DNA of 64,000 nucleotides from Polytrichum commune (lineage: Eukaryota; Streptophyta; Polytrichopsida; Polytrichales; Polytrichaceae): assembly GCA_950295325.1 (NCBI GenBank), contig OX485808.1, forward strand, positions 33,007,180 to 33,071,179. The letters are read 5' to 3'. The position numbers were made by a program, and so were the translations under genes. Below, one piece after another: positions 1 to 64,000 of this stretch (within the stretch, counting starts at the first letter, position 1; every line of letters begins with the position of its first letter). The notes beneath the pieces were generated by a model, which was not told the origin of the DNA, ran no database searches, and saw nothing but the letters and a program-made list of their open reading frames with translations.

Positions 1-1
1 T

Positions 2-3000
2 TTCAGAGCGGACACTATTGTTGTTGACGAGGATATTTTTGATGTTGTCACGTCTGAGCTTACATATACCCTAGGTCGCATTTCGCATCGTGATGAGAAC
101 AATAACATGTTTTGGACTCTTCATCCAGGTAGTTACCGAGTCTATGGCCTCACTGAATCTCAGATGGCTGCTTCTACTGAGATCCTCACTCCTCGCTCTT
201 CTTCTACCTGCACCATTCAAACTCCTATGCCACGTGATGTGAAGGTCAAGCTCGAACCCGGTCTCGAGACGCCTATTGTAAACAACTCTAGAGTAGAATC
301 TGTAATTACACTTTCTTCAGATGACGAGGTCAGTCCCACCAAGCCCCCGCCTCAGGTTATAGTTGGTGGGGACGCTCCTAAAGTACATCCTTTGTCGCAA
401 GATACTGTTAGCATAGTACCATTATTAAAACAACTTGCAGCAATGCCGGGAAAAAAAAACATTCTTAAAAAAATAGACTACTCGGTGATTAGACACGAGA
501 GGGTAGAGTACCTTCCTGCTCTGTTCGATGGTGCTGTCATCTTCGAGTTGCCACCCGTTGGTCACACGGCCGCACGGTCACAGGCCAAGTCTATGCAGGG
601 AATGGACAAGCGTTACGACGGCCATGTGTGGACCAAGACCATCACCACCAACATCACAAACGACTTTGGTTTGTCCTTCCGTTCTTCCGCCTGCGTTGGA
701 CACCTGCGTTGCAAGAACAAGGAGTGTGAATATCTGTTCCGCCGACCTCGTATTTTCGAAGTCAACGAGACAGAGTTTGAAGGTTGTACCCTCCAAGCCT
801 TTGTAGTGGATCAAACACCCCCAACTGAGTCCACGCTTGTTTGCAAGGTATGTAAAGAACCCCCGGCATGTATTTCCACATGTGGAGCTAAGATTTATTA
901 TGTTGCTGGGAAAATCAACCATACAAGAGCATGTATCCACATAGGAACACATGATCACCCAGTCAAGGTGGGCGACTACAGAGACACTAAGGCTGAGATC
1001 AGTGGCCTAATTGAAGAACAGATCGAGAAGACTCCCCAAGCTACCAAGAGTGCAGTGGTGTTGGAGGCTAGCAAAGTTCCAATTGGCAACTATCTTCTTC
1101 AACCCGATGACGCGCCACCAAAGAAGCTTACTCTAGAGGAACTTGTTCCTGTACTTGACCGCTGCAAGGACATGGCTTCCCCAAACATCCGCAACAAGGT
1201 CATGAGTTTCTGTTTCCTTAGAAGGTATGGTGTCATGGACTCTATCACCAAACTTCGTGGAATTAGTTTATGGGCCTTTGTTCAGGAGAACAAATTTCCC
1301 GGTCAAGGGGCTGATCTTGACAAGGTTTTTGTCTTCAAGATGTCGGAAGTCGGGCCTGGTAGTGGGGTAGATTTGGTGAAGCGTATGCAGCCTGGGGAAG
1401 ATCTGGAGAATGCCTGGATGATGTTCGACCATGTGAAACGTGTAAAACAATGGACCACCATGGCATGCCACGTGTACGACTCCACATATTGTCGTGTCAT
1501 GACCATTGCAAGTTGTGACATGCAATCTGAGGATTGTGATGCCCAGATCGTTTTCTGGAAAAATCTCAATGCTGTCATGGAAAGAAATGGCGTTGTCAAG
1601 CCCAACTTCAAGGGTTTCATGGCCAACAGCGCCCAGGCCAACTGGAATGCAGTTCGGGTCATATATGGCAACGGGAAGAAGGAGGACCGCATGGACGACC
1701 GTGAGAGAACCTGTCAATTTCACTGGACCCAGTCTATGGTTAAGTATACGGAGAAGTACATTCCCGAAGAACTCTGGGAGCAGCACAAGAAGATGTGCCA
1801 CCAGTATAGGACGGCGAGGACCATGGACGAAGCGGAGAGTATGTACCACGGGCTACGTGCATGGTGGGTGTCGGCCGGGGCAGTGACAGAGAATGCCCTA
1901 AACAAACTAGAGCTCTGGCTTGCATTCTAGCACTACCGTTATCGCCAATGGGGAGGCTTCATGACTGGGGTATGTTTTTCCAATACACTTCATATTGTTT
2001 TCTTTCTTTTCACATTACTCCAATCTGAAAGAACTCTTCTCTAATCTCTACTTACTTGCACTATGTACTTGCAGAAATTTTCAGAAGAAGAACTAGCAGA
2101 AATGCCTTCATGTAATCTAGCTGAAACAATACACAACAAGTGGCTTCAAGCGTCTGGAAACAGCGGCGGTGACCTCTACGTTGCTACAGTTGACGACTTT
2201 GTTCGAGGCTTCTTACAGGTTGTCAATTACTACCAGTTCTTGAAAGGTGACGTCGGCGGTACAGGCCCTACGAAGAAAGAGCTCAAACTAAGGATGGCAG
2301 AGCGCAGGGCGAAGCAAACAGGTAATCCTTTAGTCCTTGAAGACCCCATGTTGGACATGCCTGGAGCAGAAGAGTTTTGTACCCGTGTTCCTTGCATGGC
2401 TGGAGAAGAGGTATTCGGGTCCACGAAGCGGAAGGCAGATCTACCTCTTGGAGCTGAAGAGGAGTCTCATCGGCCTGACAAGGTTAACTTCTCACATCCA
2501 AGAGGTTCAGGTCGTGCTCTGAGGGCTCGTCCTGTGCAGATGCCCATCATTCTTGAAGATACTGAAGATGATACTGACGTCCAAGAAATTCATCCTCAGC
2601 CTGAGCCTGATAGCATCCCTGCGTCCCCGCCCAACGAGGGGGGGATCCGTCATGTCAGTGCTGTCGAAGAGACAAAGGTTAACGTCAAGGAGTGGCACAT
2701 ATCAAGACTTCCTAAGACCTCGGCGAAGTGTTGTTGGGCCCAGAGAGTTGTCACGAAGAAGAAATGTACTGAGAGAATTGTGAGGGGTGCCAATTCGACC
2801 GCCGCGCCTACCTACACCGGAGTTTGGACTAACATACGCAAGAATTTATCAGAGAGGACAAAATTCTTCTTTTGTTCCGATGACATCGACCGCTGTGTGA
2901 AGGGCACAAGGCGCAAATGGGTTGCTAAGCACTCAGCAGACCATGAAATGCCGCCGATACCAGACGTTTGGCCGGTGAAGCTAGGCACAAACCTCAAGCC

Positions 3001-3562
3001 TACCGAAATTCTTGCACTTGAAGCAGCTGGATTCCAACTCCCACTTAAGAAGTCGGTCTCTCCAAGACGATTGTTCTCTTCTGCCCCACCGCCTGCAAAT
3101 CTTAGCGCGGTGCCCATTCCTGCAGAAGCAGACCGCTACCCTGGCAAGAGAGACGGCAAGATGGTCAAACGCACTGCCACTCGCCCAAATCCCGCGCAGC
3201 GACTCTCCATGGCCTCCTCCGACTCTCTGAATGCTTGCATCCGTTCCATCACTATGATACCTCATCCAGGACATGGCTGCATCATCGGGCTAGATTCGGG
3301 TGTTTCTCCTGCCATCACACAGTATCAGGTCACCATCAGCTCTTTCGTGGGTTGCACTTGCCCTGCATTCAAGAAAACGATGACTAAGTTCAGAGGGAGG
3401 ACCCAATTCTCTTATTGCAAGCATGTGTACTTCATTCTTTTGAAGGTTTGCCACCGTGATCCCGAGGCAGAGCTTTTCATTCACGCGCCTACCTTTAGTT
3501 TCAACGAGGTCAAGCTAGTCCTAGAAAGCGGACTCTTGACTCACCATTTGGCGAACAACTAG
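2..3562 (+). pseudogene. Mutator-like (MULE-type) transposase gene, 5'-partial, one intron, one premature stop
   Basis: The frame is open from the window edge, so the N-terminus lies upstream. Exon 1 runs to 1969, a 105-bp GT-AG intron (GTATGT...TTGCAG) spans 1970-2074 in phase 0, and exon 2 continues in frame to 3562. An in-frame TAG at 1928-1930 cuts exon 1, although 13 further codons remain open up to the splice donor. Visible parts: a possible SUMO site (VKLE) followed by a SUMO-interacting-like motif (ITLSSDDE), a Cys/His cluster (CKVCKEP...HDHP), a transposase core with YDSTYC, FMANSAQANW and CQFHW, a second acidic stretch, and a C-terminal SWIM finger (CTC...YCKH) near 3355-3425. The core and SWIM finger are typical of MULE transposases, which cut and paste DNA. 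The family match is from recall. The second catalytic Asp appears to be Asn (MANSAQ), so this copy is probably inactive. Confidence 0.75.
1970..2074 (+). other. Phase-0 GT-AG intron of the MULE gene
   Basis: The exon ends in ATGACTGGG and the intron opens GTATGT. It closes after a pyrimidine-rich stretch with CTTGCAG. Both flanking frames are phase 0 and join without a shift, which is why the two long open frames are taken as one gene. Confidence 0.8.
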
Positions 3563-3672
3563 GAGCCAACCTACAAACAACCTAGATTCTTTTCAATGGA
3601 CGGTGGCCACTCAAAATTCCCTTGTCATTACATGTACTGAGTCAGCAAGACAATATTCATATTGTTTTTTCC

Positions 3673-3678
3673 AATAAA
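3673..3678 (+). terminator. Polyadenylation signal of the MULE gene
   Basis: AATAAA lies about 110 bases after the stop codon at 3562, followed by GT- and T-rich sequence (AGTGTTTTGTC), a normal plant 3'-end arrangement. Confidence 0.55.
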
Positions 3679-3679
3679 A

Positions 3680-4281
3680 AGTGTTTTGTCATTCAGACTA
3701 TATAGACTATGCACGGCTACCGCATGTTACTAGCAGCTTAGGCAGAAAATAATTATTTACAAGACTGCCTAAATTTTCTGTAAATACATTCAAGCATCAA
3801 CAATTTAAGATACATGACGTTTCTCTTCGGCCTCCAGCGCATTCAAGTGACTCTTCATCTGTAGCTTCACTCCGCACGGCCACATACGATAATTGCTAAA
3901 GTCCAAGCTATAGAGTAGACTCACATATAAGACAAAGAGAAAAGTGATGAATAAAAACGAAGGAAGTTCATTATTATGATTCCTTTGTATTTTGATTGAC
4001 TCATTCTTCAATTATACCAATCTCCGAAAATCCATTTTCATTGATTTTTTCTTGTGATCATCCTTGGTTTTAATAATTCAACCACCTCACGGTTTCCAAA
4101 CTTAATGAGACCATTCCAAATTCAAGGCCATTTTTTAAATTTTATGACATATACATCCCACGGAAATAGATCCAATTTTTTACTATTATTGGCAGATTCT
4201 AGAATATTCCAAGTATATTTTTGTCTATTTTTTAAATATCCTAATTTTAGTCTTGCAAGTTTACTATTTTTATTTCATCTA
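3680..4281. other. AT-rich spacer with no gene seen
   Basis: Low-complexity AT-rich DNA between the MULE 3' end and the ParB-like fragment. An open frame begins at 4054 but becomes meaningful only from about 4343, where homology to the 43-kb gene starts. Confidence 0.5.
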
Positions 4282-4328
4282 CGCTCTCCGCTCTCCAAAT
4301 CTACGCTCTCCGCTCTACGCTCACATAC
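4282..4328 (+). repeat. CGCTCTC minisatellite ending in CTACGCTCACATAC
   Basis: Heptamer repeats of CGCTCTC end in GCTCTACGCTCACATAC directly before the truncated ParB-like gene fragment. The same motif, with four heptamers, lies at 38031-38069 downstream of the full-length gene. Both sites lie close to copies of one gene family, so the motif may mark an element edge or a preferred junction. Confidence 0.6.
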
Positions 4329-4539
4329 AAGTCTCGTCCTGTGGAAGGCATTGGTGGTTTGGTCTGACAACGAGACCGTACTAACCGACATCTCACGCTT
4401 CTTCAACATGGGGAACAAGAAGAGGGCGTACCAGGCATCCTGGATTCGGAACATCATGGCCTCGAGGGAGGTGTGGGAATTTTACGGCAGGCCTCCCAAG
4501 GAAAGGGAGAATGCTAAAGACAAGAACCCAAAATGGGAG

Positions 4540-4787
4540 GTGAGTATGTTTGGGTCGATCGACCCAAACTCTTGCATTGTTTACTTTTTTTCGTCAGGTT
4601 TATAGTTTGGGTCGATCGACCCAAACTCTTGCATTGTTTACTTTTTTTCGTCAGGTTTATAGTTTGGGTCGATCGACCCAAACTATAACATTGTTTACTT
4701 TTTTTCTTCAGGTTTATAGTTTGGGTCGATCGACCCAAACTCTTGCATTCGCAGTTTTCTAACGTGTGTTATTTACTTCATGTGCAG
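4540..4787 (+). other. Intron (248 bp) carrying the palindrome array
   Basis: GTGAGT donor after GAG and ATGTGCAG acceptor before GACTTC, phase 0. The first palindrome starts only eight bases after the splice site. Each spacer contains an acceptor-like TTTTTTTCGTCAG. The equivalent intron at 43058-43191 is 134 bp, exactly 114 bp (two 57-bp units) shorter. Confidence 0.8.
4548..4740. repeat. Four palindromes, TTTGGGTCG-AT-CGACCCAAA, 57-bp period
   Basis: Perfect 22-bp palindromes (the stated core plus flanking G and C) at 4548-4569, 4605-4626, 4662-4683 and 4719-4740. Period is exactly 57 bp. The 35-bp spacers are almost identical (TCTTGCATTG...GTCAGGTTTATA). Each palindrome is centred on GATC and could fold as a hairpin in DNA or RNA. 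Confidence 0.95.
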
Positions 4788-5762
4788 GACTTCAAATACC
4801 AGATAATCAACAAATTCTCCTCGATTGACAACGCTTCCCACAAGCAGAAGAAGTACAACGAGCTAAGAGGAGAAATTTATTTGATCACAGCGTCTGACTC
4901 CGTGTGGGGGAGATGGAAGAGTGTTTTTGAGAAACACGAGACGGGGGACCTCATCGATCCCGACACCGGCATGCTCTTCAACCAGACTGCGCGCTTCAAG
5001 CAAATGAAGCCTCTGGTGAGGGAGTTCTTCAGGGCTCTTCAAGGTCTCTCGGAGACAGAGATGGGAAAGGCGGCGTCCCACATCCTTCACGTGCAGCCGA
5101 CGGCGAAGAGATGCTGGGTCCACCCGAAGATCGTCTTCATCAAGCCCAAAATCTTTGTCCCTTCATGCTACACCATGAAGGAATGGACGGAGAATAGGAA
5201 AAAGAAGACGACCATCGTCCAGGAGCTGCACAAGCTAGTGCCGGAGAGAAAGCTCATAGTGGACGGAGAGGTCGACGAGGCGCACTGGAGGGCATTCAAA
5301 GCCGACTACAAGTTCACCAGTGCGTCCATGGCGGTACTCATCAGGGAGGCGGGAGACGACTTCCTGAAGTCCAAGCTTGTGAAGGGGGGGAGGAACCGGG
5401 CGCTTCCCGAACACTCCACGCGTACCTTCTCCAACTTTATAAAGGAGAAGAAGATCGTCAGCTTCGAGGGCGACGCCTACTTCAACTTGGTCACCCTCGA
5501 GCCTCTCAAGATCCAAGGATGGCCGGGCTCTGATGCCAGGAAGGCTATTAGGACAAAAGCCGGGGACCGCTTTCCCTTCGGAATGATAGACTTCAGGAAC
5601 ATCCCTGGAGCCTCATTCGAGGGCACAATGAGCACCCCGTTGTGGTACTTTTGGGCCACCCCCTTTCGAGGGAGCCTAAAAGTATCACACAAGCCCTTCG
5701 GTGAAGGTGGCCTGCATTTGCAGGCGCCCAAGCCAAACCCGGATGATAGGTGTATAACGTGA

Positions 5763-6999
5763 GTAGGTAGATTTTTAAGGGAGATTAAATATGCGTCGTA
5801 GTACCTCCGGAGGTTGGGCCTTAGTTTTTTACTAGTGTGGCTTTAAACTCCACTAACCAATTTCATATCTAGTTCTAACCTTAACCTACAACCTATTCTA
5901 CGCGCAGACGCACCAGCCTTGAAACCAAGGCAATCCTAATTTGTGAATTGGGATGGTTCTCATACACCCAACCGGGTGTGACTCATACCACCCTAACTCA
6001 AGGAATGGAATAACGACAATTTGATGGACCATTCAATTCTTCCTATTTCTTTATTTAGTTCTATTTAGTTTTCTAAGCGGGGGAACTTGGCCTAAGTCCC
6101 ACCCTTCACACAAATTCCTTCTTAATTACTTACTTTTGTTTGCACGTCCTAACTCACTACATTAACATATTAGGCATCACCCCTTACCTGGTTGGTGCAC
6201 CCCTTACCTCGGAACCTTCTAAGGCCTCGTACAGGTCCTTTGAAGGTCGAGTAACATCTCAAACCCTTCGGACATCAATGGTTCGAAGGGTGGTGTCACT
6301 CTACCGAGTTAAGTTTCCGATTCGGGTCTCTTGCCAACAAGGGTTCACGATTTATTTTGTATGTTTTGATTGTTAAATGTGTTTACACTGGATAGACCAC
6401 GAAATGTAACTCAATGGGACCAGGGTGACGGGCAACCTGTAGGTTCAACCTGTTGCGTAATCTTCATAAATTGGGGTCATTACTCCCAATCTATGGGGCC
6501 AACAACATAATAGTGGATTCGCGGGTCATTAATCCCACCTTTCCACCAACAACATTCAGAGTGGTCGTGTCGGTGATTAATCCGACTTACCACACACGAA
6601 ACTTGCTAATAAATGAAGCTACTACCACAAAACATACCAAGGGCCCCGAAAACAATGGAGTTGGATATTCCCTTGGCGGTCAAGTGGTCAAGCCACTTGA
6701 CCTTACGAGATAGGTGAGTGGGTTTATAGATGCGTACCTTAGCCGCGCTCCCTCCAACCCTAAATGGAAGGCTAGCGTTAGTAAATTTACCTCAATTCTC
6801 CTCGGTTGATTTGGGCTCGATGTAGGCCGAGCCGCTACCTCCTTCCTTGCTCCACTTCCCTAGCGTCGACCTTGCCTTCTTCTTTGTAACTAGTTTGGTA
6901 GTAAGCGTATCTTAGTTAACAATTAAAATATAAAGTATTTATTCTGCACTGTAATTTAATCCTAAGAATAATATTTATACTTAGTGCACCTAATTATCT
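5763..6999. other. Non-coding repetitive DNA
   Basis: No convincing gene. It holds short open frames without recognisable content and a 10-bp inverted repeat, GGTCAAGTGG/CCACTTGACC, at 6678-6702 with a 5-base loop. The sequence is plausibly old LTR-type retroelement DNA, but no termini or target duplication could be set. Confidence 0.4.
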
Positions 7000-7775
7000 T
7001 TCCAATGATCTAAAAATCACTTGAATCGGATAAGAAATGCAAAAGTTATGAGGGTTGGAAGTGTGAGGTCGATTCAACCGACCCTTCCAACCCACCTATC
7101 TAACTTCTAACTTCAAAAATTCATAGCACCTTCCTTACTACTTGGATCTAGGCTTTCCTTATACTATTGGAAAGCTATGAACAAGCTCTAACTAGAAAAA
7201 TTATGACATCAGCAGGTTAAGCTAATAAAAATTCAGCAGACTCCTTGTAACACAACAGTCAATCAAGAAGACTTAAACTATGTATTTCACCTTCAACAAT
7301 TCATATCTAATTCAAATCTTACTCAAATCAAACGTTCTGTATGAATCTGGAGAGATATTAAAAAGATGTATTTGATAAAAATATGTGATTAGAAAGGTAA
7401 GCCGAAGTGAACCCAGCAGGTCCTCTGTAATGCAGCAGTCAACCAAAAGTTCTCAAACTATGTGTCCCATCTTGCATAATTCATATCTGATTCAAATCAT
7501 GCTCAAATCAAATGTTCTAAGCCATTTTGGAAAGCTACACAAAAGTTCTACTTGGGAAAAATATAACTTCTTGGAATTAAAATTATTATTAGGCTTGCAG
7601 GTCTGATCCAGCAGCTGCTACCCACAAGACCACCCAGTTTTTTCTACTCCATCTTTGGAAATTCATAACTAATTGTCATCTTAACCAAATCACAAATGGG
7701 AAACGGCTATGGATAGCTATAGGAAATCTCTCTAAGAGAAAAATGATAAGTATCTTGTTCTAGCTTTTGAACTAA
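7000..7775. repeat. Degenerate ~130-150-bp tandem units
   Basis: Repeating themes such as CAGTCAA(C/T)CAA, TTCATATCT(A/G)ATTCAAATC and GGAAAGCTA recur three or four times (for example 7256-7400 and 7435-7570). A similar style occurs at 53.2-53.85 kb. This looks like internal LTR or satellite-like sequence. No coding potential is evident. Confidence 0.45.
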
Positions 7776-7783
7776 GCCTTCAG

Positions 7784-7974
7784 TATTGGAAAATGGTGTT
7801 AGGTTGCAACGGTGACATTGTCCCATATGGGTTGTCTACGCTGGTCCTAACCCATACATATAAATAAAGGCATAAGGGGAGGAGCTTATCACTCTCTCCA
7901 TTGTATGCAACCATTGTGTATTGTGTTCTTGCTTCCACGCTGATCTCTTTGCTTCTTCCTCTCATTTCCCAATA
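7784..7974 (+). repeat. 5' LTR of the copia element
   Basis: Terminal inverted hexamers TATTGG/CCAATA. It contains a TATA-like box TATAAATA at 7859-7866, about 115 bases before the LTR end, the likely promoter for the genomic RNA. Confidence 0.92.
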
Positions 7975-7988
7975 GGTTATGGGCCCAC
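7975..7988 (+). other. Primer-binding site matching the anticodon arm of initiator Met-tRNA
   Basis: GGTTATGGGCCCAC begins at the first base after the LTR. It is the reverse complement of the plant initiator Met-tRNA anticodon stem-loop (GTGGGCCCATAACC, CAU anticodon), not of its 3' end. Half-tRNA priming of this kind is established for Drosophila copia and yeast Ty5. Confidence 0.8.
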
Positions 7989-8235
7989 TTTGCTTTAGAG
8001 GTAGGAGATCGACTTAGGAAGAGTTTGGAGAGGGCCGGATCTGATTGGAGGTGCTTTAGAGTTGTTCTAGGACTTGTGGAGGAGTCTTGAAGCTTTTGAA
8101 GCGCCTTAGAGCATTCTTGGAGGAGTGGACCAGCGTGAGGGACCTTAGAGGAGTGTTTCTACATTCTAGATCTCTTTAGGTTTATGTCCACACCATTTCC
8201 AATGCTTAAGTGTATATCAGATCCGTATTTGAGTT

Positions 8236-9172
8236 GTTGAAGGCCATTTGAGTGCCAAAGGGCTTAGATAAGCTCTTTGATGTGTTTTGGAGTTTTAGTG
8301 CATCTAACCGGATCATTTAGGTGCTGACTTGAGTGTTTAGTTCATTTCTACACTAGATAGAGGGCATTCAAGCGCCAAAGGGCTTAGATAAGCTCTTTGA
8401 TGTGTTTTGAAGTTTTGTGCATCTAACCGGATCATTTAGGTGCTGACTTGACATATTGGTTCATTTCTACACTAGATTGAGGACATTCAAGTGCCAAAGG
8501 ACTTAGATTAGCTCTTTGATGTGTTTTGGAGATATTTTGCATCTAACTTGAGAGGAAAGGTGCTGACTTGACATATTGCTTCATTTCTACACTAGATTGA
8601 GGACATTCAAGTGCCAAAGGGCTTAGATTAGCTCTTTGATGTGTTTTGGAGATATTTTGCATCTAACTTGAGAGGAAAGGTGCTGACTTGACATATTGCT
8701 TCATTTCTACACTAGATTGAGGACATTCAAGTGCCAAAGGGCTTAGATTAGCTCTTTGATGTGTTTTGGAGATATTTTGGATCTAACTTGAGAGGAAAGG
8801 TGCTGACTTGACATATTGGTTCATTTCTACACTAGATTGAGCATATTCAAGTGCCAAAGGGCTTAGATTAGCTCTTTGATGTGTTTTGGAGATATTTTGC
8901 ATCTAACTTGAGAGGAAAGGTGCTGACTTGACATATTGCTTCATTTCTACACTAGATTGAGGACATTCAAGTGCCAAAGGGCTTAGATTAGCTCTTTGAT
9001 GTGTTTTGGAGATATTTTGCATCTAACTTGAGAGGAAAGGTGCTGACTTGACATATTGGTTCATTTCTACACTAGATTGAGCACATTCAAGTGCCAAAGG
9101 GCTTAGATTAGCTCTTTGATGTGTTTTGGAGATATTGTGCATCTAACTTGAGAAGAAAGGTGCTGACTTGAC
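8236..9172 (+). repeat. ~120-bp tandem repeat array in the copia leader
   Basis: About eight head-to-tail units, each with CATTCAAGTGCCAAAGGGC, TTAGCTCTTTGATGTGTTTT and AGGTGCTGACTTGACATATT. Later units (8460-9060) step by 120 bp and are almost identical, while the first two are more diverged. The array lies between the primer-binding site and gag, so it would be transcribed as 5' leader. No reading frame runs through it. Confidence 0.9.
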
Positions 9173-9287
9173 TGTTGGAGAATATTGGGTGATAAATCAA
9201 CTTTGTTTTGGCCATTTCTAACTTCCTTGAGGGTTTCTAAGCCCTTGTACTACATTGAGTGAGTGGGAGCTTGCATTCGGTTTGAAA

Positions 9288-9698
9288 ATGGCTTCTAGGG
9301 AAAACGATGGACTTATATCGGTTGACAAGTTCGGTGGCGAGAACTTCAACCTCTATAAGTTCAAATTGGAGATGGCCATGTCCACCAAAGATCTTTGGGA
9401 GATCGTGGATGGTTCGGAGTTGCCACCACCTTCTACGGCGAGCGACGAAGTGAAGAAGGCGTACGAGCGACGATGCAAGAAAGCCTTCGCCATCATTGCC
9501 ATGAGTTTGGTGGACAAGGAGTTGGCGCACATCAAAGGATGCAAGGGACCCGCGGAAGCGTGGAAGACCTTGTGCAACATCCACGAAACCAAAAGCTTGT
9601 CCAACATCTTGTTCATAAGGCGCAAGTTCTTCACCATCAAGATGGACGAGGGCGACGACATCCTCACGCACATCAACAAGGTAAAATCTCTTGCGGAC
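9288..9698 (+). pseudogene. Copia Gag, N-terminal part
   Basis: The Met at 9288 (MASRENDGLISVDKFGG) is preferred because copia Gag proteins typically open with a short stretch before a G-x-N-[FY] motif, here GGENFNLYKF. An upstream in-frame Met at 9255 is possible. Residues WEIVDGSE and the run AFAIIAMSLVDKEL to KSLSNILFIRRKFFTIKM are typical UBN2-type Gag. The frame is interrupted after KVKSLAD by the insertion at 9699 and resumes at 12717. Confidence 0.85.
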
Positions 9699-12292
9699 TG
9701 TGAGCACAAATCCCCCTCACCCTTAGATTGCGTCCTAGTCCGGGTGAGGGTTCATGAGCCACATTCGAGTTAGCAATTCACAAGTGCACACAAGGAATAG
9801 ATTGGGAGAAGTGGTGTGTATAACACCTTTCTTTCTTTTTATTAAGACCCGCAAGCACTTACAAATGCTTGAGTCACCTTACAATGTCAACCTAGCCTTA
9901 ACCATAAGTCCTACACTAATCCTTGACACACTATCATGCCGTACCCTTAATAGTTCCCTGCACCTCTACCAATCAACTAAGTATTTGCACCACCTTCTCA
10001 CACCCAGCCAAACCTTTAGCCCATTAATCAGTTAATGCTCCAGGTGTCTCGTCCGCAACCTTCCAAGGTACCTGCACCAGCCTACCATACCCTGGCAACC
10101 TTCTGTTGCATGCAACTAGAATTCCTCTTCACCCCCGACCCAACATCTCCTCTCGCAACTTTGCAAGCAGTTCCCAGACACCGAAAGGCTACCACACCAC
10201 AGGGTGCCTCAGATTCCTCTGGCATTTCTCCATTCGCCTCTCTGAACTCTCAGGTCCCTCAGCATCTCCCCTGCTCCCGTGCAACCGGATGCCCTAGTTC
10301 GTCGTTCTTGAACAGTGTGTAACCCCGGTGCAAGCGGCTTGCCAATCTCCTTCCCGTAAGGTCCCCCGTTCGTCCAAGGTTTCTCTTGTAAGCTGCTCGC
10401 CGACTTGCATCCCCTTACTTCAGCAATCTCCAGTCACAATGCCTAGCCGCCGCCCGACTCCCCACACTTTACCTCCTCCGAACTTCCCCAGCAGTAACAT
10501 CAAACCATCCACCATGACGCTGCAATATTATTAGCCATGTGCCACATCTCTTACCTTCCCCGGTGGCAGCCCAATGTCCTTCGAAGCTTCAACCCACCGG
10601 GTCAATCACCAAACTCAACCAACAGAGATGACACCTCGAATGGTCATGCCAGGACGAATCCACCGAGGTCAGGCAGTTCCTGAACTACCTAGATTAGTGC
10701 CTAACACATTCACCCTTCCTTCATCGCTACGAACCTACCAGAACACTTCAGCACACCTCATTCACAAGGGATGCGCTTGAGTCAGTGACCCTGCCCCCAT
10801 TACTCATCAGATGGGAATTCAGCAGCTCCCATCTCACCCCATAGACACGGCGAATCACTCGGTTGCCGCCTTGTGAAGTTTAAGGGACCTCAATCAAAAC
10901 CTGTAGGAATGGGGAGGTGTCGTCTTGCCGTCGCCATTGACACCAGGTGGCTTCATGAGTGCAGTTGTCTGCCACTCCCTACTCCGTTACTGGACCACCT
11001 TAGTGCACTCCTACTCTTCCACTGTGAGCAGCGGGGTTTTTTACAGATCCTCCACTCCGACAATGGTTTAATTCCCCTGAATCCATATGCTCAACCCCTT
11101 CAGACTCCCTCCGGCTGGAGCTCGTACCGCACAGCAACCAACCTCTCTGAGTTTCCGCCTCTCCCTAGCAACCTAGCTTCCCCGTGGGCACGCCGTTGTC
11201 GAAATCACCGAGATTCACGAATCGCGACAATGCACTAACATCTATGGGTGGGTGACCAAACGAGTGCGCCAACCATTCATCCGCGACTCACTCCCCGCCC
11301 TTAAACTCGATTCCTTCCTCATTCCATGGATTCGGCCTTCGCTCCCTGCACCTCCACTCACCGCACTATTAGACGTATCCTGCCCACTCATTTACTAGCT
11401 AGTTGTGGCCTCCTCCGGCACCAGGCTTGCAGTGACCATACTCCAAGGACGCTGCCACTCATCCATCCCACGGCCACCTCACCGTGCCCGATCTGCAATG
11501 AGCCTACAACTTCCCCCTCTGTCGGAGACGACACCAGCTTCAATGAACAGGTTGCACTACTAATCCCAGGTAGCAATGGCACCTGGTCGGTCCTCCGACC
11601 ATTCCACGCTGCCAGTTCCGCCCTTCCTTCAACATCGAAATCCTCCCTCCTCCCTAGTCTCTAAGGTCGACGATCGAAAGACGCTGCCGTTGCTGCCTCA
11701 GTCAGTGCTGATCGAAGGTCGAAACTCCCGGCCTAACTTCCCACTCATTCCCCTCTCGCCGAAGATCGTCGCTACACCTCCATCCTTACTGACCCTTGCC
11801 GCAGCCAAGATTCCACGCGACTCCTGTTTTCTCTGCCTTCTCCTTGCCCAGTACCATTCTTCACCGCCCATTCTTCTCCCTCTCTCATCTCTACTAGATT
11901 CATCAGGGCTAAAACCTCCTGCTCCGCTCTCTCCTATCCTTCATGCATTCATTCCTCAACGGAGCAGGGCTTCGCCCTCTCTCCCCTTCTCCCTCTCTCT
12001 TCCTCTCCTACTCTCTATTCCCTACATGCATTTTTTGGCAGGGCTTCGCCCCCTTGCTACCTCTCTCTCCTACCTCTCCCTCTAAAAACTTGCATAATGA
12101 GCTCTCTACCTCCTACCTCCCGAGACCCCTCCAACCTCTACCTTTTTTCCCGGGTTGCCCGGCATCTTTCGGGCCGCCCGAGGAAAAAAACGGGTTGAGA
12201 CCTTTTTCCCGGGCCTCTCCCTCTTTCAACCCCACTTCCTTTTTCTTCCATTGACTTCTTCTCCCCCTAGACTCATAGATAAATAAAGCTCG

Positions 12293-12314
12293 TAGATAGA
12301 TAGATAGATAGATA
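12293..12314. repeat. TAGA microsatellite
   Basis: Five and a half TAGA units, within the 3-kb insertion. Confidence 0.9.
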
Positions 12315-12397
12315 AGACAAAGTAATCCACCATACTTGTTACCAAGTAATCACGCTCATGTTGTGGTATAAGTTGTGAGTCGTTGTGGTTGTGGTCA

Positions 12398-12511
12398 CCA
12401 AGTCATGTTTCCTCAGTTGGTTGAGAGAGGGAATTTGTACGACACTTAAGCGGTCCGGGTTCGATTCCCATTGAGTTCGTTTGACCGTTTAGTGTCTTAC
12501 ACATGACTTGG
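12398..12511 (+). other. tRNA-like stretch enclosed by an inverted repeat
   Basis: CTCAGTTGGTTGAG resembles a D arm / A box and GGTTCGATTCC at about 12458-12469 matches the B box consensus. No credible anticodon stem can be drawn, so it is not a tRNA gene. Arms CCAAGTCATGT (12398-12408) and ACATGACTTGG (12501-12511) surround it. It could be a tRNA-derived SINE head or a degraded tRNA copy. Confidence 0.35.
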
Positions 12512-12716
12512 CTAGTGAATTCTAGGCAGGAAATTAGTACCCAACCGACCGGCGCTTACCCATCCTCCTGAGCTATTCGTGTAAATATCATTCAATAAAT
12601 AACGGTCATCGTCATGACCCCTCCTTTTATTCTTATTAACCCTTTACCCTTATTAACCCCTTTTCGATTAATTTTTCGGTATTTACATGTGAGTGAGATT
12701 TTTTGCTCACACGGAC

Positions 12717-15700
12717 CAACTCACGTGCTTGGAAGTGCCTATGAAGGACGAGGACGTGGTCATGACCTTGCTCGATAGCCTACCGCCCTCGTTCGAGCAT
12801 TTGATCACCGCATTGGAGACGCGCCCCATTTCGGAGCTCAAGTTGGACTTCATCACCGCACGTCTCATGCACGAGGTGTCCAAGAGGAAGGAGAAGGAGC
12901 CTCAAGGCGACGATGCGGCCATGTTGTCCCGCCAACATCGAGCGTTCGACAACAACGAGAGGCGCGGCGACGGCCCGAGGTGCTACAATTGTGGTAAGTT
13001 GGGCCACATTGCTCGTAATTGTCGAATGAAACGCAAGGTGAACGCAAACATGGCAAGGGCGAGTGATGATTTTGCATTTGTAGCGAGAGATGGGGCGTCC
13101 AAAAGCTCCGCCACTAGATGGATCGTGGATTCGGGGGCCTCGCAACACATGACGCCACATAAGCATTTTTTCGACACTTACGAACCCGTCACGGGTCGCA
13201 AAGTGTTTATGGGTGATAACGGCATGGTAGATGCCGTAGGCAAAGGCTCCATACTAGTGGAAACACGCGTGAAAGGGCGTGTGCGGAGCATTAGAATGCA
13301 CGACGTGCTTCATGTGCCGAAAATGCATTCCAACTTGCTTTCGGTGAGCAAGCTCATTTCGAGGGGTTTGAAAGTGCATTTCAACTCGTTGGGATGCGTG
13401 GTGAGGGCGAGCAACGGCGAGATGTTGGGCGTGGCGTCGTTGGAGTCCAATTTGTACCAATTGGACACCAACGTGTTGAATGGGGCCGAAACGAGTTCTT
13501 TGGCGCATTCCGAGGCCAACTCGCATCCTTTGGAGCTTTGGCACAAGAGGTTGGGGCATCTCAACGCCAATAGCGTGAAAATGCTCCAAAGCATGGTGAG
13601 CGGGATGGACGTGGGAGCGGCGCAAGGCGACGTGCATTCCTTCGCATGCGAAGGATGTGTGGAGGGCAAACAAGCAAGGCGACCATTCCCCACGGACGGA
13701 GGCACCCGCGCCACCAAGATCTTGGAGCTCGTGCATTCCGACGTGTGCGGGCCGATGAAAACGGCGTCCATCGGAGGCGCGAGGTATTTTCTCACCTTCA
13801 TTGACGATTTCTCACGCAAGATTTGGGTGTACGTGCTCAAGTCCAAGAAGGAGGTGTTGGCAAGGTTCAAAGAATGGAAAACCTTGGTGGAGAGGCAATC
13901 GGAGCACGTAGTGAAGGTTCTTAGGTCGGATAACGGGGGGGAATACATTTCAAAGGCATTTGATGATTTCTTGAGCAAACATGGCATTGCACGGCAAACC
14001 TCCTCACCTTACACGCCGCAACAAAACGGCGTGGCGGAGCGAGCCAACCGGACCATCGTGGAGATGGCACGGTCCATGATTCATGCCCAACGCCTCGGCC
14101 ATGAATTTTGGGCGGAGGCGGTGTGCAATGCGGCGTACGTACGCAACCGGTGTCCGACCAAGGCGGTTGAAGGAATGACACCCGAGGAGGCGTGGAGCGG
14201 GAGGATGCCGCACGTGTCGCACATGCGGGTGTTCGGATGTGTGGCTTACGCGAAGGTGCCGGATCAAAGGCGAACGAAGTTGGATGCGAAGGGCGTCAAG
14301 TGTTTGTTCCTCGGATATTGCGAAGGCACCAAGGCGTATCGGCTCATGTGCTTGGAGACGAAGAAAATCATCAAGAGTCCAGACGTGGTGTTTTTCGAGG
14401 ACAAAACGCATTTGGAGGATTGTCCAAGTGGGAGCATTGACGAAACACCGGCGGTCAAGGTGGACATATCCGCCAAATCGGACGTGGACGAGTCGGAGGC
14501 CAACGGCGACGATCCTTTGGAGGCGCACGAGGAGCCCGACATCGAGGAGGAGGAGGATGCGAAGGCCAATATTCCGGCCACGAAATCCACTCGTAGCGCG
14601 GAGGCATCGAAACTTGACTACGGTAAGAAACCCGCAACCAAAGCACCTCCACCACCGCAACATAGCAATGAAACCATGGGCCATTCTAGGTATCCGGATA
14701 GGGCACGCAAACCGCTCGGGGAATGGTGGAAGAACCACATTCCGCCGCCCCAAGACAAAGAGCATGCAAACATGGCAACCATCGGGGAACCTAGAAATGT
14801 GAGAGAGGCCATTCAATCGAGTGATGCGAGCGAGTGGGAGTTGGCTATGCAAGAGGAGTTCGAGATGAGCGACCTCGGCGAATTGCATTTCTTCCTCGGA
14901 GTCCATTTCGAGCGGGATAGGAGGACGCGCACCATCACCATGCATCAACGAAGCTACATCGAAACCATTTTGGAGCGATTCGGCATGAGTGATTGCAAGC
15001 CCATCTCAACCCCGCTCGACACCAAGACCTCATTGGCCAATCTTTCGGAGGAGGAATACGATGAGCATTCACACGAAATGAAGGACATTCCGTATCAAGA
15101 AGCGGTGGGGTCGTTGATGTACGCAATGGTGGCCACAAGACCGGACCTCGCATTTGCGGTAAGCGTGGTAAGCCGGTATATGTCGAAACCGGGTCCGACG
15201 CATTGGACGGCGGTCAAACGGATCATGCGCTACTTGAAGGGCACCTTAGATATGAAGTTGCGCATCGGAGGCAATCATATTAACATCAAAGGGTATTCGG
15301 ATGCGGATTGGGCCGGCGATGTGGAAAACCGTAGGTCCACGTCCGGGTACGTATTCTTTGTTGGAGAGGGAGCCGTTTCGTGGAATAGCAAACGGCAACA
15401 AACGGTGGCACAACCAACAATGGAGGCGGAGTACATGGCCATGAACCGATGCACGAGGGAGCCCATTTGGATAAGGCAATTAATGGAGGATGTAGGTTGT
15501 GTACAAGAGGAGGCCACGACCATCATGTGCGACAACCAAGGTTCTATGGCATTAGCTAAGAACCCAACCAACCATGATAGGTCGAAGCATATAGATGTGC
15601 AACACCATTTCATTAGAGAAAAGATTGAAAACAAAATCGTAGAGTTAGAATATTGTCCAACGCAATATATGGTAGCGGACATTCTAACAAAGGCTTTAGC

Positions 15701-15769
15701 GAGAGATAGGCATGAGGGGTTAAGTGAAATAATGGGGTTGGAGAACAATGCCACCTCGCAAAGTGGGAG
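12717..15769 (+). pseudogene. Copia Gag-Pol: zinc knuckle, protease, integrase, remnant RT, RNase H
   Basis: The open frame begins inside the insertion (12693) and is the gag continuation from 12717. In order: CCHC knuckle CYNCGKLGHIARNCR near 12980; aspartic protease with DSGA (WIVDSGASQHMTPH) near 13125; GAG-pre-integrase HKRLGHLN and a zinc-like C..C; integrase core with Asp in HSDVCGP, Asp in SDNGGEY and Glu in NGVAERANR, an intact DDE triad; RT remnant; RNase H with SDADWAGD, MEAEYMAM and CDNQGS; and the C-terminal ADILTKAL. Between AMQEEFE and MSDLGELHFF (about 14855-14868) the canonical RT fingers and palm, including the YVDD site, are missing in frame, a loss of roughly 180-190 residues judged from the family. 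The product could still give capsid, protease, integrase and RNase H but not reverse transcription. The frame formally ends inside the 3' LTR at 15788. Confidence 0.92.
15760..15769 (+). other. Polypurine tract of the copia element
   Basis: AAAGTGGGAG abuts the 3' LTR start TATTGG, the expected site for plus-strand priming. Confidence 0.7.
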
Positions 15770-15960
15770 TATTGGAAGATGGTGTTAGGTTGCAACGGTG
15801 ACATTGTCCCATATGGGTTGTCTACGCTGGTCCTAACCCATACATATAAATAAAGGCATAAGGGGAGGAGCTTATCACTCTCTCCATTGTATGCAACCAT
15901 TGTGTATTGTGTTCTTGCTTCCACGCTGATCTCTTTGCTTCTTCCTCTCATTTCCCAATA
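15770..15960 (+). repeat. 3' LTR of the copia element
   Basis: Same length as the 5' LTR with one visible difference near the start, ending CCAATA, followed at once by the target duplication TTCAG. Confidence 0.92.
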
Positions 15961-15965
15961 TTCAG

Positions 15966-17100
15966 GGCATTGGCAGATGAGGTCTACAATGCCGTCACTC
16001 AAAATTCTACCATCCAACCTACCTCTACAAAAGAAGGAATCATTTTGTTGGTGTGTTAATAAACACACATTCTAACTAGGAGAGAGAGTAGAGGAGGTTC
16101 TCAAGCCTTTCTTTTAGGCCATTGAGAATGCATACTAAAGGATTTTTTCCTAACTACATTGAAGCAGGGCTTTGCCTAAGCATTAGAGGAAGAGAGAGAG
16201 CTACAAGGTGGAAGGAGGGGTTTTTAAACCCTCTCACAAAAGGGTTGGACCCCTCTTCCACCGGATCCATTTTTCAAACCCTTTCCCGAAATTTTGGCTC
16301 GGGGGTTTTCCCGGTTGAGGTTGCCACCCTCTCGCCGAGGTGGCTCCGACAAAAAACCTTTAGAAATCTTTCTAATTTTTCCGCCATCGAGTTGGCAAGG
16401 GGGCAAGTGGGCAAGTAGCCCCCTTGCTCTCTTTCTTTTTTTCTTCAAAAGTCTTCAAGCCGATTTTATCTTACGTAAAACACCTCCAATAGTCTTGTGT
16501 GCCTCACACTAACTAATAAACTAACACTTGCTTAGCTAGCATTTACTAACATTTTCTTAAAAGCTAGCATCTACTAATATTTGCTTAGCTAGCATCTACT
16601 AACATTTGCTTAATAGCTAGCATCTACTAATATTTTCTTAATAGCTAGCATCTACTAATATTTGCTTAGCTAGTTGTTTTTACTAGCTAGCATATTTTTT
16701 CTACTTTGCTATCTTCTAGCACTACTTAGTTTCATTTTGACCTTCCTTCTTTTAGGCTAAATGCTAAATGAACTAATTTTCTCTAAATTCCCTATCAATT
16801 CTAACTTTTAATGCTAACATTCTAACTAAAAGTGATCCCGCAGAGTGGTGGACCACTCAAAGGGTTCACACGTTATACCCCCAAATCTACATCACGTCAT
16901 TAAACCTACTTGCGTCCTGTAACCTACATCACCCTATGTATCATAGTACAAAAATTTGACATTGTTAAAACACAGTAGGAAGCGCGTATGTTGTTCTCTT
17001 CAAATTCGTATTGTTGTAAGGCCTGGGTATACATGTAAGTGGCGCATGGACCTCTTGGTTCCCTAAACCTCTATGTCTTTTGACAACACTGACTTTTGAC
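15966..17100. other. Non-coding flank with a GCTAGCATCTACTAA repeat block
   Basis: No gene seen. At about 16515-16690 a degenerate ~35-bp unit (TTGCTTA...GCTAGCATCTACTAA) repeats five times. 16.14-16.45 kb is mixed GC-rich DNA with CCCG and GGGTTTTT runs similar in style to 12.1-12.25 kb, perhaps old LTR material. Confidence 0.5.
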
Positions 17101-17108
17101 ATACGGAT

Positions 17109-17340
17109 GTTTACGGACACGCATCTGTAAACCTATGTAGTATAGTTTGTCAAAGTCTTTACGCTTGACACTGACCTCTCTGATCACAATGAGATTTACA
17201 GATGCGCGTCTATAAACCTCTGGTGTTTTTGTTGTCTGAACCTTTGCGCCGACTATCAACAGACAGATGTATCCGGATGCGCGTGTGCTTGCACTAATAA
17301 TGTTGTTACATGGAGGTATACGGACGCGCGTTCGTATACC
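17109..17340. repeat. Four degenerate palindromes with a GCGCG centre, upstream of the 17.48-kb ORF
   Basis: Related imperfect palindromes: GTTTACGGACACGCATCTGT... (17109-17132), ATTTACAGATGCGCGTCTAT... (about 17194-17217), GATGTATCCGGATGCGCGTG (about 17274-17293) and GGTATACGGACGCGCGTTCG... (17315-17340). Arms resemble (G)TTTACGGA/TCTGTAAA(C) around a GCGCG centre. The sequence differs from the TTTGGGTCG family but the placement, just before an ORF, is the same. Confidence 0.7.
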
Positions 17341-17479
17341 AATATGTCTTTGGCTCCACGCCATGAAAGCCACTATTGCCCACATTGTGTTTCATTGACA
17401 ATAAGCGTTAGGAATATCCATGAAATTTATTGAATGAGATATTTTGACATACTCTTCATTTGGCTCTCTTGTAGTGGCC

Positions 17480-17899
17480 ATGGATTCCAACGCCGGTGAT
17501 AGTGCGTTTGAGTTGTCTTCGGAAACGTCAAGCTATGGTAGCGACTTTGAAGTTGTCGTGGAATATGAAACTACAATTGGTGTCGCCAATGAAGAGGATG
17601 AATTCCTTCCACCATGTGAGGGTTATTCACGGGAACAGTGGGTTGATCTTGATGTTGTCCTAGTCCTTGGTATGAGCGACGTTATAATGCCTTCACTATT
17701 CTTATTTTTGGCCGTCGATGCCGCCTCTGTTGTTGATTACTCCAAAGACTCTGGGTTTGAAGACGGAGTTGTGAATAGCCCTCCTACAAAGGTAGCAAAA
17801 CTCAATTACACTCCATCTCCATCTCCAACTCCCCTTCGCACTGAGAAGCACGTTCGCAACCCACGGTCGAGCATACGCCTTTGCATGGATGAACCCTGA
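17480..17899 (+). CDS. Small acidic protein sharing modules with the 38.3-kb and 49.9-kb genes (139 codons)
   Basis: ATG at 17480 is chosen because an acceptor-like CTCTTGTAG lies just before it. The N-terminal half is Ser- and Glu-rich (SAFELSSETSSYGSDFE). Then SREQWVDLDVVLV matches SRASWVNLDVVLV of the DUF7869-type gene at 49.93 kb. After a hydrophobic stretch, DAASVVDYSKD...PSPSPTPL matches DAASTIDYSKE...PSPSPLKG in the tail exon at 38321-38640. It thus reads as a composite of parts seen separately in two other genes. No catalytic motif is seen and no function is proposed. It may be a fragment whose downstream exons are lost. Confidence 0.45.
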   Translation: MDSNAGDSAFELSSETSSYGSDFEVVVEYETTIGVANEEDEFLPPCEGYSREQWVDLDVVLVLGMSDVIMPSLFLFLAVDAASVVDYSKDSGFEDGVVNSPPTKVAKLNYTPSPSPTPLRTEKHVRNPRSSIRLCMDEP

Positions 17900-18115
17900 A
17901 TTGATGTCAGGACGTTTACGAACGTCCTTGTCGTGCTTGTATATCACTCCATGTATGTTCCCAAAGCTCAAAACAACACCCCCAAGGCCAAGGTGCCCAA
18001 CTTTTGGCCTTCTAAAGTTTTTCTTTGATGATTTCCATGTATTAGTGCATTTCCGTGTCTTGTGTTGTCGAACGTGCATATGTAACTTGCGCCCACTTAT
18101 ACTAACCCACTTCAT

Positions 18116-18931
18116 TATATAAATTTGTGGTCGTTGTTTCAGACCCCACTATACTCGAATGTGGGCCGTTCATCCTCGACTTCGTCATTGGATAGGAGAA
18201 CCGTAAAGATTGCTTCTTGCGAGTCCGATCATTGTTTGGCCCTCCAGAAGAATGCAAAACATTCGGTTTTGCAAACGCATTCATATTCCACTTACAATAC
18301 CACATCCCACAATTTGATAGCGCGTCGGCAAATATAGACGAATGGCACATATTCCGGACCACTGAGCAAACAAGGTTAGAGCCGCCGATCCAAGATCTTC
18401 AGAGCCATGAAGGCCATTAAAGCAAAAAAAAATGAAACGGCCGCAAAGGCTATTGCAAAAATAAAAGTAGTACGTCATATTGACTATCCAAACATATAGG
18501 TCATATTGACATACAATTAGTTGTCGCATGTACTGGTTGGTGATTGATTATATTTCAAGGATTTTGGCCTAAATATTGGATATTCCACTTGTATTTTGTA
18601 TTTCAACCGTATTCAATAAATATGATACCAATTTTGTATATGAAAATATTTCATATATCCCATTTTTTATTTTCGGTATGTGTAATTGCATGCATTTGAG
18701 TCTCATAACTGTATCCAAAATTGGGAACATAGCATGTTCATAGTTTGTTCCTTCCTACAAATGTGAAATTCATGTTCTTAAATAGTCTCAAAGTCATCAA
18801 AAAGTCTCCAATTACCGAATATAGTGTTTACATTACCCTTCCCCTTAATCACTACACTTCCAACCACACTAATTAGCATCTAAATGCCAACCCAAACCTA
18901 ACAACCTAATAAGTGCTCCCTTTACAACGTA
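18116..18931. other. AT-rich spacer with no gene seen
   Basis: Short frames only. A TGTTTCAG acceptor-like site at about 18135-18142 precedes an open stretch to 18337, which may be a remnant exon of the preceding gene, but nothing in it is recognisable. Confidence 0.4.
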
Positions 18932-18936
18932 ATTCC

Positions 18937-19889
18937 TATCGCGCACCTCTCCATGAGGAGTGCCCAAAATACCATGGGCACAAGGGGGACCCCGGAGTGA
19001 CACCCGGGACTTGTGGCGCCGTTGGTGAGAGGGCCCAAGTGATCCTAGTGTGGGTGAGGGCCCCGGGCGTTTGGAACGCCTCCCACCCACGGAGACTAGG
19101 AGACATGAGGGTATGGCCATAAGCTATGCGTAGCTTATGGCGTGGTGATTCTAGAATGCTCAAGAACACCTCAATCGGAGGTGGGAGCTAGGAGTTATGG
19201 CCATTTGAGTGGGGCGCTGTCCCGGGACAGCGCCCTGGTACAGCAGTGCCTGGGAGTGATTCCCGGGACTGCCAAGGTTCAAACAGGCATAACTTCCTCA
19301 AGACTTGCCTGAATGGGGCAAGTGAGGAATCCATCGGCATCTACGTGAAGCGTAGATGAAGATGGAGTGGTCGCTTGTTAGCGTGAGACTTCATACAAGG
19401 AAGTTATGATGGTCTGAAGCTGCTGGGAGCTTCTAGGCCCAACAGCTAAGGGAAAATGTCTACTTGGCCCCAACTCTTGGTGGAGAGACAAGAGGTTGGT
19501 TGACGGTGGGGTAGGGGCCCCGCGTAGAGTCCTAGAGGCTTATATGGGTGAGGTGGTGTGGCCTCACCCACCCGAGGCCGAACGGCACGGCCTCCATGGG
19601 CTTTGGCCCATTGTGTGGCCATAGTTGCCTAGTATGGTTCGGGTTGTTGTAGTGTTGCTCCGGCAATGCGATGATCAACATAGGATTGGACTTCCATGGA
19701 TGGAAGTCCAAATGTTAAAATGGGTTACGGATTAAGGGGTGAGTCCTAAAGGCAAAGTAGGAGGGTTGGTTCCCTCCTATGAACTCTAAGGTCTGAGGTA
19801 GGAGGAAATGCGAATTGTTAGCGCTCGTAACCTTTGCTAAAATTGAAAATTGGCAAGATTGTCAAGGGGGCTTAGTAAGGGTTGCAACA
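18937..19889 (+). mobile_element. Solo LTR (953 bp) of a Ty3/gypsy family
   Basis: Homologous along its length to the LTR at 20068-21041. It starts TATCGCGCACC (canonical TGTCGCGC with one change) and ends GGGTTGCAACA, flanked by a perfect 5-bp duplication ATTCC (18932-18936 and 19890-19894). It contains the palindrome GCGCTGTCCCGGGACAGCGC within 19212-19235. A solo LTR with matching duplications results from recombination between the two LTRs of a complete insertion. Confidence 0.9.
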
Positions 19890-20067
19890 ATTCCAGTCTC
19901 CCAAGTCATTGGGCACCCCTAGATCTCAACCCTCGGGCTCCAGTCTTACTACCTTGCGGCCAAATCTACGATGTTTGGTCTGTCAAGGCACCCGTCAGTG
20001 CCCGTGAGTGTCCGTCACGGGCCCGTCAACCTTCAGTTGGGCTTCCTTGACGAATGCAGTGACCAGG

Positions 20068-21041
20068 TGTCGCGCACCTCTCCATGAGGTGTGCCCAAAA
20101 CACCATGGGCACAAGAAGGACCCCAGAGTGACACCCGGGACTTGTGGCGCCGTTGGTGAGAGGGCCCAAGTGATCCTAGTGTGGGTGAGGGCCCCGGGCG
20201 TTGGGAACGCCTCCCACCCACGGAGACTAGGAGGCATGAGGGTAAGGCCATGAGCTATGCGTAGCTCATGGCGTGGTGATTCTAGAATGCTCAAGAACAC
20301 CGCAATCGGAGGTGTGAGCTAGGAGTTATGGCCATTTGAGGTGGGCGCTGTCCCGGGACAGCGCCCTGGTAGAGCAGTGCCTGGGAGTGATTCCCGGGAC
20401 TGCCAAGGTTCAAACAGGCATAACTTCCTCAAGACTTGTCTGAATGGGGCAAGTGAGGAGTCCATCGGCATCTACGTGAAGCGTAGATGAGGATGGAGTG
20501 GTTGGTTGTTGGAAGCAAACATCATACAAGGAAGTTATGATGGTCTGAAGCTGATGGGGGCTTCTAGGCCCAGCGGCTAAGGGAAAGTGTCCACGTGGCC
20601 CCAACTCTTGGTGGAGAGACAAGAGGTTGGTTGACGGTGGGGTAGGGGCCCCGCGTAGAGTCCTAGAGGCTTATATGGGTGAGGTGGTGTGGCCTCACCC
20701 ACCCGAGGCCGAAGGGCACGGCCTCCATGGGCATTGGCCCAATGTGAGGCCATAGTTGCCTAGTATGGTTCGGGTTGTTGTAGCGTTGCTCCGGCAATGC
20801 GATGATCAACATGAGATTGGACTTCCATGGATGGAAGTCCACATCTAAGAATTGGTTACCAATGAAGGGGTGAGTCCCAAAATCAAAGTAGGAGGGTTGG
20901 TTCCCCTCCTATGAACTATATGGTCCGGGGTAAGAGGAGCTAACCATTAGCATGGCGGAATGCGAAGGGTTAGCGCTCGTAACCTTTGCTAGAATTGAAA
21001 ATTGGCAAGTTTGTCAAGGGGGGCTAGCAAGGGTTGCGACA
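20068..21041 (+). repeat. 5' LTR (974 bp) of a Ty3/gypsy chromovirus
   Basis: Starts TGTCGCGCACC and ends GGGTTGCGACA, with terminal inverted TGTCGC/GCGACA. A primer-binding site lies three bases downstream. It carries the GCGCTGTCCCGGGACAGCGC palindrome within 20343-20366. No 3' LTR with the same start was found after the polypurine tract near 26460, so the element has lost that end. Confidence 0.88.
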
Positions 21042-21043
21042 CT

Positions 21044-21055
21044 TGGTATCAGAGC
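21044..21055 (+). other. Primer-binding site, initiator Met-tRNA 3' end
   Basis: TGGTATCAGAGC is complementary to the 3' end of plant initiator Met-tRNA, the usual primer of plant gypsy elements. It contrasts with the anticodon-arm site used by the copia element at 7975. Confidence 0.9.
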
Positions 21056-22739
21056 AGGGTTCCAATATTTGAGCTAGCACTTTGAGGTAGACATGGCTAT
21101 CAAAAATGCGGGTTATGATATTGAGCCCGGGGTTTCTAAAAGGTTGTGAGGCTCAAATTGGAACAAGGATCATGTGCAAGTGGATTGTGACCATATCATT
21201 GATTCTAATGACAATGGTGGGCATGAGGGTAGATTCGGTGAGGAAAATGGAGGAGTGCTTTGAAAGGGCTCCCGCAAACCTCGAAAAGTATTCGGGGGCT
21301 AGAATACCGAATGCATCCGAAAGCTTGGACGGTGGTAATATTGGATTGAAATTCCAATCCAAATTGCTTAGAATGTGGTGAAGTTGGAATGGGTGCAAAT
21401 GCGGCACTCAAGGCTTTTAGGCCTATGTGTGCGATTTAACCACCATAATGAATGACACAACTAAGATTGACTAGTTGGCTAAGAAACACATCGTTTTAGA
21501 TGGGGTTTCAAAAGCGGGTGGTGAATACCATGTTCAACTCCCCAAAGCTTCTTGAGGACGTATCGGGAATCTTTAAGATTTGAAGAACATTGAAGCCGAT
21601 GGTCCCGAAAAGAAGTTGGGCAGCGCATCACCACAAAGTGGGTTTTAGCCGATATTGGTCCCAAAGAAATGGGCGAAAGTAGTTCGGCCCATTATACCAA
21701 GGCAAAACATAGTCGTGCCGCGGACGGAATGTTGGGAGGTGGGTTGATCCTACCAAGGCAATTCATGTTCGTGCCGCGGACAAAGTGTGAAAGGTGGCTT
21801 TGTGCTACCAAGGCAAATCATGTTTGTTCCGCGGACAAACTATTAGATATTGGTTTTGTGGCACCAAACCAATTTGTCCCGCAGACGGAATGTTTAAAGT
21901 TGGGTTTGCGGACCAAGCCAAGCCAAGTTGCCGAGGACCAAATGTTGGACGATGGCTTTGTGGCCAAGGCTAGTAGCCTTAAGCCGAGGCCAAGTCTCAT
22001 GTGTTGACAAAGAGGCAAGCCATTCCTTCTTGAGCCCAAAACTCACAAGGGAGTTGGGGCTTGCCAATTGATAGAGCGGGCAAGCCCACCAAGGTGCGGT
22101 TTGGAAAGGGCGAACCGCATGAAACAAAGGAGGCCGCGATGCATGCAACCTTTCAATGTGGGACATTGGATTTTTGTCAAAATTTCATAACATGTGAAAT
22201 AGATGAAATGCATATCATTGTGAAGGCCGCCTTCTTTGAAACTCACATGATAGATGTGAGGTGCAAGCCGGTGTGCTTGCGGTGCATTATGATGTTTCAT
22301 AATGGCAAAGAATTGAAGTTCAAATTAACAAGGACTTCTATGGTAGGAGGACCTAAGTTGAATTTGGTCTTAATGGACCGAATGAAAAAAAAGAAAACAT
22401 AATGGTCGTGGTTCAATTGGAGCAACTCCAAGGAACGTATGGGGAGGCTAGGAAAGATGGGCCTCCCCCAAACAACATTGGTGTGATGTTGGTGAGATAC
22501 AAGGATGTATTCACCAATGTGTTGCCCAAAAAATTACCGCCAAGGAGTGAAAAATAACTTTGCTCAACGAGAGATTAAGTTCTTGAGGTATGTGGTGACA
22601 AAGGAAGTTGGTGGACGAACATGAAGAATGTCAAGGCAATCCAAAAGGAGAATTGGCCCTTGATTCAAAAAGGGCTTAGGTCATTTGTTGGCCTAGCCAA
22701 TTAGTACCACAACTTCATTCGAGAGTTTTCTAAGGTTGC

Positions 22740-24600
22740 TAGGACCTTATTCAACTTATTGAGGAAAATGGCTATCCCAAGAGTGGGATGAGCCTTGTCA
22801 CCAAGCCTTTGGGGAGCTCAAAAACAAGTTCTCTTCGCCGCCCGTGCTTAAGTTCGCGGACTTTGACAAACCTTTTGAGGTGCATACGGGGGCGAGTGAC
22901 TTTAGCATTGGGGGATGTTGAGGCAAAATGGATGGCCATTGCATACAAGAGCATGAAGCTTGATGGTTGTCCGACCTTGTCCAACTTATGCAAGAAATGG
23001 CTATCCCAAAAGTGGGATGAGCCTTGCCACCAAGTCTTTAAGGAGCTTAAGACCAAGTTCTCTTCGCCGCCCGTGCTCAAGTTTGCGAAATTTGACAAAC
23101 CTTTTGAGGTGCATACGGGGGCGAGTAACTTTACCATTGGCGGATGTTGATCCAAGATGGGTGACCATTGCATATGAAAGCAATAAGCTTAATGGTTGTC
23201 TGTCGCAACCCTTGCTAGCCCCCCTTGACAATCTTGCCAATTTTCAATTCTAGCAAAGGTTACGAGCGCTAACCATTTGCATTCCGCCATGCTAATGGTT
23301 AGCTCCTCCTACCCCGGACCATATAGCTCATAGGAGGGAACCAACCCTCCTACTTTGCTTTCGGGACTCACCCCTTAATCGGTAACCCATTCCTAGATGT
23401 GGACTTCCATCCATGGAAGTCCAATCCCATGTTGATCATCGCATTGCCGGAGCAACACTACAACAACCCGAACCATACTAGGCAACTATGGCCTCACAAT
23501 GGGCCAATGCCCATGGAGGCCTTGCTGTTCGGCCTCGGGTGGGTGAGGCCACACCACCTCACCCATATAAGCCTCTAGGACTCTACGTGGGGCCCCTACC
23601 CCACCGTCAACCAACCTCTTGTCTCTCTACCAAGAGTTGGGGCCAAGTGGACATTTTCCCTTAGCCGCTGGGCCTAGAAGCCCCCACAGCTTTAGACCAT
23701 CATAACTTCCTTGTATGATGTTTGATGCTAACACTTGACCACTCCATCTTCATCTACGCTTCACGTAGATGCCGATGCACTCCTCACTTGCCCCATTCGG
23801 GCAAGTGGTGAGGAAGTTATGCCTGTTTGAACCTTGGCAGTGCCGGGAATCACTCCCAGGCACTGCTGTACCAGGGCGCTGTCCCGGGACAGCGCCCCAC
23901 TCAAATGGCCATAACTCCTAGCTCACACCTCCGATTGAGGTGTTCTTGAGCATTCTAGAATCACCACGCCATGAGCTACGCATAGCTCATGGCCTTGCCC
24001 TTGTGCCTCCTAGTCTCCGTGGGTGGGAGGCGTTCCCAACGCCCGGGGCCCTCACCCGCACTAGGATCACTTGGGCCCTCTCACCAACGGCGCCACAAGT
24101 CCCGGGTGTCACTCCGGGGTCCCCCTTGTGCCCATGGTGTTTTGGGCACTCCTCATGGAGAGGTGCGCGACATTGTCGAACCTTGTTCGGCTTGTGCAAG
24201 AAATGGCTATCCCAAGAGTGGGATGAGCCTTGCCACCAAGTCCTCGAGGAGCTTAAGACCAAGTTCTCTATGCCGCCCGTGCTCAAGTTCGCGGACTTTG
24301 ACAAACCTTTTGAGGTGCATACGGGGGCGAGTGACTTTACCATTGGCGGATGTTGATGCAAGACGTATGGCCATTGCATATGGGAGCATGAAGGTCCATG
24401 ATTGTCCGACCTTGTCCAACTTGTGAAAGAAATGGCTATCTCAAGAGTGGGATGAGCCTTGTCACCAAGTCCTTGGGGAGCTTAAGACTAAGTTCTCTTC
24501 GCCGCCCGTGCTCAAGTTCGCCGAGTTTGATAAACCTTTTAAGGTGCATACGGGGGTGAGTGACTTTGCCAATGGTGGATTATGCATAAGATGGATGGCC
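22740..24600 (+). repeat. Direct repeats of a ~170-210-bp RT/RNase H segment
   Basis: The block reading W.S..WDEPCHQ...LK.KFS.PPVLKF...FDKPFEVHTGAS occurs at about 22770-22915, 22985-23145, 24199-24352 and 24428-24570. Units 1-2 and 3-4 are separated by the solo LTR at 23201-24172, and before that insertion they were all contiguous. The tandem duplication therefore predates the LTR insertion. Confidence 0.85.
23201..24172 (-). mobile_element. Nested solo LTR, inverted relative to its host element
   Basis: A 972-bp reverse-complement copy of the 20068-21041 LTR (starts TGTCGCAACCC, ends GGTGCGCGACA). It is flanked by a perfect TTGTC duplication (23196-23200 and 24173-24177). The palindrome lies within 23874-23897. 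The same family thus inserted into one of its own members and later reduced to a solo LTR. Confidence 0.93.
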
Positions 24601-25196
24601 ATTGCATATGGGAGTATGAAGCTCGATGGTTGTCAAAGAAGACAACCAACTCATGACAAAGAACTTCTTTGTCGTAGTGCATTGCTTGAAGATGTGGCGA
24701 CGCTATTTGGGGTCGCACAAAGCAAAGGTTTACATGGACAATGTGCCCTAAAAGAATTTTGACATACAAGCGCAAGTGAGCGCCGAGTCATTGCGGTGGC
24801 ATGATAGTTTGGCGCTTATGTAGGTGGATTTGATCAACAAACCGGACCGTGGAAATGTGGTGCCGGATGCGCGAAGTAGACGGGAAGAGTTCCAAGCAAT
24901 GAGAACCATCCAAACCTTGTGGCTAATGTGTGCCTGCGAAGGAAACTTGTGATACAAGATACGGGAGGGGTAAATTAACTACCCCAAAGCACAAAAGCTT
25001 TTAGGTGAGCTTCGCAAGAGCAAGGTGCTTAAAGAGGTTAAGTTGGTGGACGGATTGTTCAAGTGCAAGCAAAGTTGGTGTATGTGCCACAAGGCAAGTT
25101 GAGGCTATCGGTTTTGAAGGAGGAATATGATAGTCCTATTGCCAGCCATAGAGGAGAAAAAGAAAACCACCATAGAATGGTGTCAAAGAGGTACCA

Positions 25197-26009
25197 TTGG
25201 CGGTGCGTAAAGTTGGATATAACCCACTTTGTGAAGGCGTGAATAAAGTGCCAAGTGAACCGAGCCTCTTACCAAAAGCAAGGCGGTCTCTTGCAACCGT
25301 GCCTATCCCGTCGGCGCCATGGCATAGTATGTGCATGGACTTGATCACAAGTTTGCCGGAGTCACATGGGTATGATGCCATCTTGTTGATGGTAGAGTGG
25401 TTTGCCAAGTTGGCACACATGGTGCCGATTGTGGGAACCGCAACCGCGTTGGAGACCGCATAGCCTTTTCTCAAAGGATGGTTGAGGCACCACGGGTTGC
25501 CAAGAGTGATTGTGTGGGATCAAGATCCAAAGTTCACAAGTGCATTTTCAATGCATTTCTCTAAGGAGGTCGGAATGAAACTAAGGTTTAGCACGGCCTT
25601 GCATTCCCAAATGAATGGGAAAGCGGAGCATGTGAATGGAGTCTTGAAGCAATACTTGAGGAACTTGGTGGGGGCGGACCAAGGAGATTGGGCGGACTAT
25701 GTGGGTCGAGCGGAGTGTAATTGCAGTGTAGCCACGCACTTGGCTACCAAGGGGTGGTCTTTCGTGGTGGCTTATGGAGTGGATGCGCTCCAACCTATTA
25801 ACCTAGCTCTCGAGGGGGCACATTCAACACTAGAGTTCCACCAAGATGGTGAGGACTTGGCCAAGGATGGTAAACAAGTCTTGGAGATGACCAAGTTGGT
25901 GGTGGAGAAAGTCCGAAGGTGCTACGGAGTGCAAGTCAATGCCGGAAGACGCGAAGTGGAGAATGAGGTGGGCCAAAAGGTGTTGTTGAATGTGGACAAC
26001 TTCACTTAG
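25197..26009 (+). pseudogene. Chromoviral integrase core, one stop
   Basis: WHSMCMDLITSLPESHGYDA carries the first Asp, WDQDPKFTS the second and GKAEHVNGVLKQYL the Glu, with usual spacing. A TAG at about 25461-25463 follows TALETA and splits it. Downstream VENEVGQKVLLNVDNFT is the start of the C-terminal barrel. The frame then decays. The triad is present, but the stop and the decayed neighbours make function unlikely. Confidence 0.85.
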
Positions 26010-26470
26010 CCGGAAGGCCTCACTCCAAAGTTCATGTCGAAAATTGGAGCTCCATTTTCCATTGTGGAACAAGTGTTCAAGGACATATGTAATTTGGAAT
26101 TACCGCCGGAGATCAAAGTGCATCCGACATTTCATGTCTCATTACGAAAGTCATTTTAGGACGACACCTTGTGGCCCAATCACAAGCAAGTGATTAGGCC
26201 ACGTCCCGACCTTGTGGAGGTCATTTGGAACATGAGATAGGAGGGCATCCTCAAGTGTAGGAAGCCCAAGTGAAAATGAAAGAAAATGTACAAAGGAGTG
26301 CTTGGTGAAATGGTGAGGATACCATGAGAAAGAAACCGCTCGGGTGGCAGCAAGAGACATGGTGAACACCAATGAATTGGTGAAGCACTTTGAAGAAACT
26401 AAGGCTAGACATTCCAATAAAATGAAGCGTAGGCATTGATGAGGACATCAATCTCCTTTAGTGGGGGAGA

Positions 26471-26950
26471 GACGCTAGTAGCACACTTAGCTTCGAGGCT
26501 AATTGCTCCACAACATGTACTTGTTCTTTGGCTTGAGGAAATAAAGTCCAAACTTTAGTGGTGCAAAGAGAAAAGTATGAGATGAGGTCCTAGTCTTGTA
26601 CTTGTGCTTGGTTAGTGGAAGAGGGGGAATAGACATGCCAAACTAGGTTGGGTAAGCCGAGTAATTGGGGGCCATGGCTTGGAGGGGCCTTGGATAAAAC
26701 CAAGAAACTTCTTAGTTGTGGGCTTGTCCGGGCGGGGACAAGGTGATGGCGCGTGCTCATAAAAGTGCTACCCGCGAGCTAACGAAAGTTGGCACATGGG
26801 AGTCATGAACCCATGTCTCGAAAGAGCAAAGTGGAAACCGAGTCGGGCGGGACTTGGCATCACCCCCGTGCGATCGAGGCGGTCTGAAATGAGGTCTGAG
26901 AGGTTTTTTTATTTGTTTTTAAGTAGAGTGGTATAATGTGGTTGAATAAG
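26471..26950. other. Junction DNA between the chromovirus and the satellite region
   Basis: No gene. The sequence directly after the polypurine tract (GACGCTAGTAGCAC) does not match the 5' LTR, so it is either another LTR family or a deletion joint. Confidence 0.45.
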
Positions 26951-29900
26951 ATTTGAATGTGATATGTGGTTAGGGTGCTAGTTTGAGAGCTCCAAAGGGG
27001 GGCTTAGAGGTTGGCTATAGTTGAAATCCATTTGACTTTGCTTTCGGACAGGGCTGAAGTGAGGGCTAGTATGGTTGGATTTTATGAATTTTCTGTTTAG
27101 GGTGCAAGTGGTAGAGCTCCAAAGGGAGGGCCATTGGCCTCTGTCGGATCCGACAGCCCAAGGGTAGCCACCTTGGGGACCTCTCAAGTTTTTTTTTTTT
27201 GCTTCAATTTGGGCTGAGGTGAGGGCTGACGTGAGGGCTGGGATGGGTTTTTTTTTAAATTTCTAGCTAATGTGCTTGTGGGAGAGGGCTTAAGGGGCCT
27301 TAGATGTTGTCTTTTTGTTGAAATAGATTTGATTTTGATTATGGGCTCGGGTTGATGTGAGGGCTTGTATGGTTGTATTTTGTGAGATTTCTAGTTAGGG
27401 TTCAAATGAAAGAGCTGTGAAGGGGGGCTTGAGAGGTTAGTTCTGGTTGAAGAAGATTTGATTTTGATTATGGGTGAGGGCTGATGTGGGGGCTTAGAGG
27501 CTTGTTTTTAGTTGAAATTGATTTGATTTTGGATATGGATGAGGGCTGAGGTGAAGGCTTGTATGGTTTTAATTTCTGAATTTCTGGTTAGGGGGCTAAT
27601 GAGAGAGGTTTGAAAGGAGGCTTAGAGGCTTGTTTTTAGTTGAAATTGATTTGATTTTGGATATGGATGAGGGCTGAGGTGAAGGCTTGTATGGTTTTAA
27701 TTTTTGAATTTCTGGTTAGGGGGCTAATGAGAGAGGTTTGAAGGGGGGCTTAGAGGCTTGTTTTTTGTTAAAGGGCTGATGCGTGGGCTCGTATGGTTTT
27801 AATTTTTGAATTTCCGGTTAAGGTGCTAGTGGGAGAGCTCCAAAGGGAGGGCCCTAGGCCTCTGTCGGATCCGACACCCCATTGGAAGCCATCTTGGGGA
27901 CCTCTCAATTTATTTATTTTGTTTCAATTTGGTCTCAGGTGAGGGCTGATGTGAGGGCTTGTATGGTTTTAATTTCTCAATTTTCTAGCTAAGGTGCTTG
28001 TGGGAGAGCTCCAAAGGGAGGGCCCTAGGCCTCTATCGGATCCGACAACCCATTGGAAGCCATCTTGGGGACCTCTCAATTTATTTATTTTGTTTCAATT
28101 TGGTCTCAGGTCAGGGCTGAGGTGAGGGCTTGTATGGTTTTAATTTCTCAATTTTCTAGCTAAGGTGCTTGTGGGAGAGCTCCAAAGGGAGGGCCCTAGG
28201 CCTCTGTCGGATCCGACAACCCAGTGGAAGCCATCTTGGGGACCTCTCAATTTATTTATTTTGTTTCAATTTGGTCTCAGGTGAGGGCTGATGTGAGGGT
28301 TTGTATGGTTTTAATTTCTCAATTTTCTAGCTAAGGTGCTTGTGGGAGAGCTCCAAAGGGAGGGCCCTAGGCCTCTATCGGATCCGACAACCCATTGGAA
28401 GCCATCTTGGGGACCTCTCAATTTATTTATTTTGTTTCAATTTGGTCTCAGGTGAGGGTTGATGTGAGGGCTTGTATGGTTTTAATTTCTCAATTTTCTA
28501 GCTAAGGTGCTTGTGGGAGAGCTCCAAAGGGAGGGCCCTAGGCCTCTGTCGGATCCGACAACCCATTGGAAGCCATCTTGGGGACCTCTCAATTTATTTA
28601 TTTTGTTTCAATTTGGTCTCAGGTGAGGGCTGATGTGAGGGCTTGTATGGTTTTAGTTTCTCAATTTTCTAGCTAAGGTGCTTGTGGGAGAGCTCCAAAG
28701 GGAGGGCCCTAGGCTTCTGTCGGATCCGACAGCCCATTGGAAGCCATCTTGGGGACCCAGCAGCTTCAGACCATCATAACTTTCTTGTATGATGTCTAAT
28801 TTGAACAACCAACCACTCCATCTTCATCTACGCTTCACGTAGATGCCGATGGATCCCTCACTTGACCCATTCAGGCAAGTATTGACGACGTTATGCCTGT
28901 TTGAACCTTGGCAGTCCCGGGAATCACTCCCAGGCACTGCTGGACCAGGGCTCTGTCGGATCCGACAGCCCATTGGTGGCCACCTTGGGGTTCTCTCAAG
29001 ATATTTTTTTTTGCTTCAATTTGGTATGGATGAGGGCTGAGGTGAGGGCTTGTATGGTTTTAATTTCTGAATTTTCTAGCTAAGGTGCTTGTGGGAGAGC
29101 TCCAAAGGGAGGGCCCTAGGCCTCTGTCGGATCTGACAGCCCATTGGAAGCCATCTTGGGGACCTCTCAATTTATTTATTTTGTTTCAATTTGGTCTCAG
29201 GTGAGGGCTGAGGTGAGGGCTTGTATGGTTTTTTTTCCAAATTTTCTAGCTAATGTGCTAGTGGGAGAGGGCTTAGGGAGCTTAGAGGTTTGTTGTTTGT
29301 TGAATTTGATTTGATTTTGCTTATGGTTGAGGGCTATTGTGAGGGCTTTCTGGGTTGTATTTTGTGAAATCTCGGGTTAGGGTGCTAATGAGAGAGGTTT
29401 GAAGGGGGCCTAAGAGGTTAGTTTTTAGTTGAAATTGATTTGATTTTGCTTTGAGAAAGGGCTGATGTGTGGGCTTGTTTTGTTTTATTTCGTGAATTTT
29501 CTGGTTAGGGGGCTAGTGGGAGAGGGCTTAGGGGGGCTTTGAGGTTTTCTTTTTGTTGAAATAGATTTGATTTAGCTTATGGGCTCGGGCAGATGTGAGG
29601 GCTTGGATGGTTTTTTTTTCTGGAATTTCTGGTTAAGATGCTAGTGGGAGAGCTTTGAAGGGGGGCTTAGAGGTTTGCTTTGGTTGAAATTGATTTGCCT
29701 TTGCTTATGGGTGAGGGCGGGTATGGTTTTTTTTAAATTTTCTAGCTAGTGTGCTAGTGGGAGCGGGCTGAAGTGATGGCTTGAGAGGTTTGTTTTAGTT
29801 GCAAATGATTTGACTTTGCTTTTGGGAGAGGTCAAATGGGTTCCCACTTCGGAACCTTTTAAAGTGGTCATTCTTATGCATATTTTGTTCATTTGGCTGG
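26950..29900. repeat. GC-skewed repeat field upstream of the ParB-like gene, with a 171-bp palindromic satellite
   Basis: Loose ~100-125-bp units (AGAGAGG(T)TTGAAGGGGGGCTTAGAGG, TTGATTTGATTTTG, GAGGGCTGATGTGAGGGC) surround a regular 171-bp satellite at about 27.8-28.75 kb. Each satellite unit has the palindrome CTGTCGGATCCGACAG or a one- or two-base variant, at 27141, 27862, 28032, 28203, 28375, 28546, 28717, 28952 and 29123. Another copy is at 31622 in the next long intron. The block ends at the TTCTCAG acceptor before exon 29931, so it is probably an intron or 5' region of that gene. Confidence 0.88.
28759..28951 (-). mobile_element. Gypsy LTR fragment embedded in the satellite
   Basis: Matches about 23687-23882 of the inverted LTR (CAGACCATCATAACT..., CTACGCTTCACGTAGATGCC, GGCAGTCCCGGGAATCACTC, CACTGCTG-ACCAGGGC). 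It stops exactly at the LTR palindrome, where the sequence changes to the satellite palindrome CTGTCGGATCCGACAG. Confidence 0.85.
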
Positions 29901-29930
29901 TCTTCACCTTTGTATCTAATTGCTTCTCAG

Positions 29931-31219
29931 GAGATCATTGAGATGGTGGGGGATGGAGAGTCTTTGGATGTTGGGGTTTGCAATGGTGCTAAGTCATCCC
30001 TTAGTGTTGAGGAGCATAAGGAGCAAGGGTCTCCGTTGTCACTTGCTGAAAATATTGGGCTTACACCAGGTAGTAGCGAACCCCATACACCCGGGATGCC
30101 ACTCTGCGGCTCACCTGCAGAATCGGATGTCGGTGTTCGTGCAATGGAGTATCGGATTCGCTACAATTTAAAGAAAGATAGCTTCTCAGTTGTTGAGGGC
30201 ATGAGGATACAACCGGTAGAAAAATCCTCTATGAGAATCCCCCTCTGCAGGTTGATTCACATGCCATTGGTTCGCCCAACCCTCCGCAGCGACGTTACAA
30301 AGCTCATGGCGGCATTTCAATTTGGATACCGAGCTGGGTCTGCCACTTTGTACGTGTCTACTACAAATGAGTCTGGAGATAATCGATTCATTTCTACGAA
30401 AGACAGGCGTGAATGGGGAGAGCTTTGGGTTGCAGAAAATGATAAGTTTGAGTTTTTCTACGCGCGGATAAGGACTTGATGAGCCTCAGTGGATGTATGT
30501 TCGTCGTGTATGATGGTAACCACCGCTTGCTTGCGTGGAAGGAGTGTATCGAATCAGATCACAAGGACGATGCACTCTGGTATGAGAAGCATGGTTGCCC
30601 AGAATGTGTTGTCTTCGACACAACGGGTGGACGTGGGGACGTCCTTAACGCAATGCACGACATCAACAAGTAAGTATGTTAGTTTTTCAAATCGTTTTTT
30701 CCTTCATTTTTTATTGGCATCTAATGGCATTTGTCTCAACCGCAACAGGGCTAACCAAACCGCTCACGTTAAAACTAGCCTCGTACACACTCTACACCGC
30801 ATTCAAAAATACGGTTCGTATGATCTTAGCTACTACCAGCCATTATTGACCGAGGAGCAATTCCAAGCGTGCAAGAGCAGAGGCCCCAAGAGCCCTTGGT
30901 ACCCGCTGACCCAAGACCTTATGGTGTCCTTCATTTTCAATGTAAGTCACTCCAAATTTCTCAACCTTCTACTTCGCATTCATTACTCTTAGTCATGATC
31001 TTACAATTTCAAATATATGTTCAGCAAAATATAGCCGATGCGGTAGATGAGGCAGCCCAAATCTACAAGGAGGAAGTTCCTCCAGAGGAGCAATCTGGGA
31101 ACCGGTTGGGTGAGGTATTGGACGCTGTGATTAAGAAGACGACTGAGGAACTTGGGCACAAGTTTAACAAACAACAATCAATCGCAAACCCCGCCCTTGA
31201 AAAACAGTTCCTAGAGGAG
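29931..31219 (+). pseudogene. ParB/sulfiredoxin-like unit A of the 30-37-kb gene (frameshifted)
   Basis: Exon 29931-30669 follows a TTCTCAG acceptor (Met at 29943). Exons 30749-30941 and 31025-31219 follow with canonical GT-AG sites. Exon 1 includes RIQPVEKSSMRIPLCRL and VVYDGNHRLLAW followed by LNAMHDINK, which fit the ParB/Srx fold (conserved G-x-H-R-x-x-A; ParB proteins bind DNA and CTP, and the fold also serves nuclease and sulfiredoxin families). Unit B at 33.1 kb repeats the same order. Between FEFFYAR and DKDLMSLSG a base is missing near 30466, so the frame shifts. The last exon ends phase 0 and could splice to 32883, making unit A and unit B one protein with a duplicated domain, or unit A may be a truncated tandem copy. 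Confidence 0.65.
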
Positions 31220-32882
31220 GTACGTTTTGGTTGAATTAAATTTGAATGTCCTTATGGGAAAGGTCCTTATTGTTGAGGGCTATTGTGAAGGCTTCTATGG
31301 TTGTATTTTGTGAAATTTCAAGTTGGGGGGCTAATGAGAGAGCTTTGAAGGGGCGCTTAGAGGCTTCGAATTTGTTGAAATTGATTTGATTTTAGTTATG
31401 GATGAGGGCTGAGTTAAGGGCTTGTATGGTTTTAATTTTTGAATTTCTGGTTAGGGGGCTAATGAGAGAGGTTTGAAGGGGGGCTTAGAGGTTTGTTTTT
31501 TGTTAAATTTGATTTGATTTTTCTTTGCAAAAGGGCTGATGCGTGGGCTCGTATGGTTTTAATTTTTGAATTCCTGGTTAAGGTGCTAGTGGGAGAGCTC
31601 CAAAGGGAGGGCCCTGGGCCTCTGTCGGATCCGACAGCCCCAGGGTAGCCACCTTGGGGACCTCTCATGTTATTTTTTTTTTGCTTCAATTTGGTCTGAG
31701 GTGAGGGTTGGGATGGTTTTTTTTCGCATTTTCTAGCTAAGGTGCTTGTGGGGGAGGGCTTAGGGGGGCTTAGAGGTATTCATTTTGTTGAAATCGATTT
31801 GATTTAGCTTATTGTTGAGGGCTATTGTGAGGGCTTGTATGGTTGTATTTTGAGAAATTTTTGGTTAGGGTGCTAACCAGAGAGGTTTGAAGGGGGCCTA
31901 AGAGGTTAGTTTTTAGTTGAAATAGATTTGATTTGAATGTGCTTATGGGAGAGGTCTCAAGTGAGGGCTTACTGCTAGCATTCTTTGCAGCATTTATGAG
32001 AATATATTCTCAAATTTACTTCGCCTTCTTTTTTTATTGCAAGTGTTTTTTGGAAGAGGCCTCAGATCCAAGGCCTCATTTTTGAGTCAGGTTGTGTGCT
32101 TGAAAAATGAAAATGTTAGGTTCATTTTTGAATTCTCTCGGCCATTTTCTGTAGTATGTATTTCATAAGGAGGGGCATTCGGAAGAGGCCTCGGATCCGA
32201 GGCCTCATTTTTGTGTCAAGGTATGTGCATGAAAAGTTAAAATGTTATGTTCATTTTTGAATGCGCTTGGCCCTCTTGTTTTGGGTAGTGCATAAGTAGG
32301 TACTTTGTGAAGAGGCCTCGGATCCGAGGCCTCATTTTTGTGTCAAGGTATGTGCTTGAAAAATGAAAATCTTATGTTCATTTTCGAATCCTCTCGGCCT
32401 TCTTGTTTTGGGAAGTGAATAAGTATGTGTTTTGGGAAGAGGCCTCGGATCCGAGGCCTCATGTTTGTGTCAATTTTATGCTAGAAAAATCAAAATGTTA
32501 TGTTCGTGTAAGATTGCTCTCGGCCTTCTTGTTTTGGGTACTACATGAGTAGGAGGTTTGTGAAGAGGCCTCGGATCCGAGGCCTCATTTTGGAGACAAT
32601 GTATGTGCTTGAAAAGTCAAACTGCTATGTTCACATAAGATTTCTCTCGGCCTTTTTCTTTTGGGTAGTGCATAAGGAGGAGGTAGGAAAAGAGGCCTCG
32701 GATCCGAGGCCTCTCATTCGTAGGTAGGTTAGTGCTAGAGTTGACCACTTGACTTAGCATTCGGCCATTTCCATTTGTAGTTTGCTCTCGGCCTTGTATT
32801 GTTTTTGTGAGGATTTGTTTCTTTATAGTTACGAAGTTATTGACTTTTCTTTGTGAAATTCTCATTTTCTCCATGTTCTTAG
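31220..32882 (+). other. Long intron or spacer between units A and B
   Basis: Donor GTACGT at 31220 and acceptor TTCTTAG ending 32882, both phase 0. It holds the same loose repeats as 27-30 kb, one CTGTCGGATCCGACAG (31622-31637) and the 127-bp array at 32056-32713. Confidence 0.7.
32056..32713. repeat. Six palindromes AGGCCTCGGATCCGAGGCCT, ~127-bp period
   Basis: 22-bp palindromes (the stated core plus flanking G and C) at 32056 (two mismatches), 32185, 32312, 32439, 32565 and 32692, at spacings of 126-129 bp. Spacers share CATTTTTGTGTCAAG, TATGTGCTTGAAAA and CTCTCGGCCTTCTTGTTTTGG but vary more than the palindromes do. The centre is GGATCC, containing GATC. Confidence 0.95.
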
Positions 32883-35800
32883 GATATGGACTCTTCACAG
32901 GTTGCGCAATCGCAACCCCAATCTGGAGAGGATGTTGTTCTTGCGGCCCCCGCGGTTGAAGTTGAAGCTGTGCAGGTTGAGAGTCTCAATTCGCAGGGCC
33001 CATTACAAGTAGAGGTGAGTTGGATAGTTGTTGAGTAATTTGTTGAGCAAGTTTTTTGAGTTCTAGCTTTCTAAGCATGGTTTTATTGTTTGTGTTTTTG
33101 TTAGGCTCTCGCAATGAGCGAAGATGCCGTTCAAGCAGTTGCCGACACGGATCCCGTGGTGTGTGAGCTTGAGCTTCGGAAATCACAAAAGGAGGACTCC
33201 ATTGGTGTTATCCAACGCCTCCGGATTAAGCCAACCTGTAAGTCCCGCTTATCCATTCCTTTGTGCCGCTTGAGAGCCCTCCCTCTCGTCCGTCCTATCA
33301 GTGAGGTTGAGGTGCAGCGCTTGGAATGTGAATTTGTAATGGGATACCGAGAGGGTGATCGGGTTCTTTACGTGTCTTCTTTCAACGACGTTCCCGTGGA
33401 CCTCCCCATTCCCCCTGGCATTATGGCCTCTTGGAGCCCTCTCTGGCAAGAGGCCTCCGCAGAATTTGACGCCAAGCTCAAGGAGGATCCGGATCTTGCA
33501 CATTTCGCCGGGAAGATGTTCTTCGTCTGGGAAGGCAATCATCGTCTCACCGCTTGGTGGAGACACATCAATAACCACCACGCCGATGACAAGAGTTGGC
33601 ATATCTCGGTGGATTGCATTGTTGTTGACCCTAGAGGATACACCGGTGTATTCCTCAATGCCATGAGCGACATTAATTGGCAAGCTCATTCATTTTTTTC
33701 ATTCATTTTTTATTTTTGTTTCAATTCTTTTCCATTCTTTTCACCTCACGTTCCTCACATATTTTTTCTCAGGTCAACCGAGGATGATTATGTCAAGGCA
33801 AACATTCCGGCCAAGCTCCTTCGAATCCGCACTTTTGGGAGGTTAGAGTTGTCCACCTTCAAGGATCTTATATCGCCATCTGACTACAAAGCATGCGAGA
33901 AGATAAAGGAGAGTCGCCCAACTTGGTACACCTTGACCGCGGATATGTTCGTTAAGTTTCTTTACAAGGTATGGTTTTATGCATTCAATCATTTAGAGCT
34001 TCCAACATAGATAATTTCCATGCCGATTATATGAACTCACAAGGTCATTTCTTGCAGAGAGACATTTCGGCTCAAGCAGACCTTGCAGTGAGGCATTACC
34101 GTGAGACCACACCCGTTGCGGAGAGGTCGGCCACTGAGATTTGGAATGTTATGACCAAGGCCCAGGAGAGAACAATCAAAAGTATTCGGGCCCGTTCTTT
34201 TGAGAAGTACATATCCGTTGCACACCCTGACAATGGAGAGGATTTCTTTCATGAGGTACTCTTTTGAACTCAAATCACTCTTGAACGCAATTCATCCAAA
34301 TCACTCTTCAATTCTATTACTCTTTTGAACTCAAATCATTTTTATTTTGTGCACAGATTGACCGTCATTTTAATGAGTTCTCTTCGACGGACATGACAAT
34401 TGAAAAATTATAAAAAATTGTCACATGCCCGGTCGAAGCTTCGTTCAAAGCTAAGTGGCTTCACTGGTGGAACGCCCCCCTTTGTGAAAGGTTAGATAAC
34501 AAGTTCCCCGTCGACAAGCCTATGAGGGAGAGGGCTTTGGACGACTGGCTACACAAGGCGTCCTTCTGGGCTCAAGTAAATCCATTCCTCGGCCTTCTTC
34601 ATTTTCATTTTCCTCTATTCCATTTATCTCATATCTAATCATCTCATTCTCTGCAGTTGGAGAAAGAAGTCGCGGTTGAAATTGAGACCTTAGAGGAGAG
34701 CCTCTCCGTCGACATTGATTGGGACGCATCAGAAACTATCTTGCGCCCTCGTGAGTACGTTGATCATTGGCGGATTGTCCTTTGGGACAAGGCCTTCAAG
34801 CCTTATCTCGGCGATAAGCCTGACATCGCATTTGCCAAAGGTGATAATCTCTTGGAGTTCGAGGAGGGGGCTCTCGCTATCAAGCGTGTGGCCTATCGGT
34901 AATACATCTATCCTCCACTTTGCACCTCTCCTTAATGTCATTTCTTGCTCGTTTTGTTGGTTTTCTTACATTCTTGTTTTGTCATGTAGGTATATCATGA
35001 GAGAATTGGTTGTGAAGAATGCATTGGCCTCATCTTCCTTGCCGGACTACCTCTCGGACTGGGTGAATATTTTTTCTAGCCTCTGCGTGTACACGACCGC
35101 GCAAACAAACAAGTTTTCCGAATTGCACTTGCAGGGTGGTGGATGGTACTTGGATTGTGCTGCAAGATTTGTCCCCGGGGAAGAGAAGGCTTTGTTTGCT
35201 AGCCTTGTGGGTAGTGCTCTGGATAATAACATTGTTACCTTGGAAGAGCCTGACATCGTTGAGCTTCCCCCTCCTCCTCCTAAGGCACCAAGAAGAAAGG
35301 GCAGAGCAAAGAAGACCGCCACTCAAGCATCTTCCCAAATTCTCACTCGGTCTGCTTCTAAGACCCCGGTTGAGCCACCCACCCTTCCACACAGTCCATC
35401 TATCGCTCCCTCCGTTGCTCCCTCTCTTGCCCCCTCTGTTACTCCATCTGCATTTCATCCACAATCTTTTGCCACTCCATCTCACAGTGGCACTTCTCTC
35501 CTCTCTTTGCCTCGCAAGAGGAAGGCCGCTCTCTTGGATACCAGTGCCACCTCTTCGGATGCCCCTAACATGCTTACCCTCATCGAAAATATGGACATGG
35601 TTCAACTAATGCTGGATTCCGAGGTTGCCGGAGGTCCCCTCCCCGCATATATCCGCATCCAAGAGTTCATTGCCAAGGTTTGTATACTTGCCTTCTTCAA
35701 TTCTCAATTTTTTTTCCTTTGCTTTGTTTATTTCTTTCCTTCTTGTTTTCTCATGAAGTTTCAATTGCAGGTTGGGGCAGGTCGTTCCCATGTGAACACC

Positions 35801-37086
35801 TCGACTACAATTCACAAGGGCCTCGATTTGCTCTTCGCCGACATTCCCGAGAATTTGCCGGTGCCGAACATCTCCACCGATGTTCCTGCTTGGAACAAGC
35901 TCCATGAATCATACTATGAGTGTCTTTTTGCATTTGCGAAATCTAACCTCTATGATCATGGTGTCCTTGTTCTTGCCCATTGTGCGAGTGCCAGTGTTTC
36001 TAGGAGTATTTTCGATTGGGCACACACTTATGACTTCTACGTCGCGGAAGATTGGTTTGGAATGAATGATTTAGACCTCCAATCTCCCGTTGTTCCCTCT
36101 GGAGTGGTAAGCAAGTCTCCCTCTCTTCCCCTTCCGTATTACTTATCATTTCAATTTCAATTCAATTTCAATTCCATTTCATTTCAATTCAATTTCATTT
36201 TCATTGTTGCAGACTCGGAAGTTCAACATCAAAGTTCTTGTTCGTGTTAACTCCGTTCTTAGAGTGCGGGAGGAGGCCATACAAGAGTATGGTTACAACC
36301 TCCAACGAGATGGATGGTTGAATACCTTCACCGATGAGAAGAGCCAGACGATGCGCAGTGATGGGGTACCTTGGCGAGGTGCCCGTGAGAAGCATCCTGT
36401 TTTTTTTTCCATCCTTCTCGCTACTCTCACCGACAAGAATGATGTTATTATGGACTGGCAGTGTGGTGTAGGTACGCCTTCTTTTTCAACTTCATCCTTA
36501 CTTTGAATTTTCTATTATTTTTCCTTGACTAGTTTTCATACTAACATTTTACCTCTCTTTGCTTTAGGTGGTTCGATTACAGCATGTCGCTCCCTTGAGC
36601 GGCATATTGTGGCCCTTGAGAGTGACCCCGTCATTTTCAATTCACTCCTACTCCCCATGCGCGATCCCCAGCCTGCGCGTATATCTCGCTCAGTTGCCGC
36701 ACCGTCTACATCTATCTTTGATCCTCCTCAAAAGATGACCAAGAGGGCATTCGGATTCCTTTGTGCGTAAGTTTGCTTTCTATATTTTGCCATGTTTGCC
36801 TTGATTTCAAATTCTCATTTTCTAGTGTCATCATGTTTCTAATCATTTTGCTTGGGTGTTTAGAGAGCCAGCGGAGGTCGCAGTCATTCGTTGAGACATG
36901 TTTTCAAGTCCTCCGAAGCCGTTTGAGCTTCCCCCGTATGCTAGTGCAATGGCGGATTGTTTTGCGAAGGCGGAGTCCCCATCTCCTCCTCGCGTTCGTC
37001 ATTTCTCGCGTGGAACACGAAATCTTTTCTTGTTAGAAGCAAATGAGGGTGAGGAGAGTGATAGGGAATGTTCTCCAAGCCCTTAG
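32883..37086 (+). pseudogene. ParB-like unit B plus C-terminal N6/N4 DNA-methyltransferase-like domain, 11 exons
   Basis: Exons read from splice sites and frame: 32883-33014 (Met 32886), 33105-33679, 33773-33968, 34058-34255, 34357-34575, 34657-34898, 34990-35677, 35771-36106, 36213-36471, 36568-36766, 36864-37086. The second intron (33680-33772) is GC-AG. ParB-like: RLRIKPTCKSRLSIPLCRLR, then FFVWEGNHRLTAW and FLNAMSDINW. A Pro/Ser-rich basic linker follows (35270-35530, KAPRRKGRAKK). Methyltransferase-like: LLFADIPENL in exon 8, where motif IV DPPY is expected, YYECLFAFAKSNLYDHGVLVLAHC after it, and motif I-like VIMDWQCGVGGSITACRSLE with ESD across exons 9-10. That order is class beta. In-frame TAA at 34411 and TGA at 36892 interrupt a frame otherwise open to 37086. 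Loss of the aromatic in motif IV also argues against catalysis. Confidence 0.65.
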
Positions 37087-37141
37087 TTTATCATTTTGGT
37101 TTTGGAGATTATAACTCCGTTTGTTGTTGTTATCCGGCTTT

Positions 37142-37147
37142 AATAAA
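37142..37147 (+). terminator. Polyadenylation signal of the 30-37-kb gene
   Basis: AATAAA 55 bases after the last stop, followed by a GT-rich tract (GTTGTGTGTTGG). Confidence 0.55.
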
Positions 37148-37149
37148 AG

Positions 37150-38100
37150 TTGTGTGTTGGTTTTATTTTTGATATCCGGCGCAAGTTTCATTCTTTCTCT
37201 CCATTATTTCATATTCATATGTCAACCCGCATTGCATTCTTTATTTTTTCTTCATCGTTCGGATCTCTTAACTTCTAGTCACAAAACAATCTAGCTCTCG
37301 GCTCTTAGTGTGAGATCTTAGTTATAGGGGGACCATACTTTCTATTAGTGTGGATGGTTTATTTTATGGTTGTGCACACTAATCACATTGGCCGTCTTCC
37401 AATCCCAATTGCTATATAGCAATTGGAAGTTTTGTTTGGCACGCGAACATAACCTCGTCAAACTTTTTAAATTGAACTTCATGTTGTTCTCAAAGAGCCG
37501 GCACGTCACCTCAAAAATTTCCAAGAGGATTCTAAGGTTGGACTTGGGGGATTTGTCTTTGAGGTCTTTGGCTAAGCTAAGGACTGAATTGGAAGGCTGT
37601 TATGGTGCGACGGAGTTTTATGGCATGTTCTTTGGATCATTTTACCCATATTGGACATGCCCGGCAGATAGGGTGTAGATGGCCCTAAACTAGAGTATAT
37701 AGTTATTTTAACTAACTACCCATTTTTGTAAGTCTTGAGGTTGGCTACATTTTGTTGACCAATAAAATATTTTGTGTATGGTATTTTGATTTCAATTTGG
37801 TGACGTCAGCCCTAATTTAATATGATACATTTGAAAACATATACTATAAGATGTTTGATAACAAATGCAATCTTCCACGCCTATAGGATCCGTTGGTTTC
37901 TCAAACAATTATGGGTTATTATGTCCACGGGAATGGGGGTACCTTTCCAAATATAGAATTCAAACTATCTCTAATTCCACGGAAATAGGCACTGCTTCTC
38001 CTAAAATTACCCAACAAAATCTAAATTTTCCGCTCTCCGCTCTCCGCTCTCCGCTCTACGCTCACATACTTGAGTTTCCCCATAGGAGACCATAGCAAAC
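37150..38100. other. Intergenic spacer
   Basis: No gene seen. It includes the CGCTCTC minisatellite at 38031-38069 described for 4282-4328. It separates two ParB-like/methyltransferase-like genes that are convergent, tail to tail. Confidence 0.5.
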
Positions 38101-38329
38101 ATACTAAACATACCTTCTAGGATCCTTATCTTCAGCCCCTATATTAATTTTACAAAAAAACAATGGCCCACATTTTATGTCCATCTAACTTACTTATAAT
38201 GGGATTGTCTACATTTAATGGCCCCTTCATTATTTGGAATTCCTTTATAATTTTTATTTCAAATGATTTTAATCCTCTCTATATTATGCCGCACGTCGTT
38301 TTTAAAATGCACTAAGTGACCTACCCGTG
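38101..38329 (+). repeat. ~228-bp dispersed repeat, copy 1
   Basis: ATACTAAACATACCTTCTAG through GTGACCTACCCGTG. The same sequence in the same orientation, about 95% alike by eye, is at 59902-60125. Both copies end CTACCCGTG. No terminal inverted repeats were seen. It may be a small non-autonomous element or LTR piece. Its 3' end overlaps the end of the tail exon. Confidence 0.85.
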
Positions 38330-38640
38330 CAAAGGGATAGGAAGGGTGCCGCTCTTCGTAGGCCGAGCGTCCATCCGCAGCCGCCGTTGAGGTGTAATAT
38401 TGCCGCCGGGCCGAGAGGGGGACGTCCGGACGCATTTGCGATCTATGCCCTTGAGCGGCGACGGGGACGGAGATCGCCGGAAGATTTGCTTGGGTGGGGG
38501 GCTATCGACGACGCCGGCGTCAAGAGGCTCCTTGGAGTAGTCAATGGTTGACGCGGCGTCGTAAACGGTCTCGTAGAAGAAGCTCCCCAAGTCTGACTCG
38601 CTGACGATCTCAATCGAGGGCTCCAAACGCTGGCACAAAA
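38321..38640 (-). CDS. Tail exon (SP-rich) of the 38-44-kb minus gene
   Basis: An acceptor TTTTTGTGCCAG precedes RLEPSIEIVSESDLG. The exon continues through DAASTIDYSKEPLDAGVVD and a basic SPSPSP region to a stop at 38321. The same module is at 17.7-17.9 kb. Joining to the FCP1-like exon needs a frame that exon does not provide, because TGA at 38785 comes first, so its link to the upstream gene is uncertain. Confidence 0.4.
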
Positions 38641-38736
38641 ATGGAAACGAAACAAAACCCAAAGGAAGAGGGTTTGATAGAGCGCGTGAAAATCAAGATA
38701 CATATGAAGCATATATTACACAAAGTGGACGGGCGC

Positions 38737-38759
38737 GCACACACACACACACACACACA
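38737..38759. repeat. CA microsatellite
   Basis: About eleven CA units inside the putative last intron of the minus-strand gene. Confidence 0.9.
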
Positions 38760-38784
38760 TACACATACAAACACACGTACTGTC

Positions 38785-39597
38785 TCAAATGAGCTTGTTA
38801 AATTTCGCGTGAGATAACAACTCTCTGTACAAATGGTCTCGTGGATCCAAGTATCTCTCACCTATGGGATTATTCCTAACAAAATTGTTTACGGGTAGTC
38901 TGCTACCCCAGAGCGCCTGGAGGTATTTACTAAGGTCTAACAAAAATCGGTCCCAGACCTTCTCGACCGTCCACGTAGGGCAAACTATGAAGTTGGCCGT
39001 CGGGTTCAACATGTTCTTTGCGGCGCTATCGTCCACCATGAGCGTGTTCTCGCGGGTGGGGCGGACGTCGTAGGGGACGCCTATCAAGGACGGTCGCTGG
39101 TCCCAAAAAATGGGCTTCAAGACCTTGAGATATTGGGGGGAAGCGGGGTTGTTTGGTTTTTTGACGACTTTGCCGTCCTGTGTGTACAATATTCTACAGG
39201 CTTCCTGTGCTAGGACCATGCAGGGGGGCTCGATGCCCTTGAAGATGAACTCCACGACGGCATTGGTGTTCTCGGCCTTCATGGAGCTCCACACGACCAC
39301 CCACCATCGTTGTTGGGCGATCTGGAGGAAGGTCCGAAGCCACGGGCGGAGGTGAACTAGCTTGCTTTTTATGAACGTGGGCGGCCCGTCGTAATTAGCG
39401 TCCTCGGGCTTGCAAAAGGGCACCGTGGGGGCCCTAGGGCAATGAACGCACTGCACGAGGACACCGTTCAGGTCTAACACCAGGAATCGTTTCTTTGGCA
39501 ACGGGGGCGGGGCGGGTAAAACCGGGGGTGCCGCCGCGCTGCCCTCTCCGCTCCTTGGAGAAGAGCGTCGGGGAGCCGCTACGCTATGCTCCGAGCC
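38785..39597 (-). CDS. FCP1/NIF-like (HAD-fold) phosphatase-like exon
   Basis: The exon begins after a GTATCCGCAG acceptor and carries a Pro-rich linker (GSEHSVAAPRRSSPRSGEG) into FLVLDLNGVLVQC, the HAD motif I, where FCP1-family DxDxT reads DLNGV. Later VVWSSMKAENT matches motif II, with PIFWDQRPS next. ENTLMVDDSAAKNMLNP matches motif III/IV of FCP1/SCP phosphatases, which act on phosphoserine of RNA polymerase II tails and other proteins. The second Asp and the Thr of motif I are replaced (N, V), so phosphatase activity is doubtful, although the first Asp and the DD pair remain. Phase 0 at the acceptor fits the preceding exon ending 40110, placing the domain at the C-terminus of the ParB-like/methyltransferase-like gene. 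Confidence 0.75.
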   Translation of the reverse strand, partial: GSEHSVAAPRRSSPRSGEGSAAAPPVLPAPPPLPKKRFLVLDLNGVLVQCVHCPRAPTVPFCKPEDANYDGPPTFIKSKLVHLRPWLRTFLQIAQQRWWVVVWSSMKAENTNAVVEFIFKGIEPPCMVLAQEACRILYTQDGKVVKKPNNPASPQYLKVLKPIFWDQRPSLIGVPYDVRPTRENTLMVDDSAAKNMLNPTANFIVCPTWTVEKVWDRFLLDLSKYLQALWGSRLPVNNFVRNNPIGERYLDPRDHLYRELLSHAKFNKLI

Positions 39598-40066
39598 CTG
39601 CGGATACGATCGAGAGAAAACGGTGGGCGACTTATGTCATGCTATGTCCAAACGAAGCATTAAAGAAACGAGTGTTCTCGGTGCAAACACAAAACCAATT
39701 GATTCATTTTGGAGGGGGTGCAACAAGGGATACAAGAGAGGCAAGAGCATACAACATACATTCAAACACAGGATACAAGTATATAGGAGTAAAAAATGGT
39801 GATTATATTGTATACAATGCTCTATGTACATCTTGATTGGGGGGAGCAGCGTTGAACGATGCGTTCAAACTAGCCTACTTCTACATCTACCAAAATTTGA
39901 AGAGACAGGCCGCCGTGATGAAGACTTCGTCGCAAGCCAGGGGTATGTGGACGAACGGATGGTTGGGGGGATGTGGCAAAGGGCGCGAGTGCCGGGGGGG
40001 CGACGTGTGCTTGAGTTTAGGGTAGCTAGGGGACACGACCAAGGCAAGAAGACAAAGACCCAGGGA

Positions 40067-40088
40067 GTTTGGGTCGACCGACCCAAAC
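40067..40088. repeat. Palindrome TTTGGGTCG-AC-CGACCCAAA in intron 3
   Basis: A single perfect-arm copy about 20 bases inside the intron from the donor at 40109, with core AC. Confidence 0.95.
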
Positions 40089-40295
40089 TGAGTGGGGTCA
40101 GTTCATTACCTCGCCTTGGTCGTGCCTTGCCGCCGTTGATGCCGGCATCGCGTGCGCTGCCCCACCTCTATCACCGCCGCCGCCTCCGACGACGACGTGA
40201 GCCGCAACCTGCTCCTGCAAAGGCAGACTGTCAGGCCCTTGCGGGCCTTCAACATCTAGCATGGGCTCGTCCATAGGGGTCTGATCGGGGACGAG

Positions 40296-40317
40296 GTTTG
40301 GGTCGGCCGACCCAAAC
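40296..40317. repeat. Palindrome TTTGGGTCG-GC-CGACCCAAA inside coding exon 3
   Basis: A perfect palindrome within the open frame ending at 40110. It is read through as VGFGSADPN in the minus-strand protein. Confidence 0.92.
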
Positions 40318-41564
40318 CCTACTGCTTGGCGAGGGTCGCTCTGGGACGCTGCAACGTCGGCACTATTTGGGTCGTCCCGCTGGTGGTGTGGGGGCAAGAG
40401 GATGGGAGGCCGAAGCGTCGGGGGTGCCAACGAGCTGGAAGCTTCTGGGACGCGCCAAAGGTTGGGGTCGTCCACCTGCTGGACGGGCGCGTAAGGGCGG
40501 GCGTGAGGCTGCAGCAAATGCCCGAAGCTGAAGGACTGCTGCGGCGTGGGCCGCGGGCCGATATCCAGTGGAGGGAAGCCTGCGGGCAAGTGAGGGAATG
40601 AACTCGGGGGAGCCATCACCAATCCATGCGCCAGCATGCCCTGGATCACTTGCGTGATCAGGTCCGCTTGGGACGGAGGTTGGGCCATCGCCCTTTGCCG
40701 CTCCTGCTCCAACAGGAGAGCCCTCAACTCCGCGACTTCGTTGCGGACCGAGGGCTCCTCGGCGGCGCCTTTTGCAATCGGACGCACTGCTCCTCGTCCC
40801 GGAGCATCTTCGCATTGGCCTCCTCCACGGTGAGGACCTCGGGTTTCACCCTCACATTCCCAGCGAACGCTGTGGGGGAGGCAGGATCCGACCTCAGCCT
40901 CTTCGCGAGCTCCATGTCGTCCTCGTCCTCGGAGCTTATGGCGATCGTCTCCTCCACCGCATAATCGCTATATAATTTTTTCCCCTTCAGCATTCGCCGC
41001 TCCCTGAAGGTGGCCGTCGCGTCCCTCGAATACATGTCCTTCGCGTCGGCCACCGTGAGGACGGGCACTAGCTTGCTCTGCGGCGTGGCAGCCCGCATGG
41101 CCTTCTTCCGCTGAGGGGCCTCGGATTCTTGAGTGAATCCTGTTGCCCCTTCCTCCACCTCCCCCTCCACTTTTTCTGCTTCCTCCTCCTCCTCCTCTTC
41201 CTCCCCCTCCTCCTCTTCCTCGCCACCTGCTCCCATTGACGGATTGCCCGGGTGCAACCCGATGAGCGGTTCTGGCAATTGAATGGGGGCCCACATGGCG
41301 AATTCACCCAGGTTGATTCGCCTAGCCATATCCAACGGGTTCTCGCCCCCTTCGACGATCTCTTCGACGTAGGATCCGGGTATCCAGTCGAGGATGTCCA
41401 TTCTCTTCGCCAGAGCCTTCTGGGTCCTGTAGAATTGAACATCGGCATCCTCCACATAGGAGTAGATGTTCAACCCAGACATCTGCACAATCCAATTCAA
41501 TAGTATTAGTATCACCAATGAAGAATAAGGAAAAATGACACCCAAAACAAAACAATAATAGTTA

Positions 41565-41692
41565 GTTTGGGTCGCTCGACCCAAACAATGCATGCCCTAG
41601 TTTGGGTCGCTCGACCCAAACAATGCATGCCCTAGTTTGGGTCGCTCGACCCAAACTGAGCGTGCCCCTAGTTTGGGTCGCCCGACCCAAAC
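41565..41692. repeat. Four palindromes in intron 2 of the minus gene, 35-36-bp period
   Basis: Copies at 41565-41586, 41600-41621 and 41635-41656 with core CT, and 41671-41692 with core CC. Spacers read AATGCATGCCCTA and TGAGCGTGCCCCTA. Confidence 0.95.
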
Positions 41693-43104
41693 CGTCCATA
41701 TAGTTCCTTCAGGTTATTTGCTTACCATGGCTGCGAAAACCGGTTTGGAGCCCCCGAAGACATTGAAAATGCAGTCCCCTCTCTTCGTGAGGGTCCTCAT
41801 CATCCGCAGGTAGAACTCCATGCGCAGCTCATCCGCGGGGTAGTTGGCGTACTTCGCCTCGTCGTACAAGCTTCTGCTGGAGCCCAACCCTTCTTGGACT
41901 TGGAAGAGCTTCTCCATCCTAGCTATGGGATGGTTTGGCACCTTAAGCAGCTCAGCTTTGTACATGAAGTACAAGCACAACACATTGACGATCTTCGTCT
42001 TCTTGTCTTTCAGCGTGTTGTACGCCCCCTCCGCTGGTGCAGCAACGTAGTGAGATTTTGAGACGGCGTACTCTGGCTGCAATTTCCGCACGATCTCGTA
42101 CACCTGCTCTGCCCTCCTGTCCTCGACAATCCACAGCCAGACGTCGACCTCCCTGAATTTGGGGCTGCCGTAATCCACAAACTTCGTGAAGAACGGCTCG
42201 TAGAACGGGGTGCTCATTGTCCCCTCGAATGAGGCTCTAGGGATGTTCTTGAAGTCTATCATTCCGAAGGGGAAGCGGTCCCCGGCTTTTGTCCTGATAG
42301 CCTTCCTGGCATCAGAGCCCGGCCAGCCTTGGATCTAAAGAGGATCGACGGTGACCAAGTTGAAGTAGGCGTTGCCCTCGAAGCTGATGATCTTCTTCTC
42401 CTTTATAAAGTTGGAGAAGGTACGCGTGGAGTGTTTGGGAAGCGCCCGGTTCCTCCCCCCCTTCACAAGCTTGGACTTCAGGAAGTTGTCTCCCGCCTCC
42501 CTCATGAGTGCCGCCATGGACGCACTGGTGAACTTGTAGTCGGCTTTGAATGCCCTCCAGTGCGCCTCGTCGACCTCTCCATCCACTATGAGCTTCTTCT
42601 CCGGCACCAGCTTGTGCAGCTCTTGGACGATGGTCGTCTTCTTCTTCCTGTTCTCCGTCCATTCCTTCATGGTGTAGCATGAAGGGACGAAGATCTTTGG
42701 CTTCGTGAAGACGATCTTCGGGTGAATCCAACATCTCTTCGCTGTCGGCTGCACGTGGAGGATGTGGGACGCCGCCTTTCCCATCTCTGTCTCCGAGAGA
42801 CCTTGAAGAGCTCTAAAGAACTCCCTCACCAGAGGCTTCATTTGCTTGAAGCGCGCAGTCTGGTTGAAGAGCATGCCGGTGTCAGGATCCATGAGGTCCC
42901 CCGTCTCGTGTTTCTCGAAAACACTCTTCCATCTCCCCCACACGGAATCAGACGCTGTGATCAAATAAATTTCTCCTCTTAGCTCGTTGTACTTCTTCTG
43001 CTTGTGGGAAGCGTTGTCAATCGAGGAGAATTTGTTGATCATCTGGTATTTGAAGTCCTGCACATGAAGTAAATAACACACGTTAAAAAACTACGAATGC
43101 AAGA

Positions 43105-43183
43105 GTTTGGGTCGATCGACCCAAACTATAAACCTGACGAGGATGTTTAAACAATGCAAGAGTTTGGGTCGATCGACCCAAAC
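43105..43183. repeat. Two palindromes (core AT) in intron 1 of the minus gene, 57-bp period
   Basis: At 43105-43126 and 43162-43183, in the intron 43058-43191. This is the same array as 4548-4740 but two units shorter. Confidence 0.95.
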
Positions 43184-44544
43184 ATACTCACCTCCCATTT
43201 GGGGTTCTTGTCTTTAGCATTCTCCCTTTCCTTGGGAGGCCTGCCGTAAAACTCCCACACCTTCCTCGAGGCCATGATGTTCCGAATCCACGATGTCTGG
43301 TACGCCCTCTTCTTGTTCCCCATGTTGAAGAAGCGTGAGATGTCGGTTATTACGGTCTCGTTGTCAGACCAAACCACCAATGCCTTCCACACCTTTAGCT
43401 TCTCCTTTTGGTTATTGGGGTCGTCCCACTCGGTCATCAGCAGAATTTTTTTAGAGGCCTCCACACTGTGCTGGCCGTCAATCAGCCAGAAGTCGCCTTT
43501 GCATATTGCCGGCCACATTTCAGGCGTCGGCATTCTCTTCAGCCCTTGGGGCATGACAACAATTGTGTGCCTGTCATCTTTGAATTGCCCTCCCAAGATC
43601 TGAGCAACCATCCAGTCGACGTAGGTGTCCTTCTTGGCTCGGACACACTTCTTAGGTGGCGCAAGGTGGCACTGTGCAATGTTCACCTCGAACTTGAAGT
43701 CCCTGCCCATGAAGAAGCAATGCAGGCACTTCGTCTCGAAGTTATCATTGATTTTCTGTATCTTGCCTGCATCCACCTCTTGGCTAGGTTTCGGCATCCG
43801 CAGCTCCGGGGAAACTGGCTCGGTGGTCATGACGGAGGACTCTCTTGCCCTCTTCGACGGGGTCGTCTGCCGGCTTGCGGACGGTGTGGGCGTCTCGTTG
43901 TCAGCCGGCGTTCCTGTAGTGCTAGTCCGTCTGGAGTCTGCAGGGACCGGACGCAGCTTCCTCACAGTTTGGGGTCTGGACGACCCTGCGCCTTCTTCCG
44001 TCGTTGCCTTACGCCTCACAGGCTGCTGCGTTTTGGCTTTGCTTTGCAGCGCCTTGTTGAGGACCGTGATAGCCTGTTTCAATTTTGTAAACCTACTTGC
44101 AACCTTCGTGTTGGTTACATTGCCATCTATGAATATGGCCTCCGGTTTAATTGTCTCAGGATCCACGCGTGTCTCCTTGGCGTAGATGGTGTCGAATGAC
44201 TCGGAGAATTGGTGCATGAACATGTGGGCGTTCTGCACGGCGGAGTTCTCGAGAATTACATCCACGTAATTCCCGAGGGCTTGGACGGACGCAACCTCCC
44301 GACCTGTCAACGTTGTCCAAGTGTGGTTCTTGTGGGTCCCTACTTTTACCACGAACAGGAGCTTGAACTGGGAGCCCTTTACAACCTGAACTGACCACGC
44401 AAGGACGAGCCCATCCTTGGGCACGTATGAGTCGTCCTGGGGAGTTTCATACTCCTGCCATATTACGTCTGACGCGAGCATAAAGAACCTTTCTCCAGGT
44501 CTCTTCTTGGGGGCCATCTGTAAGTCCAAAAATTGAAACTATTA

Positions 44545-44979
44545 GTTTCGGTCGATCGACCCAAAGTAGTCGACAATGCATTTAACATTTGGTGGAAATG
44601 GAACAAATGTATTTTATTGACCATCCCGAATTCAAGGTTTGGGTCGATCGCCCGAAACCTTGAACACTTGGTGGCTCGTGCTCCTTGTGTGCTGAAATAG
44701 ACCTATGATGGTTCCTCGTTAGAGAGTTTGTTTGTATTGGTATAATATATGTGTATGTACATGATTTCATCAATTTCAATTATGGGCATCTGAAGGATTC
44801 TTTGATACTTTTCTTGTTCAGACGTCGTGTTTGGGTCGGGCGACCCAAACATGAGGCTTTGTTTTGGGTTTAGGTTCACAAACATGTGGCTTTCTTTAGG
44901 GGTCAGGGTCCCAAAATGAGGACATGTTTAGGTCGAACGACCCAAACAAGAGCCTGTGTTTGGGTCGATCGACCCAAAC
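44545..44979. repeat. Scattered palindromes upstream of exon 1 of the minus gene
   Basis: Five copies: 44545-44566 and 44637-44658 (core AT, arm mismatches), 44829-44850 (core GG, perfect arms), 44926-44947 (core AA, one arm mismatch), 44958-44979 (core AT, perfect). They lie in the presumed 5' intron or promoter of the minus-strand gene. Confidence 0.9.
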
Positions 44980-47520
44980 AGTATTATTTTAATATATTTT
45001 TTAAACTTGGCATGAAGCATATACAATGCTTATGCGTTGTGTATGCTACAAACCATGAATTAACCATCGCACATTGTGGATATAAGAAAACACAATACCT
45101 TTCAAAGATGTGTTGCAGACACTTTGGAGTAGATCTGGTTCTGTGGCTTCCAAACAATTATAAACTCTCTCAAACAACTCTTGAATCTCTCAACTAACTC
45201 CTGAATCTCTGAACCAACTCCTGAACCTCTCAACCAACTCCTGAATCTCACACACAACTACAATACCTCTGAAATGAATTCGAAATCTCTCAAGCACTCC
45301 TTAAACAACACAAACTCCCAAAACCTCAAAGATATAACCACTCCTGAATCTCACAAAAACTGCTGAATCTATCAAACAAACCTAAAACAACACAAACTCA
45401 CAAAACCTGCACCTCACAAACACTCCTGAATCTCACAAGAACTCCTGGACACTCTTCCAACTCTCTTCCAACACTCTTCCAACACTTTCCAACACTCTTG
45501 AACAGTCTTCTACTAACTTCCTTCACCCTCACGCCCTAAAACCTTCCTCCGTGTGTTTCTGGTTTTTTCTAAACTCTTCCTAACTTCAAAGGTTGCAGAA
45601 GTGCTATTCTATTGTTCTCGCAAGAGAAAGGAGAGAAATAGAAGAAGGAAAAACAAGCAAAATGCGGAGGAAAGCGATCTAAAAGCTACGCCCAGCCTGA
45701 ATCGCCACGCCGCTTCGCGAAAGCGGCGCTTCAGGAGAGGCGGCGCTTCCAAACGAGGCGCGGAGCGTATGCTTGGCGCGGAGAGAAAGAGAGAAAGAAC
45801 AAAAATTTGTGACGGTTGGGGTTTTGTTTGCCTCGGGAATTGGCCCCCAACCGCATGAATAGGGTGCCCACAGGATTAGGGCACCCACGGGAATAGGGAT
45901 ATAGGGAACCCTAAATCCTAAATTCTAAAGCCCGACTCTAAACCCTTAGCGGGCCTACCTCTTTAAAAAGGCATAGGCTATTTCCCTCATGGCATAGGTT
46001 GCATACTACAATATCAAATTTTTGTAAGTTGAAAACCTTTTGAGCCTTTAAGTTACCCGCCAATTGCCTTCAAAACTAATTTTTAGTAGGTTAAAATCCT
46101 TCATATCTTTTAATGTTGTAGGTTTTAAATTCAAAATTTGAGTACTAAGTCGTATCCTTGGCAGGAATTAAACCTGGCTAAGCCTTTCACCACGTTTGAA
46201 GGCCAAGGATTAACCATCTGTTTTTTAAAGCGTTGATTATAAGTTATGAAAGGTTGCTAAAGTTCAAATGAGTTCAAGGGTGAAAGTCCTCACCATCTTC
46301 TGATTCAACCTCTACTCTTCCTAAGATATAGCCTAAAGATATGTACTTAGGCCAACTAATTTCCCAATTTGAAGAAGGATGAATGGCCAAAATCCTCTCT
46401 TTTAAACAAATTGTATGTAAAATTTCCTACATGTTTTTTATCACAGGTTGATATCCTATGTTCTTAAATTGTGCATAGGCTCTTTGTCCTACACTTTCAA
46501 AATTTTATAGGCTAAGTCACTTAATATTTTTTAGGCTGCATTTGTATTAATCACTTTATTCGTTAATTTGTGATGGTTTAGGTAGGACAACCCAAACATT
46601 AGACTATGTTGTTGTGGTCCTACAATAAATATGGTTCTAAGCCCTTGAAATAATTGGATGACTTTATGGTTATATTCTCAAACCTAAGTTTGATCCAAGA
46701 CTTCATGTATAACTCTACTATGATGTATAAAATGGCCCCCACCCCCACCTCGCATCCCACCAAAGCTTTTGTACAAGTTTCTCAAGATTTCAATCCCTTG
46801 TGCTTGTGATCATTTCCTAATCCACTAGACTATTTTCGGTACCCTTAGTGTGGGTTACCATTCGGAGCTACACATTTCTGTAACATTTAATAGAAAGTAT
46901 TTTTTTCATCCAAATAACATAAGTAGGTAGTATGCACACGAAAGATTATGATCTGACTTAGTTGGTAAAAAACGATAATGTCGGTAAAAAGTTATAGCAA
47001 GACATAATTATGAAGTGCACAAGTGCACCTCTCGTTCATCCAACATAAAGCCCTTAAATAGTATGTAACTTGAACTCTGGAGTACACTAAGGTGCTACAT
47101 AAAATGTGTTATTCTACAAAACTAACCATTTATATAGCCAATGCATTCTTACAACAAAACTTTATGCTAAACTAATACTTAACCCCTACTTACATGACAC
47201 CATACCCTAAATTTTCCAAACACATTGAAGGCATTGGTTTCTCTTTTGTTTGACCATGTTAGGAAAACCATACAATTGCGTGATATTTAACGATGTAATC
47301 ATTGACATTTAGACTTTACCAATGATGCCAACAACTCACACGATATTGAATGAATAAGAAAAAAGGTCCCACACCCCCCAACATGTGGAACAATTTAGAA
47401 TACTTGAGTGTAGAGCCTATTAAATGAATACCTTCTCCAACTGCATTTTGTAAGGGTTTTGAAATGCATGATCCTTATTTGAAAATACTAACATGCTCAA
47501 GTTTTAAGTACATCCCTGAG
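44980..47520. other. Long spacer, no gene seen
   Basis: 45.14-45.5 kb is a degenerate C-rich repeat of CAACTCCTGAATCTCT. The frame at 45553-45858 is Arg-rich and featureless. The remainder is AT-rich without recognisable genes. Confidence 0.5.
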
Positions 47521-48345
47521 ATCGTGACTTTGATGAATCGCAGAGTCGCCAATAAACCATGGTTCACGATATATTTAATATATAGATTATGATATAAGAG
47601 TAAATCGGAGAAGCACAACATGAAATGAAGCCATTCAAGCAATCATGTTGTTATTCATTGTTCCCTCCATGTATATTAGATGATGGCGCAAGATAAAATA
47701 TATGTTGTTTGTATATGGGGGCATCAGTGAACCACAACTACATTTGGTGTTTAGGGTTTAGGGTTTAGGGTTTAGGAGATAGGGTTATAACATATTAATC
47801 TATCCAATGTCAATGTATAACATTGTCTTACTCGTGAGAAGAGTCTTATAGGAAGGTTATAGTGAAGACGATCTTGATTATGTTAATTTGTTATTTGAGA
47901 CGTTTAAACGTGATATATTGATTGGTCTTGTGTTTATTCAAATAACATGAAATATTGTGGATGTTAATAGGGGTTAGGGGTCCAACTTTGGATGTTTCGC
48001 TCACTTTAGGGAATCACATAGTCGCTAATAAACCATCGTTCATGATGTATTTAATATATGGAATGTGATGTAAACGTAAATCGGAGAAGCACAACATCAT
48101 GTTGTTATTCATTGTTCTCTCCACGTGTATTAGATAATGGAGGAAGATATAACAGATATTGTTTGCATAATATGAAGAAGAGTCTAATCGGAAGGTCATA
48201 GTAAATACAATCTTGATCATGTTAATATGTTATATGGGACGTTTAAACATGATATCCTAATTGGTTTTGTATTTAGTCAATACGTATTTCATGTTGTGGA
48301 TGTTTTAAGGGTTTAGGGTCCAATTTTGGATGTTTTGCTCTCACA
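47521..48345 (+). repeat. Diverged direct duplication
   Basis: 47.52-48.0 kb and 48.0-48.35 kb share blocks in the same order: AATAAACCAT-GTTCA-GAT-TATTTAATATAT, GTAAATCGGAGAAGCACAAC, CATGTTGTTATTCATTGTTC, GGAAGGT(T/C)ATAGT, GACGTTTAAAC-TGATAT and ATGTT-AAGGG. The second copy lacks the middle part that holds the telomere-like repeat. Confidence 0.75.
47750..47776 (+). repeat. Interstitial telomere-like TTTAGGG repeats
   Basis: Three full TTTAGGG units plus TTTAGG. Two more units occur near 48500-48513. Arabidopsis-type telomere sequence, probably a scar of break repair and not a chromosome end. Confidence 0.9.
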
Positions 48346-48941
48346 CATTAGTAAACTTGAAGTGAACTTGAGGATGGATTCAAGTAACATTAAAAGATTG
48401 AACTAAAAAGGGACATTGGTAGTTAGTATCCCCTTAACAACGTCCACATACGTTCGTCATTGCCACACTTGCATGCGAGATAATAGAGCAAGGTTCTAGG
48501 GTTTAGGGTTTAGGGGAGACAAATAAATAATTCTATTCATCATGACAATGGCCTCAAGCCTTGGAAACTCTCTCATAATTGCAGCCTCCAAATGGCCCAA
48601 ACCCCACTTAAATAGGTTTACACTTGAAAGCATTGAATGGAGTTGTGTTCGGGTCCACATATTGGTTAAAATATACCGTCATGATACTTGAAAAAATTAA
48701 TGTGGCCGCCACCCTTCCTCCCAATGGCGTATGACATATCCACACAAAATAAAAAAACCAGATTAAATATCATAGACTAAGTCATATGACGGCTGGGGTA
48801 TGAGAGGGGCATTGATAGATGCGCATTTTCTACAATAAACAAAAAACGGGGAATTATGTCAAGAGGTTTGAAATAATCTCTGCAAGAGTAGAAGGCGGGA
48901 AATGCATCCAATGACTAAGTCTGGGAAGCGGAGGTGGATAG

Positions 48942-48949
48942 TATAAAAG
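48942..48949 (+). promoter_or_regulatory. TATA box candidate for the DUF7869-type gene
   Basis: TATAAAAG in a GC-richer context about 790 bases before the first coding Met. The intervening part would be a 5' exon plus an intron with the palindrome array, closed by an acceptor-like GTGTGTAG before 49725. Confidence 0.4.
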
Positions 48950-49254
48950 GGCGCACCCCCCAAAAGTCGGTCATTTTTTTCTCTTCTCCCGCTGTTGAAT
49001 TCGTAGGGAGAACTCTTAATCGGAGTTGTACTTAAAGGTTCGTGCTTGCTGCCGTTCATGAGCACTTTTTCCACAGCATGCAAGTTCATGAGCACCTATC
49101 CACAGCATGCAAGCCCACTGTGAACTTTGCAATGAGCTCAAATTCAACACACCTCGCAATATCCTCCGCATTATACGCCGGATTTTGTGGATTTTGTGGT
49201 GTATTATTAACCTTTCCACTAGTGTTGGCGGGTTTTGAATCTGATCCTTATGAG

Positions 49255-49527
49255 GTTTGGGTCGGTCGACCCAAACCCCTCCACTACTGTTTAGGGTTTT
49301 TGTCTGACCCTGATGAAGTTTGGGTCGACTGATCCAAACTTGTCCACTAGTGTTTAGGGTTTCAGTCTGACCCTTATCAGGTTTGGGTTGGTCGACCCAA
49401 ACCCCTACCCCGGTGTATTAGAATTTCATCCTCACCCTTATCAGGTTTGGGTCGGTCGACCCAAACCCCTACCGCAGCTTGGGCGGCTGTAGGTTGACCA
49501 TGAGAAGGTTTGGGTCGGTTGACCCAA
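49255..49527. repeat. Five palindromes, TTTGGGTCG-GT-CGACCCAAA and variants, ~63-bp period
   Basis: Copies at 49255 (perfect arms), 49318 (degenerate), 49381 (one mismatch), 49445 (perfect arms) and 49506 (one mismatch). Spacers share CCCCTAC, (G)TTTAGGGTTT and GACCCTTATCAG. The array lies just upstream of the coding start of the 49.7-kb gene. Confidence 0.93.
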
Positions 49528-49729
49528 ACCCCTACCAAAATATTTTATGGAACTATTTTTGGTCTTGCGCACAGTATTGGGAGTTCACATTGTAGTTGTG
49601 TTTCAAATGTCTTTATCCTCGATGTCCCTATTGATCATGATGTCTTGTATTTTCTGATCATTTGATTCTTTTGGACCCTTACATTGTGTCCAAGTGTGTT
49701 GAGGTTTGATGTGCATGTGTGTAGGCGTA

Positions 49730-51704
49730 ATGGAGGGAGTAGGTGGAAGAGGGGATTCCTTCTTTGAAGACATGGGCAACACCCAATCTTCGTCTGGGGA
49801 TGAGTTAGACATTGTCAGGGAGGATAGTTTTGATGACAGTGCAGATGAAGGTCATTTGGGGAGTCCTTCGCCATCTGCCCATTTTGCCCCATTGTGGAAT
49901 GTGCGGGGCTTTCACGAGCTTCATGGGTGAATTTGGATGTGGTACTTGTTAATGACAATGGAGTTGTTGTGGCGAAGGGTATTTGTCGTAACACACATCC
50001 ACAAGATTGCATTGATGAAAACCCCCTTGGCACCGAGGACGTTGGAGTTGTTATATTGGAATCACTCCTACATTCCGAAGTGAATCCAACTCATAGGTTC
50101 TCGTTGCGAAGGTGGCCGTTGAGGAATGTGACAATTGATGGGGTTAATTTGCATGAGCATGAGCGACGACACATCCAAATCCAACACGAGTTCCAAGCAA
50201 ACATTAGGCCACGCAAAGGCCTACGAGAGTACGATACATTGGCACGTCCTATTCTGTCGGCAAATGAGTGTAAACGTCAAAGGTTGCTCTGTGAGGAGTC
50301 TATTAGAGAAGTTGTCACAAAGGATTGTTGTGTACAACGTTGTTGCCAATTGTTCCCAAGGGATAAATTGAAGGCCATCTGCGAAGAAATGTGGCTTGGA
50401 GATTTCCGTCTAAGATCCACCAAAAAGCTTGATGTCCATAGGACGATACATGTGAACGGAGCGGGTCGCAAGGTCATCACCCTTGAAAGCATAGACATGT
50501 GTTGTACGGCATGGTACACCATTCACGGTGTGTCGAAAGCGGAATTTCATAGACAAGCCGCATATGCCAAGGAAGGCCGATGTTCCCGTCACCATGGGAA
50601 CACGGCTTAAAGAAACCAAGGGAAGCAACGAGACAAGCAACAACCACTCTAGCAACCATCATTGTCCCCCTTGCCGATGCAATGCCGCACAAAACACGCA
50701 CACTTTCAACCGGTGAAAAGGTTGTGGAGAAGGTTCTTCTTACAGGCACGAAATGGAAAGACATATTGTTGGACGTAAACGCAGTTGGCGAGAAGGCTGG
50801 GTTGGACCCTATTTCGTTGTCGAAACTGAGTGCAATAAAAAAATCTCACTTTAGCGAATACATCACAAAAAGACGAGGCGACAAATTTGCCCGTTGTTCC
50901 AAATACGAGAAGTTGAAACGCCTTCGAGATGCACACACGATGGGGACAGAGTCCTATGCCGCACATCAAATGAACTATTTCAAGCATATGAACATGCAAG
51001 AGGCACACCGTAATGATTACTACACAAATAGAGCTTTGTCCATCTCTAGGCCTTTGGAGGTCCTTACAATCATCCATGACAAAATGGACCATGCCAAAAC
51101 AGCCTCACCATGTTTTGCAAATCGAATAAAAGCCACGGACGGCCTTTTTAAGCCTCCTGTATCGGTTACAGGTGATTTCGATAACAATTGCATTGCATTA
51201 TCTAAACACAAATTTGTGCTTTTAGGTTACTTGGGGCCATAGATGTACACCATGTGAATTTTTTGGTGTTATAGTTAAATATTAAACCATTGGGTTGGCT
51301 TTGCAGGGATGATTGCACATGGACATGGTGATGTCAAGTATGCTCATTATGCTCTCGATTTGTATCCGGCGGATTCAAACTACACGATAGGGTCATTTGC
51401 AAAGCTTTTACGTGATTTGGAGAAACCGCCGTCCTATTCATCAAGATTGTTATTTGAAAACTCGGGATCAACACCTCTATATGAAGCGGTCTTGAATGAA
51501 AGAGATGTATGCGTGCATTCATTGCCGGAGCCACCAAGTGAAGATGTGATTGCCAAGAATTTGCTCCCAACTCTGCATGTCCAATTGGACAATTGTGCGA
51601 AGGACAATAAAAGTAGATATGTTTTTGCATATTGGTCGTTATTGGTTGCGAAAGGCATCTTCATAGAGGTTTTTGTGTCCTTTCTATTGGTAGGCCACAC
51701 GCAG
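49730..51704 (+). pseudogene. DUF7869-type transposase-like gene, 5' and central part
   Basis: An acidic N-terminus (Met 49730) shifts frame near 49880 into SRASWVNLDVVLV. The frame then runs to about 50605, shifts again (HHGNTA to KKPREATRQA), and continues to 51171 (PVSVTG). An intron 51172-51306 (GTGATT...TTTGCAG) joins it to MIAHGHGDVKYAHYALDLYP. The last exon ends LPTLHVQLDNCAKDNKSRYV...VSFLLVGHT at a donor CA|GTAAGG (51704). The LDN-x-x-x-DNK and VGHT motifs match the DUF7869 family, thought to be transposase-like and common in mosses (from recall). Two frameshifts and the missing continuation make this a pseudogene. Its N-terminal WVNLDVVLV module is shared with 17.48 kb. Confidence 0.65.
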
Positions 51705-51787
51705 TAAGGCATGGATTTTGACACAGTAAGGGGTGTATCTTGATGAAGGTTTGCCAAAGCGCCACGTACACGTGTCTAATATTGTAT

Positions 51788-52051
51788 TCAACTTCCGTAA
51801 CGAAGCCAACACGATCCACCAACATCCGCTACCCTCAAACTCTCCCAATATTGTATGAAGCCTGATATGCCTTTACCAATATCCTCCAAATTCTTCATGG
51901 GTATTGGTTTGCAAGGCTTAGGCTCTCCGTCTGGCAACATCGTCCTTCCCTCCCCATCAACACGCCATACAAGGAGACCCTCCGGCGGGCTCCAGTCTTG
52001 AGACGTGCATAACAACTTGTATTGCATGGCGGGGACACCATCGTCACGCAC
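51788..52051 (-). pseudogene. Probable 3' exon of the same gene, inverted
   Basis: The minus strand reads DDGVPAMQYKLLCTSQDWSP, PPEGLLVWRVDGEGRTMLPD, GEPKPCKPIPMKNLED and GKGISGFIQYWESL. In my recollection of the DUF7869 family, a segment of this kind lies C-terminal to the VGHT motif. Here it points the opposite way only about 85 bases after the plus-strand part ends. Confidence 0.5.
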
Positions 52052-52059
52052 GTAGAACC

Positions 52060-54400
52060 GAAATTGTTGTGCTACTATTATTGACCACAGCTATTATTGA
52101 CCATACTATTATTGACCATACTATTATTGACCACAGCTATTATTGACCATGCTAATAATAGAAACCATTTTATATGCTTGGAATCGAGGTTCACCCTTCG
52201 ATTTCTTACATTATACTTCCAAGTTTGGAATTACCCTCTCCGTTCGTCACGACAAAGACAATTACAAAAATCATTTTTTAATTTAATGTATTTTTTATTT
52301 TGGAAGAAATTTTGCTTACCTCAAGCAATTTGCTTCCTCTTGCTTTGTTAATCACTCCCCTCGATCGAATTGCTAAACATAAAGACACTTCAATAATTGC
52401 AATTGAAAAACACTAAAACCCTCTAGTTTAAAAACTTTAAATTCTCACTACCGAGTGAGTGTTTAAAGTTTGAGATCCTAATTCTTTAATTATCCCTCTA
52501 CCTCTTAGTTTTCTAGTGCGGATCCTATGAACGTGATCTTCGTTTATGCCATCCCAAGAAGGTTTAGTAGTCGCACCTTTGCCGTGCTCCTTCATCAATT
52601 GAAATTGCTTAAAATAAATACTAAATGCAAAACATACCTCTCACGAGCGCTCCGTCCTTTAATCGATCTTCACGCTTCGCTTCTCCTACCGCCTTCCAAG
52701 ACTTCCGTCGCCCACTCTCCAAATTCCAAGCTCCAAGCTCGAATCTCCCGGCGGACGCACCATTTATGTCACCAAAAAGCCTCCACCTTTCAATTTTGTC
52801 CTAGCCCGAATGGAGAAGTTTATAATGACATGTAGAGATTTCTTTCTTTGTAACACAATGTATGATTCCAATCTATCGTTGGAATATACACAACTTAGCC
52901 CAGTCTATACTATGTCTTCTTACACTCCTTAATCTCGGGCAATGTCACATCCTTGTACTTCTCTAAAGTCCACCCAGCCGCTTTGGCCACGCATGCCTTC
53001 AAAGATATCCCTCTTGTGAAGCGAGTCCTTGCCGTCGACTCCACACTACTACATGAGTTCTCGCTTATTGATTCCATGAATTACACAAGTTTAAGTATTG
53101 ATAAATACTTGTCACTTATTGTAGTTTTCTCCTCACGCTTCAACCACTATATTGGTTTAATGAACTAATGGTTATCCCTAATGGAACCAAGCAAACTTCC
53201 TTTGTTTCCCTAGACTTTACTAGCTAATAGTGTAACTTTCCCATTACTTCTCGGAATGTCCTGAAATTTTATTTGTAACTAGGGAGACAAAGCAAAAAAC
53301 ATCTCACCAATTTGTGAGCCTATCCCATTTTCTGTCCGACAGTTATGACCATTTTAGTGTGTCAGTCTACCCAGATTTCAGAATATCATAACTTCCACTC
53401 ACAGGCTCCAAAGAACTTCAAATTTTGGGAGCAATCACAAAAACTAATTGTTTATGACCCCCTGAAATTTCAAACTATTTCCATTTTCTGCCAAAACGTT
53501 ATGGCCTTTTTAGTCTGCAACTCTTGAAAACACTTCAGAATGATATATCTCCTTCTCATCTATTCGGAATGACTTGAAATTTCTACCACAACTAGGAAAC
53601 CTAAGAACAAAGCATCCCTCAAAATTTCATGCATTTCCAAGCCTTTTTCCAGGGGTTATGCCCATTTCAGCTCAAAAATGTAGGCAAAGTTCAGAATGTC
53701 ATAACTGCTGCTCTAGTACTCCAAACATCCTCAGATTTTGACCATGTTCATATAAACAAGTTGTTTACTAACCCTCTAAATTTCAACAAAGTATCTTCTT
53801 CTGCTTGGAAGTTATGCCCCTTACAACCTAGACTACTCAAGAAATATTCAAGAAATACCCAAGAAATATGAACTCAAGTACTACAACTTGAAGCCATAAA
53901 ATATCTTAAAATTATTCACACCAAAACTAATTCTAACAAGAGGTCAAGCCCTCTTCAAGGCCAACTAGCCTTGGCTCTCCAACTAAAAACTAAGCACACA
54001 CATGTGCTCCAATCTTGCTTCCAACACACCCACACTTATAACACGTGGGGTGCCTTGGAGCACGAAGGGAAGAGAGGATGAGTGAGGGAAGAATGAGGGA
54101 TTATATAGTGAGTTTGAGGGGGTGAGCACCCTCAAGGCTCACGATAAGCCCTCGAGATCTCCTCCTACTTTGTAGGCTCTAATCCTATCTCCTAAACCTT
54201 CCTCCCTCAAATGATCAACAAGGATCCTAATTCAAACATTTAACTAACATTGGCTTTCTACCTACCACACTTTACCAAGGTTTGTCCTTCTCCTACTTAA
54301 ATCCACTCCACAAAAGCCTAATGCTTCAAACTAAGCTTTCTTCAAGCTTCACTCTTTTTATATTTTTGTGAATAATCATAAATCACCAAAACACCACTTG
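52060..54400. other. Non-coding, LTR-like sequence
   Basis: 52075-52155 holds five copies of CTATTATTGACCA(C/T). 53.2-53.85 kb has degenerate ~190-bp units (TTATGCC/TTATGACC, TCAGAATGTCATAACT, CAAAATTTC). The region ends in an LTR-type terminus at 54451, so it is probably the 5' LTR of the following element, but its start was not located. Confidence 0.45.
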
Positions 54401-54419
54401 TAATGTTTTACAAGTGTTA

Positions 54420-54451
54420 ACAACCAATGTGGGCATCAATTTGGGCTCACA
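54420..54451 (+). other. LTR-type 3' terminus, family end GGGCTCACA
   Basis: ATGTGGGCATCAATTTGGGCTCACA closes the sequence before the gag region. Equivalent ends, ATGTGGACACC-ATTTTGGGCTCACA at about 60519-60543 and ATGTGGGCACC-GTTTTGGGCTCACA at about 61522-61546, are each preceded by CACTCTTTTTAT. A mirrored start, TATGAGCCCAAAATGG, is at 58644. These suggest several LTRs of related families, none of which could be paired. Confidence 0.5.
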
Positions 54452-54662
54452 ACTTGCAGGTTCTCTTCCTCGCCACCTCAAATTTTAAATCACATAAAGA
54501 GAAGTGGAAACATTAATGAGTGAAGGTAGTGAGGGGTATGTTTGGTCAAGTGAGGGTTGATCGATTCATTGGGGAATGTAACATAAAATTCGATCCCAAA
54601 AACCAAAGTTGGAATTAAGAGTAGATAGACTTACTCGTAGAAGATCATCTAGAATTATTGAA

Positions 54663-57600
54663 ATGGTGGGAGAAGTTGAAGTTAGGATTGAGAGTTGGTT
54701 GAATGTGGAACCTAGTGTTAGTCCATTGTTAGGAACGTTAGAGGACGAGGCTCAGTTAGAGGACGACGATTTTCACTCTAGGTAGGGCGTCGAGACACCA
54801 TTAGGAACTAATCCACCTAGAGAAGACAATTCAATAGGAATTGATAGGGACATAGGAGAAGATCCACCGGTCGACATGGCACAGCAATGGAATGACGAGG
54901 GTCCCATACCGGAGGAAGACCCCATTGATCCATTGGTTAGACCGAGAGGTTTACCAATTGTGGTTTCACAAAACTTACATGCGGTAGATATGCCATCCAA
55001 CCTCCCTAAGTTTTATGGAACCAAGGATGAGGATCCTTCTGGGCACATGGAGAGGTACATCGAGAGGTTGACTAGTTCTCTTGTGACCAATCCGGGATAT
55101 TGGTTGGTATGGTTTCCTACTACTTTAGAAGGTGAGGCTTATGAGTGGTATATAGACCATGCCGAGGGACATTTTAGAGGATGGGAGCAGTTGCAAAGGA
55201 AATTTTTGAATGAATTTCGGCCAGAGGTTGGTCAAAGCACGGCTTTGAGGGCATTGGCTTCGTTCAAGCAAGATAGGGAATAAGAGATTTCGGCCTACAT
55301 TAGGAGGTTTGCTTTAGTGTGTATACGATTTGTGGGCACCATGCTTAATGATGACACACTAAAGCAATTCTTCATTCAAGGATTCTTTAAGTTGGGACAA
55401 TTAGGGGTGTTCTTGAGAGGAATCCTCAGACATTGACGGATGCCAAGAGAGCGGCTAGAGAGATGAAGAGCTTGGATAGAAATCATGAGAGATTGTGGAG
55501 AAGGGAAGATGAATTGATACCACAATTCATTCCCATTCGACCTAGGTTGACGGCGGGAGAGCCGGCCAAGTATGAGAATCAAGTTCCATATGCTCTTGTT
55601 GACACGGGTCTACGTCCTTTAGCAGTTAGAGAACCGGCACCACTTTTAGCATTACCGGCCCCTAGAGCGGATCCTCATCTTGACGAAGTGGAGAGAATGT
55701 TGGGTGCTAGTCAATTGGGATTTCAAGAGGCCATGATTAAGCAAATGCAAAGCCTTACGGATCAAATGACTTTGATGATCAATAGTCAACAACCGGGTCT
55801 TCCTCCTCCGGTTGAGTCGGGTAGACATGCATCGGGATTGTGGTGTGTTCAATGTGGCCAACCGGGCCACACTCGTCAGTTTTGTAGAAATGGACAAAAC
55901 CGTAATCAAAGAGGAAACGGTGGTCTACCTCCACAAAACCAACGAGATCAAGGACAACCTCAATATGGACAAGGTAATAATAAGGGACCTCCTCCTAGAG
56001 GTCAAGGTGGTCAAAACATGGAGAAGAGGGAGTTCCATCCATTTTGTGGAAGATGGCATGCAGAAGGTCAATGTTGGTCCAAGGGACAAGGTCATGGTTG
56101 TAGCAATTGTGGAGGAAACCATCCTTCGAACGAATGTCGTCAACCGGATAAGGTTATTAGTGCGACTTACCCAGTGGCCAATCCACAACAACAAGCGAGG
56201 GACAACATGAGAGGAGCTAAACCACAAGGTGGACCACCGAATGAGCTTAGGCCACCGAATTTGTATTACGATCATGGTTATGTGAGACAAACCTTTCATC
56301 CACCGGCGGGATTGCAAACGGCGAATGGTTACATTCCGATTCAAGGTAGGCAAAGAGGTCCACAAAACTTCGACAATAGGCGGCAAGCTCCTCCTACGGA
56401 TCCGGGTCCATCTAATTTTCAAAATGTAAGGTTTAAGGATGGTGTAGTGGAGTCGCATCATGATGACGCTCTTCCTCTTCAAATGGAGATTGAAGAGGAA
56501 CAAGGTCAATGGCCTCCAAACACCAATGCTATCACCTATGAGTTGAAGAGTCTAGGAGATGAGGTTACTCATGAGGCACCGGCATTAGCGGTTACCACTA
56601 GGACTAGGAGAGGGAAGGCCCCCTTAGAGGTAGGAGTAGAGGGTCAAGAGGAGTATTCTTCGGATGAGGCTCCTAACCTTTCCGAATTGGATAGAATAGC
56701 TAAAGTAGCTAGAAGGGCCACTAGAGAATTAGAAAGGGAGAATTTGATTCTTCATGATAGAGAGAGGCCTAATGTCATTCATAATTTAGAGGGTAGTGAG
56801 ATGGGAGAATGGGAAGGACCAGGGATTCCTTTGGATGAGTTTGATGGTGTTGGCAATGCCAAAGTGGAGAAGTCGAGTGGCTACGATTTGTGGGCCGATC
56901 TTAGCTCACTTAAGGCCGATATTATCTTTGGACAATTGTTGGAAATTTCACCCGTAGCTAGGAAGACTCTCAAGGAAGGAATGCCAGTGACTAGGAGGAC
57001 TAGGAAGGTTAAGCCTAGGATGGCGGTTATAGTTCAAATGCAAGGAGGAAGACGTGATGTCAAACCAATTGAGATTGAGGTTATGGTGGTGGACAAGGTG
57101 GTTCCTAATGTGTTAGTGGATGGAGGTAGCGGACTAAACATCTTACCGGAGCATACCATGAAGAGGTTGGGTCTTAGTCTTACGGGTCCATCACCTTTCA
57201 TCATCAATATGGCGAATCAAAGTCCGGCCGTGCCTTTGGGAATGATTAAGGATTGTAGAATTAGCACCGGTGGGGAAGAGTTGTGTCACCTTTCATGTCA
57301 TCAAAATGCATTCTAACAAGGATATATTTCTCATCTTGTTAGGTAGACCTTGGTTGAGAATGTCGGATGCCATAGTGGATTGGGGAGGAGTCAAACCATC
57401 CATTACTTATGGTCCGGAGGATAATAGGGTTAAAGTTCCCAAAGGGTCGTTAGGTGGTTGGATTAGACAAGAGATTGTTTCATCTTCGGAAGATGAACGT
57501 GATCCCAAAGAGGATGGCAAAAATGATGAAGCATTGGTAGGGGTAGTTCATTCGGGTGGTCTAGGTCCTAGTTTCTATAATTATGGGGATGATGGAGAGT

Positions 57601-58585
57601 ATGCCCAATGGTTGAGGAATTATCCGGAGTCGGAATTCGATGTCATGATGACATCCCACCATGCATGTTTGAGAGATAACATTCTTAATTCACGTAATGA
57701 AAAATATTCCTTGTTAAAACCATGTGAGGTGTTCACCGAGGAAGAGTGGATTTTAGGGGGATTGACACCTTGGGTAGATAGTATGGAAGAGAGTGACGTA
57801 AGTTTAGTACATGTAGATGGAACTCAAGATGAGGAGGCTATTATGGAAGCGGAAAAGTTGGAAGAGCCTTTGCACTTCAAGACTACGTCAACGGGAATTG
57901 TGGTTGGACAAGATGTCAAGGATTATCCCAAGGTACCGGCGGATTGGTATAAAAACAATGATGAACAAGTTCATGTGACGGATGCGAATTGGAATTATGT
58001 AGAGGTTCCAATTAAAGTTGGACATTGGGTGTTAGAATGGTCATCTTGCGGCCCACAACAATGTTGGATTGAAATGCGGAAACTATGGGTGGAAGAAGGA
58101 ATTAGGATTCAATTGGGATACCAACAATGCTACATCGAAATGTCTAGTGATGAAGAGGAAGACCAATGTTTTTCTAGTTCTAGAAGAAGGTTGCCTAGAC
58201 ATCAATCTAGTTTACAATGGAGTCTCTTAGGGTCGCAATAGGTTCACGCCTTACCGAGAGTCAATCATTGAAACATAGGTTGACCGACTTGGAGGAGCTT
58301 GATGAGAGAAGGAGAATGGCGGCTCAACACATCGAGGCAATCCAACGTCGAAGAAAGATCATCTTCGACAAAAGACACAAAAAGAGGGCACTACAACCGG
58401 GAATGATGGTCAGGATTCAAGATGCTAGGAAACTTGATTTCCTGGGTAAATTCGATGCGGTTTGGATGGGCCCTTACCTTGTACGCGAAGTATTTCCCAA
58501 CAATTTCATGCAATTGGAAACATTGAACGGAGAGAGCTTCCCAACCCGCACCGCGGGAAGTAGGTGCAAGGAGTATCGAGTTTGA
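54663..58585 (+). pseudogene. Ty3/gypsy gag-protease with RT and integrase core deleted
   Basis: The frame starts at 54663 and is broken by TAG at 54783, TAA at 55281 and a shift near 55395-55435. Gag is recognised by LPKFYGTKDEDPSGHMERYI and GEAYEWYIDHAEGHFRGWEQ. The second part has a CCHC knuckle (CVQCGQPGHTRQFC, about 55848), a Cys/His cluster (CGRWHAEGQC, CSNCGGNHPSNEC) and a retropepsin-like VLVDGGSGLNILPE near 57110, with DGG in place of the more usual DTG or DSG. 57270-58241 follows after a shift. Then 58217-58585 is the C-terminal integrase tail (RRRKIIFDKRHKKRALQPG, MVRIQDARKLDFLGKFDAVW with GPY). RT, RNase H and the integrase DDE core are absent between about 58240 and 58290, so the element is non-autonomous. 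Confidence 0.85.
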
Positions 58586-58589
58586 CGAC

Positions 58590-59900
58590 AACTTGCCTTC
58601 GAAGCAAGAGATTCAGGATCCATCCCCCGATGGTCGCCAATTATATGAGCCCAAAATGGTTGCTCATATTTATTTTATGTTTAGCATTTACTTAGAATTG
58701 CAATTGACATCGTTATTGAAACAACAAAAAGAATTAAAAAGAGTGAGGCGTGGTGTATAGTTATGTTTTAGGCCTTGGGCTTATTCAGTGTGGTTAATTA
58801 GAGGATTAGTGGCATTAGAGGATTGGGTGAATTAAGTTGATAGTATGTGTGTAAGTAAGGGGAAGGGCCTCGAGGTTTAAGTGTTTGAATTGGAACCTAG
58901 TGTGTTGGTTTAGGGGGTGAGGTTTTAATGGATAAGATGAGGTCATACTAAGTAGGAGAGAGGTGAGGGGTTAAACCCTCTTGTTTTTGTGTGTGTCTCT
59001 CTCTTCTTTGTTATGTGTGGGGAGCGGGGGAGGAGCTCTCGGCTACCAATTCAGTCTTTGTGTAATGGTTGCTGCCGCTGGAGCTCTCGGCTTCCAATTC
59101 AGTCTGTGGTAATGGCTGCTGCCGCTAGCTCTCGGCTTCCAATTCAGTCTGTGGGTAATAGCTGTTGCCGCTAGCTTGGCTACCAATTCAGTCTTTGTGT
59201 AATGGCTGCTACCGCTGGAGCTCTCGGCTACCAATTTAGTCTTTTAGGCCCAGAGGGAATTGCTGGTTTGAAGACCGGGTATGGGCCGGGTATGGCCACG
59301 GGCCAAGGGCCAAGGGCATTAGGGGGAGTTGGCTCCACAATTAGAGGGTGGCCTAGGGGGATGAGCTTTTGGTAGTAAGTTGAGGGTTGGTGTGTAACTT
59401 AGTGTAGGGAGAAGGGGATAAATAGAGAAGAGCATTTTTCAATGCTTGTACTCTTATTATGGAATAAATTGGTGTGCAATAGTTGATGGGAAATGACATG
59501 TATCTTTACGAAGTTGGTAAGAGGGAGTTATGTGAACATGAATGTGATACCCATGCCCTCACCCGGACTAGAACGCATACACGGGTAGATCACTCTAAGG
59601 CATTTTTGTGCACCACGTGCGGCTGGGGGTCTTTTGTTTTGGGGCTATTTACCTTCAAGAGCTAAATTAAAGCCTCCCTATAATGACATAAATTTCAAAA
59701 ATGGCCCATTTGTTTGCACCCTTTCATTACTTATATTGTCCAAGTCACTGCAATTTTTTGTACTCTATATTCCTTTTAAGTAATAAACGGGCGTGGGGAA
59801 GACGACCCCAACGACGGCGCGTTCCCTTTTCATTCATTTTTGGACAGATGGAAATCCCAATTATCATCCATCCCCGTGAGTCCTAAACCCATTTACATAC
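58590..59900. other. 3' flank of the gypsy element, non-coding
   Basis: A possible LTR start is at 58644. About 59033-59243 is a minisatellite of five ~46-49-bp units (CTCTCGGCTACCAATTCAGT, GTAATGGCTGCTGCCGCT). At 59555-59578 the stretch CCCTCACCCGGACTAGAACG is the reverse complement of the start region of the 9699 insertion (TCCGGGTGAGGG), indicating a related LTR in opposite orientation. No gene seen. Confidence 0.5.
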
Positions 59901-59901
59901 C

Positions 59902-60125
59902 ATACTAAACATACCTTCTAGGATCCTTATCTTCAGCCCCTATATTAATTTTAAAATAATGGTCCACGTTTTATGTCCATCTAACTTACTTATAATGGGA
60001 TTGTCTACATTTAATGGCCCCTTCATTATTTGGAATTCCTTTATAATTTTTATTTCAAATGATTTTAATCCTCTCTATATTATGCCGCACGTCGTTTTTA
60101 AAATGCACTAAGTGATCTACCCGTG
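59902..60125 (+). repeat. ~224-bp dispersed repeat, copy 2
   Basis: Second copy of the repeat at 38101-38329, same orientation. The 3' boundary is again CTACCCGTG, and the sequences diverge directly after it. Confidence 0.85.
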
Positions 60126-63100
60126 AACGCATAAGGGTGGGTGGTTTGGCCTCACACCAAGCTCGTGTGTCTTCAACCGTTGGAATCCCATGTTTTCGAG
60201 AGTCCCTCCTGGCCTTCCCCGAGCCCCCTTTGGCCTCAACTCCTAAGTTATCCACTTCATCCCTAACCCCCCCTAAAACGAACAACACACTAGTCTAATC
60301 CCAACATTAACTTTGGTTTCACATGATTAGCCTTCAAGGTTACTTGTATCTAACCATGTTCCCATCAATTATACTAACCCCTAGAGGTTAATAACTACTA
60401 ATCCTAGCACTTTAAATCAATTCAAATCCAAACGAAAGAAATCACTCTTTTTATATTTCTTGTTTGTGCATTGTAAGGTTAAAGCCTAAGTCCTCGATGA
60501 TTTTAGGCTTAAAGACAGATGTGGACACCATTTTGGGCTCACAATCGGCCAGCAAACCTGCTTTCTTCACTCGTAATCCACTAAACTTGAGCATCTATTC
60601 AATGCCTCTTCCTCCTGTCTTCACTGACCGGTGGCCTAAGTCCCAAATTTCAGTAGCCCTTGTGATTGTCAGTCAGATCTCTACCAAATTAACAACTGGA
60701 CCAATGCTCATCGGAATTGTTGTGCATCACACAGTTGATTCAGAGATCAATTCAATTTCACTTCCGACCTGCTCGCTTGGAGATTCCATGTGCAGACTAA
60801 TCCTCACTCTGCTTCCAGACCTCAGCTCGCCCCCTCGATTCCTTCCTTCTGATCTCATCAACTACCCACCTGGCAAATTGAATTTCGTGCCTCGAAGCCC
60901 CGGCTCTTCCGAGCCCGTATTCCCCAATGTCGACCCTGATATCAATTCGGCTGTGGCTTCATCAGCCACAGTCGGCTCTTCACCGCCTCCTTCCCTACCT
61001 ACTCAACCTCATTGATCCTAGCTGATTGCTTCCATTAGCCCACAAAAGTCCAGCATGCCCTTCCTGCCAAAGAGAGCCCCTCCGCAGACGCTCCCAGAAA
61101 AAAAACGAAGAGAGAAAAAACCACCGAACCGAGAGGTCCTTCACCGCTCCAGAGCCTCCTGTTCCGATCCGGATTCTCGGACCTTACCCGTTAACGGTCT
61201 GTGCCCCTAAATGAAATCAACTACTACCCTAAAACAAACACCTAAACCAACCAATGTAACACTTTGGAATCCCATCCCTACTAATTCCCAGCCTAATTTC
61301 TACTTCATCCCATTTACTAATTCCTAACCACTTATCCTTACCCCAGGGTGTTAAGCACTAACACACAGATGTAATTCTAAACACACAACTAAACTAAGCA
61401 CAACACTCACTACTTGAGGTCTAAATCCTCATAAAGTCTCACACTTCACTCTTTTTATGTTTTGAATAGATAAAATAAAACCAAAATCAAATCCTAATAA
61501 ATTCCTAAGGGTTAAAAACACATGTGGGCACCGTTTTGGGCTCACAGGGATCTCGAAAGCGGCAAGGAACACTGGTGCTGAGGATTTGAGGGGGATGGGC
61601 ACCTCATAGGATGTCTCTCAGCTTGCAATGCCGCCCCAGGTGCGGTTAGCTACTGGCCATGCTTAGGCCCAAAATTCAAATCTCACCACGCTCATGAGGC
61701 CAGGTTGTGCAATGAACGACACAAAGAGCCTGCTGTGGGATCTTGGCTTGAATGAGGGATGATCTCAGTTGGGTGGCGGCATTGGAGTGCTTGAGGTGCG
61801 AATCAGGCTACAAGTCCAGTGGCCGAGCCGCAGCCATAAGCTACTGATTTCAGGAGAATTGAGTGGCAGATGAGGCAACTGCCGAAGCGGCAAAAGAGGT
61901 AAGGGCAACGAATGAAGGGTTGGTCACTCCTGCTTGGTCGATTAGTAGTCGGCGCTCACATCTATTAGCACCGAAACAAGTACATTGTTGGTTGTGCGAT
62001 TCGATTGGTGTTGGACGCTGGAGTTCGGAGCAGCGCCTTGGAGAATCCAAGCAGGTGGTTGCGGCAAGGAAGGTGTAGGGTGAAGGCCGAAGGGCTAGTC
62101 GCGTGAGGCTCCTTGTGGGAATGTCGGGGGAAGGAGGATCAAAGGGAGCAGTTGCCTCCCTCGTACTTATAGAGGTGAAGAAGGGGTGCAGAGCAGCCAT
62201 ACCTTGCTACTTCAGAGGGAGTGTGAAGGTCCTCTAGGGCAGGGACTCCTTCATCGGAGCACAGGTGGATTCGGCACGGGCCGAGGCTTACAATGCCGAG
62301 CAGGGGAGCTTCTGGACTTAGGAGCCAGGGTGTGGGCACAATTAGTAGAGTAATGTTTAATTAAGGGTTAAACCTTGGTGTTACCAATGGAAGGGTGCTT
62401 GACCCACCGGTAGAGTAGGATGATTTGGTAGCATAAATTCCTTGGATTTAATTAATATTTGGTTGAAAAACATTGGGAGTAGGGGAAGCATTTATTAATG
62501 CTTGTGGCCCATCACTCTCAAGGGAAAAAAAAAGAATTGGGAATTGCATGAGCCATTTTGTTCATTGGTACAATGTATATTGAATCCATTGGAGGGCTTA
62601 GCTAGGTAGATTCATGTGAGGCAATGACTTCCCCCCGGACCACGACGCATAAAGGGGTGGAGGTTTGAGGCTCACAGCCTAATTATTCAAGGTTCACATG
62701 TATAACATTATTGTCACTACACAATTGTCATTATCTAAAGAGAAAGAGAAGCTTTGCTTTGACAACCTTTAACATCCTATTGATAACCTTTTGCATCTCA
62801 ACTCCCTATTTGAACTTGATATGACAAACAACATGTTATACAATAGATAATACGAATGAGATAATGTCCGATGCAATCCAAAGGTCAAATTTGTACCAAG
62901 TTGGAAAGTCACCAATAGGACAACATATCTTACAAACAAATCAAAAAACAAATACATCCAACAAATGTCAAGCAATGGATAACTTTTCCAAACACAAAAA
63001 CCTCCAAAATTTATCATGTATTTCTTGGGGGGGGGGGTAGTCATTGGTTGGAGTAGCAATATACGTGCGAACAAGTGACTAGGGTATTTTAAAAACATGG

Positions 63101-63340
63101 GGGCAAAAAATTATAAATGGACTAAAAAGTAATATAGGGTATCAAAAATGACACTGGACATCTTTGAAGTACTATAGGGTATGGAATAATAAGTAATTTG
63201 GAATTATAAGTAATGCAAGCCATTTTCCTATTAACCCAAAGTAGAAATTTACATAATGATAGCATGTGAAAAAAGAAGAGAATTGAAAGTAATACCCCCC
63301 TATAAAATAGTGGTTGTTCGCACCTATATCCTTAATTTTT
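60126..63340. other. LTR debris and spacer
   Basis: Contains LTR-type ends at 60543 and 61546. A minus-oriented one at 62639-62676 (CCCCCCGGACCACGACGCAT...GGCTCACA) resembles the reverse complement of the 9699 start. The longer frames at 60464-61015 and 61850-62200 have no recognisable domains and are likely chance frames in GC-richer LTR DNA. Confidence 0.45.
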
Positions 63341-63350
63341 TCACAAACTG

Positions 63351-63366
63351 CCCCCCCCCCCCCCCC
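63351..63366. repeat. C16 homopolymer
   Basis: Sixteen consecutive C. A G9-10 tract lies near 63028. Such tracts are error-prone in assembly. Confidence 0.9.
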
Positions 63367-63507
63367 GAGATGTATTTACATCATAAATAGCCTACCATAC
63401 AATGATAATACCTCCAAATCCATCTCAAATACACTACAAAGATATCCTACCATCCAATGATAACAATACCAAACTCCTTCAATCCATAGCCCAAGACGAA
63501 ATTCCAA

Positions 63508-63956
63508 TCAATATCCCAATTTCTTCAAAGAACTCAATTCTCCAAAACCTTCTTGTATTCTCCTCAGTGATTTGCATCGACGGAATGATAATTCCTCCAA
63601 ATCCTTGAAAGTGCATACTCCCTCCAGGGCCTTGTTATCCCACATGTAAAATTTCATTAAACAAGTCAAACCCCCCAACCCTTCTGGTATTTTCTTCACT
63701 CATCTGCATCGACGGAATAATAATTCTTCAAAAGCCTTGACAGTGCATATTCCGAAAGGAACTCCTCTAAGGCCTCGCAATCCCACATAACCAATTTCTT
63801 CAAATAAGTAAAACCCCCCAACCCATCCGGTAAGGTATTTTCCTCACAGCTTTCCATCCATTGAATGATAATTCCTCCAAAGCCTTGAGAATGCATATTC
63901 CGGAAGGGAACTCTTACAAGGCCTCGCAATCCCATATGTGCAATTCCAACAAACAA
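63508..63956 (-). pseudogene. Leucine-rich-repeat block of a plant resistance-type protein, frameshifted, continuing past the window
   Basis: Minus-strand units read LPDGLGGFTYLKKLVMWDCE, ALEEF and then, after a shift near 63699, KKIPEGLGGLTCLMKFYMWD, KALEG...FKDLEELSFRRCKSL and IQEGFGELSSLKKL. This ~48-residue double repeat is typical of plant NLR LRR regions, with a style I associate with bryophytes. Nucleotide-level repeats (AATTCCTCCAAA-CCTTGA, CATCTGCATCGACGGAATAA) mirror the units. A frameshift and stop (TATTGA) break it. No NB-ARC is inside the window. Confidence 0.65.
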
Positions 63957-64000
63957 GTCAACCCCCCACCCTTCCGGTATTTTCCTCAGTGATTACCATC

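Follow-up and report, generated by a model that had tools for sequence, protein, structure and literature searches.

Fusions of a ParB-type domain to an N6/N4 DNA methylase have been described from phages (PMC12704722, section 7). A tree in the same paper includes eukaryotic ParB-fold sequences, and no eukaryotic methylase fusion is described where it treats these fusions. Two phage open reading frames used here for comparison, L223 (404 aa) and L126 (562 aa), pass the Pfam thresholds of the two domains and retain SPPY or DPPY. For a eukaryote with an exocyclic-amine DNA modification of bacterial type, there is a precedent in the 4mC epigenetic mark of bdelloid rotifers (PMC8885841).

Here we compare these systems with loci in a 64-kb window of Polytrichum commune DNA (the window being the whole stretch that was analysed). 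An earlier note on this DNA had claimed the N-to-C order of the phage fusions, and gene 2 does share it with L223, L126 and the fusions of PMC12704722 (section 7): a ParB-type domain at the N-terminus and an N6/N4 methylase-type half at the C-terminus, with motif IV before motif I. It differs from them in its 967 aa, its nine modelled exons, the ~580 aa that separate GNHR from the putative motif IV, its lack of PP[YFW] and a ~40-residue insert in the ParB domain. Among the matches listed from open-access full text, none described a plant family of this kind.

Three loci and their lesions

The earlier note described two diverged genes. One diverged gene (gene 3) is indeed present, but the interval 29931..44517 holds three loci. 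All of the motifs it quoted were found in the sequence (gene 1, DGNHRLLAW; gene 2, EGNHRLTAW; gene 3, DGQHSVEASKK), as were the motif I and II strings DWQCGVGGSITACR and ESD (exon 9) of gene 2, and FNVFGGSKPVFAAM and VED of gene 3. Gene 1 is a forward-strand fragment (29943-~31234, the frame being open to 31234) and a paralogue of the N-terminal exons of gene 2, to which two stretches of its GNHR domain are 37-47% identical. Between 30452 and 30458 a frameshift splits this domain (tblastn, frame 3 then 2), and tandem repeats follow from ~31266.

Gene 2 (33114-36766, forward strand) opens with an exon (33114-33680) encoding the ParB/Srx-fold domain with EGNHRLTAW, in which GNHR is residues 141-144. 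Exons 2-6 (33773-33968, 34058-34255, 34357-34575, 34657-34898 and 34990-35677) have AG acceptors and GT donors, and exon 4 contains an in-frame TAA at 34411-34413. Exon 7 (35771-36106) carries the putative motif IV region LLFADIPENLP, placed by eye, and exons 8 and 9 (36213-36471 and 36568-36766) supply motif I (DWQCGVGGS) across the splice and motif II (VALESDP); DWQCGVGGSITACR is formed only by joining these two exons (36471|36568). No position could be assigned to a tenth exon. The relative P0005 aligns to the window at 34961-36232, in gene 2. By this exon model, the ParB-type domain would lie N-terminal to the methylase-like half within one protein.

Gene 3 (44517-40110, reverse strand) has three exons. 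The first (43192-44517) encodes an N-terminus without assignment and then a DGQHR-like domain with DGQHSVEASKK. The second (41726-43057) encodes a middle region and the methyltransferase-like half (IDFKNIP; FNVFGGSKP), with FNVFGGSKPVFAAM at its end and a TAG at 42335-42337. The third (40110-41482) has VED near its start, within the motif II-like YSYVEDADVQFY, followed by an acidic low-complexity C-terminus; it is frameshifted at ~40751-40778 (alignment to P0003, frames -1 then -3) and ends on a donor-like GTAATG. The "about ten introns" of the earlier note fit gene 2, with at least eight, but not gene 3, with two clear introns and a donor-like site for a third. A second copy of gene 3 (4333-5645, forward strand), truncated at both ends, comprises the end of exon 1, intron 1 and part of exon 2, and is ~95% identical to gene 3 with a dN/dS of 0.18. 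The duplication claimed earlier is seen in gene 3 and, as a pair of paralogues, in genes 1 and 2, each window copy bearing lesions or being truncated: a frameshift in gene 1, an in-frame TAA in gene 2, and a TAG plus a frameshift in gene 3. Reassignment of the stop codons was rejected because the TAG position is a sense codon in the truncated copy and a frameshift is also present.

A NIF/FCP-type phosphatase ORF (38785-39636, reverse strand) lies between genes 2 and 3 and was considered as a possible additional exon of gene 3. Direct repeats of 230 bp, 96% identical, occur at 38100-38329 and 59901-60125; a long element bounded by them was dropped as a candidate, nothing else supporting it.

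The ParB-type and methylase-like halves of gene 2

Searches with the GNHR region of gene 2 exon 1 returned 292 database proteins at E<=10, the best 120 of which all fall below 1e-45; one of these, P0006, was part of the query. A single fern relative, bearing a retrotransposon gag domain, is among the 120 of 292 matches listed. At the exon end, 99 of 119 relatives (P0007-P0125) stop without the next exon, 19 have no recognisable exon end and one showed an intron and exon 2; P0005 and P0006 are partial or without the methylase half. Judged by their sources and intron remains, the unnamed relatives probably come from eukaryotic metagenome contigs. What stands of the proposed eukaryotic family with introns is a large, intron-containing gene 2 family with one fern relative.

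In a 99-sequence alignment (98 database proteins plus the window's exon 1), N142 and H143 are invariant in 99/99 sequences and R144 is present in 92/99, so that the family has the GxxR pattern of the ParB P-motif as GNHR. Structure prediction, which the earlier note had proposed as a check, gave an AF2 model of the exon 1 domain from this alignment with a pLDDT of 86.8, and its top structure matches in the PDB were ParB, Noc, KorB and sulfiredoxin. The model places a strand (136-140) and then a helix (142-155) around GNHR, and from this order of strands and helices GNHR probably corresponds to the P-motif GxxR. Compared with the ParB/Noc/KorB/Srx/SerK superfamily, gene 2 has extra helices at 101-124, and no profile similarity was found outside the motif. 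The ParB-like character claimed earlier is thus borne out by the fold, but not by Pfam: ParB_N (PF02195) matched 0/99 family members at E<=0.1, with the phage controls L223 and L126 above its cutoff and L042 below. Phage tblastn with the GNHR domain gave chance-level matches only (E 3 or more among the matches listed), and PDB sequence searches with queries A1, A4 and A5 gave no match or one meaningless match.

Searches of five collections each linked the C-terminal end of gene 2 to N6/N4 DNA methylases over motifs I-II, both a G-x-G SAM site (motif I) and an acidic motif II being present. Against phage N6/N4 methylases hhalign gave an E of 1.7e-5, which, like the hhalign E-values below, is pairwise between two alignments and not database-corrected. 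The first methylase set comprised 11 sequences from phages, of which L001 and L003 are identical, and the second five segments (six found, one dropped by length); because both include L011, the two sets are not fully independent. With Pfam PF01555 (N6_N4), the C-terminal piece scored 12.8 bits vs a cutoff of 26.7, the profile was not listed for the full-length gene 2 protein, and 3/3 phage controls scored above cutoff. A weak match (E 0.22) was obtained to 8s9m, a DNA cytosine-N4 methyltransferase that we take to be the bdelloid rotifer enzyme. The rotifer system is active and is not known to include a ParB domain, whereas in the family of genes 2 and 3 the catalytic motif is changed.

Gene 3 and the clustered palindromes

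DGQHR-type domains are linked to DndB. Phage DGQHR and DGNHR sets were fetched by motif, with at least 120 rows each; 105/117 DGQHR ORFs were kept by length and uniqueness, and 17/32 DGNHR ORFs were chosen by eye as ParB-like. Because these sets were retrieved by their own motif, masked controls were included, the mask covering the four motif letters only. The gene 3 domain aligns with the 105 phage DGQHR domains over 50 columns (hhalign probability 95.6, pairwise E 1.3e-8), also with the motif masked (E 1e-4; reversed control E 0.27). It reads GQHS instead of GQHR, as do P0001 and P0002, which both carry DGQHS and motif I within one translated ORF, and so departs from the GxxR pattern. The methylase half of gene 3 matches the phage sets at the expected place with pairwise hhalign E-values of 0.042 and 0.0059, reversed controls being negative, and its motifs I and II are weakly recognisable. 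Pieces of gene 3 had no convincing match in Pfam or NCBIfam, phage tblastn with the DGQHS domain gave no match, and the fold model of the homologue P0002, built from six sequences, reached a pLDDT of 33 and was set aside as uninformative. The common N-to-C layout proposed earlier is accordingly clear in gene 2 and more weakly supported in gene 3.

Twenty copies of a 20-base palindrome, TTTGGGTCGNNCGACCCAAA, occur at gene 3, at its copy and at a nearby DUF7869 gene, against 0 in 100 shuffles, and are confined to three clusters within the 64-kb window. Gene 3 has two copies in intron 1 (43104-43186, reverse strand, 57 bp apart), an array of four copies of GTTTGGGTCGNNCGACCCAAAC with a 35-36 bp period in intron 2 (41560-41700, reverse strand), four upstream of the start codon (44546-44978; two exact and two with one mismatch) and two in the exon 3 region (40068-40316; one within the exon and one after it). 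The palindrome within exon 3 reads FGSADPN in the post-frameshift frame, the corresponding P0003 peptide being FGSTDPN. Intron 1 of the truncated copy contains four copies at 57 bp (4549-4739). The array upstream of the DUF7869 gene, which lies ~5 kb from gene 3, has five units (49256-49528), four within one mismatch, at a 63-64 bp period, with cores 0.92 identical and linkers 0.49. No exact match to the palindrome was found in IMG/VR.

That these palindromes are unrelated to the protein, being intronic RNA hairpins or a widespread repeat of the genome, has in our judgement slightly less than an even chance. As RNA, the array stretches fold much more strongly than shuffled sequence (z -7.6, -12.6 for the intron 2 array, and -10.2), although any perfect palindrome folds as RNA; some units lie upstream of the unrelated DUF7869 gene, and array expansion alone accounts for identical units where linkers match, as in the truncated copy (intron 1, linker identity 0.92). 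Against this reading, only three clusters occur in the window, and palindrome-fitting peptides are present in 3/4 gene 3 homologues at 68-72% identity, mostly at read-through introns.

Rather doubtful is a second possibility, in which DNA transposons carry the genes as cargo or accessories, gene 3 and the DUF7869 gene forming one two-gene element with the palindromes as putative binding sites. It would agree with the duplication of gene 3 within the window, the same palindrome arrays at both genes, further mobile-element-like ORFs recognised by eye in the window and the gag domain of the fern relative. However, the 25 longest inverted matches listed for the 36-62 kb part of the window are all palindrome-palindrome, with no other terminal inverted repeat among them, the second gene 3 copy lacks both ends, and an autonomous element would not usually have so many introns.

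A eukaryotic ParB/parS-like system, in which gene 3-type proteins load through their ParB-derived domain on clustered palindromes of the form TTTGGGTCG-NN-CGACCCAAA for self-recognition, autoregulation or copy control, seems improbable to us. Under it, palindromes in the introns and upstream region of gene 3 would also mark the linked DUF7869 gene, and the different half-site that fits the fourth homologue, P0004, would be what a co-evolving binding site predicts. Since gene 3 is without the P-motif arginine, binding would then proceed without the usual nucleotide switch. If true, these functions would serve a mobile gene family of the nucleus, and the palindrome arrays make such a concrete binding hypothesis testable.

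Catalytic motif and proposed role of the family

Neither gene 2 nor gene 3 contains the catalytic motif IV, [DNS]PP[YFW], and P0001, P0002, P0004, P0005 and P0006 lack it too. The putative motif IV site reads DIPE in gene 2, DVPE in P0005 (FADVPENL) and DF[RK]N in gene 3 and P0001-P0004. Since the motif is missing from genes 2 and 3, a working methylase is not supported, and the amino-methyltransferase layout of the earlier note holds for motifs I and II but fails at motif IV and at the Pfam cutoff. An active eukaryotic 6mA/4mC methyltransferase from phage or bacteria, tolerating the motif IV change and marking its own loci or the genome, is unlikely in our view. The motif I/II signal of gene 2, the rotifer precedent and the aspartate and one proline retained at the putative site in gene 2 and P0005 speak for it. 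PP-containing strings do exist elsewhere, as DPPQ in gene 2 (at 953, after motif II and away from putative motif IV) and SPPY in P0003, but the latter, the sole [DNS]PP[YFW] found, sits past motif II in a tail rich in proline; the partial state of P0005 and P0006 and the lesions of the window copies also weigh against activity.

Chance resemblance of motifs among unrelated proteins, to which the failure of every curated ParB or methylase profile to reach its cutoff and the lack of a usable gene 3 fold model might point, is very improbable and strongly disfavoured for gene 2, as the top fold matches belong to the ParB superfamily, five collections agree on the methylase and reversed controls are negative.

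We favour, as probably the best explanation, a eukaryotic, intron-containing, multi-copy family with the architecture of the phage ParB-N6/N4 fusions that has diverged catalytically. The ParB fold of gene 2, its conserved GNHR, its methylase-type motifs I and II and the lesions of the window copies were established computationally. A phage or bacterial origin, suggested earlier, is an argument from this architecture and found no further backing: pattern-based scans confirmed no relative in viral contigs, nor any in 84,980 prokaryote genomes.

In the favoured explanation, the N-terminus would form a ParB/sulfiredoxin-fold domain, separated by a long linker from a Rossmann-type C-terminal half that carries the SAM-site motifs I and II. 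In intact relatives of gene 2, the ParB-like domain may bind nucleotide and act as a DNA-binding switch or clamp. The C-terminal half may bind SAM or DNA, standard exocyclic-amine methylation probably having been lost because the putative catalytic loop is D-[IV]-P-E (gene 2) or D-F-[RK]-N (gene 3). Gene 3 would be a further-diverged member in which the P-motif arginine has also been lost (GQHS). We think that the proteins of this dispersed, mobile-element-like gene family mainly regulate by binding DNA or serve in self-recognition, and are not general DNA methylases. If the layout holds, the family would offer a natural example of how a phage-type enzyme gives up its chemistry and retains its DNA-binding parts.

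Gene structures and lesions of the three loci

The earlier note had read a ParB-like domain followed by a methyltransferase layout in this region, and that layout proves both correct and out of the ordinary, with the gene 2 C-terminus matching methylases at motif I (the SAM site) and acidic motif II. The genes are best classed as a variant of the known ParB-methylase architecture that is eukaryotic, intron-containing and catalytically diverged, and every family copy in the window is damaged by lesions or truncation. Within 29931-44517 there are three loci of interest, together with a bystander. Gene 1 (29943-about 31234, forward strand) is a fragment whose counterpart in gene 2 is the first exons (two aligned pieces, 37-47% identity); a frameshift located between 30452 and 30458 breaks the gene 1 GNHR domain, and tandem repeats lie downstream of that domain. 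Both flanks of gene 1 (27000-29830 and 31266-31971) hold tandem arrays built from units of about 171 bp and related shorter ones. Gene 2 (33114-36766, forward strand) was fitted with a nine-exon model having AG acceptors throughout and GT donors except for one GC after exon 1; it carries an in-frame TAA at 34411-34413, and modelling found no place for a tenth exon.

Gene 3 (reverse strand, exons 44517-43192, 43057-41726 and 41482-40110) contains a TAG in exon 2 (42335-42337) and a frameshift in exon 3 (about 40751-40778). A truncated copy about 95% identical to it (4333-5645) has a sense codon in place of the TAG, and a dN/dS of 0.18 between the two (dS 0.136, dN 0.024, 239 codons) suggests that the gene 3 copies were under constraint before decay. 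A NIF/FCP-type phosphatase open reading frame (ORF; 38785-39636, reverse strand; Pfam NIF E 2.2e-14) sits between genes 2 and 3, immediately downstream of the latter; it may be a further gene 3 exon.

Several other repeats and ORFs were observed. An ORF at 17438-17899 resembles an ORF beside the phosphatase (38450-38584) in one stretch (47% across 49 residues) and a DUF7869 gene at 49.9 kb in a second stretch (61% across 23 residues), a pattern that module shuffling among these genes would give. A direct repeat of about 230 bp (38100-38329 and 59901-60125; 96% identical) is separated by 21.8 kb. An identical 16-mer, CTCTACGCTCACATAC, preceded by CTCTCCGC repeats, sits immediately ahead of the truncated gene 3 copy (4313-4328) and of the 38.1 kb repeat (38054-38069), and may mark element ends. 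Recognised by eye were a Copia-like polyprotein ORF of 1031 aa (12693-15788) and, near the gene 3 copy, an ORF with a terminal SWIM-like cysteine pattern (2045-3562).

Methylase matches and the non-standard catalytic motif

For the METHYLTRANSFERASE-type domain of gene 2, the query was the spliced C-terminus HPVFFSILLATLTDKNDVIMDWQCGVGGSITACRSLERHIVALESDPVIFN within a 225-residue piece. This piece matched a PHROGs methylase (E 0.0018), NCBIfam CcrM (0.0033), DpnA and a cytosine-N4 methyltransferase in the PDB (0.0057 and 0.22) and, by tblastn against phage genomes, a methylase (7e-4, 33% over 60 residues), with every match centring on motif I/II. The piece also gave a weak Pfam N6_N4_Mtase match (0.12, profile positions 175-215 of 221), but the family was not among the Pfam matches of the full-length protein. 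Profile comparison of gene 2 with 11 phage methylases gave E 1.7e-5 (probability 78.6), and with a second set of five sequences, one common to the first, E 0.0013 (probability 18), versus 0.15 and 0.43 for reversed-profile controls. The gene 3 sequence FNVFGGSKP fell at the same alignment place as gene 2 motif I (E 0.042 and 0.0059, with probabilities of only 1 and 6%; reversed controls 0.34 and 0.35).

The catalytic motif IV of both genes is non-standard, [DNS]PP[YFW] being absent from gene 2 and gene 3. The putative counterparts, assigned by eye (global profile alignment gave no placement), are FAD[IV]PENL in gene 2 and its relative P0005, and DF[RK]NIP in gene 3 and its relatives P0001-P0004. 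A DPPQ at 953 in gene 2 lies behind motif II, and an SPPY in P0003 is inside a proline-rich tail.

Relatives and proposed function

Gene 2 alone as query matched the nameless P0005 (42%) and P0006 (28% across the GNHR part), which is annotated as hypothetical in the fern Adiantum nelumboides and additionally bears a retrotransposon gag domain; the joining of the gag and GNHR domains in this gene model could be a fusion or an artefact. The fern relative, together with the gene structure, is the ground for calling the system a plant one. An alignment of three GNHR regions matched 292 proteins at E<=10, the best 120 all at E < 1e-45. Judging by length and ends, they are probably single exons predicted by bacterial gene-finding software. 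Of 119 such relatives, 59 stop exactly at the tryptophan preceding the intron, none runs directly into exon 2, and in one, P0068, exon 2 comes after the intron. Pattern scans of IMG/VR and of 84,980 prokaryote species genomes confirmed no relative. Four nameless relatives matched gene 3 at E<=0.001: P0001-P0004, drawn from Logan, JGI and ENA, with 68-72% identity and query-region coverage of 92, 92, 73 and 65%. In P0001 and P0002 a single translated ORF, reading through intron 1, extends from the DGQHS domain as far as motif I.

Beyond fold and motifs, all that we say of gene 2-type function we infer. By analogy with ParB, intact proteins would use GNHR to bind a nucleotide and would alter how they hold DNA; SAM or DNA binding, without standard methyl transfer, would be the role of the C-terminal half. 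One study (PMC12704722) describes 50 chosen ParB-fold proteins, methyltransferase fusions included; among the 28 that were purified, 11 bound NTPs.

Palindromes at the gene 3 copies and the DUF7869 gene

The 20-bp palindrome TTTGGGTCGNNCGACCCAAA occurs 20 times in the window at <=1 mismatch (16 exact), compared with none in 100 shuffles. The truncated gene 3 copy has four in its intron 1 (4549-4739). Gene 3 has twelve (40068-44978): two are in its intron 1, four in intron 2, and one each in exon 3 and beyond that exon, and four are upstream. Another four, at 49256-49528, are upstream of the DUF7869 gene (domain assignment E 1.5e-23). Array periods are unequal (57, 35-36 and 63-64 bp). Identity in cores versus linkers is 92% versus 49% at the DUF7869 gene, 100% versus 69% in gene 3 intron 2 and 100% versus 92% in the first intron of the truncated copy, so that array expansion explains part of the repetition.

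Among the gene 3 relatives, whose palindrome nucleotides can be judged from translations only, palindrome-fitting peptides number five in P0001, one in P0002 and three in P0003, of which one falls in exon 3 as is the case in gene 3; P0004 holds variant forms only, and 121 other family proteins hold none. IMG/VR contained no exact match to the palindrome. The arrays give strong RNA folds (z from -7.6 to -12.6), as any palindrome is expected to. The palindromes may serve as binding sites, form RNA structures or be repeats specific to an element, and their role is the most interesting point of the case.
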